From the IMG/VR virus record IMGVR_UViG_3300045994_000296, positions 1 to 38,310 of that record: a DNA stretch of 38,310 bases; one strand, written 5' to 3'. The notes below the pieces were generated by a model, which ran no database searches, had not been told where the DNA came from, and saw nothing but the letters and a program-made list of their open reading frames with translations. Positions 1 to 38,310 of the stretch are shown piece by piece. Positions within the stretch are counted from its first letter, which is position 1. Each line of letters starts with the position of its first letter. Source of the stretch: a virus. The translations under genes and the position numbers were made by a program.

Positions 1-251
1 TTTTGCGCCCAGTCATTTGTGCCGCCGAGTACTGTTATCAAATCCATTGGCGTTGGAATTGCATTAATTCGAGCATCTTGACACATTGCGGTAGTGCTCC
101 CAGATGCGCCGCTTAATGTTGTCACAGATACACCAAAATTTGTATGAGTCATCCCTAATGACATTGCTACATTTGGCTGCCACGCATTTTGGTTGGTAAT
201 GCTATCGCCAAGTGACGCCCACAGCTTTCCAGCCCATAGCGTTACAGGAGT
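1..251. repeat. Left copy of the terminal direct repeat (circular overlap)
   Basis: Bases 1-251 match 38060-38310 over the full length with one visible difference: A at 124 against C at 38183. The tail-fibre reading frame continues correctly across the joined ends, so the contig most likely represents a circular or circularly permuted genome of about 38,059 bp. A true fixed direct terminal repeat is possible but would lie inside a tail-fibre gene. The mismatch changes one fibre residue, Val in the left copy and Gly in the right. Confidence 0.95.
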
Positions 252-2249
252 CGAGTTAACAGGGAAAATAATCTCGCCATTGGTTAGCGCTAAATTGTAT
301 CCGTAGGCTTGATATGCCGTTGCCGATGCCCCGATTTCAAGTTGGAAGCTGGTGATATCTACCGTAGACAATGTGACGCGAACGAACGCTACACCTGAGG
401 GAGCAGTAAATGCGAATGACGCAGCAGATGCGCCACCAGCAACTACGTTTTTATTCGCGTCAAAATAGGTGGTAAAGCGCATCCCATTACCGCCAGACCC
501 TTTTCCGTAGTACTGTGTTCCTGCAACTACAGGAATAAAGTCAGAAATCGCGAATGTAGGCTGTGTACCGACAATCGTTCCATCCGACCCCATAAAGCTA
601 TTCGCAACAAACCCCGATGCAAACCGATTAAAGCGATTTTTTCCTACTTGAAAGAAGTTAGTCTTTAACGGAGATACAGCACTATCTGCAAGTTTTGCAT
701 TAGTCACTGCCGCTGCTGCGAGCTTTAAGCTGGAAATAATCCCGTCAGCAGGAATCGGCGGGATTATCAACTCACCGTTTGGGCCGTAGACCATGAAACC
801 AAATGTCTCATAGGCGGTTGATGCGCTTCCAAGTTCAAATTGTGCTGCCGCAAGATCAGCGGTGCTGAAAGTCAGTCTGACATAAGAAACACCAGCCGGA
901 ACGGTAATCTGCGTGGAGTTTGCACTTGCTCCCCCAGCGACAAAGCCCTTTCCTGAATCGAAAAAGGTTGTGAAGCGCATGGTTTTATTTGCCGTATATA
1001 CAGATCCAGATTGCACCTTTATATAATCCGTTACGAAAAATGTCGGCTGTGATCCAAATATTCCGCCGTCCGCACCCATAAACGAATTTGCGAGGATTGT
1101 CGCTTTATTGAAAAGGTTCCTACCGGGCGTTATAAAGTTTGTAAGGTCAGGAGAAATCGAGCCAATTGCGTGCATCAGGTTCGTTAAAGAACGCGCCTTT
1201 ATCTCGGATGGGAGAAGATAAACACCATACGCCTCATATGATGTAGTGACAGATCCAGCCTCAATCTGGAAGTTTGTATTTATTGCTGAAAAGGATACTC
1301 GTATAAATGCCGCACCTGCTGGTGCAGTGAGTGTGTGATTTGTATCTGTGTTAGACGTTCCGGATATGAATACCTTCGCTGAGGTATACCATGCGATATA
1401 GAATTTCTCGGACACGGTATAAACCGACCCTGCAACTACCAGGATGTAGCCTGAGCAGTTATATAAAGCATTGACTTGCAACGCCCCAGTTGTGGCCAGA
1501 ACAAAGTTACCGGGCGCAAAATCCGAGGCGGAGGGATTGAATAAGTTTTTACCTATTGCAAGATCAGCCTTTAACAGCAAGGAAGAGATAACTGCATCGT
1601 ATGCTGACTTGCTAGGATATGTGGCAATCAGTGTTGATACAGTCACGGCATCGATCCTGCGATACTCGTACGCCGCGATAGAGCCTGTTCCTTGAACCTT
1701 GAAGTACGCGCCATTGGCTACCGCAGCGCGACCAGTTGGCTCGTCCACATAAACACCAGCCTGAATCAATGATGCATCACGCGCGGCCTCTGCTGCCGTT
1801 TTAGCAACGGCAGATAGACCGGCTTGTGTCGTAGAAATTACAGCCTGCTCTGTGGCAATTATCACCTGTGGAGCGACAGCCGCAATACCTGCTGCGGCGC
1901 CTTCGATTTGCGCCTGTTCTTTTGTCGCGCCCTGGTGAATAATCCATTTCCCAGCCGCATAATCAGTAGCAAACACGCCAGCGATATGCGCCATCATGCT
2001 GCGATAAATAATCCCGCCCTGCGAAGCTAACACTTCCGCGTTATAGCTTGCCCCGGTTGCCCATGCGCCCATATCTGGATAGACCAGCGGCACATCTGCC
2101 AGGCCAAGCGCAGCGCGAGCAGTGGCAGATGTGCCATCACCACCTAGCAGACCGCGCTGAAAATCCAGCGTCTGACCAAGTTTTGCTTTGAACTGCGCCT
2201 GAGTAACCGCAGGGTCAAGCAATTCGGAATTTGCGGGTAAAGTCGGCAT
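1..2249 (-). CDS. Tail fibre with C-terminal SGNH hydrolase domain, N-terminal part (runs off the window edge)
   Basis: Joined with 37654-38059 across the circular junction this gives one frame of 884 residues. The ATG at 2249 is preceded by an AAGGAC ribosome site that overlaps the end of the upstream tail gene. The N-terminal ~230 residues look like a fibre attachment region rich in Ala and Thr. Three related modules of roughly 105-120 residues follow, starting near residues 233, 376 and 537. Each begins N(L/R)FN and shares a Y/F-V-R-(V/L)-(T/S)-F/L-S strand and an (E/F)(L/I)(E/G).G.....Y.(A/T)(Y/F)G ending. An SGNH/GDSL esterase domain begins with LGDSIT (Ser about 683), and GGTNDW supplies the Asn block. 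Known relatives bind or deacetylate surface polysaccharide, so a host-receptor role is inferred. It is the last gene of the tail operon before lysis. Confidence 0.85.
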   Translation of the reverse strand, partial: MPTLPANSELLDPAVTQAQFKAKLGQTLDFQRGLLGGDGTSATARAALGLADVPLVYPDMGAWATGASYNAEVLASQGGIIYRSMMAHIAGVFATDYAAGKWIIHQGATKEQAQIEGAAAGIAAVAPQVIIATEQAVISTTQAGLSAVAKTAAEAARDASLIQAGVYVDEPTGRAAVANGAYFKVQGTGSIAAYEYRRIDAVTVSTLIATYPSKSAYDAVISSLLLKADLAIGKNLFNPSASDFAPGNFVLATTGALQVNALYNCSGYILVVAGSVYTVSEKFYIAWYTSAKVFISGTSNTDTNHTLTAPAGAAFIRVSFSAINTNFQIEAGSVTTSYEAYGVYLLPSEIKARSLTNLMHAIGSISPDLTNFITPGRNLFNKATILANSFMGADGGIFGSQPTFFVTDYIKVQSGSVYTANKTMRFTTFFDSGKGFVAGGASANSTQITVPAGVSYVRLTFSTADLAAAQFELGSASTAYETFGFMVYGPNGELIIPPIPADGIISSLKLAAAAVTNAKLADSAVSPLKTNFFQVGKNRFNRFASGFVANSFMGSDGTIVGTQPTFAISDFIPVVAGTQYYGKGSGGNGMRFTTYFDANKNVVAGGASAASFAFTAPSGVAFVRVTLSTVDITSFQLEIGASATAYQAYGYNLALTNGEIIFPVNSTPVTLWAGKLWASLGDSITNQNAWQPNVAMSLGMTHTNFGVSVTTLSGASGSTTAMCQDARINAIPTPMDLITVLGGTNDWAQ

Positions 2250-2258
2250 GATTCGTCC

Positions 2259-4856
2259 TTATAAAGTTGATTTGGTAAATTCGGTTGAGTAATTCCAGGT
2301 CGTGCCGCCCCACTGGTCGCGTGCGCAGACGCGCAGGTAATAGGTCACGCCTGATGTCAGTCCGGCAATAACGCAGTTATTCGCTGTACCGGTATAAGCC
2401 AGCGTGCCCGCGCCAGGCGTGAATCCGCTGGTGGTGCTGATATGCGCCTGGTAATCCTTGAGATCTGTATCGGTATGCGCAGTCCATCCAAGCGTAATAT
2501 CACCGACGGTCGCAACTGCACCGAGACCCATCACGGCGGATGGGATCGGATTGCTGAAGGCGATCTGCGAATAACCGGATAATTGACCGTTTGCACTTGC
2601 GGCGACCTTCAGCTCGAAATCGCGCCCAACATAACCATCGGTGATCGCATCTGCCAGCGAGTAGCTGAATTGAGTTGCAGTGGTCGTAATTACATGACGA
2701 AGCACACCGCCGGCCCATACATCTACATCGTAAAAAGCCGCGCCCGCAACCGCTGTCCATTGCGCAGTAAAATTCAGGCCGGTGAATGGTAGTTGCAGAC
2801 CGAGATTCGCAGGGCCAGAAGGAAGTCCGCCAGTGACGATATGCGTGTAGGTGTTCACGTCAGCTAGATTTTCTTCCGCCTGCCCCCAAAGGTTGAAGCT
2901 GGTGAATTTGAAATACAGTGTTTTACCGACCAGATTGGCTGCAAGCGATTGTTTATAGATAGCCTGATCCAGCCGGGCAAAAGCCGCACCGACACTATGT
3001 GAGGCTGGCGTTGTGCCATATAAGCCACGGCGCAGATAGCTTAACGAGTAGCGCTGTGCGGCGGTCAGTGCAGCATCGCGGTAGGCGAATAATTCGCCGC
3101 CCAGGTAGCACAGCGTAATATAAGCATCCACATCAAACTGGCTGCCACCGTGCATCTGATCGGTGGTGAGTAAATCCGCGATGACGGTATTCGTCACATC
3201 AGGATTCGCCGTCGGCGCAGCAATCGCAGTGTTCAGCGTGCCGTAGCGCGCGCCGCCGACGATCTGACCGGTCTTCTGATAGCTCGACCCGTCTAGCGAC
3301 AGCCAGATATTGCAGCCGCCCCAATTAACTCCACCGGCGACCGCACACCAAAGCTCATTGATACCGTTTGTCAACGCCAAAGGTGGCTCAATCATCAACG
3401 GCGCAGTAACGTGTCCAGGTGCAGCGGAAGCATTCGGCATTCCGCCGGTCGTCAACTGGCCATTACCCAGCATGGCAGAGGCAGACACGCCATAGACCAA
3501 CTCTTCAGCCAGTACGGTTATTTCACCATCTTCGGCCTCATCGGTACTGATGATACGCACGGGATACTCAATCAATCCCAGCTGCGATTCGTTCAGCGCC
3601 ACAATATCCATCGGCTCAAGGCGAGCATAATTCCATCCCAGGCGGAATTCATATTCATTCCGGACATAGATCCCACGCTGTAACTTCATCTGTGCGCAGC
3701 GCGCAGCTACAGCAGGAGCCGCGATAAAATCCCATTTTGCTGTTTGTGCTGGACGCAAACCATACTGCTCAATACAAGCCTGATCCTTTACTGTCACGGT
3801 AGTCAGGTTGTAGTCATTCGCCCGGCTGTTGTATTCAGCCTGAATCTCATTAAAGGCATCCACCTGAGCCTTGCGACGCACGATCACCGGCTGCTCTTTG
3901 TCCAGGTAGTCATCATCAGTCAGGTGATAAACCGGCGTGACATTCGGCATATAAGTTACCCCGTTGCCTGTTACAGCTTCCTCGCCGTAAGGGATAACTT
4001 TCAACAACCCATCAGAATAGACCGGTGCACAGGCCAGTGCATCCATGATGTTGGTCCAATGATCAGCAGCGGATTTTTGAGCAATAAAGGCGGGTGAAAT
4101 AAACAAGCTGTTAGCGATACACCAGTTATGAAACAGGCTCAGATCACCAAATTCAGCAGCGGGTAATCCCGCGCCGTGGATCGGATGCGTCATAAAATCA
4201 ATCAAGACATCTTTTGGCGCCGCATCCTCAATACTGGAGGAATACCGGCATAGGCCGCGCACTTCAAAGCTGTAGTTTCCTAATGAGGCAATGCCGGACA
4301 GCTGGTGATTGGCACTAGCCAGATAAGCCAGACCGCGATAATTCAGCGCATGATCAGCATGGTAGGTTGACATAAATCCCCACGCGGCTTGTGATGCACC
4401 CCCGTCAAAAATCGTCCAACCTCCTGCTGCAGTCAGAAGCTGTGCAACTAGCGCAGAAATCATTGCTGTCATCCCGCCGCCAATTGCAGAATTGACTGGT
4501 GATGAAGCATTCCCAGTAACCGATGCAAGCGTGGCAAATTTGTTTTTATCCTGCCAAACCGCACCGATACTCACTTCACCTGAAGCACCGCCATGACACA
4601 GGCCGAGCGCGACCGTAGCTGAGTAGGTATACGTAGTATTTGAGGTCGTTACGCCACCACCCTTCCCGCCGGATGACTGGGTGCTTGTATGGGGGGTTGC
4701 AACAAAATCCAGATAATCGATCAGATTTCCTGCGATACGAGTTTTACCGTACAGCAGCGGGATCGGCGTGCCATAGGACGATTGTTGAATCTGCATCGAT
4801 CCGATGCGCGGATCCGTAGTCGCAATTGTTTGCCCGCCGCCAAATAAGTTGCCCAT
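2259..4856 (-). CDS. Host-specificity / tail-tip hub protein (RcGTA gp15-like), 865 aa
   Basis: This large tail-tip protein has the gp15 position of an RcGTA-type module: DUF2460, DUF2163, NlpC/P60, then this. The N-terminus (MGNLFGGGQTIATTDPRIGS) with a Y/GxPIPLLYGKTRIAGN stretch is typical of phage tail baseplate-megatron proteins. Residues about 300-480 resemble the ring-forming phage-tail domain. The last ~200 residues contain fibronectin type III-like repeats (V..Y.VDVW.GG and DY.AHIS..S..T..Y.LRV.A.D). The start overlaps the preceding stop as TAATG at 4856-4860. It probably forms the tail-tip cone and carries the fibre encoded directly downstream. The function comes from context and domain style. 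Confidence 0.85.
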   Translation of the reverse strand: MGNLFGGGQTIATTDPRIGSMQIQQSSYGTPIPLLYGKTRIAGNLIDYLDFVATPHTSTQSSGGKGGGVTTSNTTYTYSATVALGLCHGGASGEVSIGAVWQDKNKFATLASVTGNASSPVNSAIGGGMTAMISALVAQLLTAAGGWTIFDGGASQAAWGFMSTYHADHALNYRGLAYLASANHQLSGIASLGNYSFEVRGLCRYSSSIEDAAPKDVLIDFMTHPIHGAGLPAAEFGDLSLFHNWCIANSLFISPAFIAQKSAADHWTNIMDALACAPVYSDGLLKVIPYGEEAVTGNGVTYMPNVTPVYHLTDDDYLDKEQPVIVRRKAQVDAFNEIQAEYNSRANDYNLTTVTVKDQACIEQYGLRPAQTAKWDFIAAPAVAARCAQMKLQRGIYVRNEYEFRLGWNYARLEPMDIVALNESQLGLIEYPVRIISTDEAEDGEITVLAEELVYGVSASAMLGNGQLTTGGMPNASAAPGHVTAPLMIEPPLALTNGINELWCAVAGGVNWGGCNIWLSLDGSSYQKTGQIVGGARYGTLNTAIAAPTANPDVTNTVIADLLTTDQMHGGSQFDVDAYITLCYLGGELFAYRDAALTAAQRYSLSYLRRGLYGTTPASHSVGAAFARLDQAIYKQSLAANLVGKTLYFKFTSFNLWGQAEENLADVNTYTHIVTGGLPSGPANLGLQLPFTGLNFTAQWTAVAGAAFYDVDVWAGGVLRHVITTTATQFSYSLADAITDGYVGRDFELKVAASANGQLSGYSQIAFSNPIPSAVMGLGAVATVGDITLGWTAHTDTDLKDYQAHISTTSGFTPGAGTLAYTGTANNCVIAGLTSGVTYYLRVCARDQWGGTTWNYSTEFTKSTL

Positions 4857-5299
4857 TATGCAGCCCTTCGCTTATATGACTTTTTAACTGCTGGACGAAC
4901 ACGCCAGACACTATCCAAGCGCCCGGCCAATTCGCCAGCCTGCCCATCACCCAGCACTACGCCCTGCCCGCGACAAGCATGAACGATCTCAGGCCAGATA
5001 GTGACGATCCCGGCATGCGAGGCGCAGCGACCAAAGCGATACAGCACAATGTCATCCATCTCGGGGGTGCCATCCACACGATCACAATACTGCTCCAGTC
5101 CGGCAAGATAACGCTCTTCATCTCGATGCAGCATCCAGTCCATCGGATAAGGACCAGGATCAATATGCGGAACGAGACCTGCATCCTCGAAAACTTCACA
5201 GAGCAGCATCAAGCAATCCACGCCAACGCCTTTAATTCGTCCGCGATGATGGTAAGGCGTGCAGAGCCAACCGCGCGCGATGTCAGTAACATGACTCAT
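4856..5299 (-). CDS. NlpC/P60-type tail peptidase (RcGTA gp14-like), 147 aa
   Basis: The reading frame is open further upstream, but the ATG at 5299 overlaps the preceding stop as ATGA and gives the natural family start (MSHVTDIARGWL). The NlpC/P60 active site is visible: Cys in GVGVDCLMLL, His in RCASHAGIV, then a polar third residue in the IVHA region. Such tail-tip cysteine peptidases are thought to cut peptidoglycan cross-links during DNA entry. The C-terminus is basic (VKKSYKRRAA). It sits between the DUF2163 hub gene and the large host-specificity gene, the conserved gp13-gp14-gp15 order. Confidence 0.9.
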   Translation of the reverse strand: MSHVTDIARGWLCTPYHHRGRIKGVGVDCLMLLCEVFEDAGLVPHIDPGPYPMDWMLHRDEERYLAGLEQYCDRVDGTPEMDDIVLYRFGRCASHAGIVTIWPEIVHACRGQGVVLGDGQAGELAGRLDSVWRVRPAVKKSYKRRAA

Positions 5300-6153
5300 A
5301 GCGCAGTCTCCGGGGTAGGTACAAAAGGCTGGCCGCGAAAGTTGGCCAGATTGCCAAATGCAGCACAAGCCGCAACGGTACGCGCGCAGCCAGGACAAGC
5401 AACCACGGCATCACCTGCATGGACGGCAGCATTGAGTGGACGCATCAGGGTAAACACGCCTGACACATGATTAAGAATAGTCGATAGCGCACCCGCATTC
5501 GCACCTGATGTGAAGCGCAGCGTCCCGCCGTTAAAATAGCCTGCCGCCTGCCCCATGCCAGTGGCGACACTACGCAGGCTGGTGCTATCGAGCGAGACTG
5601 TTCCAGCAATCTCAAACGCGCCCTTGCTCAATCCGCAACCTGCATCAAACAGGCTATTCCCACAGGATGGCTGATAGACGTTGCGCGGCATCATCACATT
5701 AAGCCGTTCCATGTCTGAGCGCACTTCCATGCGCACGGTGTCGCGGGTCAGTTCGTTGATCTGCAACATCCCCTCAAAACCATGCAGCACGCCGCCACTA
5801 GTATCAGTGGGTGCATTTGCCGGCATAAAGGCGCGCTGTAACAATAAGCGTGCGCCATCCAGTCCGCCGTTATGCGCGAATGGTAAGAACGGCAGACCCG
5901 ACATCAGGTGAGCACCATCCGAATGGATGTCGAGCGTCATCACATCTACCTTAAAACCGATGGCGCGCTTGATTCGTCCGCGCACGAAGATCAGATCGGT
6001 GCTGGTAAATACATGCCCACCGTAACTTAAATCCAGATCGTGCGAGGTGAAGCGATAAATCGTGTTATCGAGCAGCGTCAGGGTGTAGAGATCAGCTACA
6101 TAAAACTGATTTTCAGCCAATAGGGAAATCAGCGCATTGCTGGCGGCTTTCAT
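5296..6153 (-). CDS. DUF2163 tail hub protein (RcGTA gp13-like), 285 aa
   Basis: The start at 6153 is chosen because ATG overlaps the DUF2460 stop (ATGA). The longer frame to 6201 would run back into that gene. The N-terminal ~160 residues match the DUF2163 pattern (Y..D.Y.LTL.D.T.YRFTSHDLDL.Y). The C-terminal part carries two cysteine clusters, SCGNSLFDAGCG and ACPGCARTVAACAAFGN. That is the arrangement seen in tail hub proteins that hold an iron-sulphur cluster. Cluster binding here is inferred from residues only. The gene product probably joins the distal tail ring to the tip megatron protein. Confidence 0.9.
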   Translation of the reverse strand: MKAASNALISLLAENQFYVADLYTLTLLDNTIYRFTSHDLDLSYGGHVFTSTDLIFVRGRIKRAIGFKVDVMTLDIHSDGAHLMSGLPFLPFAHNGGLDGARLLLQRAFMPANAPTDTSGGVLHGFEGMLQINELTRDTVRMEVRSDMERLNVMMPRNVYQPSCGNSLFDAGCGLSKGAFEIAGTVSLDSTSLRSVATGMGQAAGYFNGGTLRFTSGANAGALSTILNHVSGVFTLMRPLNAAVHAGDAVVACPGCARTVAACAAFGNLANFRGQPFVPTPETAL

Positions 6154-6815
6154 ATTTTTACCCCCAGCGAGCCGCGCAGTTCGCATTTTTTCAGTTCCCA
6201 AAGCTGATGCATGAATTTGGAAAAATCTGCCTGATCAGCGACGAAACGGCAGCGGTAGTAATACGATCCGCTCCAGTAGATCGGCAAGCCCGCCGCCGGG
6301 GCGGTGGTAAACGTTAGCAAGCCGGTCGCTGATACAGTGTAAGCACTGGTTTCGATCGCAGTTGACCACATCATTAGACCATCACCGGTCCACATCGGCG
6401 CGTCACCATAGGCCGACCATTCCATATGCGCGACGACCAAACTGGCATTGCTGACATTGCACACTGGCTCAGTGATCCCGCCATAGGTGCGCGTCAGCTG
6501 AAAGCTACGGGTTACACCATCACCAGTGCCAATCAACTCATTGATGACTCTGTTGTCGTCCGGATCGGAAAACAGGAAGTTATCGAATGAACCGCGCCGC
6601 GCCATGAAAAACCCCATCAGGGTTTTCAATTCCGGGATTAAAAACGTGTCGCGCAAAAATTCAAACGACAGGCTGATATTCCAGATTGGAGTCGAATAAT
6701 TGGCGCGGCGGATTTCGCGTCCGCTGACTGAAGTCTTGATCACTGTGGAATAGATTGGCGATTTCTGCACGGGTAGCGCTAATCCGCGCAGTGTCGGGAA
6801 TACGGCGGTACTCAT
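6150..6815 (-). CDS. DUF2460 distal tail protein (RcGTA gp12-like), 221 aa
   Basis: The protein opens MSTAVFPTLRGLALPVQKSP and includes a FMARRGSFDNFLFSDPDDN stretch typical of DUF2460 proteins. These form the distal tail ring between tail tube and hub. The length is close to the family norm. The start overlaps the end of the tape measure gene by four bases, and the stop overlaps the DUF2163 gene, so tail-tip genes here are translationally coupled. It is the first gene of the RcGTA-type tip module. Confidence 0.9.
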   Translation of the reverse strand: MSTAVFPTLRGLALPVQKSPIYSTVIKTSVSGREIRRANYSTPIWNISLSFEFLRDTFLIPELKTLMGFFMARRGSFDNFLFSDPDDNRVINELIGTGDGVTRSFQLTRTYGGITEPVCNVSNASLVVAHMEWSAYGDAPMWTGDGLMMWSTAIETSAYTVSATGLLTFTTAPAAGLPIYWSGSYYYRCRFVADQADFSKFMHQLWELKKCELRGSLGVKI

Positions 6816-9199
6816 GCGAGGCGCGACCCGTTGCGGATCTGCTGCTGGAGTGATTTAACCAACAGCCCGCCATGATCGTTAAATAATTGACGTACGCCAC
6901 GCGCATCAACAGCACTGATATTGACCGTCACCCCGCCTCCGGCCGACCCGCCGCTGGCGATCATGTCGCGCAGTGGATTAGCAATATGCGCTGGTAGCAC
7001 CATCTCTGACTGGTGCAATTGCGTCATTGGATTAACGCCCGCAGGGATGTCGTAACCGCCAGATGCCGAGGCGATATTTCCCGCGACATTGGCTACCACT
7101 GCAAATGCGCCTGCTGCCATCACGGGTGCCAGGAACGGACCCACGATTGGAATTTTTGAAATACTTGCATAGACATTTGAAAGAGTTTCCCAGGCTGAAT
7201 TCAAAATATTTTTGATAGACGTCATGCCGTTGGTCATCAATGATTCAGTTGATGCTGTCTTTTCAATAACCCCGCGCGCCGCTGCACCAGCTGCTGAGGC
7301 TTGTGTTCTGAAAGCTTCATTCTTAACCCAATCCACTACCATTTTCACGCCCATATTGGCGAATTCAAGCACGATGGATTGCGCCAACTGCCGTATCGCT
7401 TTATGGAGTGTCAGTGTTCCCTGGATAATTCCGTTAATGGATTTCTCAAACGCGCCGGAAATCGGGTCAAACATTTTATCGAACTGCTTTTTCTGCTCTT
7501 CAGCCAGCTTATCTGTGCGCTTTTTTTGTTCGATTTCCAGTGAAGAGCGCTGCTTTTCCATATCGAGATCGTGCTTGCGCTGAATTTCAGCGACTTTGTT
7601 CATCGCTTTCTGGTACTCAACCGGCTTATTTTTTACTAACTCAGCTTCAGCCTCTGCCGCTTTTTTCTCGATCTGAAAAAGCTCAGTATTCAAGCGCGTC
7701 TGCGAGTTGATTTCATCAGCTGCGCTGATTTGCCCAAGTTGAGCTTGACGGCGGATCCGCTCAAGTTCGATGGAGATGGATTGCGCTGCAACACGCCCCT
7801 GCTCAGCCAGTGCTTCCTGACTCATTTTCAGAGCTTCTTCAGCTGCTTTTTTTGCAGCGGCATCTGCTGCTTTATTTTTTGTCGCAGGACCGCCCCCGGT
7901 GATTGGAGACGGATTATGATCGGAAACCTTAATTTTTGACTCACCCAAGATGATACGATCTATGTCATCACGTCCTTTTTGCGCGATGACGGACATGTTT
8001 TTCATACCCTCTTCGAGCACTATACTTGCACCATCTGCACCTTCTTTCCATGCAGCTTTTGCTCCCGAGAAATCAAGTTTCAGCGCCTTATTTGCTGCCT
8101 CTGCGAAAGCGATGACGCGAGCTCCAGTCGCAGCAAGCGTCATTTTGATAAATTCAAAGGATTCCTGGAAGCCAATACGGAAACTGACCACTGCAATCTG
8201 AATCACTTTCAGCATGTTATGGAATAATTCCATTCCACTCATAGATTGGCTATTCGAGCCAAATACTGAATCAATTGCAGCACCTATCCCACTCATCACG
8301 TCCATGATGATCTGCCCTACTACCTTTATGACATCACCAATAGCGGCGAAGGCCTCAGAAGCAATTGAAACCATTCCAGGAATAAGCTCGGTGAAACTAA
8401 TAATACCCTGTGTTAAATACTGAAATCCTCCCTGCTTACGCGTTCTATCAATGGCATTTTCAAAGGCATCACCCATGTTTGAGATCGCACCTGCGTAGCT
8501 GTTCATCTTCGCCGCCGCAGTACCCGCACCTTCGCGCCCCATCTCATCAATCAACTGGCGCATTACGTCACGACCCATGGTGCCTTTTTCAGACATCACC
8601 TGAATTTCAGCCGCTGTCTTTCCAGTCGCTTTAGTCAAAAGATCGTAAACAGGGATACCCGCATCAATCATCTGCAGCGTGTCTTGCCCTTGCAGCTTAC
8701 CGCGAGCCCAGGCTTGACCGAGTGCCAGTGTGACGCGCTCAGCAGTATCTGCACTCTTCCCGTATTTTGCCGACGCATCTGCGACCTTCTGCAACGTACC
8801 ATCCATCGGATCGAGGCCGAAGTTTTTCAGCTGCATAAATGCAGCCGTAGTCTGCTGTACGGAATAAGGGGTGTTTTGCGCGAACTGCTTGATCCAGTCG
8901 AATGATTCTTTTCCAGCTGCAGCTGAACCCATCACGGCATTAAGACGGATCTCTAGTTGTTCAAAGGTGCTGGCAACTTCGATCACATGCTGCACGCTCA
9001 TCGCACTACCGATGACGGCCCCTAGGCCGGCGATCTGGCTCATGGCATTACCGATGCTGGATTTAACTGAGGATTGCAGTTTCTCAAACTGCGAATTCAT
9101 ATTACTGACAGACGACTGCACCTTCGACTGAAGGGCACTCATCCCGGCATCAAAATCTGCCGAGGCGATACCTATCCTGATCGAGATGTCATTTGCCAT
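6812..9199 (-). CDS. Tape measure protein, 795 aa
   Basis: This is the longest tail protein apart from the fibre and hub. Its N-terminal ~280 residues match the tape-measure N-terminal domain (ST FEQLEIRLNAVMG, NTPYSVQQTTAAFMQLKNFGLDP, DTLQMIDAGIPV). A hydrophobic central region near residues 270-380 and a charged coiled coil rich in Ala, Glu, Lys and Gln (about 440-600) follow. The predicted tail is of siphovirus type; using the usual ~1.5 Angstrom per residue it would be roughly 120 nm, which is inference. It starts directly after the tail-chaperone frames, the canonical order. Confidence 0.93.
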   Translation of the reverse strand: MANDISIRIGIASADFDAGMSALQSKVQSSVSNMNSQFEKLQSSVKSSIGNAMSQIAGLGAVIGSAMSVQHVIEVASTFEQLEIRLNAVMGSAAAGKESFDWIKQFAQNTPYSVQQTTAAFMQLKNFGLDPMDGTLQKVADASAKYGKSADTAERVTLALGQAWARGKLQGQDTLQMIDAGIPVYDLLTKATGKTAAEIQVMSEKGTMGRDVMRQLIDEMGREGAGTAAAKMNSYAGAISNMGDAFENAIDRTRKQGGFQYLTQGIISFTELIPGMVSIASEAFAAIGDVIKVVGQIIMDVMSGIGAAIDSVFGSNSQSMSGMELFHNMLKVIQIAVVSFRIGFQESFEFIKMTLAATGARVIAFAEAANKALKLDFSGAKAAWKEGADGASIVLEEGMKNMSVIAQKGRDDIDRIILGESKIKVSDHNPSPITGGGPATKNKAADAAAKKAAEEALKMSQEALAEQGRVAAQSISIELERIRRQAQLGQISAADEINSQTRLNTELFQIEKKAAEAEAELVKNKPVEYQKAMNKVAEIQRKHDLDMEKQRSSLEIEQKKRTDKLAEEQKKQFDKMFDPISGAFEKSINGIIQGTLTLHKAIRQLAQSIVLEFANMGVKMVVDWVKNEAFRTQASAAGAAARGVIEKTASTESLMTNGMTSIKNILNSAWETLSNVYASISKIPIVGPFLAPVMAAGAFAVVANVAGNIASASGGYDIPAGVNPMTQLHQSEMVLPAHIANPLRDMIASGGSAGGGVTVNISAVDARGVRQLFNDHGGLLVKSLQQQIRNGSRLA

Positions 9200-9201
9200 T
9201 A

Positions 9202-9531
9202 TTATCGCCCACCGCTTTTTATAAAATCGTCCATCAATTTATCAAGGTCTTGCTGCTGCTGCGCTTCATCTGCATTTTCTTCATACTCTTTTGGCGCTTG
9301 CTGACGCTCAAAACCCATGAATTCCTGCAACATGAAACAGATGTCACCGAGAACAATGTGGGCTGGCGGGTGTTTGACCCAGTATTTAGTCAGCGCCGCC
9401 AGTTTGATCAAATCAACGTGCCAGTCGATGTAGTCCCACGTCCAACCCATCGACACCATTAAATGGCAATAGACATCATCCCAGTCTATTGGCTCGCTGC
9501 CGGAGCTTCCCCCGATTGATTTTCCGTTCCG
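9202..9531 (-). CDS. Tail assembly chaperone, -1 frame extension (T part), probably made by frameshifting
   Basis: The frame is open from 9531 to the stop at 9202 and lies between the chaperone G part and the tape measure, as in lambda G/GT. Read from the -1 shift it begins GSSGSEPIDWDDVYCHLMVS and continues as a coherent acidic and Gln-rich protein ending QQQQDLDKLMDDFIKSGGR. An internal ATG at 9459 could serve as a separate start but lacks a convincing ribosome site. The readable peptide before that ATG (PIDWDDVY) favours fusion to the upstream gene. The product would guide tape-measure folding and tail-tube assembly. Confidence 0.7.
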   Translation of the reverse strand, partial: RNGKSIGGSSGSEPIDWDDVYCHLMVSMGWTWDYIDWHVDLIKLAALTKYWVKHPPAHIVLGDICFMLQEFMGFERQQAPKEYEENADEAQQQQDLDKLMDDFIKSGGR

Positions 9532-9788
9532 CTATTGCCCATCACTAGATTGAATGCGTCAGGCAGATTGGCAAGATCAAGTAATTCATCCAGCTTGGAC
9601 TCTGTCATCTCAGGGTAATTGCGCTGTAATGACATCAGCACAATGTCTGCCATCACCAGCATATCTGCGCCTTTTTCCTTTCCGGAAAACAGGTCTTTGT
9701 ACTTGCGTACACAGGCCATCGGTACAGGCGGGGCGATGAATGTTTCGCCGCCCAGAATCAGTTCTTTACCAGCAATCAATTTGGCCAT
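9486..9788 (-). CDS. Tail assembly chaperone (G part), 100 aa
   Basis: This small protein lies directly after the tail tube gene and opens MAKLIAGKELILGGETF. It has the fold pattern of phage tail assembly chaperones: a short beta start, then helices with YKDLFSGKEKGADMLVMADIVLMSLQ-type spacing. Its last codons hold a five-G run at 9513-9509 (minus strand) that can move ribosomes into the -1 frame and extend it by the T part. The unshifted product ends SGEAPAASQ. It probably binds the tape measure protein before tail tube polymerisation. Confidence 0.82.
   Translation of the reverse strand: MAKLIAGKELILGGETFIAPPVPMACVRKYKDLFSGKEKGADMLVMADIVLMSLQRNYPEMTESKLDELLDLANLPDAFNLVMGNSGTENQSGEAPAASQ
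9509..9513 (-). promoter_or_regulatory. Candidate -1 ribosomal slippery site in the tail chaperone gene
   Basis: On the minus strand the zero-frame codons read TCG GGG GAA, a run of five G. A tRNA-Gly paired to GGG can re-pair with GGG one base back, and the -1 frame is then open to 9202. It lies in the roughly 50-base overlap of the two open frames, between the -1 frame stop at 9532-9534 and the zero-frame stop at 9486. No classical X-XXY-YYZ heptamer is present. Confidence 0.5.
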
Positions 9789-9790
9789 GA

Positions 9791-10528
9791 TCAGTTAGCA
9801 ATCGAGATTTCGCCCAGGGAATCGCTGTCATCTACCATCGCCTCAAAATCAAAGTTGGGGATGGTAAAATCTTCGATCTTGGTCGCCAGCAATGACAGTT
9901 TTGAGCTCACCAACTTGTTTAGCTTTACCGTTTTTGTCTTGCCGTTGAAGGTCTGGGTGAAGATACCCATAAAGGTTACAGTCGTACCAACTGGCTTATT
10001 TTGCAGGGCGATTCGGCGACCGCCGGTAGCGCTGGTATAGGTATAGTCAACCAGCACATTCACTGCATTATCGGTGGCATTGAAAGTGTAGCTCCCAAAA
10101 GCGTCACAGCTATATTCGCCGACTGCTGGCGTGGTAGTTACTTTCTTAAACGGAACACCGGTTTCGGCATGCACTACGCCAAGATCTGTACCGAAAGTGG
10201 CGACATGAGTAAGAACAACTGCACCGGCAGCAATAGCATGCGCTTCATCACTGGCCGTCAGCAGCTGGCCATCAATTGCCGTCTGACCAAAGAACACTTC
10301 ATTCAGGACATCTGCATTGAATCGCGCCACGGTTACCTTGCCGGTAACTTTTGCAGTACCACGCGCGATGATCGCGGCCAGATTGCCATCACCATACAGC
10401 GTCTTGGTCGTGAACTGCATATCCAGCGCCACGTCTTGCAACTTCGCCAGCTTGCGTGGGGTACCGTCAGAACCAATTACATAAAATGCACCAGCGCCAA
10501 ATACTTCCATACCCTGTTTAGTGCCCAT
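9791..10528 (-). CDS. Major tail tube protein, 245 aa
   Basis: This is an all-beta-looking protein of the tail-tube size class. It opens MGTKQGMEVFGAGAFYVIGSDGTPRK and has strand-rich text such as VTGKVTVARFNADVLNEVFFGQ and TVTFMGIFTQTFNGKTKTVKL. A GGRRIALQNKPVG loop is also visible. It lies between the tail terminator gene and the tail chaperone, the standard place for the tube protein of siphoviruses. The assignment rests on order, size and composition; no single motif is diagnostic. Confidence 0.8.
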   Translation of the reverse strand: MGTKQGMEVFGAGAFYVIGSDGTPRKLAKLQDVALDMQFTTKTLYGDGNLAAIIARGTAKVTGKVTVARFNADVLNEVFFGQTAIDGQLLTASDEAHAIAAGAVVLTHVATFGTDLGVVHAETGVPFKKVTTTPAVGEYSCDAFGSYTFNATDNAVNVLVDYTYTSATGGRRIALQNKPVGTTVTFMGIFTQTFNGKTKTVKLNKLVSSKLSLLATKIEDFTIPNFDFEAMVDDSDSLGEISIAN

Positions 10529-10543
10529 TTCAAATCTCCTTGA

Positions 10544-11008
10544 TTAAAAAACTACCGGCACAGAGGGCGCGGCTTCATTGCATAAATACTTGATTTCAAA
10601 TTTAAGCTTGGCGACTACAGTCGGTGTTTCTCCGGTAAAGTCGTCAAGAATTTCCGTTCCGACCATCGCAACATCACGTGCCAGACCGCCTAGATTCCTG
10701 TCAGCCATCATGGCCTGCTCGACTTGCAGTGAAATAGCATCAACTGCATCCTCTACATCGAAGCTAGTGCGGGTAATCGCATCCACCTCAAACTGAACTG
10801 ATCGCAGCACAATGCGCGATTCAGATTCGTGATCGTTTAAGCTACTTTTATTGCCAAATGAATCACCAACAGTCGTAAGTCGCAAAGCTGGTAGTTGATC
10901 GCTTGCCAACGGATTACCGCGACCAAAAACATTTGCCCCGGTGATCGATAAACCAGTCAGCCTGCTCTTTACTGCATCGCGGATCTGTTTACGCAAATGA
11001 TCGGACAT
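10544..11008 (-). CDS. Tail terminator / tail completion protein (gpU-like position), 154 aa
   Basis: The protein opens MSDHLRKQIRDAVKSRLTGLSITGANVFGRGNP and continues LPALRLTTVGDS. That is the common form of phage tail terminators, an N-terminal helix followed by a beta sheet. Residues 70-140 alternate strand and helix (SVQFEVDAITRTSFDVEDAVD). It starts within the stop of the upstream connector gene (shared base 11008) and precedes the tail tube gene. It should cap the tail tube at the head-proximal end. Confidence 0.75.
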   Translation of the reverse strand: MSDHLRKQIRDAVKSRLTGLSITGANVFGRGNPLASDQLPALRLTTVGDSFGNKSSLNDHESESRIVLRSVQFEVDAITRTSFDVEDAVDAISLQVEQAMMADRNLGGLARDVAMVGTEILDDFTGETPTVVAKLKFEIKYLCNEAAPSVPVVF

Positions 11009-11292
11009 CAGGATTTCTCCAACGGTAAAACAAGCATCCCGTAACCATCCGGCTGTACGGTCGTTATTTTGTAATTAACTCCGCGTACCGTTACGGAATC
11101 GCCACGCTTAACACCAGAAAATTCAGTTGCAATCACCGTCAGCGCAGGCTTATTTCCTTCGACCATACTGAGCGGCTCAAGATAGGTAAGGTCAAACTTG
11201 GCAGAAATCGGCAAGCCTTTCCATTGCACAATCTCACCAAGATGCTTCGCGGAAACTGAATTCACGCGAGATTCCAGCGCAGCGAAGCTCAT
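11008..11292 (-). CDS. Head-tail joining protein (gpFII / Phage_attach-like), 94 aa
   Basis: This small beta protein contains GVKRGDSVTVRGVNYKITTVQPDGYGMLVLPLE. That is the typical C-terminal barrel of head-tail attachment proteins, with an RG..V.. then Y.I..V.PDG.G pattern. It is placed between the DUF2190 head protein and the tail terminator, where lambda gpFII-type connectors are found. It should sit at the portal neck and receive the tail. Confidence 0.75.
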   Translation of the reverse strand: MSFAALESRVNSVSAKHLGEIVQWKGLPISAKFDLTYLEPLSMVEGNKPALTVIATEFSGVKRGDSVTVRGVNYKITTVQPDGYGMLVLPLEKS

Positions 11293-11298
11293 GGCCTA

Positions 11299-11904
11299 TT
11301 ACGCAGAGATCACGCCGAATGTACGCAGCTTTGCTAGGATTGCGTTGATCTTTCCCTTGTTTGCATTGGACAGCGCAACGGCTGATGCAAGGTCTGTTGC
11401 GTTAGCTGTTGCAATATCCGCTTCAGCCGCTTGCGGGCCTTCGGATGCGTCAGTCACTGCCTCGTTAAGTACTACACGAGCGGTGGTATCACCGTTTACT
11501 TTAGCCACTTCCAGCACACCGATCAGGATGCCGACCGTACCGTCTGTATCAACGCGCTTGTTTGTGTCATCCCAATACGCCTTTACGCCTTGGGAACCGG
11601 TCGCGGTGGATAGTGCAGTCAGATCAAATACGCCGCATCGTGCGAACGGGCCTGCTACACCGTTGGCCAAGTCGTTGATGGCAACACCAAAGATGCTACC
11701 TACTTGCGCGCCGTCTCCGGAGCTGACTGCATAGGGTGCGGTCAGGTCAAGCACGTCACCTTCATGGATGTAGTTCGCCGCCATGCCAACGCCGACAAAA
11801 CCAAGCGCTGAGCTGGAGCCAGCATCCCAACCCATTGCCGTTGCGATGCCTGTAAAAGCCAAGCCAGCTAAAAGTGCTAGGCAAATCAATACTAATTTTT
11901 TCAT
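11299..11904 (-). CDS. DUF2190 capsid-associated protein with an N-terminal signal-like segment, 201 aa
   Basis: The start at 11904 has a GGAG ribosome site six bases upstream; a TTG further up is less likely. Residues about 45-145 fit DUF2190 (GDVLDLTAPYAVSSGDG, GSIFGVAINDLA, AYWDD.NKRV), found in capsid decoration or cement proteins. The C-terminal ~45 residues (ANATDLASAVALSNANKGK) resemble head-fibre tails with a helical repeat. Unusually, the first ~23 residues form a perfect signal-peptide or membrane segment (MKKLVLICLALLAGLAFTG). Cement proteins normally lack this. It is encoded right after the capsid protein. Confidence 0.8.
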   Translation of the reverse strand: MKKLVLICLALLAGLAFTGIATAMGWDAGSSSALGFVGVGMAANYIHEGDVLDLTAPYAVSSGDGAQVGSIFGVAINDLANGVAGPFARCGVFDLTALSTATGSQGVKAYWDDTNKRVDTDGTVGILIGVLEVAKVNGDTTARVVLNEAVTDASEGPQAAEADIATANATDLASAVALSNANKGKINAILAKLRTFGVISA

Positions 11905-11961
11905 TTCGTTCTCCAATATTTAGTTTCGGTCAGGCGGCGTTTAGTACGCCGCTATCACGGA

Positions 11962-13992
11962 TTAACCTGCGTAGGCGTTCTTTGCCAGTGTGCGGTGGTC
12001 CAGCGCTTTGACTGCCGCATCCAGACGCACCTTGAACTCCACGCCGTCGATGTCCCAGCCGCCCTGCTGCTCCAGCGTCGGGGTACTAATTCCGTCAAGG
12101 TAGCTGACTTCTATGGTGTCGTGCATCGCCGGGTTGGCACAGCCGAACCAGTTGGTCGAGCTGGATGTGTCCAAACGTGCATCTTCGATGACTTCGAAGG
12201 TGCCACGTACGCTGTTTGGTGTAGTCTTGTCATTATTGGCGCCGACCTCAAATTCAGAGTTTGCCACCACGCGAGCTGTACCGCCCAGCGCCACAGGAAC
12301 CAGCAGCTTGGCCAGCTTTAAGTTCAGCGCACCGCCGCCTGCAGTCTGCTTAGCCATCGCCACGCGCATCGCATCGACCGATGCGGTACTAATTGCGGCT
12401 GCGGTCGGCAGGTTGTTATGACCGGAATGGAACAGCGCCTTGCCGTCTTGCATGGTCGGGTTGCTCGTTAGGATGGCATAGACAAGATCACCTACCGTGC
12501 GGATCGCGGCACGACCCATGCCAAGCGGTATCTTGCTAAATGCATCAAGGTCATCATTGATGATGGCCTGACGGGTCAGCATGAACTTGCGGCCATAGGT
12601 CGCCAGTTGCACAGTCTCACCACGCTCGCCAACAGTGGCAAACTTGTACTCAGCGCCTTCCTTTACCTCAAGGAGCGTGGGGAAGTCGTTCAGACCAACG
12701 CGACGGCCTGCCTTGAAATCGGTCAGCGTGCCAATTGATGTCCACAACTGGAAGGTCTCTTCAGCCTCTTCGTATCCTTTGAGCATGGCCTTCTCTGCCA
12801 CATTCGCCAGCAGTAGCGGGAAGTCGCTGGTAGAAGTAAATGCAGCGGCTACCACTTCCAGCTTGCTCTTACCGCGCACATCCACATGTTCGGCTGACAG
12901 ACATTCGCGGGCCATATCCATCAGTGAATAGCCACGGAACTGGTTGGCACGGTCATCCTTTGCCAAATTAGCACGCGCCATGATGGCGGACTGCATACCG
13001 GCGCGGGCTTTCTCGCGATCGCCTTCCAGCATTACGATGTGCGTGCCGGCGATTGGTGATGCGCCTTTGCCCAGATGCGCGAGCAGCTTGGCATTAGCGT
13101 CCTGCACAGAACAGCTTATGTCATTTTCGCAAGCGGACTGTACTTCGCCGATACCAGCAATGGTGCTGAATTTGGCAAAGGTGGCCTTTATCTCGGTGCG
13201 GCGAGCCGCATCGGCAACCAGCGCAGCATTTGCGGCGGCCTTGATTTGTTCGTCGGTTGCGGCAGCAATTGATGCAGGTGCCGCCGGTTGATTTGCTCCG
13301 GGCATAACGGTCTCCTTGGAGGTTGGTGCGGCGGCTGCCGCGATTACATTGCCGGAAACGCCCGGCAAGGACTTAAACCGCGCAGCCAAAGCGGCGCGAT
13401 CAAAACTGGCGGCCATGGGCATGGCCTGAATGATAGAAGTGACAAAGTTTTCAGCGAGTGCCTGTTCGGCGGTGTACCAGTGGTCTTCACCATCAGTGAG
13501 CAGTGCCAGCATGGCTTCAGTTGTCTGTCCGCTCTTCGCGGCGTAACTGGTAGACATTGCTTGTGCCCAGGTATCAAGCATGTCAGCAAATTCACGCAAA
13601 TCAGCGCTATTTCCTGACGCATAACCCCACGGCGCATGAATCATCATCAGCGCGTTTTCGGCCATCTCGACCGTATCGCCTGCCATAGCAATCAGGCTAG
13701 CGATACTGGCGGCGATGCCATCGATCACAATAGTAGTTACAGCTTTGTGGCGCTTGATGCTGTTATAGATAGCGATACCATCGGAAACAGAACCGCCAAA
13801 TGAGTTGATGCGGATGGTGATCTGCTCGACATCGAGTGCGGAAATTTCGCGCACAAAGTCGCTGGCAACGACAGAATCTCCGTACCAGCTTTCGCCGATG
13901 TCGCCATAGATCAGCACTTCAGCCGATTTCACGCCTTGCGCGGCAGCGCGAGCGCGGATGCTGTACCATTTTTGTGAATTTGCTTGCGGCAT
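11962..13992 (-). CDS. ClpP-like prohead protease fused to the major capsid protein, 676 aa
   Basis: Residues 1-200 form an S14 (ClpP-like) protease. They show the substrate strand SFGGSVSDG at 64-72, catalytic Ser 96 in GIAAS and catalytic His 119 in MMIHAPWG. A linker and scaffold-like part (about 200-370, Ala-rich with PGANQPAAPASIAAA) follows. From about 380 comes a Mu gpT-type major capsid domain (DFPLLLANVAEKAMLKGYEE, GRKFMLTRQAIINDDLDAF, ALFHSGHNNL). Protease, scaffold and capsid are thus one polyprotein that should cut itself during prohead maturation. This arrangement is known in some phages. GAGGAG lies seven bases before the ATG. Confidence 0.93.
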   Translation of the reverse strand: MPQANSQKWYSIRARAAAQGVKSAEVLIYGDIGESWYGDSVVASDFVREISALDVEQITIRINSFGGSVSDGIAIYNSIKRHKAVTTIVIDGIAASIASLIAMAGDTVEMAENALMMIHAPWGYASGNSADLREFADMLDTWAQAMSTSYAAKSGQTTEAMLALLTDGEDHWYTAEQALAENFVTSIIQAMPMAASFDRAALAARFKSLPGVSGNVIAAAAAPTSKETVMPGANQPAAPASIAAATDEQIKAAANAALVADAARRTEIKATFAKFSTIAGIGEVQSACENDISCSVQDANAKLLAHLGKGASPIAGTHIVMLEGDREKARAGMQSAIMARANLAKDDRANQFRGYSLMDMARECLSAEHVDVRGKSKLEVVAAAFTSTSDFPLLLANVAEKAMLKGYEEAEETFQLWTSIGTLTDFKAGRRVGLNDFPTLLEVKEGAEYKFATVGERGETVQLATYGRKFMLTRQAIINDDLDAFSKIPLGMGRAAIRTVGDLVYAILTSNPTMQDGKALFHSGHNNLPTAAAISTASVDAMRVAMAKQTAGGGALNLKLAKLLVPVALGGTARVVANSEFEVGANNDKTTPNSVRGTFEVIEDARLDTSSSTNWFGCANPAMHDTIEVSYLDGISTPTLEQQGGWDIDGVEFKVRLDAAVKALDHRTLAKNAYAG

Positions 13993-14031
13993 GTGTTACT
14001 CCTCAGTCGGTACGGTAGTTTGCTAGGGTCA

Positions 14032-14065
14032 GAGTCTCATTTACAGGGGAAAATGAGACTATTTT
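14032..14065. repeat. 34-bp hairpin repeat, copy 1 (portal-protease junction)
   Basis: This is a perfect match to 15905-15938. It holds a 10-bp inverted repeat, AGTCTCATTT at 14033-14042 and AAATGAGACT at 14051-14060, around an 8-base loop containing AGGGG. It lies in the only long gap between portal and protease/capsid genes and touches the portal stop codon. On the plus strand it ends in ATTTT, so it resembles a terminator for antisense transcripts. For the minus-strand late mRNA it would be a stable intergenic hairpin, perhaps for mRNA processing or differential expression. Confidence 0.85.
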
Positions 14066-15597
14066 CAAACGGTATGGTCTGGCGGTGCGGGAGAGGCTGC
14101 GACCGCCTTCTCGTTTGCTAAATCAGATCCGAATATCAGCTTTCTTTCTTTCACATCCTTACGAAATGCAGCGATCTGCTCCAGTACATCGCGCGGATTC
14201 GCCCCGCGTTTTCTCATTACTTCCACCTCGGAAGCAAAGCCGTCTTGCACCAGCTGATGCCAGGCGTTCGCTTCCTTGAGCGGATCGATCCACGGCATCG
14301 ATTGCGCAACGAATAACGCATCATCTTCGCTATGCTGTTCAATGTCAGTCGGCATACGTACTACGCCGGACAGGTGCGCGGCCAGCACGAACTGCTGCCA
14401 GACTGGCTGCACAAACTGGCCGACGAATTCATCGGTCAGTACGGCGTAATGGATCCACTGCTCGACCAGCTCCTGACGCTGCGCGGAATAGGTGCCGTTA
14501 TAATCGCGTGAAATGCTGGAGTAGCTGCCGCCCAGCCCAGCAGCGACGGCGCGTAACTGGCCTTGCCGGAAGGTGACGACGTTTGGATTTGGACGGTTTG
14601 AGTCGATCAGACCAATCTCTTCGCCAATGCCAAGGTTATCGATGATCGTTCCGGGAGACAGTGACAATTCACGCGGTAAGGCATTGCCGCTGGCATCCCG
14701 CTCGGTTGAGTTAGCTGGATCGTATAAATCTGGTGAGCCTTTTTTTACATAAGCCGTCAGTGCGGCGGCGATCTTTGCCGCTATGCGCTCGGATTCTTCG
14801 TAGTCCTTGATGTCTTCCAGCCGGGTAATCACGCTTGCAAATTCCGACACGCCGCGCATCTGGCCGATGCGGTCTATCGAGGCTAGTTGCAACATGCGCG
14901 ACGCGTCTATCAGCTTCAGGTCATTGGTCTGGGTGAGCGATACACGGTCATTTGGGAAAGTCTTCCAGACATAATAGCCGGTCGGTTTTCCCCAGGTATT
15001 GCGCTGGATTCCCTGGCTGATATTTTTCCCCAAGTCGTCATAACCCATAGGGATCATGTCTGCCTCAAACATCTCCAGCGAAAACGGCACGCGTGAACCG
15101 TGATCCAAAAACTGCACCGGCCCGGTCAGCGACTGGGTAAATACCTCACCGTCACGCAGCCAGCTTTTCGCCATCATGCGCTGAACCTTCGACCAGTGAT
15201 GACGCTGTGTTACTTCTGGGCATAAACACCAATCGCGCCAGGAATCGCGCAGCGCCTTGGCATAGTCGTCGTTGATGCTGCCATCCTTGCGACGCGGTTG
15301 CGGCTCGATACCGATACCGTTTGGCCCGACAACATTGTTGACCAGCGTGCGCAGTGCGCCACGCGCGATGTCATGATTCTGTTCCAGGTTACGCGCCAGC
15401 GTTCGTAGTGCGACGGCGCCTTGACGGACTTGCAAATCAGGAGAGCGCTGATCTTTGGCAAATTTGCGCAGGCGTGACGGCTGTGCGGCTTCATACTGGT
15501 TCAGCACGCGGCGCGCGCTGATGCGTTTCAGACCGGCGGATGGGTTGAAAAATGAAACGAGTTTATCGAAGGGATTCAGTTTGGCGTGTTGTGGCAT
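14065..15597 (-). CDS. Portal protein (lambda gpB / HK97-unlike, phage_portal_2 type), 510 aa
   Basis: The ATG at 15597 is chosen (MPQHAKLNPFDKLVSFFNPS) because it has an AGGA site and overlaps the gpW stop. The longer frame to 15705 lies inside gpW. Family landmarks are RDSWRDWC near residue 120, GEVFTQSL, PGTIIDNLGIGEEIGLID and GSYSSISRDYNGTYSAQRQE, the last typical of lambda-type portals. A protein of this size forms the dodecameric DNA channel and the docking point for terminase. It lies between gpW and the protease/capsid gene. Confidence 0.95.
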   Translation of the reverse strand: MPQHAKLNPFDKLVSFFNPSAGLKRISARRVLNQYEAAQPSRLRKFAKDQRSPDLQVRQGAVALRTLARNLEQNHDIARGALRTLVNNVVGPNGIGIEPQPRRKDGSINDDYAKALRDSWRDWCLCPEVTQRHHWSKVQRMMAKSWLRDGEVFTQSLTGPVQFLDHGSRVPFSLEMFEADMIPMGYDDLGKNISQGIQRNTWGKPTGYYVWKTFPNDRVSLTQTNDLKLIDASRMLQLASIDRIGQMRGVSEFASVITRLEDIKDYEESERIAAKIAAALTAYVKKGSPDLYDPANSTERDASGNALPRELSLSPGTIIDNLGIGEEIGLIDSNRPNPNVVTFRQGQLRAVAAGLGGSYSSISRDYNGTYSAQRQELVEQWIHYAVLTDEFVGQFVQPVWQQFVLAAHLSGVVRMPTDIEQHSEDDALFVAQSMPWIDPLKEANAWHQLVQDGFASEVEVMRKRGANPRDVLEQIAAFRKDVKERKLIFGSDLANEKAVAASPAPPDHTV

Positions 15598-15598
15598 A

Positions 15599-15859
15599 TC
15601 AGTTCCTACCAAACGAATCGCGGCGAACTGGTGCGTTGTTGAAACTCGCCACCGATACTGATAGCCCACCGATTCCTGCTGCGCGGTTGAGTTTGGCAAC
15701 TTCACTGGCGGCGCGGCGCTCCCACTCCAGACGACCGGAACGAATCGCGCCCAGGTCTTCCATTTTCAGCATACGGTCGCCGAAGCGAACCTCTTTCCCT
15801 TCCAGTAGGGCGGATTCAGCAGTCAGATACTTGGCCAGCATGTCGGTAGCGGTGCTCAT
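15599..15859 (-). CDS. gpW-like head completion protein, 86 aa
   Basis: This is a short alpha/beta protein (MSTATDMLAKYLTAESALLEGKEVRFGDRML...) directly upstream of the portal gene, the gpW position of lambda-like phages. The .YL.AE.ALL.GKEV..G.R pattern fits the gpW-like family. An AGGA site lies eight bases before the ATG. It should plug or complete the head before tail joining. The C-terminal tail (NNAPVRRDSFGRN) is basic. Confidence 0.75.
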   Translation of the reverse strand: MSTATDMLAKYLTAESALLEGKEVRFGDRMLKMEDLGAIRSGRLEWERRAASEVAKLNRAAGIGGLSVSVASFNNAPVRRDSFGRN

Positions 15860-15904
15860 TCGGGAATCCTGTTGATTACAAGTTCGCCGAATTTAGTCGT
15901 GCTG

Positions 15905-15938
15905 GAGTCTCATTTACAGGGGAAAATGAGACTATTTT
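15905..15938. repeat. 34-bp hairpin repeat, copy 2 (upstream of gpW)
   Basis: This copy is identical to 14032-14065 over 34 bp, with the same 10-bp stem and 8-base loop. On the plus strand it is followed by six T, giving a plausible rho-independent terminator for plus-strand (antisense) transcription. It overlaps the last codons of the degraded gene at 15932-16189 and lies about 45 bases upstream of gpW. Confidence 0.85.
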
Positions 15939-16189
15939 TTATGCTGTGTAGTCTTGATTCTAGAAAACTCCACATCAGTTCGGATCACAATCTGATCCCT
16001 CGTGATAAATTTCGTCGGTTCCGGAATTTTTGTCCCCGCTTCGGTATTATTTTCGCAGGCGTAAAAAGTTGGCGAGCCATGCATGCCGTTGCGAATCTAT
16101 TGAGCCATTATTTCAGTACCGAAGGCGGCGCAACATTCATCGATAAAGGCTGCGACGGTAGGCATTAAATCGCGCAGCGGCTTACTCAT
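15932..16189 (-). pseudogene. Duplicate of the 85-aa packaging-region gene, interrupted by an amber codon
   Basis: Read from the ATG at 16189, which overlaps the stop of the Mor-like gene, this is an 86-codon frame of exactly the same length as the gene at 19426-19683. The two align end to end. Shared pieces include FIDEC.AAFG near the start, IR.G..G.P.F near the middle and GTK.PEPTK.IT near residue 60. Codon 31 is TAG (16097-16099) where the intact copy has a Ser codon, so only a 30-residue peptide would be made unless the stop is suppressed. Length and reading phase are otherwise preserved, which suggests a recent loss. An assembly error is possible. Confidence 0.75.
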
Positions 16190-16458
16190 CAACCACCTTT
16201 CAAATAACGATAAAACTGCGCCTTGCCAATGCCGTGCTTGCGGCACACCTCTGCCCGGTTGCGCCCGTCAAATTCGCGCAGCACCGATTCGCGCCGGGAG
16301 TCCCTGTCTAGCTTTGCGATATACACGGACTGCCCGCCGAAGTCGCTGCGGATCTGCTTCTCGATCTGTTCGGCGATATTTTCGGTAAACGAGTTTTCTG
16401 CCAGCGTATGCCGTAAAGCTGAAATTATGGTTTTTATCAGGTCGTCGCAGCAGTTCAT
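16189..16458 (-). CDS. Mor/C-family transcription activator-like protein, 89 aa
   Basis: The C-terminal half (DGRNRAEVCRKHGIGKAQFYRYLKG) is a helix-turn-helix of the type closing Mu Mor/C activators. It is preceded by the family's FGGQSVYIAK strand. The N-terminal half is a helical dimerisation-like region. ATG overlaps the large-terminase stop as ATGA, so it is translated with the packaging genes. Mu-type relatives activate middle or late promoters, so a role in late-gene activation is likely but not shown. Mu-family Mor is about 40 residues longer, so this is a short member. Confidence 0.75.
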   Translation of the reverse strand: MNCCDDLIKTIISALRHTLAENSFTENIAEQIEKQIRSDFGGQSVYIAKLDRDSRRESVLREFDGRNRAEVCRKHGIGKAQFYRYLKGG

Positions 16459-18437
16459 TTAAATCCTCTCCATCCTTCTTTTACGAATTTGCTGCGCGGC
16501 ACGGCCGGCTTTGGCGGCGATTTTTCTGAAGGCGTCTGCACTACTGGAATTCCGGACGCGATGATCTGATCCAGCGACGCCTCTACTTTTGCCACTTTGT
16601 ATTCCCGTTCTAGCATCGCCGCCAGCCGCGCCCAGTATTTCGGGTCAGGGCGACCGGTGCGGCCACGCCCGAGATTGATGTCGCGATGCTGTCCGATGGC
16701 CCAGGCATAAACGCAGGTATCGAGCGGCTCATTGCGCTTGTGCTTTTGTCCCAGGCGCGGGATATAGCGTTTCTTGTCCGGGTCGTATACCTCCGAGAGC
16801 AGACCGTCGTAGTATTCCGGCTCCAGCCCCTGCGGAAAGTTAAAGATGCATTCGCTTTGCTGACGCTCGCCGTCCGCGCCTAGGTTGGCGAAGATGAAAT
16901 CCTTGCAGTGCTCTGTGCCGACGTTCCACAACATGTAGCCGGACTTGATGACCTTGCCGGTTTTGGTCTTGGTTGGACTGCTCCCGCTGGTGGCAATAGC
17001 GCGGCCGATTCGATTAGTTGCACCCTGAACTGAGTACACGGGGATTTTGTGCGTGCCGCGCATCACAAAATCTTTTACCTGCTCGCTACGGTGGCCACGG
17101 CTGTCGATGCCGGCGGCGCGGATGCGCATCTCGCGCCCATAACTGTTGATGCGCGGCATGTGCAGCCAGGCTTGCAGTTCGTCCCACACCTGCGGGCTGG
17201 TGGTATCGCCCTGTATCTCGATCCAGTCCACGATCCACAGGCGCGGCTGTGCGTCCGGAGTGGCAGGTGCGCCCCAGCCCAACAGTGTGACAGCCAGCCA
17301 TTTATCCTGTGTGTCGATGCCGGCGGTAAGCGCGAGGCAGCCGGGCGGAATGACGCCGCGCCCGTGTTCGCCAGCGCGCTTCGACAGCTCATTCGGCTTG
17401 AGTTTGTCGGTCTGGTCTTCCCACGCTTCGCCCAGATTCTGGTTGATGAAGGTCTTTAGTGATTGCGGATCTTTGTGTACACGCTTGAATTGCAGCACCA
17501 GATCGAGCCAGGATGGGCCGAGGCCGATAGGCGCATACAGCGCGCTGATGTGGTAGCTACGCACACGGCGATCCGGATGTTCGGCGATCCAGATACCGCC
17601 TTCCAGCATCGCGGGCTTGTGATGCTCATCAATGATGCAGCCCTGCTCGCAGATGTATTGCGCGGCAGTGAGCGCAGTGTTGCTGCGCACATGTGACCAG
17701 CTCAATACCTGCCGTTCGCCGCAATGCGGGCAATGTATATGGTAGCGGCGCATGTCACCCGTCTCATAGCCGCGCTCGATCAGCGAAGCGCCCTTAATCG
17801 TCGGTGTGCTGGCGAACAGTAGCTTGTGGCGCATGAAAGATTTCACCCGGGAGCGCGCCAACTCTACTGGGTCGCCCTCTTCGCCAATCTGCGCTGGGAA
17901 TCGGTCAAGATCGTCCATCATCAGGTTGCGCACCGACTTTTGCGCGTAGCTATTGGGCGAATTTCCGCCCGCCAGGAACAGGATGCCGCCGGGAAAATCG
18001 ATCAACTCCTTGCTGTGCGCCGCATCGCGTGAGCGCAGCCCGCCCAGCAGGTCGCGGATGCAGGCTGTGTCGGTCAGCAGCGGATTGAGCTTCTGCACCT
18101 TCCACGTATCGCGCGCCTCCAGGGTCGGCATCAGTACCATCACCGGTCCGGGCGCGTAATCCATCGTATAGCCCAGCCAGTTGACTGACATTTCAGTGAC
18201 GCCGACCTGTGAGCTTTTCATGACCCACACCTCACGAACCGGTGAGTGCAGCGAAAGTGCATCCTGAATCTCGCGCAGCATCGGGTTGCGTGCCGTGCGC
18301 CAGCGCCCTACTTCGCCGCTGCCTTTGCTGGACAGCATGCGGTGATTGTCCGCCCACTGCGAAACGGTGAGACGGCCGCGCGGGCGCACACCCTTTGCGG
18401 CGGCGGCCGACATGATGTGGCGGGCAGATAGGGTCAT
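16455..18437 (-). CDS. Large terminase subunit, GpA family, 660 aa
   Basis: This is the packaging motor and nuclease. The Walker A-like segment is KSSQVGVTE at about residues 74-82 and the Walker B is LMMDDLD at about 172-178. A zinc-binding pair follows (CPHCGERQ, then CEQGC). The C-terminal nuclease shows AGIDTQDKWLAVTLLGWG and GIDSRGHRS. The length equals lambda gpA-type terminases. The start has AAGGA five bases upstream. The gene is followed without a gap by the Mor-like gene and preceded by a 260-bp gap holding a plus-strand gene. Confidence 0.96.
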   Translation of the reverse strand: MTLSARHIMSAAAAKGVRPRGRLTVSQWADNHRMLSSKGSGEVGRWRTARNPMLREIQDALSLHSPVREVWVMKSSQVGVTEMSVNWLGYTMDYAPGPVMVLMPTLEARDTWKVQKLNPLLTDTACIRDLLGGLRSRDAAHSKELIDFPGGILFLAGGNSPNSYAQKSVRNLMMDDLDRFPAQIGEEGDPVELARSRVKSFMRHKLLFASTPTIKGASLIERGYETGDMRRYHIHCPHCGERQVLSWSHVRSNTALTAAQYICEQGCIIDEHHKPAMLEGGIWIAEHPDRRVRSYHISALYAPIGLGPSWLDLVLQFKRVHKDPQSLKTFINQNLGEAWEDQTDKLKPNELSKRAGEHGRGVIPPGCLALTAGIDTQDKWLAVTLLGWGAPATPDAQPRLWIVDWIEIQGDTTSPQVWDELQAWLHMPRINSYGREMRIRAAGIDSRGHRSEQVKDFVMRGTHKIPVYSVQGATNRIGRAIATSGSSPTKTKTGKVIKSGYMLWNVGTEHCKDFIFANLGADGERQQSECIFNFPQGLEPEYYDGLLSEVYDPDKKRYIPRLGQKHKRNEPLDTCVYAWAIGQHRDINLGRGRTGRPDPKYWARLAAMLEREYKVAKVEASLDQIIASGIPVVQTPSEKSPPKPAVPRSKFVKEGWRGFK

Positions 18438-18488
18438 GGCTATCCTTGCTGGTTGATCATGTTGACAACCTTCCGAATGGAGTGGCGT

Positions 18489-18557
18489 ATAAAGGTGGAA
18501 GCCAACCTTGCTAGAATGGCTGTACCACTACATCCATTTTTCACAAGGCGACTTCCA
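18489..18557 (+). promoter_or_regulatory. Promoter/leader of the plus-strand orphan gene 18557, shared design with 24188-24260
   Basis: ATAAAGGTGG at 18489-18498 is followed by an extended -10 (TTGC then TAGAAT at 18512-18517), and AAGG at 18545-18548 precedes the ATG. TGGAAG at 18496-18501 is the inverse complement of CTTCCA at 18552-18557, so one arm touches the start codon. The region at 24188-24260 has the same order of parts with different arm sequences. A TTGACA at 18462-18467 lies further upstream. Confidence 0.5.
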
Positions 18558-18760
18558 TGAAACAAAATCCACACCCACAACTGATGAGCATGATCAAGGA
18601 AAGCGGTGGACGGCTGACACTGCCCTACTACACCTTGAAAAATTTTTACTTTAAGAAAGGATGGGATGAGCTGACGGCGTGGGCTGGCGAGCATGGCGTT
18701 AAGATCTTTCCGAATCGCGTTCCACAAAGTCTGGATGACCCCGTTCGTCTTTCATTGTAA
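18557..18760 (+). CDS. Plus-strand orphan gene (moron-like) inside the packaging operon, 67 aa
   Basis: This gene runs against the late operon in the gap between large terminase and the 69-aa gene. Its protein text looks real: MKQNPHPQLMSMIKESGGRL, then TLPYYTLKNFYFKKGWDELTAW and EHGVKIFPNRVP, compatible with a small helical, perhaps DNA- or protein-binding, product. It has its own promoter-like leader. Its last ~60 bases overlap the end of the minus-strand gene 18699-18908. No family was recognised. A toxin, anti-host or immunity factor expressed from the prophage is possible. The alternative is a chance frame, but the shared leader with 24260-24490 argues against that. Confidence 0.55.
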   Translation: MKQNPHPQLMSMIKESGGRLTLPYYTLKNFYFKKGWDELTAWAGEHGVKIFPNRVPQSLDDPVRLSL

Positions 18761-18908
18761 GCCAGCGCAGGCCAAGGCTTTCGATGAACGACCGAACTTC
18801 AACTTCGGTTACGTCTTCACGATGCAGGCTGCGAAATGTGGTGTATTGCGCGTTGGTCAGAATCACGCCGCGAATCTCGAAACTAGATGGCTGATCGTCG
18901 TGCTTCAT
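18699..18908 (-). CDS. Small hypothetical packaging-operon protein, 69 aa
   Basis: The ATG at 18908 overlaps the small-terminase stop (AATGA) and has GGGGA eight bases upstream. A second ATG at 18923 lies inside the terminase gene. The protein is charged and helical (SLHREDVTEVEVRSFIESLGLRWLTMKDERGHPDFVERD). Unknown proteins of this size often sit between the two terminase subunits. Its 3' end overlaps the plus-strand gene 18557-18760. Confidence 0.6.
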   Translation of the reverse strand: MKHDDQPSSFEIRGVILTNAQYTTFRSLHREDVTEVEVRSFIESLGLRWLTMKDERGHPDFVERDSERS

Positions 18909-19429
18909 TCTGCTTTTCCCCATTTTAAAATCTTGTCCGCCAGATCCGTCAGCACCTGCTCGAACGACTCCACCAGCAGGGCGCGCACCGCTTCGGTATC
19001 GCTGAGCGGCACCAGCTCAGGCGCGAGACGGTCCGGCAATATCTCCAGTGCAGCGCGAAACGATGCAGCCAGGTCGGCGGCGAACAGCCGCGCTTCTTCG
19101 GCATCCACTAGCTTGTTGATCAGCTTCTCATATTCAGCCTTTGCGGTAAGTGCCTTATATTTTTCATTGACGGCCTTTGAGGTCTGGTAGCTGTCACCGA
19201 TGTGAGTTTCATTATGAGCAGCCGACGCTTGCTGCTGATCGTTTTTAGTCGTCTCTGCTGCGTTGCGACTTGGATCAGATGTTTCCGTAATTAGCGATTT
19301 CGATTTTTCAACATCAACCGATCCATCTGCCGTCATTACCAGCCGCCCAGCTTGTTTCAGCCGAGTGATGTAACTCTTATCCTTGCCGAGTAGCTTGGCA
19401 AATTCGGCCTGACTGACAAAATTACTCAT
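18905..19429 (-). CDS. Small terminase subunit (Nu1-like), 174 aa
   Basis: The N-terminus SQAEFAKLLGKDKSYITRLKQAGRLVMTADGSVDV is the winged-helix DNA-binding head of Nu1-type small terminases. That head recognises the packaging site and reads L.K..G.I....DG..V. The C-terminal half is a long helix (LTAKAEYEKLINKLVDAEEARLFAADLAASFRAALEIL), expected for oligomerisation and large-subunit contact. It is encoded just before the large terminase, with ATG overlapping the stop of the 85-aa gene. Confidence 0.85.
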   Translation of the reverse strand: MSNFVSQAEFAKLLGKDKSYITRLKQAGRLVMTADGSVDVEKSKSLITETSDPSRNAAETTKNDQQQASAAHNETHIGDSYQTSKAVNEKYKALTAKAEYEKLINKLVDAEEARLFAADLAASFRAALEILPDRLAPELVPLSDTEAVRALLVESFEQVLTDLADKILKWGKAE

Positions 19430-19683
19430 TTTCGCTCTCTTTTCACTGAATCATTCTTGACTGATGGTCGGATCACCATATCCACACCAGTTATGCACTT
19501 AGTTGGCTCGGGCTCTTTTGTTCCGATCTCAATACCATTTTCACTAGCCCAAAAACTGGGCAAACCATTTACTCCAAGCCGAATCGATTTGTTGATGACA
19601 TCAATACCAAACGCTGCACGACACTCATCAATAAAAGCTGTCGTGGCAGGCATATCAGCGCGGAGATTTAAAGGTTTTGCCAT
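19426..19683 (-). CDS. 85-aa hypothetical protein, first gene of the packaging operon (intact paralogue of 15932-16189)
   Basis: The protein starts MAKPLNLRADMPATTAFIDE and contains FIDECRAAFGIDVIN and EPTKCITGVDMVIR. A second copy with an internal stop lies at 15932-16189. Its ending overlaps the small-terminase start (ATGA), so the two are likely co-translated. There is no signal or membrane segment. Function is unknown. The ATG follows directly after the iteron-rich region, so it is the first late gene past the candidate origin or packaging site. Confidence 0.7.
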   Translation of the reverse strand: MAKPLNLRADMPATTAFIDECRAAFGIDVINKSIRLGVNGLPSFWASENGIEIGTKEPEPTKCITGVDMVIRPSVKNDSVKRERK

Positions 19684-19692
19684 AGTTAAAAT

Positions 19693-19958
19693 CTGTCCTA
19701 CTTGTCCTATATGTCCGCGATCATCAAAAAACGCTGCAAGCCCCGTATTTATTAACTGTCCTACTTGTCCTATATGTCCGCGATAAAATATACGTATGCG
19801 CGCGAGATATATGTGTGCGGCTATGCTCCAATTTCACATACGCACATACGCACATGCGCGATATATCGCGGACATCGCGAACATCGCGGACAGCCGCTAA
19901 TTTGTTGGCTTGCAGGTGTCCGCGATATAGCGGACATATTAGAAATTAACGCGGACAC
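19693..19958. other. Iteron-rich intergenic region, candidate replication origin (or packaging site)
   Basis: The gap between the primase/helicase gene and the packaging operon holds two perfect 29-bp repeats (19693-19721 and 19756-19784) built from CTGTCCTACTTGTCC and TATATGTCCGCGAT. Three tandem 9-mers follow (ATCGCGGAC, ATCGCGAAC, ATCGCGGAC) at 19865-19891. Then comes the palindrome GTCCGC-N6-GCGGAC at 19918-19935 and one more GCGGAC at 19951. Between them lies alternating purine-pyrimidine sequence (TACGTATGCGCGCG, CACATACGCACATACGC) that could unwind easily. P4-alpha-type proteins bind iterons beside their own gene. A small-terminase binding site is the alternative. Confidence 0.6.
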
Positions 19959-19960
19959 GC

Positions 19961-22405
19961 TCATAATTCGCACTTTTCAAAGGCTGTTTTAAATGCCTGA
20001 ACGCTCCTGGTAAACCAAAGCGTTTCAGTTTCATCCAATTTTTGCGAAAATCCGCTCGCCTGTAACACTTCCGAAGGTGGGATGTATACGGTAACGGGGC
20101 GTCTACTCCCGTTCGGCGATAGAATCTGCACACGTTTTTTATCCCAGCCGGACATATGACAAACGGTTGAGGCAAAGCCCCGCTGATTCCGCTGATTTCG
20201 TTCATTGTTATCTCGACACCAGCGCATATAGGCAGCAAACAAATCCATGCCATCACTCGGACAAACTGGATAGCCAAGCTCACCATCAAGGTATTGTTTG
20301 ATAAATGCAAACTCGTTAGACACACTGAGATCGATCAACCGTTGCTTTGAATCGGTCATCGGCGGGCGCTTTTTAGGGTGAAAATCACTCAGGTCAATTC
20401 CGAGCAGGTAATCATAGAAAGCTTGAATACCGCCGTTTTCCATTTCAATAAAAACGTTGTCGTAATATTCTGCTGGTAGCATCGGCGGAGTCCATACCAC
20501 CAGATGACGGCGATCATCATTTTCCAGCGGAAGCGGCTGCCCTTCGTTCGATAGATAGACCACATTGATGTGATTACGCTGGCGATAGGCCGCAATATTC
20601 TTTGGGTTGATCCGGATCCATTCACCGGTAACTAATTCCTTGAGTTCATTCTTGATGTGCCACATCTCAGCACGGGTCACAACTTCCTCAGCAAGAATGA
20701 ATAGCTTTGAGTCTGACCAATCGCTGTTGAACTTATCTTCCAGTCCACGCTGGTTAAGCACCGTCGAGTAATCACCATAGATTTTTGACAGCGCCTGGAA
20801 TACGGTGGATTTACCCGTCCCTTGTGGCCCGTGCATGATGACCGCAGATGACATCTTTGCCCCGGGGTTTTGTAACGGGTAAGCCATCCAACACAACAGC
20901 CACTTATAAACATCATGAGAATTGCTTTCGCCGCTGCATAAATACTCAAGCAACTCCAACAAATAGACACATGAGCCGCGTTTAGGCTGGAGCGGCCATC
21001 CATTCCAGGTGTTCAATTGCACATTCGCATCATTCCCGGACGGGTCAAACCCGACCTGATCCAGAAAATATGCTCCCCGCTCCACCCAATCAGGATCACG
21101 CTTGACGTCATCCCATCGCACCCCGGCAGGCAATAGCGCCTGCATCTGCTCCTTCATGACAACTTTGTTTGTCCACTTATCGAAAAGATATTTCCCTGTC
21201 CCGTCATCCAGTGGAACGAATCGTTCGATCGCCTCATTGATCGGCATCACGGATAAGGCTTTGCGCCGACCTCCATTTTCCCCGCCCCCCTGTGGTTGAG
21301 ATCCCGCGCGCGGGACAGCATCGCGCCACTTCATTTCATCAAGTTTGGCATTGATTTGGTCAGCCAGCGTGAGGGGTAACCCCGTCATCACCAGCAGATC
21401 GTTGAAGTCGGTGAGTTTTTTCCCGCCTCGTTGATCGTTGCCAGCTGCATCTGTCGGAAACGTAGGCTTTACCCAGGCACTGTTTTCGATTGCAGCACAG
21501 GAAGCGGCTGCCGCTGCGCAGCCCGGATTTCCTTCAGTCAGATAGTCGTCATCGGCACAGAACAACAGGCGCAGACGCGGGTAATCTTTGGCAAGTTGCC
21601 GCCCAGCCTTGATGAGATTATTTGCGCTGAAGGCATAAGCGATACTCTGTCCTGTTGCTTCATGCAGACTAGCCGCTGTGGCATACCCTTCCGCGATCAG
21701 CATAATTCCTTCACGTCGAACCGAACCGATCAGCCCGAACGTGCCGCCCATCGCCATACCAGTTGGCCAGAATTCTTTGTCACGCTCTATTTTGGTCCGG
21801 CGCGGATGCCCCTTCTCGTAGATGAACTGCAACCCCTGAATGACGCCCTTGGCATCATGCATCGGCACGATCAACGCGCCGGCTGCAGCCTTAATGCGGT
21901 AGAAATTTGACTCATCGATACCTTCCAACGTCATATCGCTGGTATCGTCTGGCAAAATTCGCAGCCCATGCGGCTTGATCTGTTTGATATTCAAGTACTC
22001 GTGCGACTCGCACGGGGTAGATTTTGCCCATACCGACGCCGCCCACTGGGCAGCACGCTTCACCTCTGACTTGCGAACTGCCTCTAGTTTTTTTTCAGCC
22101 TCCTTATGGGCGGCGCGCATTGCGGCACGATCATCATCGGTCAGCGCATCGTCATCATTTTTGCTGAAAGTGATCTTGCATTTCCCGTCATCGTTCCCGT
22201 GCCAGACGCCATACACGCCGACGATGTAAGTCTTGCCAGAATTAGATTGCCACTCACGAAGCCGTGTCCAGCCGCGCTTTTCAGTACCTTCATCCTCAAC
22301 CTTCCAGCGCTGAATCTTTGCATCAAAATTAAGTGGGGGTACGACAATCAATCCCGCATTGCGCAGCTGCTGAAGCACTTCGTCGTAGTTTGTCCAGGTA
22401 GTCAT
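19961..22405 (-). CDS. Replication primase/helicase (TOPRIM plus SF3-like helicase), 814 aa
   Basis: The protein begins with an oligonucleotide-binding-like N-terminus (WK VEDEGTEKRGWTR). A TOPRIM primase follows near residues 230-330 (LIAEGYATAASLHEATG, then CADDDYL). From about residue 450 comes a phage/plasmid D5-type helicase. Its Walker A is GPQGTGKST with Lys about 532, the Walker B region is KLFILAEEVV, and the sensor region is HINVVYLSNEGQPLPLENDDRRHLVVW. It should unwind and prime the phage origin. It is the last gene of the early minus operon, start-coupled to the 236-aa gene (ATGA). The C-terminal ~110 residues (MDLFAAYMRWCRDNNERNQ) resemble a winged DNA-binding end. Confidence 0.92.
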   Translation of the reverse strand: MTTWTNYDEVLQQLRNAGLIVVPPLNFDAKIQRWKVEDEGTEKRGWTRLREWQSNSGKTYIVGVYGVWHGNDDGKCKITFSKNDDDALTDDDRAAMRAAHKEAEKKLEAVRKSEVKRAAQWAASVWAKSTPCESHEYLNIKQIKPHGLRILPDDTSDMTLEGIDESNFYRIKAAAGALIVPMHDAKGVIQGLQFIYEKGHPRRTKIERDKEFWPTGMAMGGTFGLIGSVRREGIMLIAEGYATAASLHEATGQSIAYAFSANNLIKAGRQLAKDYPRLRLLFCADDDYLTEGNPGCAAAAASCAAIENSAWVKPTFPTDAAGNDQRGGKKLTDFNDLLVMTGLPLTLADQINAKLDEMKWRDAVPRAGSQPQGGGENGGRRKALSVMPINEAIERFVPLDDGTGKYLFDKWTNKVVMKEQMQALLPAGVRWDDVKRDPDWVERGAYFLDQVGFDPSGNDANVQLNTWNGWPLQPKRGSCVYLLELLEYLCSGESNSHDVYKWLLCWMAYPLQNPGAKMSSAVIMHGPQGTGKSTVFQALSKIYGDYSTVLNQRGLEDKFNSDWSDSKLFILAEEVVTRAEMWHIKNELKELVTGEWIRINPKNIAAYRQRNHINVVYLSNEGQPLPLENDDRRHLVVWTPPMLPAEYYDNVFIEMENGGIQAFYDYLLGIDLSDFHPKKRPPMTDSKQRLIDLSVSNEFAFIKQYLDGELGYPVCPSDGMDLFAAYMRWCRDNNERNQRNQRGFASTVCHMSGWDKKRVQILSPNGSRRPVTVYIPPSEVLQASGFSQKLDETETLWFTRSVQAFKTAFEKCEL

Positions 22406-23112
22406 CGTGCGGTACTCATAGCAGATGAAAATGCTGCATCAAAGTTTGGCTGAAAATCACGTGTAATAACCTCGTTCGCACTTCGCTCGAAGTCGATCAC
22501 CTTTTTATAGGCGGCAGACTGAACAAAGATAAACATCGGCTTTATGGCCTGATGTGCAAAACGCTTATAGATACCGGGGTGCAAGTGGGTTGTAGTACCG
22601 ACATGAACAATAAAATATTTAATATGCATTGAGCGTTTTCCGCGCCATATCGTCATCCCATTGTGTAAAAAACCCAGCATCTCGCTGATTTCTTTTCGGC
22701 TTGGATTCCCGTAGGCATCAAGCTTGATTCCAGCACCGGGAATAGCGCGCCAGCCGTGCGGTAATCCACCAATGGTTTCAATCGCCTTTTCAAATGGCTT
22801 TCGGCCACGAACTCCACCCTTGAAATGTTCTTTCAGCAATAATGACGGCGCGGTCCCACCAGCAGGCTTCATATCCTTTATTCCTACTGTCGCTATCAGG
22901 TCGCGTTTGTTCGCGATCTGGGTAAAAGTTGCACGCTTGACGTACGGGCTTGGTAAACTGAACACGCCAGCCATGTCCGACTGAAGCCGCGCCTCGACTG
23001 ATTTTGCTGTCTTGGTGATCGCCAGCGCTGCCGCGAAAGGAAATTGTTCGCGCCCGATATTGCTCAGGCGACTTTTCAACTCTTCCATCCCCTCAATTTT
23101 TACCGTGATCAT
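22402..23112 (-). CDS. Minor-tail-protein-Z-like protein in the replication operon, 236 aa
   Basis: The N-terminus MITVKIEGMEELKSRLSNIG with FPFAAALAITKTAKSVEARL resembles lambda gpZ-type minor tail proteins (I.GLE...E.LS.I.....P.AAA.AIN). The middle has LLLKEHFKGGVRGRKPFEK and PHGWRAIPGAGIKLD. Oddly, it is not in the tail operon but between the CII-family regulator and the primase/helicase. Its stop overlaps the helicase start. Either the family has a non-tail role here or a tail gene has moved. No catalytic motif is evident. The family call is tentative. Confidence 0.6.
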   Translation of the reverse strand: MITVKIEGMEELKSRLSNIGREQFPFAAALAITKTAKSVEARLQSDMAGVFSLPSPYVKRATFTQIANKRDLIATVGIKDMKPAGGTAPSLLLKEHFKGGVRGRKPFEKAIETIGGLPHGWRAIPGAGIKLDAYGNPSRKEISEMLGFLHNGMTIWRGKRSMHIKYFIVHVGTTTHLHPGIYKRFAHQAIKPMFIFVQSAAYKKVIDFERSANEVITRDFQPNFDAAFSSAMSTAR

Positions 23113-23119
23113 GGCGAGC

Positions 23120-23323
23120 TCAATGGGCGATCGAGTTGACTAAGTTTGAAACTCCACACCCTAGCGCAACATCGAGGCTCGGATTACCCGCAGTGGATAA
23201 ACCCAGGGAGTACCTTAAAACCGGACGCTGTTGAGTGTTGCGTTGCAGAGTTGCAAGAGCGCGCAACTGTGACGCAATGCTGCGCTTACCAACCTGACGG
23301 GGAGCGGGGTTATTGATCCTCAT
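23120..23323 (-). CDS. Small basic hypothetical protein after CII, 67 aa
   Basis: The ATG overlaps the CII-family stop as ATGA, so it is translationally coupled. The protein is basic at the start (MRINNPAPRQVGKRSIASQL), with a low-complexity second half. No family was recognised. The coupling and the 7-base gap to the next gene are the main reasons to believe it. The composition is less convincing than its neighbours. Confidence 0.45.
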   Translation of the reverse strand: MRINNPAPRQVGKRSIASQLRALATLQRNTQQRPVLRYSLGLSTAGNPSLDVALGCGVSNLVNSIAH

Positions 23324-23766
23324 AGCTGTACTCCTTGCGCTTGCATCGCTGCAAGGATGGCTTCAAGCCTTCCGGACTGAGCGACCATCTCGGCGAGTTC
23401 CTTGCGGATGCTGCGCAGTTCGATGGCGGTTACCCTGCCATCAGCCAGTGAGTTGGTCACGCTCTTCAGGTAGCCTGCGAACTCCTCGCAGGTCTTGACG
23501 ATCGCAGATGTGATGTCCTGATCAGCTACCTCAGGCAGTTGCAACGCCATGTGCCCGTTGTCCATACACAGCGTATGCAGTGCACGGTAGTCACCTGTCA
23601 GCATCATGATCTGCTCCATGTCGCGTACTGTGACGTGATTGGTCGCATCGTTTGGGTTTAACTTATGCGACAGAACTGATGGATTAACCTGCATCCGTGC
23701 AGCCAGGGCGCGGATCGCCCCCGGATATTCGTGTGCAGACAAATAGAGTGCATCGAGCATAGACAT
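23320..23766 (-). CDS. cII: CII-family phage regulator (Phage_CP76 / CII type), 148 aa
   Basis: The N-terminal ~70 residues form a helix-turn-helix of the Phage_CP76 type. Key pieces are SAHEYPGAIRALAARMQVNPSVL, SHKLNPNDATNHVTVRDMEQI and TGDYRALHTLC. The C-terminal half is a coiled coil (SAIVKTCEEFAGYLKSVTNSLADGR...ELRSIRKELAEMV). Relatives are the CII-like activators of lysogeny in proteobacterial phages. It lies after a tR1-like terminator downstream of cro, as cII does in lambda. An AAAGGGAGT site lies before the ATG. Confidence 0.88.
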   Translation of the reverse strand: MSMLDALYLSAHEYPGAIRALAARMQVNPSVLSHKLNPNDATNHVTVRDMEQIMMLTGDYRALHTLCMDNGHMALQLPEVADQDITSAIVKTCEEFAGYLKSVTNSLADGRVTAIELRSIRKELAEMVAQSGRLEAILAAMQAQGVQL

Positions 23767-23885
23767 GGCATTACTCCCTTTATATTGACGTTGTAAGTGC
23801 GCTCTTATCGGCGCATCGTTGGAACATGAAAACGAATTAACTCATTGACCGGATCAATACCCTGCAAGCCGATAACATCGCGCTG

Positions 23886-24077
23886 ATGCAGATGCTGGCA
23901 GCAGTCATCAGGCAAAGCGGACTGGACGTGCGCAGCGAATACCGTGCGCGTTGTGAGATCGTGAAGCGGATCACTGAACCGAATGCAGACGAAGATGCTT
24001 GCGCTATCCAGCGCACTGTAATGGGAAAGGTAGAACGAGTGGTACTAGGAGAACGCAATGCGCTCAATCCAGAATAA
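23886..24077 (+). pseudogene. Short coiled-coil plus-strand gene, possibly broken by an early ochre codon
   Basis: The frame 23886-24077 encodes 63 residues (MQMLAAVIRQSGLDVRSEYR, then EIVKRITEPNADEDACAIQ). Coding-like text extends upstream to 23841 (LIDRINTLQADNIAL). In the same frame an ATG at 23826 gives Met-Lys-Thr-Asn and then TAA (23838-23840). With CAA there the protein would read on without a break for about 83 residues. So this is either a pseudogene with one nonsense change, a gene starting at an internal ATG, or chance. It runs against the early operon between CII and the terminator. Confidence 0.4.
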
Positions 24078-24110
24078 AAAAATGCCACCGGCATTGCGAC
24101 CGATGGCATT
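24074..24110 (-). terminator. tR1-like rho-independent terminator between cro and cII
   Basis: On the minus strand AATGCCA (24110-24104) pairs with TGGCATT (24087-24081) and is followed by a seven-T tract, an intrinsic terminator facing early rightward transcription. It lies between the cro-linked gene and cII, the position of lambda tR1. The loop itself can form an alternative ATGCC-GGCAT hairpin. Confidence 0.7.
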
Positions 24111-24187
24111 AACCGCACAGAGGCTGCGCGGGCTTCGCTCAGGGAGTAGCACGAAGATGATAGAGGCGCGCTCACAGCGCAGCCTAG

Positions 24188-24260
24188 ATAAAAGGTGGGT
24201 ATCCACTGACGTGATAGGATTGAGTTCCTACACAACGATCCATAACGAAAGGGATACCCA
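24188..24260 (+). promoter_or_regulatory. Promoter/leader of plus-strand orphan gene 24260, shared design with 18489-18557
   Basis: ATAAAAGGTGG at 24188-24198 is followed by an extended -10 (GTGA then TAGGAT at 24215-24220). TGGGTATCC at 24196-24204 pairs perfectly with GGATACCCA at 24252-24260, which overlaps the ribosome site (AAAGGG) and the start codon. The distance from the first arm to the ATG is 64 bases, against 61 in the other copy. Confidence 0.55.
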
Positions 24261-24490
24261 TGATGATCTACTACCGATTCAGTACGCGCGCAGGGAATTT
24301 CTACATCCTGCAAAAGAATGGAATCTGGCATGCCATGTTCCAGGACGAAGACCTTGGGCCTTACGGCACTCCTCAGGAAGCACTGGACGATCTGGCAGGC
24401 GGTCATTCCGACTGGCCTTCCTGCGGAGATCCTTCACGATTCGAACTTCCTTCCGAGCTGGAAGACTGGGAGTTGTTACACATCCGATAA
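24260..24490 (+). CDS. Plus-strand orphan gene (moron-like) between cro and cII, 76 aa
   Basis: This is a small acidic protein with aromatic residues spaced as in a compact beta-alpha fold (MMIYYRFSTRAGNFYILQKN, WHAMFQDEDLGPYGTPQEAL, DDLAGG). The AAAGGG site lies seven bases before the ATG. It is transcribed against the early operon from its own leader, which closely resembles that of 18557-18760. No family was recognised. The lone placement and own promoter suggest a lysogenically expressed accessory gene. It overlaps the end of the minus gene 24403-24744 by 88 bases. Confidence 0.65.
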   Translation: MMIYYRFSTRAGNFYILQKNGIWHAMFQDEDLGPYGTPQEALDDLAGGHSDWPSCGDPSRFELPSELEDWELLHIR

Positions 24491-24744
24491 ATACTCAGCA
24501 TTTCCAGAAGAACTTCTTCACGACTGAGGCCATCTTCCGAGCCGGATGGCAGGGAGTTGCTACGAAGCAGATAAGCGTTCAGTATTTGCTGAATAGATTC
24601 AGTGACTCTGACCGCATCCCACAGCGGAAGAGCCAGTCTGACAATACCGCCATCCGGCATATTAAAACTGATGCCTATGACCTCGCCTTTGGTGCTGGTT
24701 GTTCCGCGCCAGGCGCACAACTTGAAATCTGGATGCAATGGCAT
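24403..24744 (-). CDS. Early gene downstream of cro, 113 aa (distant paralogue of 26234-26632)
   Basis: The ATG follows the cro stop directly (TAAATG) with AGGAGG eight bases upstream, the strongest ribosome site in the early region. The conserved part is residues 18-60 (GEVIGISFNMPDGGIVRLAL, then TESIQQIL). The gene at 26234-26632 has the same pattern of a (V)IGVxFxM strand, GG(I/V)VR(L/V) and a terminal helix. The last ~30 residues are Ser/Glu-rich and lie antisense to the plus-strand gene 24260-24490, so the true end could be less constrained. Function unknown. Confidence 0.65.
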   Translation of the reverse strand: MPLHPDFKLCAWRGTTSTKGEVIGISFNMPDGGIVRLALPLWDAVRVTESIQQILNAYLLRSNSLPSGSEDGLSREEVLLEMLSIYRMCNNSQSSSSEGSSNREGSPQEGQSE

Positions 24745-25026
24745 TTACGCGGCCTCCTGTGTTTGATTGGATTCGCGGTCAGCCGATGCGCCAAACACAT
24801 CCGGGCGCAACTCGTACCGGGTTACCGCGCCATTGGTGATTTCTTCGATGGCCCGGCAGTGTTCAGCAGGCGGCGTGGGCGACTCGCTGTTCAGCCAGTT
24901 CCATACGTGCGCCTGAGCAACTTTGACCACAGTTCCGTTCTGCGCATGCCAGATCCTGATTTCAGCAGCTAGTTTTACCTGACCGCCAACGAGTTCAACT
25001 GACTTTAATAGTGGGGAAATTTTCAT
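24745..25026 (-). CDS. cro: Cro-like repressor (YdaS antitoxin / Cro family), 93 aa
   Basis: The start at 25026 (MKISPLLKSVELVGGQVKLA) is used instead of the upstream frame start that lies inside the operators. The helix-turn-helix is LVGGQVKLAAEI...VVKVAQAHVWNWLNSE, followed by PAEHCRAIEEITNGAVTRYELRPDVFG. That is the YdaS-like ending common in Cro proteins of proteobacterial prophages. It is divergent from cI across three shared operators and starts the early minus operon. It is expected to shut cI expression during lytic growth. Confidence 0.88.
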   Translation of the reverse strand: MKISPLLKSVELVGGQVKLAAEIRIWHAQNGTVVKVAQAHVWNWLNSESPTPPAEHCRAIEEITNGAVTRYELRPDVFGASADRESNQTQEAA

Positions 25027-25035
25027 GATGCGCTC

Positions 25036-25065
25036 AGAATACAACGATACTTGTTGCAAGGTCAA
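25036..25065 (-). promoter_or_regulatory. Early rightward promoter (PR equivalent) driving cro
   Basis: On the minus strand TTGACC (25065-25060) is followed by an 18-base spacer and TATTCT (25041-25036). Operator 25041-25054 lies in the spacer, and operator 25065-25078 touches the -35. Bound repressor would therefore block it. Confidence 0.7.
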
Positions 25066-25102
25066 CAATTTTCATTGTTTGACTGCTTACAACTTTGTTT
25101 GT
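25041..25102. promoter_or_regulatory. Triple operator between cro and cI
   Basis: Three ACAA-N6-TTGT palindromes lie at 25041-25054, 25065-25078 and 25089-25102. Their centres are exactly 24 bp apart. The third extends to TTACAA-N6-TTGTAA. This is the expected binding array for CI and Cro. The same half-sites recur at 26691-26728. Confidence 0.85.
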
Positions 25103-25107
25103 AAAAC
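25079..25107 (+). promoter_or_regulatory. cI promoter (PRM equivalent), apparently leaderless
   Basis: TTGACT at 25079-25084, a 17-base spacer and TAAAAC at 25102-25107 predict a transcript start at about 25114, one base before the cI ATG. No ribosome site precedes the ATG. A leaderless cI mRNA, as in lambda, is likely. Operator 25089-25102 lies in the spacer. Confidence 0.6.
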
Positions 25108-25114
25108 TGTAGTT

Positions 25115-25465
25115 ATGAATCTTTCAGAGCGAATTGTCCTAGCGCGGACACATGCGAAGCTAACACAAAGGCAATTAGCTGATTTATCTGGAGTCACTCA
25201 GCAGTCGATTTCATTGCTTGAAAAAGGAAAGCAGAAACAAACTACTGAGATCGTTTCAATAGCAGTGGCTTGCGGCGTGAGATCTGAATGGTTGGCTCTA
25301 GAGCAAGGCGAAATGGTAAACGGCTTGCATATTGAAGACGAACGCATCAAACGTGGCGTCACTATCCTGGAACAAATGCAGGCGGATAACCGACTAGACG
25401 ACGCAATGGAGTTGCTTGATTCGATTGCTAAATTCAGCCGAAAAGCCAGTGGCGAGAACAAATAA
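25115..25465 (+). CDS. cI: CI-like repressor, short form without protease domain, 116 aa
   Basis: An N-terminal Xre/Cro-type helix-turn-helix is visible at residues 5-60 (RIVLARTHAKLTQRQLADLSGV, TQQSISLLEKGKQKQTTEIV, SEWLALEQGE). The remaining ~50 residues form a helix that could dimerise (RIKRGVTILEQMQADNRLDD). The S24/LexA-like self-cleavage domain of classic repressors is absent, so SOS induction would need an antirepressor or another route. The ATG at 25115 fits the leaderless promoter. The upstream frame through the operators is not used. Confidence 0.88.
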   Translation: MNLSERIVLARTHAKLTQRQLADLSGVTQQSISLLEKGKQKQTTEIVSIAVACGVRSEWLALEQGEMVNGLHIEDERIKRGVTILEQMQADNRLDDAMELLDSIAKFSRKASGENK

Positions 25466-25515
25466 CGTAATTCAGCTGCAAATTCAATTAAAATTTGATT
25501 TTTAAAGAGGATTTT

Positions 25516-26049
25516 ATGGCGCTTATTAAATGTACCGAATGCGGTAAGGAAGTTAGCGATCAGGCTAAGGCATGCCCGCAATGTGGTGCCAAGAAATTCA
25601 AGCCGAAGCCAGCGAAAAAACCTCTTGGACTTTTTGCATGGACAATGATCGCGGGATTTTCGGTTTTAGCCGCAGTTAGTTCATTCTTGCCAAAAAATAC
25701 AACTCAAACACCTACTCAAACACCAGAACAGATCGCCGCAAAGACTAAGAGAGATGGTCAGTTAGAGACTGGCGCATTAGGCGCAATTGCGCTAAAGAAT
25801 CGCATGAAAGACCCGGAGGCTTTCAATCTGACTGGCGCAAACGTCAAAGACAATGGCGCAACCTGCTACGAATACCGGGCTAAAAACGGCTTTGGTGCAA
25901 TCTTTCCTGGCAGCGCTGTACTAACCAGCAAGGGCGATATCTATGTATCTGATCAAGGAGATAAATTTACCCGCGCCTGGAACAGGGAATGTGCAGGAAA
26001 ATCAGGCGAGGATATCAAATCAAAAGTCCGGATGATGGGCGTACTTTAA
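25516..26049 (+). CDS. Zinc-ribbon membrane protein downstream of cI, 177 aa
   Basis: The N-terminus has a zinc ribbon (CTECGKEV, then CPQCGAKKF), a basic stretch (KPKPAKK) and one membrane segment (LGLFAWTMIAGFSVLAAVSSFL, about residues 37-57, in parts). An outer domain of ~115 residues with two Cys (TCYEYRAKNGFG, RECAGKSG) follows. AAAGAGGA precedes the ATG. It is probably co-expressed with cI in the lysogen, so superinfection exclusion or lysogenic conversion is a reasonable idea. The family of zinc-ribbon plus membrane proteins is common, but this function is inference. Confidence 0.8.
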   Translation: MALIKCTECGKEVSDQAKACPQCGAKKFKPKPAKKPLGLFAWTMIAGFSVLAAVSSFLPKNTTQTPTQTPEQIAAKTKRDGQLETGALGAIALKNRMKDPEAFNLTGANVKDNGATCYEYRAKNGFGAIFPGSAVLTSKGDIYVSDQGDKFTRAWNRECAGKSGEDIKSKVRMMGVL

Positions 26050-26109
26050 TTAAACCGTGACAAATACACCAACCCCAGATCTATCACACATCCGGAACCA
26101 AAACGTGCC

Positions 26110-26370
26110 ATGAGTGTCATCGACTTCACCGACTATAAAAAGAATCTAGCCGGCAACACACCTAAAAAAATAACATTTAGGGGCGCTGTATACTTTGACG
26201 ACACCAAGACTCCCTCTTCACTCAACTTCATTTTTACCATCGCAGATGGTGATGTTGCAGGAGTGATCGAAGCCGCAAAAGAATTCGGCGGCATACCCTA
26301 TACCACCGATGACGGGAAAACCCTTTTTCTTCCTTGGCCACCAGCAGCCATCGAGATTGAAGATATCTAG
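26110..26370 (+). CDS. Hypothetical acidic protein of the lysogeny operon, 86 aa
   Basis: The protein opens MSVIDFTDYKKNLAGNTPKKITF and reads as a compact alpha/beta protein (SSLNFIFTIADGDVAGVIEAAKEFG, then FLPWPPAAIEIEDI). There is no signal or membrane segment and no family was recognised. It is last in the cI transcription unit, before the terminator at 26651. Its 3' part overlaps the opposite gene 26234-26632 by 137 bases, which may couple their expression negatively. Confidence 0.6.
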   Translation: MSVIDFTDYKKNLAGNTPKKITFRGAVYFDDTKTPSSLNFIFTIADGDVAGVIEAAKEFGGIPYTTDDGKTLFLPWPPAAIEIEDI

Positions 26371-26632
26371 TGAAATCTTCGGCGCTATTCACTTTCACCC
26401 CTGAAGCCTGAACGGAAGATATTTTCGACTGGCCGCGCTCTCTAACGTAGATCGCAAGGCTCTCCTGTAAAGCTTCAGCAATATTCCGTGCGCTTGCCTC
26501 ATCAAGCGATACACGTACCACCCCTCCTTCGCCCATCTCAAATATTACCCCGATCCGGCCAGCCCTCCTGTCAAACCGCGTGGCTCTACCCCACATCGCC
26601 CGTTTATAGCAATTTGGCAACTTAAATAGCAT
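26234..26632 (-). CDS. Small early gene opposite the lysogeny operon, up to 132 aa (distant paralogue of 24403-24744)
   Basis: The ATG at 26632 has AAGGA at proper spacing; the ATG at 26638 is too close to it. Residues about 20-65 (RRAGRIGVIFEMGEGGVVRV, SLDEASARNIAEALQESL) align with the cro-linked gene 24403-24744. The tail beyond about residue 85 is antisense to 26110-26370 and less protein-like, so the functional part may be the first ~90 residues. It is driven by a promoter inside the second operator cluster, and hence probably repressed by CI. Its transcript would run antisense towards cI. Confidence 0.55.
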   Translation of the reverse strand: MLFKLPNCYKRAMWGRATRFDRRAGRIGVIFEMGEGGVVRVSLDEASARNIAEALQESLAIYVRERGQSKISSVQASGVKVNSAEDFTRYLQSRWLLVAKEEKGFSRHRWYRVCRRILLRLRSLLQHHHLRW

Positions 26633-26650
26633 TGTCATATCCTTAATTTT

Positions 26651-26680
26651 AACCGCCAGATGTCCTGACGGTTTTTATTT
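26651..26680 (+). terminator. Rho-independent terminator after the cI operon
   Basis: AACCGCCAG (26651-26659) and CTGACGGTT (26665-26673) form a nine-pair stem with one mismatch and a five-base loop, followed by TTTTTATTT. It faces plus-strand transcription from the cI unit and insulates the second operator region from it. Confidence 0.75.
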
Positions 26681-26685
26681 TACCT

Positions 26686-26733
26686 TAAATACAATTATTC
26701 TTGTTGACGTATCAACAATTATAATTGTATAGT
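26686..26733. promoter_or_regulatory. Second operator cluster with divergent promoters (PL equivalent)
   Basis: Two ACAA-N6-TTGT palindromes lie at 26691-26704 and 26715-26728, centres 24 bp apart as in the cro/cI region. The plus promoter is TTGACG (26704-26709), an 18-base spacer and TATAGT (26728-26733). It drives the DUF2303-DGR-int operon. The minus promoter is TTGATA (26715-26710), an 18-base spacer and TATTTA (26691-26686), towards the gene ending at 26234. Bound repressor would block both. Confidence 0.75.
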
Positions 26734-26739
26734 ATCTCC

Positions 26740-26933
26740 CATACCGCAACCACAGCGGAGATGCGCTGCCAAGGTGACGCGAGCCGTAGTCCTCCATATC
26801 GGGGCCAACACGAAAAAAAATGGATTCATGGAAGTTGACGGTGCAAGTCCATGTCTGAATAAACCGTACTGCCGGCAGCCAGATAAAACTGCCAACCAAG
26901 CAAAAACCGACAAACTTACACAGGTAAATCATC
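26740..26933 (+). other. Long, probably structured 5' leader of the plus early operon
   Basis: About 195 bases separate the promoter from the first gene. Visible elements are CATGGA (26827-26832) with TCCATG (26849-26854) as a hairpin, the perfect palindrome CTGCCGGCAG, and GGCAG/CTGCC pairing across a short A-rich loop. A 12-codon open frame (ATG at 26820) has no ribosome site. No known RNA family was recognised. An antitermination RNA (put- or nut-like) would suit an 8.7-kb operon but is inference. Confidence 0.4.
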
Positions 26934-27116
26934 ATGCCAAATTCAAAATTTAAATTTGAACTCGAACAACAGGTAACCATCACCGCCAGCGGCGAAACCG
27001 GTGAAGTAATTGGTCGCGCCGAATATGCGTATGCCGAAAAATCCTACTTTATTCGTTACAAATGCGGCAATGGCTGCGCGGTTGAAGCATGGTGGACTGA
27101 ATCTGCGCTGTCTTAA
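26934..27116 (+). CDS. Small beta-rich phage protein, first gene of the DGR/int operon, 60 aa
   Basis: The protein (MPNSKFKFELEQQVTITASG, then GEVIGRAEYAYAEKSYFIRY and WWTESALS) looks like a small beta barrel of the SH3/KOW style (GE.G.V.GRA.Y). An AGG lies ten bases before the ATG. Similar short proteins often open recombination operons of siphoviruses, but the role is unknown. There is no signal peptide. Confidence 0.7.
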   Translation: MPNSKFKFELEQQVTITASGETGEVIGRAEYAYAEKSYFIRYKCGNGCAVEAWWTESALS

Positions 27117-27169
27117 AACAAAACATACCTTTTAGATAACTAAAATTACTAATTGCGAAGGAAGAAATC

Positions 27170-27520
27170 ATGTCAAAACCTATCAACGAAACGCTGCGTC
27201 TGCTCAGCGGCGATACAGAGGGAAGCAACTTTCTCGATGATGTTTCCAACGCGATGGCCGAGCTGGTGACCGCCGTCGATTCCACCGGCAAAGGCGGCGA
27301 ACTCAACATCAAGATCGTTCTGAAAAAAGCGACGCGCGGTGCTGTATCGGTAGCCGGTAAGTATTCGATCAAGAAACCGGTCACTGCGCCAGACGTTACG
27401 CTGCTGTTCAGTACGCCTGAAGGCAATCTGCTGACACAAGATCCACGTCAGCAAAATCTGGAGCTCAAAACCGTCGCCCAGGCCATTGCTGTACCACTCA
27501 AACAAGTAGGAGAAATGTAA
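27170..27520 (+). CDS. Hypothetical protein paired with DUF2303, 116 aa
   Basis: GAAGGAAG precedes the ATG. The protein begins MSKPINETLRLLSGDTEGSN and has a central strand region (GGELNIKIVLKKATRGAVSVAGKY, in parts) and a TPEGNLLTQDPRQQ loop. It is usually found directly before DUF2303 genes in phage genomes and may act with it. No catalytic motif is visible. It is soluble and mildly basic. Confidence 0.75.
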   Translation: MSKPINETLRLLSGDTEGSNFLDDVSNAMAELVTAVDSTGKGGELNIKIVLKKATRGAVSVAGKYSIKKPVTAPDVTLLFSTPEGNLLTQDPRQQNLELKTVAQAIAVPLKQVGEM

Positions 27521-27522
27521 TC

Positions 27523-28353
27523 ATGCAAGAAAATCAAGAAAATATCGCCGCTACAGTCGCGCGTGAAGCACGTAAGCCATTTCCTTTACCGGACAAACCA
27601 GCTTATGTCGCTGTTCCAGATGGCTGGAATCTTCAAGATACCGAAGCGCTTGATGCTTGTCCGCGCCGTAAAAAATCTACCGTCAGCCTGGACGACGACA
27701 CCGGCTATATCGATTACATCAAGCGCCATGGCGCGCCTGACCTCACCACAATCTGGTGCGATGCAGATTATGAAAAAGGTCGTATCGGCTATACCTGCGT
27801 GCTGAATGATCATGCTGGTGATGAAGGCGGTCAGGAATGGCGTGACCATATCGCCCGTTTTACTCCGGCTCAATCGGTAGAGTGGAAACGCTGGATCGAC
27901 AAAGACGGCAAGGTTATGGATCAACTTGAGTTCGCGACATTCATCGAAAACAATCTAGCTGACATTGCAACCACTGAAGGCCTGCCATCTGGTACGGACA
28001 TGTTGCACATGTCTACCAACCTTGAGATTACTCAGGACTCAAGCATCAAGAGCGCAATCCGCATGCAAAGCGGCGGTGTGCGCATTAGCTATATCGAGGA
28101 TGAAAACGCCGAGACGGCCAAGTTCATGGAGGTTTACAGCCAGTTTGCCATCGGCATTCCGGTGTTTCGCGGCAGCGATGCATACCAGGTAAACGCCCGC
28201 CTTAAATATCGCCTGAACGGCGGAAAGCTCAAGTTCTGGTATGAGCTGATCCGCGCAGACAAGGTAATGGAAGCGTCAGCAAAAAGCCTGACAGTGAAGA
28301 TTCAGGAACAAACGACCTTTCCTATATTCCACGGCAATCCATTCGCAAGATAA
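27523..28353 (+). CDS. DUF2303 phage protein, 276 aa
   Basis: The protein fits DUF2303: an N-terminal YVAVPDGW.L.D.EAL segment, SLDDDTGYIDYIKRHG, TTIWCDADYEKG and VLNDHAGDEGGQEWRDH. A C-terminal beta part follows (F..YS.FAIGIPVFRG, LKYRLNGGKLKFWYEL). These proteins sit in early recombination/replication operons of many phages, and their function is not established. AGGAG lies upstream of the ATG. It is probably cotranscribed with the DGR. Confidence 0.88.
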   Translation: MQENQENIAATVAREARKPFPLPDKPAYVAVPDGWNLQDTEALDACPRRKKSTVSLDDDTGYIDYIKRHGAPDLTTIWCDADYEKGRIGYTCVLNDHAGDEGGQEWRDHIARFTPAQSVEWKRWIDKDGKVMDQLEFATFIENNLADIATTEGLPSGTDMLHMSTNLEITQDSSIKSAIRMQSGGVRISYIEDENAETAKFMEVYSQFAIGIPVFRGSDAYQVNARLKYRLNGGKLKFWYELIRADKVMEASAKSLTVKIQEQTTFPIFHGNPFAR

Positions 28354-28362
28354 CTTAATACG

Positions 28363-28384
28363 CCCTGCCCGGCTTCGGGTAGGG
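28363..28384 (+). other. Stable intergenic hairpin after DUF2303
   Basis: CCCTGCCCG (28363-28371) pairs with CGGGTAGGG (28376-28384), with one G-T pair and a GCTT loop. No T tract follows, so it is unlikely to terminate. The next ribosome site (AGGAG) starts immediately after it, which suggests mRNA protection or translation control of the following GTG-started gene. Confidence 0.5.
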
Positions 28385-28398
28385 AAAAGGAGAAAATC

Positions 28399-28833
28399 GT
28401 GCCTCAACTTCCACCAAAAGATCCGCCCCCAGACCCAGCAAATCAATATCTCCAAAAAATCGAGTTTGGCGGATTGATTTGGGAGAAGTCACGCCGATCT
28501 GATACCAATGAATACACCGCTCATCATCCGGATATTGGAGATTTGCGCATATTCCAATATCCGAAAGAATCTTCATGCGACGGAGAATGGCTTTGGAATG
28601 CTGATATAGACATCCTATTTTCCAGGGATGACGCTCCAAAATATATAGAGACGCGCGTCAGCAATATCGTGGAAACAGCAGAAGAGGCAATGGCTCACTG
28701 CCTGCGCGCCAGGGAATACTTGATCGAGGACATCAAAAAACTATCAATGCATTTTAAAGTTGGCGGTTACCCCAGCGGGTTTGAAGATGGTCAGGCGGCA
28801 CTTGCTAAAAAAATTGCTGCGGTGATGCCATGA
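28399..28833 (+). CDS. Hypothetical phage protein with GTG start, 144 aa
   Basis: The GTG at 28399 follows AAAAGGAGA at good spacing. The N-terminus is proline-rich (MPQLPPKDPPPDPANQYLQK), followed by an alpha/beta body (IWEKSRRSDTNEYTAHHPDIG, DIGDLRIFQYPKESSCDG) and a helical end (AREYLIEDIKKLSMHF). No family was recognised. It may be a cytosolic early protein. The gene ends in an ATGA overlap with the next gene. Confidence 0.7.
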   Translation: MPQLPPKDPPPDPANQYLQKIEFGGLIWEKSRRSDTNEYTAHHPDIGDLRIFQYPKESSCDGEWLWNADIDILFSRDDAPKYIETRVSNIVETAEEAMAHCLRAREYLIEDIKKLSMHFKVGGYPSGFEDGQAALAKKIAAVMP

Positions 28834-29033
28834 CAGAAACGACTTTCTACGTGAACGTCTCTGCGGATCGGATGGATGTCTGTGATGGCGCCATCATCGC
28901 TTACATGATGACCAATCCAGACTCCAGCGTCGATGACGCTTTAGATGCCATTTTTAATGTGGGTATGAATGTCGTCATCGCCATCAACCCAACTTTCCAA
29001 AACAATCAACCAGATGAGGTCTGCATATGCTGA
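28830..29033 (+). CDS. Small acidic hypothetical protein, 67 aa
   Basis: It is coupled to the previous gene by ATGA. The text MTETTFYVNVSADRMDVCDG and SSVDDALDAIF is acidic and contains a short hydrophobic patch (GMNVVIAINPTF), not clearly a membrane segment. The role is unknown. The end overlaps the next small gene by seven bases. Confidence 0.6.
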   Translation: MTETTFYVNVSADRMDVCDGAIIAYMMTNPDSSVDDALDAIFNVGMNVVIAINPTFQNNQPDEVCIC

Positions 29034-29182
29034 ACCGAGCAATCCTTGTTCCGCGCCGCAAGCCATATACGCAAACGCACTGGACTGTGCGTGTAATCCG
29101 CTGCATTCAACATTTCCGATACTACCGAAAACAGAGAATGTGCATCTCCGTTTCCTGGGCGCTTGCGAGGCACACACTATGA
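29027..29182 (+). CDS. Very basic 51-aa protein
   Basis: This short gene lies between two coupled genes: GAGG eight bases before ATG 29027, stop overlapping the next start as ATGA. The product is strongly basic and aromatic (LVPRRKPYTQTHWTVRVIRC, then FRYYRKQR). That resembles small phage proteins of the RYYR type often seen in early operons. It may bind nucleic acid or membranes. Position and coupling are the main evidence. Confidence 0.6.
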   Translation: MLNRAILVPRRKPYTQTHWTVRVIRCIQHFRYYRKQRMCISVSWALARHTL

Positions 29183-29358
29183 GCACTCTTAACCTAAAAA
29201 TTACCGCGTTACGCCAAGCTGCAATCGATGCTGCGGTCGAACTAGACTGGACAAAAAATGAACCAGGTGTACAGCCTGAAATTCAAGAGCGAGCAGTCAG
29301 CATCATCCAGCGCGTGTTCGCAGCCTGCGAAGCTTTAGATGAGGCTGAAAAGCCATGA
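29179..29358 (+). CDS. Small helical hypothetical protein, 59 aa
   Basis: The start at 29179 (MSTLNLKITALRQAAIDAAV) is supported by the ATGA overlap with the basic gene and a GAGG nine bases upstream. The longer frame from 28969 would override two coupled genes. It is mostly helical with an acidic end (ACEALDEAEKP) and couples to the next gene by ATGA. Function unknown. Confidence 0.65.
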   Translation: MSTLNLKITALRQAAIDAAVELDWTKNEPGVQPEIQERAVSIIQRVFAACEALDEAEKP

Positions 29359-29918
29359 GCAAGCCTAAAGCAAAGCGCGATAAAGCCTATCGCCCTAAAG
29401 GTGTGCGGATCCCGGTCACTAGTCTGCGTGATGAATTTGGCATTGTGCTGCACAGCTGCATCGTCGCTGCGCGCAATGGGCATTTCGATAAATCTCAATT
29501 TGACCGCATCGGGCAGGCGATCAATTGCGTATGGGGCGCGCTGTATTTAAAGCCGCCGAAAGACATCTCGGTGATGACGGTTGTTGAAGGTGCTATGCGC
29601 GCGATGAATGATGTATCTGAGCGCGGCGATGCAACCGGACACTGGTTGCTGCGCGATTTTGAGCAGGCCGCCGTACTGGCAGGCATCCGCAAGATCGAAG
29701 AACAACTCCCCTACATGGACGTGATGATGCTGTATCGCGCCATGCAGGAAATGAAAACGCTCTCTCTCGCAGAACGCACGATTCGCTCGGAAGATATTCA
29801 ATCCATCAATATTCTCAACGAAAAAACGGGCGAAATTATCCGAATTGAAAGAGCAGCAGTAGGCAAGTTAACTAACCATAACAGCAAGGAGAATAGCAGT
29901 GAAACCAATCGAATTTGA
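29355..29918 (+). CDS. Helical phage protein upstream of the DGR, 187 aa
   Basis: The N-terminus is Lys/Arg-rich (MSKPKAKRDKAYRPKGVRIP). A helical body follows (DEFGIVLHSCIVAARNGHFD, AINCVWGALYLKPP, LLRDFEQAAVLAGIRKIEEQL). Proteins of this make-up are common but unnamed in early regions of proteobacterial phages. The start is coupled by ATGA. The last codons overlap the GTG start of the first DGR target, so translation may continue into the DGR genes. Confidence 0.65.
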   Translation: MSKPKAKRDKAYRPKGVRIPVTSLRDEFGIVLHSCIVAARNGHFDKSQFDRIGQAINCVWGALYLKPPKDISVMTVVEGAMRAMNDVSERGDATGHWLLRDFEQAAVLAGIRKIEEQLPYMDVMMLYRAMQEMKTLSLAERTIRSEDIQSINILNEKTGEIIRIERAAVGKLTNHNSKENSSETNRI

Positions 29919-30462
29919 TCTTGGTGGCGGCGTAAAAATGGCGCTGCCTACCGAAACTGTCGTACGCAACCTACTCGACAGCCTACGCCAACAACCCAGC
30001 ACTACCAAGTCCAGCAGCCCGAGAATAGGCGAATACCTGACAACGGAGGGCGGCATCTATGCCGGCGACATTCTGGGTGATGACAAGGTTTTGTACGGGC
30101 TAGTCATCAGCGAGGAAATCGAGATCGGCACGGCGATCTTTGGCCATGAGCATAACGGCGATCTGTCGCAATGGAATGGCCTGTCTAACACCAATACGCT
30201 GCTCGGAAAATCACCAGCTGCCGACTTAGCTGCGAATTATGAGCGCAACGGGCATTGTGACTTTTATCTGCCTGCGCGCCGTGAGCTGATGATTGCGCTG
30301 GCGAATGTTCCGCAGCTGTTCAACCCGAAAGACTATTACTGGTCAAGCACCCCGCGCGGCAATGATTGTGCGTGGGCAGTGTACTTCGAGGGCGGCATCG
30401 TCCGCAACAACACTCGGGGCAACGAGTTCCGTGTTCGCCCCTTCCGCAGATTTACCCATTAA
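29899..30462 (+). CDS. DGR target protein 1 with C-type-lectin/DUF1566-like fold, 187 aa
   Basis: The GTG at 29899 follows AAGGAG. Residues ~1-40 are a helical head (FDLGGGVKMALPTETVVRNL). From ~43 a DUF1566/CLec-like domain begins (RIGEYLTTEGGIYAGDI, FYLPARRELMIALANV, DYYWSSTPRGNDCAWAVYF). VR1 covers residues 158-183. Codons 165, 167, 169-172, 174 and 175 correspond to Asn codons of the template and now read G, I, R, N, N, T, G, N. The scaffold ends NEFRVRPFRRF. No signal peptide or membrane segment is visible, so the variable surface is presented in the cytosol or on the virion. Confidence 0.88.
   Translation: MKPIEFDLGGGVKMALPTETVVRNLLDSLRQQPSTTKSSSPRIGEYLTTEGGIYAGDILGDDKVLYGLVISEEIEIGTAIFGHEHNGDLSQWNGLSNTNTLLGKSPAADLAANYERNGHCDFYLPARRELMIALANVPQLFNPKDYYWSSTPRGNDCAWAVYFEGGIVRNNTRGNEFRVRPFRRFTH
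30371..30448 (+). repeat. DGR variable repeat 1 (VR1)
   Basis: This 78-bp repeat aligns without gaps to TR 31461-31538. Eight template adenines are replaced (A to G five times, A to C twice, A to T once). There is a single non-adenine change, G to T at 30382, near the 5' end. The 28 bases at the 3' side are identical. Both VRs have G after the terminal CGCA where TR has A, the usual IMH versus IMH* contrast. Confidence 0.93.
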
Positions 30463-30494
30463 CCCATTTATCAATTTTTAACAGGAGAATCACC

Positions 30495-30911
30495 ATGAAC
30501 GAAAAGAAAATCACGGTACCCAAAATAGGCGAACTTTGGGCAGAGCAAGGCGGTATTTATTGTGGTATGCGCCTCATAGGCGGCGAGGAACATCACGTTG
30601 TCACGCCTGCCGGTATTGATCACGACCTCACTGAAAAAAATTTTGCCGCAGCGGAATCTGCACAGTTCGGCGAAATCAACGGCCATAGCGATTGGCAGAC
30701 TGGTGAGCAGGAAGATTACATGCTGGCATATGTCAACGCGCGCGCGCAATTCAAGTGCGACGGCGGCATGGATAGCGTTTACTGGACACGCTCTGTTCAT
30801 CACGGCTGGGCGTGGGCAGTGGACTTCGAGGACGGCACCGTCTACTACGACGGTCGGTACAACGAGTTCCGTGTTCGCCCCTTCCGCAGCTTCATCGCTT
30901 CATCAATTTAA
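30495..30911 (+). CDS. DGR target protein 2 with C-type-lectin/DUF1566-like fold, 138 aa
   Basis: The ATG at 30495 follows AGGAG. The N-terminal body (KIGELWAEQGGIYCGMRLIG, GHSDWQTGEQEDYMLAYVNA) is a shorter relative of target 1. DSVYWTRSVHHGWAWAVDF then leads into the variable end. VR2 covers residues 106-131; the eight template Asn codons read D, T, Y, Y, D, G, Y, N. Tyr, Asp and Gly dominate, as in binding surfaces. The protein ends FRVRPFRSFIASSI. It lies 32 bases after target 1, so both are cotranscribed. Confidence 0.88.
   Translation: MNEKKITVPKIGELWAEQGGIYCGMRLIGGEEHHVVTPAGIDHDLTEKNFAAAESAQFGEINGHSDWQTGEQEDYMLAYVNARAQFKCDGGMDSVYWTRSVHHGWAWAVDFEDGTVYYDGRYNEFRVRPFRSFIASSI
30811..30888 (+). 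repeat. DGR variable repeat 2 (VR2)
   Basis: This 78-bp repeat aligns without gaps to TR 31461-31538. Eight positions differ inside the shared block and all eight are adenines in TR (A to G four times, A to T three times, A to C once). There are no changes at C, G or T. The identical 3' segment runs from AACGAG to CCGCA. Confidence 0.95.
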
Positions 30912-30918
30912 CAATTTC

Positions 30919-30933
30919 GCGGGCGTAGCCCGC
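30919..30933 (+). other. Hairpin 30 bases after VR2, just before avd
   Basis: GCGGGC and GCCCGC flank a GTA loop. DGRs often carry a hairpin or cruciform shortly after the variable repeat that assists target recognition. The position fits this for VR2. It also stands seven bases before the avd ATG, where a ribosome site would be expected but is absent. VR1 has no equivalent hairpin. Confidence 0.6.
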
Positions 30934-30940
30934 TAAAACT

Positions 30941-31288
30941 ATGGCACTCCATACTGACACAGCAATTTACAAGGCGACTTACCAACTGGCACAGTTGGTG
31001 ATGCAACTCGTAGCAAACATGCCCAGAAACTATAAGGCAGATTTCGGCGCTGAATTGAGAAGACGTTGCATGGGGCTGGTGATGCGTACCTACGAGGCGA
31101 ATACGTCGCAGGAAAAGGCACCAATCCTAAGCAAAATGCGGCAGGAAGTTGAGGCGGTTAATCTGTCTCTTCGCCTTGCTGTTGACTTGCGTCTTATATC
31201 TCATAGTCAGTATGGGAAAGCTATAGCCATCACGGCAAGCATTGGGAAGCAAGCTACCGGATGGCAGAGGAAATCGGAATGCGCTTGA
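30941..31288 (+). CDS. avd: DGR accessory variability determinant (Avd-like), 115 aa
   Basis: The size and helical build fit the Avd four-helix bundle. Pieces are MALHTDTAIYKATYQLAQLV, MQLVANMPRNYKADFGAELR, LSKMRQEVEAVNLSLRLAVD and YGKAIAITASIGKQATGWQR, the last resembling the basic Avd tail. Avd pentamers bind the DGR reverse transcriptase and template RNA. Lys and Arg are frequent, as needed for RNA contact. It lies between the targets and TR, the common order. No ribosome site is visible; a hairpin precedes the ATG. Confidence 0.85.
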   Translation: MALHTDTAIYKATYQLAQLVMQLVANMPRNYKADFGAELRRRCMGLVMRTYEANTSQEKAPILSKMRQEVEAVNLSLRLAVDLRLISHSQYGKAIAITASIGKQATGWQRKSECA

Positions 31289-31460
31289 CGCCGACTTTGC
31301 CAAGGCAATTTGGACAACGCGCTATGAATCTGGTCGAGCCGCTAGGGTACGCCCTACCGCCATGCGCATCAGAAATATCGTCGGCGAATGCCGAAATGAT
31401 TTCGCGCAGTTTTCTAATTGAAGCAATGCCTCGATTTGAAAACGTGAATAGCTTGAATAT
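31289..31460 (+). other. Gene-free spacer between avd and TR (probable upstream part of the DGR template RNA)
   Basis: No convincing gene is seen. Two other frames stay open here, one continuing into the reverse transcriptase frame and one reading IWTTRYESGRAARVRPTAMR, but neither has a start with a ribosome site. In studied DGRs, sequence flanking TR is transcribed with it and folds for cDNA priming, which would explain conservation without coding. Confidence 0.5.
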
Positions 31461-31538
31461 CGTGGGCAGTGGACTTCGAGAACGGCAACGTCAACAACAA
31501 CAATCGGAACAACGAGTTCCGTGTTCGCCCCTTCCGCA
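31461..31538 (+). repeat. DGR template repeat (TR)
   Basis: This is an adenine-rich 78-bp block directly before the reverse transcriptase. In the VR frame it encodes WAVDFENGNVNNNNRNNEF and then RVRPFR. Eight asparagine codons (AAC or AAT, 16 adenines) mark the mutable positions, and 11 of these adenines differ in at least one VR. In its own setting this frame has a stop just upstream, so TR is not translated as a variable protein. The base after CGCA is A (31539), unlike both VRs. Confidence 0.95.
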
Positions 31539-31557
31539 AATTCAACCGAGATTTTCT

Positions 31558-32658
31558 ATGGATACTGAATATTCAATCGAATTACTGGCCGAGGCATATA
31601 AAGACTGCCGCCGCCATAAACGCAACACAGACAGCGCACTCCGCTTTGAGCAGAATCTTGAGCACAACCTGATTGCTTTGCACGATGAACTGTCAGACGG
31701 CTCATATAAGCCAGGGAAAAGCATCTGCTTTGTCATCACCAAACCAAAGCCGCGCGAAGTATGGGCAGCGGACTTTCGCGACCGCATCGTGCATCACCTT
31801 CTCTACAACCGCCTTGCGCCGATATTCCACGCCAGATTTATTGTTGATAGCTGCGCCTGCATACCGGGTCGAGGCACGCTATACGGCGCAAAACGGCTTG
31901 AATCGAAGGTGCGCAGCATCACTCAGAACTGGAGCAAACATGCGTATTACCTGAAACTGGATCTGGCCAACTTCTTTGTCAGCATCGACAAGAATATCTT
32001 GCGCAAACTGATCGCAAAGCGTGTCACCGAACCGTGGTGGATGCAGCTAGCCGACACGATCCTGTTTCACGATCCGCGCCAAAACTATGAGCTGCGCGGT
32101 GAGCCTCGCATGCTCGACTTGGTGCCGTCACACAAACGTTTAACCAACCACCCAGCACACCTCGGCTTGCCGATTGGTAATCTCAGCAGCCAGTTCTTCG
32201 CCAATATCTACCTGGACGAGTTAGACCAGTTCTGCAAACACAAGCTACAGGCGCGCCACTATATCCGCTATGTGGACGACTTCCTGATTCTGCATGAATC
32301 ACCGCAATGGCTCAACGCGGCCAAAGCCGAGATTGAAGAGTTTCTGTTCGACGAATTGCGTGCCAAGATTAACCCATCAAAAACCATCCTGCAGCCGGTG
32401 TCGCGCGGCGTCGACTTTGTTGGACAAGTAATTCGGCCTTGGCATAGAACGACGCGCAAACGCACCATCAATGAGGCGATGCGCCGCGTCAGCACTGTCG
32501 ATAGCGCAGAACTCTACGAAACAGCGAATAGCTACTTTGGGCTTATGCGTCAGGCTACTCACAGCTATCACCAAAGAGTATTGCTATCGAATGTCCTGCG
32601 TAAACGCGGCCATACGATCAGTGCCAATTTAACCAAGACTTATAGGAAAACAGCATGA
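31558..32658 (+). CDS. DGR-type reverse transcriptase, 366 aa
   Basis: The ATG at 31558 (MDTEYSIELLAEAYKDCRRH) is chosen because it lies just past TR; the upstream open frame would translate TR itself. Catalytic pieces are first Asp 135 in KLDLANFF and the YVDD box at 238-241. The DGR-specific IGNLSSQ is at 206-212, where other reverse transcriptases usually have QG...SP. The fingers region has KPREVWAADFRDRIVHHLL. It copies TR RNA into cDNA with errors at adenines. The stop overlaps the next gene (ATGA). Confidence 0.95.
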   Translation: MDTEYSIELLAEAYKDCRRHKRNTDSALRFEQNLEHNLIALHDELSDGSYKPGKSICFVITKPKPREVWAADFRDRIVHHLLYNRLAPIFHARFIVDSCACIPGRGTLYGAKRLESKVRSITQNWSKHAYYLKLDLANFFVSIDKNILRKLIAKRVTEPWWMQLADTILFHDPRQNYELRGEPRMLDLVPSHKRLTNHPAHLGLPIGNLSSQFFANIYLDELDQFCKHKLQARHYIRYVDDFLILHESPQWLNAAKAEIEEFLFDELRAKINPSKTILQPVSRGVDFVGQVIRPWHRTTRKRTINEAMRRVSTVDSAELYETANSYFGLMRQATHSYHQRVLLSNVLRKRGHTISANLTKTYRKTA

Positions 32659-32921
32659 CTGAACTAACCCTATTTTTATCTACCGCCTCGCTAGTCTTTG
32701 CGCTGGGGCTGCAACAGCTCAACGTACAGGGTCATCATTACATGCTGGCAGCGCTAACTAGTTTCCTAATCGGCGGCGCACAGATCTACCTGTGGCGCAC
32801 TATGCCAGGCGCATCCGGAAGCGAGATCATTGCCACCCTATGCGGCGGCCCGGTCGGGATTCTGGCAGCAATGTACTCACACCCTAGGTTAGTTCGGTTT
32901 TTATTGCGGAGAAAATCATGA
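32655..32921 (+). CDS. Small membrane protein after the DGR reverse transcriptase, 88 aa
   Basis: Three hydrophobic segments are visible: LTLFLSTASLVFALGLQQL, YMLAALTSFLIGGAQIYLW and IIATLCGGPVGILAAMY. A basic end follows (RLVRFLLRRKS). The ATG overlaps the reverse transcriptase stop. Similar small proteins of phages are called putative holins or membrane proteins, but the lysis cassette is elsewhere, so this one may act at entry, in exclusion or at the membrane with DGR products. Confidence 0.7.
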   Translation: MTELTLFLSTASLVFALGLQQLNVQGHHYMLAALTSFLIGGAQIYLWRTMPGASGSEIIATLCGGPVGILAAMYSHPRLVRFLLRRKS

Positions 32922-33361
32922 TCACTCCTCAATATATTCTCGACATTAATGAAGAAATCATCGTCGATAATTTCGCTGGCGGAGGTGGTGCATCTACGGG
33001 TATTGAACTAGCGCTGGGGCGCCATGTAGATGTGGCTATCAATCACGATCCAGAAGCCGTATCTATGCATCAAGCAAATCACCCGCAGACGGTACACCAC
33101 TGCGAATCGGTATGGGAAGTTAACCCGCGCGAAGTCATGCCAGGACGCTCAATCGGTCTGCTCTGGCTGTCACCGGACTGCAAGCACCACAGTAAGGCTA
33201 AGGGCGGAAAGCCAGTAGAGAAGAACATTCGCGGCCTCGCTTGGGTGGCACTGCGCTGGATAGCGGTACGCAAACCACGCGTCATCATGCTTGAAAACGT
33301 CGAAGAATTTCAAAAGTGGGGCCCGCTACCAAAATATCAATCGCAGGGAGCATCGGCATGA
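32918..33361 (+). CDS. Truncated DNA cytosine-5 methyltransferase, 147 aa
   Basis: Methyltransferase motif I is FAGGGGASTGIELALG. Motif IV is LLWLSPDCKHHSKAKGG, with the catalytic Cys in the PDC form used by many phage enzymes. Motif VI is MLENVEEF. The protein then stops after KWGPL, whereas family members continue for 200 or more residues with the target-recognition domain and motifs IX and X. The stop is coupled to the next gene by ATGA, so the short form looks fixed. Alone it is probably inactive; a partner subunit or a cofactor-binding role is possible. Confidence 0.85.
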   Translation: MITPQYILDINEEIIVDNFAGGGGASTGIELALGRHVDVAINHDPEAVSMHQANHPQTVHHCESVWEVNPREVMPGRSIGLLWLSPDCKHHSKAKGGKPVEKNIRGLAWVALRWIAVRKPRVIMLENVEEFQKWGPLPKYQSQGASA

Positions 33362-33591
33362 ATGACATTGAAAATCAGGTAATCAATTGCATCGCAGATC
33401 AGACCGGCCACGATCCGGAACATATTAATCCATCTGACACGCTCCATTCTCTAGAAATGGATGAGATTGATCGGTGCGAACTGGCGATGATGATTGAGGA
33501 TCATTTCGATATCGTAATCAAGGATGCAGACGCTGAAAAATGGAGATCCGTACAGGACGTAATCAATCACATGATAAGGGCAAAACCATGA
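33358..33591 (+). CDS. Acyl-carrier-protein-like phage protein lacking the phosphopantetheine serine, 77 aa
   Basis: The ATG at 33358 has GGGAG eight bases upstream and overlaps the methyltransferase stop. The fold pattern is that of acyl carrier proteins: I...VI..IADQTG, HINPSDTLHSLEMDEIDRCE, then LAMMIEDHFDIVIKDADAEK and SVQDVINHMI. The normal DSL serine is replaced by Glu 36 (MDEID), so the prosthetic group cannot be attached there. It may mimic modified carrier protein or bind host partners. The gene is coupled to the next one. Confidence 0.85.
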   Translation: MNDIENQVINCIADQTGHDPEHINPSDTLHSLEMDEIDRCELAMMIEDHFDIVIKDADAEKWRSVQDVINHMIRAKP

Positions 33592-34298
33592 GCGACGTAT
33601 GCACAGAGCAGCGCTTCCTTACAGATGCCGCGCAGCATGAAATGACGATCATCCGCGATGATGGTGTGCACCGGCACATTCAATTCAAGCGGCCCGGTAC
33701 CAGATGCTACCAGTTCGACCTGATCACATGGCCGGGATACCTATGCTACACGGGCGATATGGGAACCTATGTATTCACTCGGCTGCGCGATATGTTTGAG
33801 TTCTTTCGCACCGACCGCGCCCACCTGCGACTTAAAGACGGGCAGACGCTGGCAATCAATCCGGGCTATTGGGGTGAAAAGCTTGAGGCGGTTGATAAGT
33901 GTGACGGCTTCAAAGAGTTCAGCGAAGAAAAGTTTAAGCGCTCTGTGATGGAGTATCTAGTTCGATGGATTCGTGAAAACTACAGTGATACCGACAAGGA
34001 CGAGCGGCGCGAACTATGGGATGAGGTAATGAGTCAGGTTATCGATGTTGATGATGACAATAGCGGGAGCCGTAAGCAGGCCGCAGTGCACGACTTTACA
34101 CGCCATGTAAATCAGGCCCTTGACTTTGAATTCGTGGACTTCTGGGAGCACGACCTTACCGACTATTCATTCCGATTTATGTGGTGCTGCTATGCGGTGG
34201 CATGGGGCGTGCAGAAATACGACGAAAAGAAGGCAGAGCCATGCGCTCATGTTGTTTGCGAGGCCGATGTATGTGCAAAGTGTGGGGATGCAGCATGA
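33588..34298 (+). CDS. Conserved phage protein of unknown function, 236 aa
   Basis: The start at 33588 (MSDVCTEQRFLTDAAQHEMT) is coupled to the carrier-like gene. The N-terminal ~80 residues (IRDDGVHRHIQFKRPGTRCYQFDLITWPG, in parts; then YTGDMGTYVFTRL) match a very common unnamed family of proteobacterial phages. The middle is helical and acidic (FKEFSEEKFKRSVMEYLVRW). The end has two paired Cys (CEADVCAKCGD). Function unknown; the family occurs in early operons before excisionase and integrase. Confidence 0.8.
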   Translation: MSDVCTEQRFLTDAAQHEMTIIRDDGVHRHIQFKRPGTRCYQFDLITWPGYLCYTGDMGTYVFTRLRDMFEFFRTDRAHLRLKDGQTLAINPGYWGEKLEAVDKCDGFKEFSEEKFKRSVMEYLVRWIRENYSDTDKDERRELWDEVMSQVIDVDDDNSGSRKQAAVHDFTRHVNQALDFEFVDFWEHDLTDYSFRFMWCCYAVAWGVQKYDEKKAEPCAHVVCEADVCAKCGDAA

Positions 34299-34323
34299 AG
34301 GAATTTATAAAGGATGGTGTGTG

Positions 34324-34548
34324 ATGAGCATGTTCATCTCTAGCAATGAACTCGCTGAGCTAACTGGCTACAAGGTTGGGTTCTATCAAGCACAGTGGCT
34401 CAAGGATCACGGCTACCCGTATGAGCTGACAATCAGCGGGAAACCACGTGTCCTGCGCGCATTCGTTGAAAAGCGCCTCGGGCTTGCCAGCGTAATTCCA
34501 AAGTCGCAAACTGAGCCTGACTTTTCATCCTGGAAGAGAGCCGCATAA
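34324..34548 (+). CDS. DUF4224 excisionase-like protein, 74 aa
   Basis: The protein (MSMFISSNELAELTGYKVGF, AQWLKDHGYPYELTISGKPR) fits DUF4224, small helix-turn-helix proteins found next to phage integrases and taken to be excision factors. AAAGGA precedes the ATG at nine bases. The longer frame from 34120 overlaps the previous gene and is rejected. The stop overlaps the integrase start (TAATG), so both are made together. It would steer the integrase towards excision. Confidence 0.88.
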   Translation: MSMFISSNELAELTGYKVGFYQAQWLKDHGYPYELTISGKPRVLRAFVEKRLGLASVIPKSQTEPDFSSWKRAA

Positions 34549-35615
34549 TGGTTGGGAAACGCAAGACCGCATCATCGCTACCTCCGCGCATGTATGTCTA
34601 TAAAGGTAAGCGTAAGGACACTTATTACACCATCACGGCTGACAACAAACGTCTTAATCTCGGACATGAGCTGCTGCTGGCTAAGCGCAAGCTGCTTGAG
34701 CTCGAAGAAGGCCGAAGCATATCCGGAACAATCGGCGAGCTGCTGGATGACTATCTCAAAGAGGTTAAAGCCAAGGTTGAGAATGGCAAACGCTCTGCCC
34801 TGACGCTGCGTGACAATGAAGCGGAGATCACTCAACTCAAAAAAGCATTTGGCGGTATGCAGCCGAAGGATTTACAACCTGCGCACGTATGGGCTTATCT
34901 GCACAAATTCAGGGGAAAAGACGCACCGGTTCGCGCAAATCGCGAGGTTTCTTACCTACAGGCATCATTCAATTGGGCGCGAGGACAAGGAATCGTGCGA
35001 GATAACCCTTGTGTCGGCGTACAGCGCAACGAAGAGGAGTCGCGAACCCGTATGGTCAGCGACAGAGAGCTAGACGCCTTTGTGGCATTCTGCCGCACTA
35101 ATGGCCATCTTGATGATGCCAGCGAGCGCAAAGATAGCAGCGACGCAGGATTGCGCATTGCTCTGTGCGCCCGTATCGCCTATCTGACAGGGAAAGCACA
35201 GGCACAAGTGCTAAGTATTCATAAAAACCAGATAACTGATGAAGGTATTTTATTTGGCCAACGCAAACGCGGCGCTGCAACACTGGTTGAGTGGACGCCG
35301 ACGCTGCGCGCTACGGTAACTGAATGCCAGGCACTCCCCAGCAAGATAATCAGCATGTATCTGATACATAGCCGCAGTGGGCAGCCATACAGCACACAAG
35401 GATTCAAAGCTATGTGGCAGCGTCTAATGAAGGCGTGGCTGGAATCAGATGAGAGTAATGTGAGGTTCACTTTTCATGATCTACGCGCAAAAGCTGTCAC
35501 AGATCTGATTGAAGATGGCCGAAAAGCCAGTGAATTAACCGGGCATAGAACTGAGAGTATTCCGGCTAAAGTATATGACCGCAGAGCTGTTAGAAAATCG
35601 AAGGCGGTGAAATGA
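34548..35615 (+). CDS. int: Tyrosine recombinase integrase, 355 aa
   Basis: The N-terminal arm-binding part carries YKGKRKDTYYTITADNKRLNL. The core-binding domain covers about 50-150 (GELLDDYLKEVKAKV). The catalytic domain shows HDLRAKAVTDL (His, Arg), TGHRTESIPAKVYDR (second His, nucleophile Tyr). Box I reads YLTGKAQAQVLSI, where most relatives have an Arg after TG; the Arg seems to be replaced by Ala. The gene ends 87 bases before the tRNA-His attP core, and its stop lies in the first putative arm site. Confidence 0.92.
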   Translation: MVGKRKTASSLPPRMYVYKGKRKDTYYTITADNKRLNLGHELLLAKRKLLELEEGRSISGTIGELLDDYLKEVKAKVENGKRSALTLRDNEAEITQLKKAFGGMQPKDLQPAHVWAYLHKFRGKDAPVRANREVSYLQASFNWARGQGIVRDNPCVGVQRNEEESRTRMVSDRELDAFVAFCRTNGHLDDASERKDSSDAGLRIALCARIAYLTGKAQAQVLSIHKNQITDEGILFGQRKRGAATLVEWTPTLRATVTECQALPSKIISMYLIHSRSGQPYSTQGFKAMWQRLMKAWLESDESNVRFTFHDLRAKAVTDLIEDGRKASELTGHRTESIPAKVYDRRAVRKSKAVK

Positions 35616-35667
35616 TCTTACAAAATTCGCGTTTTATCTTACAAAAAGCGTAAATGATAGAAATGAA

Positions 35668-35698
35668 AAACCCGCTAACTCATTGAATTAGCGGGTTT
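35668..35698. terminator. Bidirectional terminator between integrase and lysis operon
   Basis: AAACCCGCTAA and TTAGCGGGTTT form an 11-bp stem around a nine-base loop, with T-rich sequence on both sides (TTTATTT on plus, TTTTT on minus). It separates the convergent int and holin transcription units and could work in both directions. Confidence 0.85.
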
Positions 35699-35702
35699 TA
35701 TT

Positions 35703-35749
35703 TGGGGTGGCTGATGGGGCTCGAACCCACGACAACAGGAATCACAATC
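35703..35749 (-). other. attP: attP core: 3' part of tRNA-His(GTG)
   Basis: On the minus strand the 47 bp begin in the anticodon loop (GATTGTGATTCC, anticodon GTG). They continue through the T arm (GTGGGTTCGAGCCCC) to the acceptor end CATCAGCCACCCCA. This matches the known 3' half of bacterial tRNA-His. A partial tRNA right after int means insertion into host tRNA-His, restoring its 3' end. At its left boundary ACAATC-T-GATTGT (35756-35744 on the minus strand) forms the inverted core-type site in the anticodon loop, the likely crossover point. Confidence 0.92.
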
Positions 35750-35866
35750 AGATTGTAAAATTATTGTAATCAATTAGTTATCAATGATAATTTGTAAGAT
35801 ACAGCATCAATAAAGCCAATAAATACAATGGCTGATTTTTGCATCTTACAAATTTTTCAAGTATTT

Positions 35867-36418
35867 TTAACCACGATTTACTGTCGCGATATTCGGATCT
35901 GCCTGCATTTTCCCGCGATACCATGAAGCGACGCCAAGCACTGTTGACATTGCTGCCATTATCGCTGCGATTGACGCAATCATTGCTGGCAAGTAGCTTA
36001 ATACTTCAGGCTTAACATTAAAGAACATCACCCCGAGGTAAGCAACCACTACTGTCATCCCTGTGAGCACTGCGAGCAGCGCATAACTGAACCCAATGGC
36101 AGGCCGCCACGAATATGTCGGCCAGTGTTCAGACGCTGCCTCGGTCTGTATCGATTTATTGATGTCGGATGCGTTCTGCACGGCCAGTTGCTGGAATGAT
36201 ACTTCCTGAGACAGTACGGCCTGCCGGTATTGCAACACCAGCGCAGGGTCAGCCTGAAGAGCAGCAAGGGCTTGATCGCCCGTCGGCTTGCCCGTTACTG
36301 TCTGCGCGATCTCGATCGCCTTCTGCGCTACCTGTTCCGCTTTATCGCTTCCCGTTACCCACTTCGTAATCTGTGGCACGAACTGGGCAAGGGACATTGC
36401 AATCGTAATCGGGTCCAT
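35867..36418 (-). CDS. Three-TM holin (gene-transfer-agent type), 183 aa
   Basis: The N-terminus MDPITIAMSLAQFVPQITKW and the body (EIAQTVTG, ADPALVLQYRQAVLSQEV, ASDINKSIQTEA) match the 3TM holin family. Two or three hydrophobic segments follow (WRPAIGFSYALLAVLTG, VVVAYLGVMFF, LPAMIASIAAIMAAMSTVLG). It opens the inner membrane for the M15 endolysin encoded just upstream. It is the last late gene before attP. Confidence 0.88.
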   Translation of the reverse strand: MDPITIAMSLAQFVPQITKWVTGSDKAEQVAQKAIEIAQTVTGKPTGDQALAALQADPALVLQYRQAVLSQEVSFQQLAVQNASDINKSIQTEAASEHWPTYSWRPAIGFSYALLAVLTGMTVVVAYLGVMFFNVKPEVLSYLPAMIASIAAIMAAMSTVLGVASWYRGKMQADPNIATVNRG

Positions 36419-36419
36419 C

Positions 36420-36869
36420 TTAGGCCACCTTTAAACCGGCGAACGTACCGGATGAGTTGATCGTCAGGAGCTGGTTGCGCATCGTATCGGCAATGCCAAT
36501 GTGCACCCAACCCTCACCGGTTGAGGGGTTGTAAAATTCAAGGATAAGCTGATCGTACTGAATGTGCGCCTCACGGATCATGTGAATTACATCGAGCAGT
36601 GTCAGACCTTGTACGTGGAAGTCGCAGGCCAGCCCTTTGGTGTGTGCACTCGTCGGCTTGCTGCCGACCATATTATTAAGGTCGGGACAACGATAGCCAG
36701 ATGAGATACTAATCGGCCGCCCTATCACGGCCCTGACCTCTTCCATCTTTGCCGCGAGTTTGGTGAGATTCGCCAGGATAAATACATTCGGAGAATTGTC
36801 GATCCCTCGTCGTGCAGCTGTTTGTGATACGGTGAATTCTTCCACCATGAAGTGTTCGCTCAGTTTCAT
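36420..36869 (-). CDS. M15 peptidase endolysin, 149 aa
   Basis: This is a D-Ala-D-Ala peptidase-type endolysin of the M15A family. Zinc ligands and neighbours are visible in SGYRCPDLNNMVGS, SAHTKGLACDFHV (His, Asp) and GWVHIGI (His). The N-terminus MKLSEHFMVEEFTVSQTA is typical. It has no signal peptide, so it needs the holin for release. The start is coupled to the preceding gene (ATGA). Confidence 0.92.
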   Translation of the reverse strand: MKLSEHFMVEEFTVSQTAARRGIDNSPNVFILANLTKLAAKMEEVRAVIGRPISISSGYRCPDLNNMVGSKPTSAHTKGLACDFHVQGLTLLDVIHMIREAHIQYDQLILEFYNPSTGEGWVHIGIADTMRNQLLTINSSGTFAGLKVA

Positions 36870-37120
36870 TTGTCAGCCTTTCCATCTAGTTTGTTTTCAA
36901 TTCGATCAAGCTTTTTAAAAATCGCATCGCCCCAAGAACTCAGTTCAGCGCGCTTGACATACTCGCCGACCACCAGCGTCTCCATGCTATGCACTTTGTC
37001 ACTCAGAGCCGCATCTTGCGCATGTAAAGATTTGACGGAATCATTAAGCCCTTTGACAAACATGCCGCCAAAAAAAGCCACGATAGCAAGAAGAGTTTCG
37101 ATTATTGAGTGGGTATCCAT
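36866..37120 (-). CDS. Membrane-anchored coiled-coil protein of the lysis cassette (possible inner spanin), 84 aa
   Basis: One N-terminal membrane segment (IIETLLAIVAFFGGMFVKGL) is followed by a charged coiled coil (SVKSLHAQDAALSDKVHSME, AIFKKLDRIENKLDG). The type II membrane topology with a periplasmic coil fits an i-spanin, though many phages have similar unnamed proteins. It lies between the BTLCP protease and the endolysin, and a candidate lipoprotein partner is encoded upstream at 37515. Confidence 0.65.
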   Translation of the reverse strand: MDTHSIIETLLAIVAFFGGMFVKGLNDSVKSLHAQDAALSDKVHSMETLVVGEYVKRAELSSWGDAIFKKLDRIENKLDGKADK

Positions 37121-37137
37121 GGTTTTCGTCTAGTTAG

Positions 37138-37515
37138 TTAATTGGTTATTAAATGCCACGGATCACCGGGCTTATGGCCTGAGATGGAAATCCACTTGTA
37201 ATCGAGCATCTGACGTGGAATGACCGATCGCTGACGGCAATCAAGGATGTATCCAGCAGACTCGCAAACGAGGTGGTATTCCCCAGTTTCGACTTGGCAA
37301 AAAACGAGGCGGTTTTCAATGCCTAGTTCATCCAGCTTGCCACGGCACAGCAGTGCAAAGCCGTCGCAGTCGTCATGAACTTTGCCGTCAGGGCCAGCAT
37401 GCGCCGCCATCTCCTTCGGTGTTGCCCAGTAGTCGATGCAGCCCCATGCAGCGAGGTCTGACTCATAGACGAAGTTATCTAACACCTCGCGGAATACATC
37501 ATCGAGCGCGCTCAT
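37138..37515 (-). CDS. Transglutaminase-like cysteine protease (BTLCP type), 125 aa
   Basis: The Cys-His-Asp triad is visible: Cys in HDDCDGFALL, His in GEYHLVCE, Asp in YILDCRQ. The WATPKEMAAHAGPDG start of the core and the length suit the bacterial transglutaminase-like family that phages carry near lysis genes. It probably cleaves a host or cell-wall peptide. The start overlaps the lipoprotein stop (TGATG), so it is coupled to it. Confidence 0.88.
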   Translation of the reverse strand: MSALDDVFREVLDNFVYESDLAAWGCIDYWATPKEMAAHAGPDGKVHDDCDGFALLCRGKLDELGIENRLVFCQVETGEYHLVCESAGYILDCRQRSVIPRQMLDYKWISISGHKPGDPWHLITN

Positions 37516-37640
37516 CAGCAGTTCACCCCGCGACTATGTGCCGCCGCACAACCGGATGGCGGCGCAACCTCATCGCCAGTAACGAATGGGGTTGGGGAGC
37601 AGGCGGAAAGAAAAATAGCCAGTAAAATATAACGCATCAT
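37515..37640 (-). CDS. Small lipoprotein of the lysis cassette (possible outer spanin), 41 aa
   Basis: The protein MMRYILLAIFLSACSPTPFV carries a short signal and a lipobox (LSAC, Cys 14). A short Pro- and Gly-containing tail with two more Cys follows (GDEVAPPSGCAAAHSRGVNC). The second ATG (37637) has GAGG at better spacing. It overlaps the start of the BTLCP gene. Outer spanins (Rz1) are lipoproteins of this size, but most are embedded in the inner spanin gene, so the pairing is uncertain. Confidence 0.65.
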   Translation of the reverse strand: MMRYILLAIFLSACSPTPFVTGDEVAPPSGCAAAHSRGVNC

Positions 37641-37653
37641 TTCCTCACTTAAA

Positions 37654-38310
37654 TTAGACTACTGGCTCAATACTGCGCAGCTCGCCGCGTACCACTTCAG
37701 ACATACGATTCCCACCCAATGTATTCGGGTGTAGTAATGCCCCATCGTCATTGATAAACGTGCGGATGTTTGTCGCGTTCCAGCCTGATTTACCTTGCGT
37801 GTCGATGCAGGGTATCCCGTGATATTTGCAGGCAATGCGAATCGCATCCGCATAATCTCGCGTGGTTAATCCAATCGAATTTGTGTATGCATTAGTCCAA
37901 AATGGGGACGCTGTAACGCGGGCGTACAGCTCACCGTAGGTTGTCGTCATCATTACAATGCGAGACGCGGGGAAACGAGTTAGCAGCTTCGTTACCAGTG
38001 TATAAATCGCACCATAAAAGGTAGTTGGATCAGTTGATGCTACAGTCCCGAGAGGAATATTTTGCGCCCAGTCATTTGTGCCGCCGAGTACTGTTATCAA
38101 ATCCATTGGCGTTGGAATTGCATTAATTCGAGCATCTTGACACATTGCGGTAGTGCTCCCAGATGCGCCGCTTAATGTTGTCCCAGATACACCAAAATTT
38201 GTATGAGTCATCCCTAATGACATTGCTACATTTGGCTGCCACGCATTTTGGTTGGTAATGCTATCGCCAAGTGACGCCCACAGCTTTCCAGCCCATAGCG
38301 TTACAGGAGT
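37654..38310 (-). CDS. Tail fibre with SGNH hydrolase domain, C-terminal part (continuation of 1-2249)
   Basis: This is the C-terminal part of the 884-residue fibre. Bases 38060-38310 duplicate 1-251, and the frame is the same on both sides of the junction. It carries the GGTNDW block and the terminal catalytic block, an Asp pair about six residues before the His of LLHPN (His about 860), followed by a GG..RM helix. Ser about 683, Asn and His are therefore all present, so the esterase should be active. The TAA at 37654 lies just before the start of the small lipoprotein gene of the lysis cassette. The internal ATG at 38223 is not needed, because the frame stays open beyond it. Confidence 0.85.
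   Translation of the reverse strand, partial: TPVTLWAGKLWASLGDSITNQNAWQPNVAMSLGMTHTNFGVSGTTLSGASGSTTAMCQDARINAIPTPMDLITVLGGTNDWAQNIPLGTVASTDPTTFYGAIYTLVTKLLTRFPASRIVMMTTTYGELYARVTASPFWTNAYTNSIGLTTRDYADAIRIACKYHGIPCIDTQGKSGWNATNIRTFINDDGALLHPNTLGGNRMSEVVRGELRSIEPVV
38060..38310. repeat. Right copy of the terminal direct repeat (circular overlap)
   Basis: This is the right-hand copy of the 251-bp overlap described at 1-251. It ends exactly where the window ends, as expected for a circular assembly that was not trimmed. It carries C at 38183 where the left copy has A. Confidence 0.95.

Follow-up and report, generated by a model that had tools for sequence, protein, structure and literature searches.

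ACAA-N6-TTGT is the operator motif of phage 434, whose 48-kb genome contains five exact copies, all of them at OR1, OR2 and OL1-3; OR3 has ACAG. Phage lambda orders its immunity region as cro, OR, cI, accessory genes, OL and an early operon running towards int. In Pseudomonas phage D3, three annotated operators of 14 bp lie exactly 24 bp apart and cI starts 12 nt past OR3. Phage P2 has C, a short HTH repressor of 99 aa without an autocleavable domain. Our literature searches found no paper on the phage group described here.

The window (the whole stretch of DNA analysed) is a metagenomic record of a temperate phage, 38,310 bases long. Its first 251 bases (1-251) return at 38060-38310 with one mismatch, so that it probably represents a complete genome, either circular or permuted, though its two ends are not exactly identical. 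The window shares the lambda layout, and differs from lambda in that the latter has 17-bp operators, another operator sequence, a repressor of another length and three OL sites. The likeness to 434 comprises the ACAA/TTGT half-site with its 6-bp centre, the three OR sites between cro and cI, the location of OL downstream of cI, the pRM -35 beside OR2 and its -10 beside OR3, the same interlock of promoters and operators, and the 434-like HTH of CI. In contrast to 434, the window has operators spaced by 24/24 bp (22/23 in 434), two OL sites (three in 434), a CI of 116 aa that lacks the LexA-like domain at its C-terminus, a Cro from another family and, in family scans, no recognised N-like gene. 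The spacing and cI start of D3 also apply to the window, and the D3 CI HTH is 55% identical to that of the window over 67 residues, whereas D3 has an ATGGG-type half-site, a DQTSI recognition helix and a full-length cI. P2 C, which resembles the window CI in its shortness and gave a weak fold match to the CI model, binds direct repeats of its half-site at a single operator, unlike the palindromes at two places in the window. The arrangement is that of textbook lambda and 434, and no new type of network. Two features are less common: the repressor is short and lacks a C-terminal domain of the LexA type, and a diversity-generating retroelement (DGR) lies inside a predicted repressed operon.

Family scans with PHROG and Pfam showed that the leftward gene set begins with cro and includes a CII-like regulator and a primase. 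The rightward order is cI, a zinc-ribbon gene, a small gene (26110-26370), OL and then a long operon. The slot between cI and OL (25466-26690) appears to hold variable cargo, with another gene beside cI in each relative; in the relatives L001 and L003 (see below) it is filled by a different gene from that of the window. The cargo of lambda in the comparable slot is rexAB. Just before OL, at 26653-26676, a terminator-like hairpin (CCGCCAG-5-CTGACGG followed by TTTTT), mostly kept in L001 and L003 and absent from the terminator scanner output, would part the cI transcript from pL.

Table 1. Positions of the predicted regulatory sites and the genes of the immunity region and pL operon in the window.
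Feature	Position	Strand	Description
Candidate operator OR1	25041..25054	+	ACAACGATACTTGT; between pR -35 and -10
Candidate operator OR2	25065..25078	+	ACAATTTTCATTGT; adjoins the -35 of both pR and pRM
Candidate operator OR3	25089..25102	+	ACAACTTTGTTTGT; within the pRM spacer; without good counterpart in L001
Candidate operator OL2	26691..26704	+	ACAATTATTCTTGT; just upstream of pL -35
Candidate operator OL1	26715..26728	+	ACAATTATAATTGT, perfect palindrome; between pL -35 and -10
Sixth exact ACAA-N6-TTGT	21159..21172	+	Inside the primase gene; all 14 bp equal OR3 (ACAACTTTGTTTGT)
Predicted promoter pR	25036..25065	-	TTGACC-18-TATTCT, reads cro; same placement in L001 and L003
Predicted promoter pRM	25079..25107	+	TTGACT-17-TAAAAC (best reading, from sequence); offset from OR3 as in annotated 434 pRM
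Predicted promoter pL	26704..26733	+	TTGACG-18-TATAGT
cro	24745..25026	-	93 aa, PHROG 35 / Pfam YdaS_toxin family
cI	25115..25465	+	116-aa HTH_3 repressor, 434-like recognition helix TQQSI, without LexA/S24 domain
CII-like regulator	23320..23766	-	In the pR operon (family scans)
Cargo gene between cI and OL	25516..26049	+	Zinc ribbon (Pfam), probable membrane segment
Conserved non-coding pL leader	26738..26815	+	About 80 nt (sequence comparison with relatives)
pL operon	26934..35615	+	DUF2303 gene (27523-28353), two DGR variable genes, avd, template repeat, RT, integrase (34548-35615)
DGR core	30941..32658	+	avd 30941-31288, template repeat (TR) about 31461-31547, RT 31261-32658
DGR variable repeats (VR)	30371-30457 and 30811-30894	+	TR/VR comparison

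Candidate operator sites and their interlock with predicted promoters

The initial annotation had listed five ACAA-N6-TTGT sites in two clusters with an exact 24-bp spacing, and our scan of the window returned all five, centred where they had been placed and spaced by 24/24 bp at OR and 24 bp at OL. Three of these palindromes lie between the divergent cro and cI genes, interlocked with pR and pRM, and the position of OR1 agrees with the 434 and D3 operators. The second cluster stands at an early promoter downstream of cI that reads in the same direction as cI. Instead of many equally good sites elsewhere, the window contains only one further exact site, in coding sequence. The resulting number of six exact sites in 38,310 bp compares with 0.44 expected, and none of 100 shuffles reached six, while pairs exactly 24 bp apart are expected 7e-6 to 6e-5 times in the window under a simple composition model. 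When one mismatch was allowed, the 11 similar sites found in the window fell below the 14.4 expected, so that there is no cloud of weaker sites around the exact ones.

We considered the sixth site as an auxiliary operator. It spells conserved primase codons (T-N-K-V-V), and two synonymous changes remove it from the relative with the closest primase (96% identical), which is a weak test since the immunity motif of this relative differs. The sixth site is probably a coincidence.

Promoter-like hexamers with 18-base spacers had also been reported as flanking both clusters. They do occur at both, as pR and pL, but they are interlocked with the sites and do not flank them. pR and pL follow one design: TTGAC starts in, or adjoins, the final bases of the outer site, the 18 bp between the hexamers are taken up by the inner site, and the final T of this inner site is shared with the -10. 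pRM, with its 17-bp spacer, is combined with OR3 in the same way. Counting such hexamers reveals no excess (three found versus 3.2 expected in shuffles); their support comes from relatives, in which they are placed alike. By analogy with 434, where the annotated pRM start lies 8 nt past the -10, the pRM transcript is predicted to start on A25115, in the cI ATG, or close to it, which would make the cI message leaderless, as it is in lambda. The centre of OR2 is 43.5 bp upstream of the start so predicted, near the position used for activation in lambda.

The repressor and its heteroimmune relatives

The best PDB sequence matches of CI are 434 Cro and 434 repressor, whose helices (TTQQSIEQLE and VKQQSIQLIE) align with VTQQSISLLE in the window. 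The best fold match of the CI model is again 434 Cro (TM 0.92 normalised by target, rmsd 0.9 A), the model confidence being above 85 for residues 1-60 and low beyond; the C-terminal 40 residues are predicted, with low confidence, to form two helices. Both the sequence and the fold matches place the window CI in the 434 class of HTH proteins with a QQ(S) recognition helix. No LexA-like (S24) autocleavage and dimerisation domain was found in the 116-aa protein, the Pfam matches being HTH models only, so that this repressor is unlikely to undergo a RecA-driven autocleavage of the lambda kind.

The best evidence is given by three near relatives whose repressors have different DNA-binding domains. 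They lack ACAA-N6-TTGT, and carry at both OR and OL pairs of a palindrome of their own, 23-24 bp apart. In L001 (IMGVR_UViG_3300045825_000260), the C-terminal part of CI is nearly identical to that of the window whereas the HTH differs (LPQQTISKLE), and ACA[CT]CT-N2-AG[AG]TGT occurs four times in the 37-kb record, only as a pair between cro and cI and a pair at pL, each spaced by 24 bp. In L003/L130 (helix IRQSA), AAC[AG]C-N4-GNGTT has only four occurrences in 18.9 kb, at OR and OL, in pairs 23 and 24 bp apart. In L129, where the CI and Cro genes are different, the best four sites for TTAAAGC-N2-GCTTTAA in 15.5 kb are one 24-bp pair at OR and one at OL. The table of motifs by genomes is close to diagonal: operator specificity matches the repressor and shifts with it, at both places. 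Our comparison thereby supports, as a prediction from sequence, the earlier suggestion of a two-operator network under one repressor, both clusters changing together to a new shared palindrome in relatives with another HTH.

The comparison of the window with L003 showed that the sequences flanking OL are 90-91% (upstream) and 86% (downstream) identical, as opposed to 47% for the 38-bp operator core, in spite of which the -35 and -10 of pL are kept. From this contrast, the OL operators appear to be exchanged or rewritten inside conserved DNA. Conservation also extends over the 640 bp upstream of OL, which makes it unlikely that one solid block from OL to OR was exchanged in a single step between this pair, older recombination not being traceable here. 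In lambdoid phages it is an old question how a repressor can change in concert with operators at two distinct places in the genome. The present phages offer a natural series of near relatives with four operator specificities, in which the change is confined to the operators within conserved flanks, thereby making intermediates and cross-immunity directly testable.

To survey a wider set, we assembled 29 phages, namely 26 loci retrieved with a Cro profile or the leader pattern plus the window, 434 and D3, which are related to differing degrees and hence not independent. A direct search found no CI relatives in bacterial genomes; the Cro profile search recovered a Nitrosomonadales MAG locus (L131) and others. 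The half-site was derived at OR and then searched 400-3500 bp downstream of the start of cro. In most of the 29 phages, the own OR motif gave a pair scoring 17-20 of 20 downstream of cI, while foreign motifs mostly scored no higher than 14-16. For about eight of the 29, this method gave no convincing OL, and most of these also had a weak OR pair. For some distant loci (e.g. L008, L016, L018 and L060) the first-pass motif finding was wrong or weak at OR, and these were not counted as support; L002, a weak match to an unrelated HTH protein, was dropped. L068, which has a 113-aa repressor with the helix TQQNI, has at OR and at OL a pair of ACAA-N6-TTGT sites spaced by 24 bp. L131 and L003 have in common the helix IRQSA and the half-site AACAC, which L131 carries at both places. 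A strict code in which a QQ helix reads AC... was rejected: L134 breaks it by pairing ACAAC operators with a TQAA helix, and on these sequences there is no simple code for operator recognition by the helix. In L009, a cI-like frame (5720-6000) appears broken after the HTH, with the L001-type operators intact; this phage is possibly a decaying or virulent derivative, or the break a sequencing error.

From these lines of evidence, we propose that the five sites are very probably OR1-3 and OL1-2 of a lambda/434-type immunity region, read by the 116-aa CI through its 434-like helix. The nearest competitor holds that they are mainly Cro operators, CI acting chiefly elsewhere or by another mechanism. 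In the heteroimmune relatives, the N-terminal half of Cro indeed co-varies with the sites while its C-terminal half is nearly identical, and since the CI N-terminus, OR and the Cro N-terminus adjoin and change together, the comparison cannot by itself show which of the two proteins reads the sites. However, the 434-type helix expected for ACAA/TTGT sits in CI and not in Cro, which belongs to a different HTH family (PHROG 35/YdaS). CI and Cro share operators in both 434 and lambda, and an exclusive use by Cro would be unusual. We regard this explanation as improbable.

Less probable still is that only OR takes part in the CI switch, OL being bound by a different regulator of coincidentally equal specificity. 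The 1.6 kb that separate OL from OR would leave room for it, but in four genomes with four motifs OL always carries the OR motif of its own genome, and among the window proteins examined we recognised no further regulator of the 434 type. As to chance repeats in AT-rich intergenic DNA, with which the unremarkable number of promoter hexamers would agree, the failure of every shuffle to reach six sites and the recurrence of the 24-bp pairs at both places in relatives speak against them, and the comparison already refutes this reading, to which we attach next to no weight.

The predicted pL operon and its DGR

If the sites are indeed the operators of CI, the switch could operate as follows. A CI dimer would use the 434-like helix to read each ACAA/TTGT half-site. 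In the lysogen, pR (cro, the CII-like gene and replication) would be blocked by CI on OR1/OR2, and pL by CI on OL1/OL2, which would silence the operon of DUF2303, the DGR and the integrase. CI at OR2 would sit where the 434 and lambda repressors activate pRM, thereby sustaining its own synthesis, whereas occupancy of OR3 would shut pRM, providing autoregulation. In the lytic phase Cro probably competes for the same sites, and derepression would release the replication genes leftward and the DUF2303-DGR-int operon rightward. The joint control of the lytic genes and the DGR/int operon, put forward in the initial annotation, stands as a prediction, for which we infer the binding of CI and Cro, the order of occupancy, cooperativity, the transcription units (DGR/int transcription from pL included) and the role of Cro.

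The leader downstream of pL is 84-86% identical to those of L001, L003 and L129, and a pattern search finds it in this group only. It has no Rfam match and folds no more stably than shuffles, and the reading as a known RNA was dropped; it is possibly an antitermination element. A terminator scan of the pL operon yielded only weak plus-strand candidates (16 sites on both strands, compared with 11.4 in shuffles).

The template repeat of the DGR matches Rfam RT-15, and it differs from the variable repeats almost only at template adenines, which is the mark of adenine mutagenesis. The DGR, with its two variable genes (30371-31547), lies in the early pL operon beside the integrase and not among the tail genes. 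In L001, L011 and L068, relatives of the RT (66-76% identical) are encoded on the side and strand of pL, which suggests a recurrent placement; for L001 this presumes a circular record, the first bases of the contig recurring near its end. Since the template RNA, Avd, RT and both variable genes would belong to the CI-repressed pL operon, diversification would be off in the lysogen. We tentatively propose, as a possibility that still falls short of an even chance, that the immunity repressor gates the DGR, with protein diversification off in the lysogen and on at infection or induction, and that, inside conserved DNA, only a small island at OL took on a new specificity when cI and OR, 1.6 kb distant, took on theirs. 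If true, this immunity-DGR link would mean that the lysis-lysogeny switch times the diversification of phage proteins. In any case, the analysis provides a regulatory map, open to testing, of a temperate phage that carries a DGR. Further down the same operon, a short reading frame (32918-33361) resembles, by its sequence, the start of a C5 cytosine methyltransferase and is apparently truncated.
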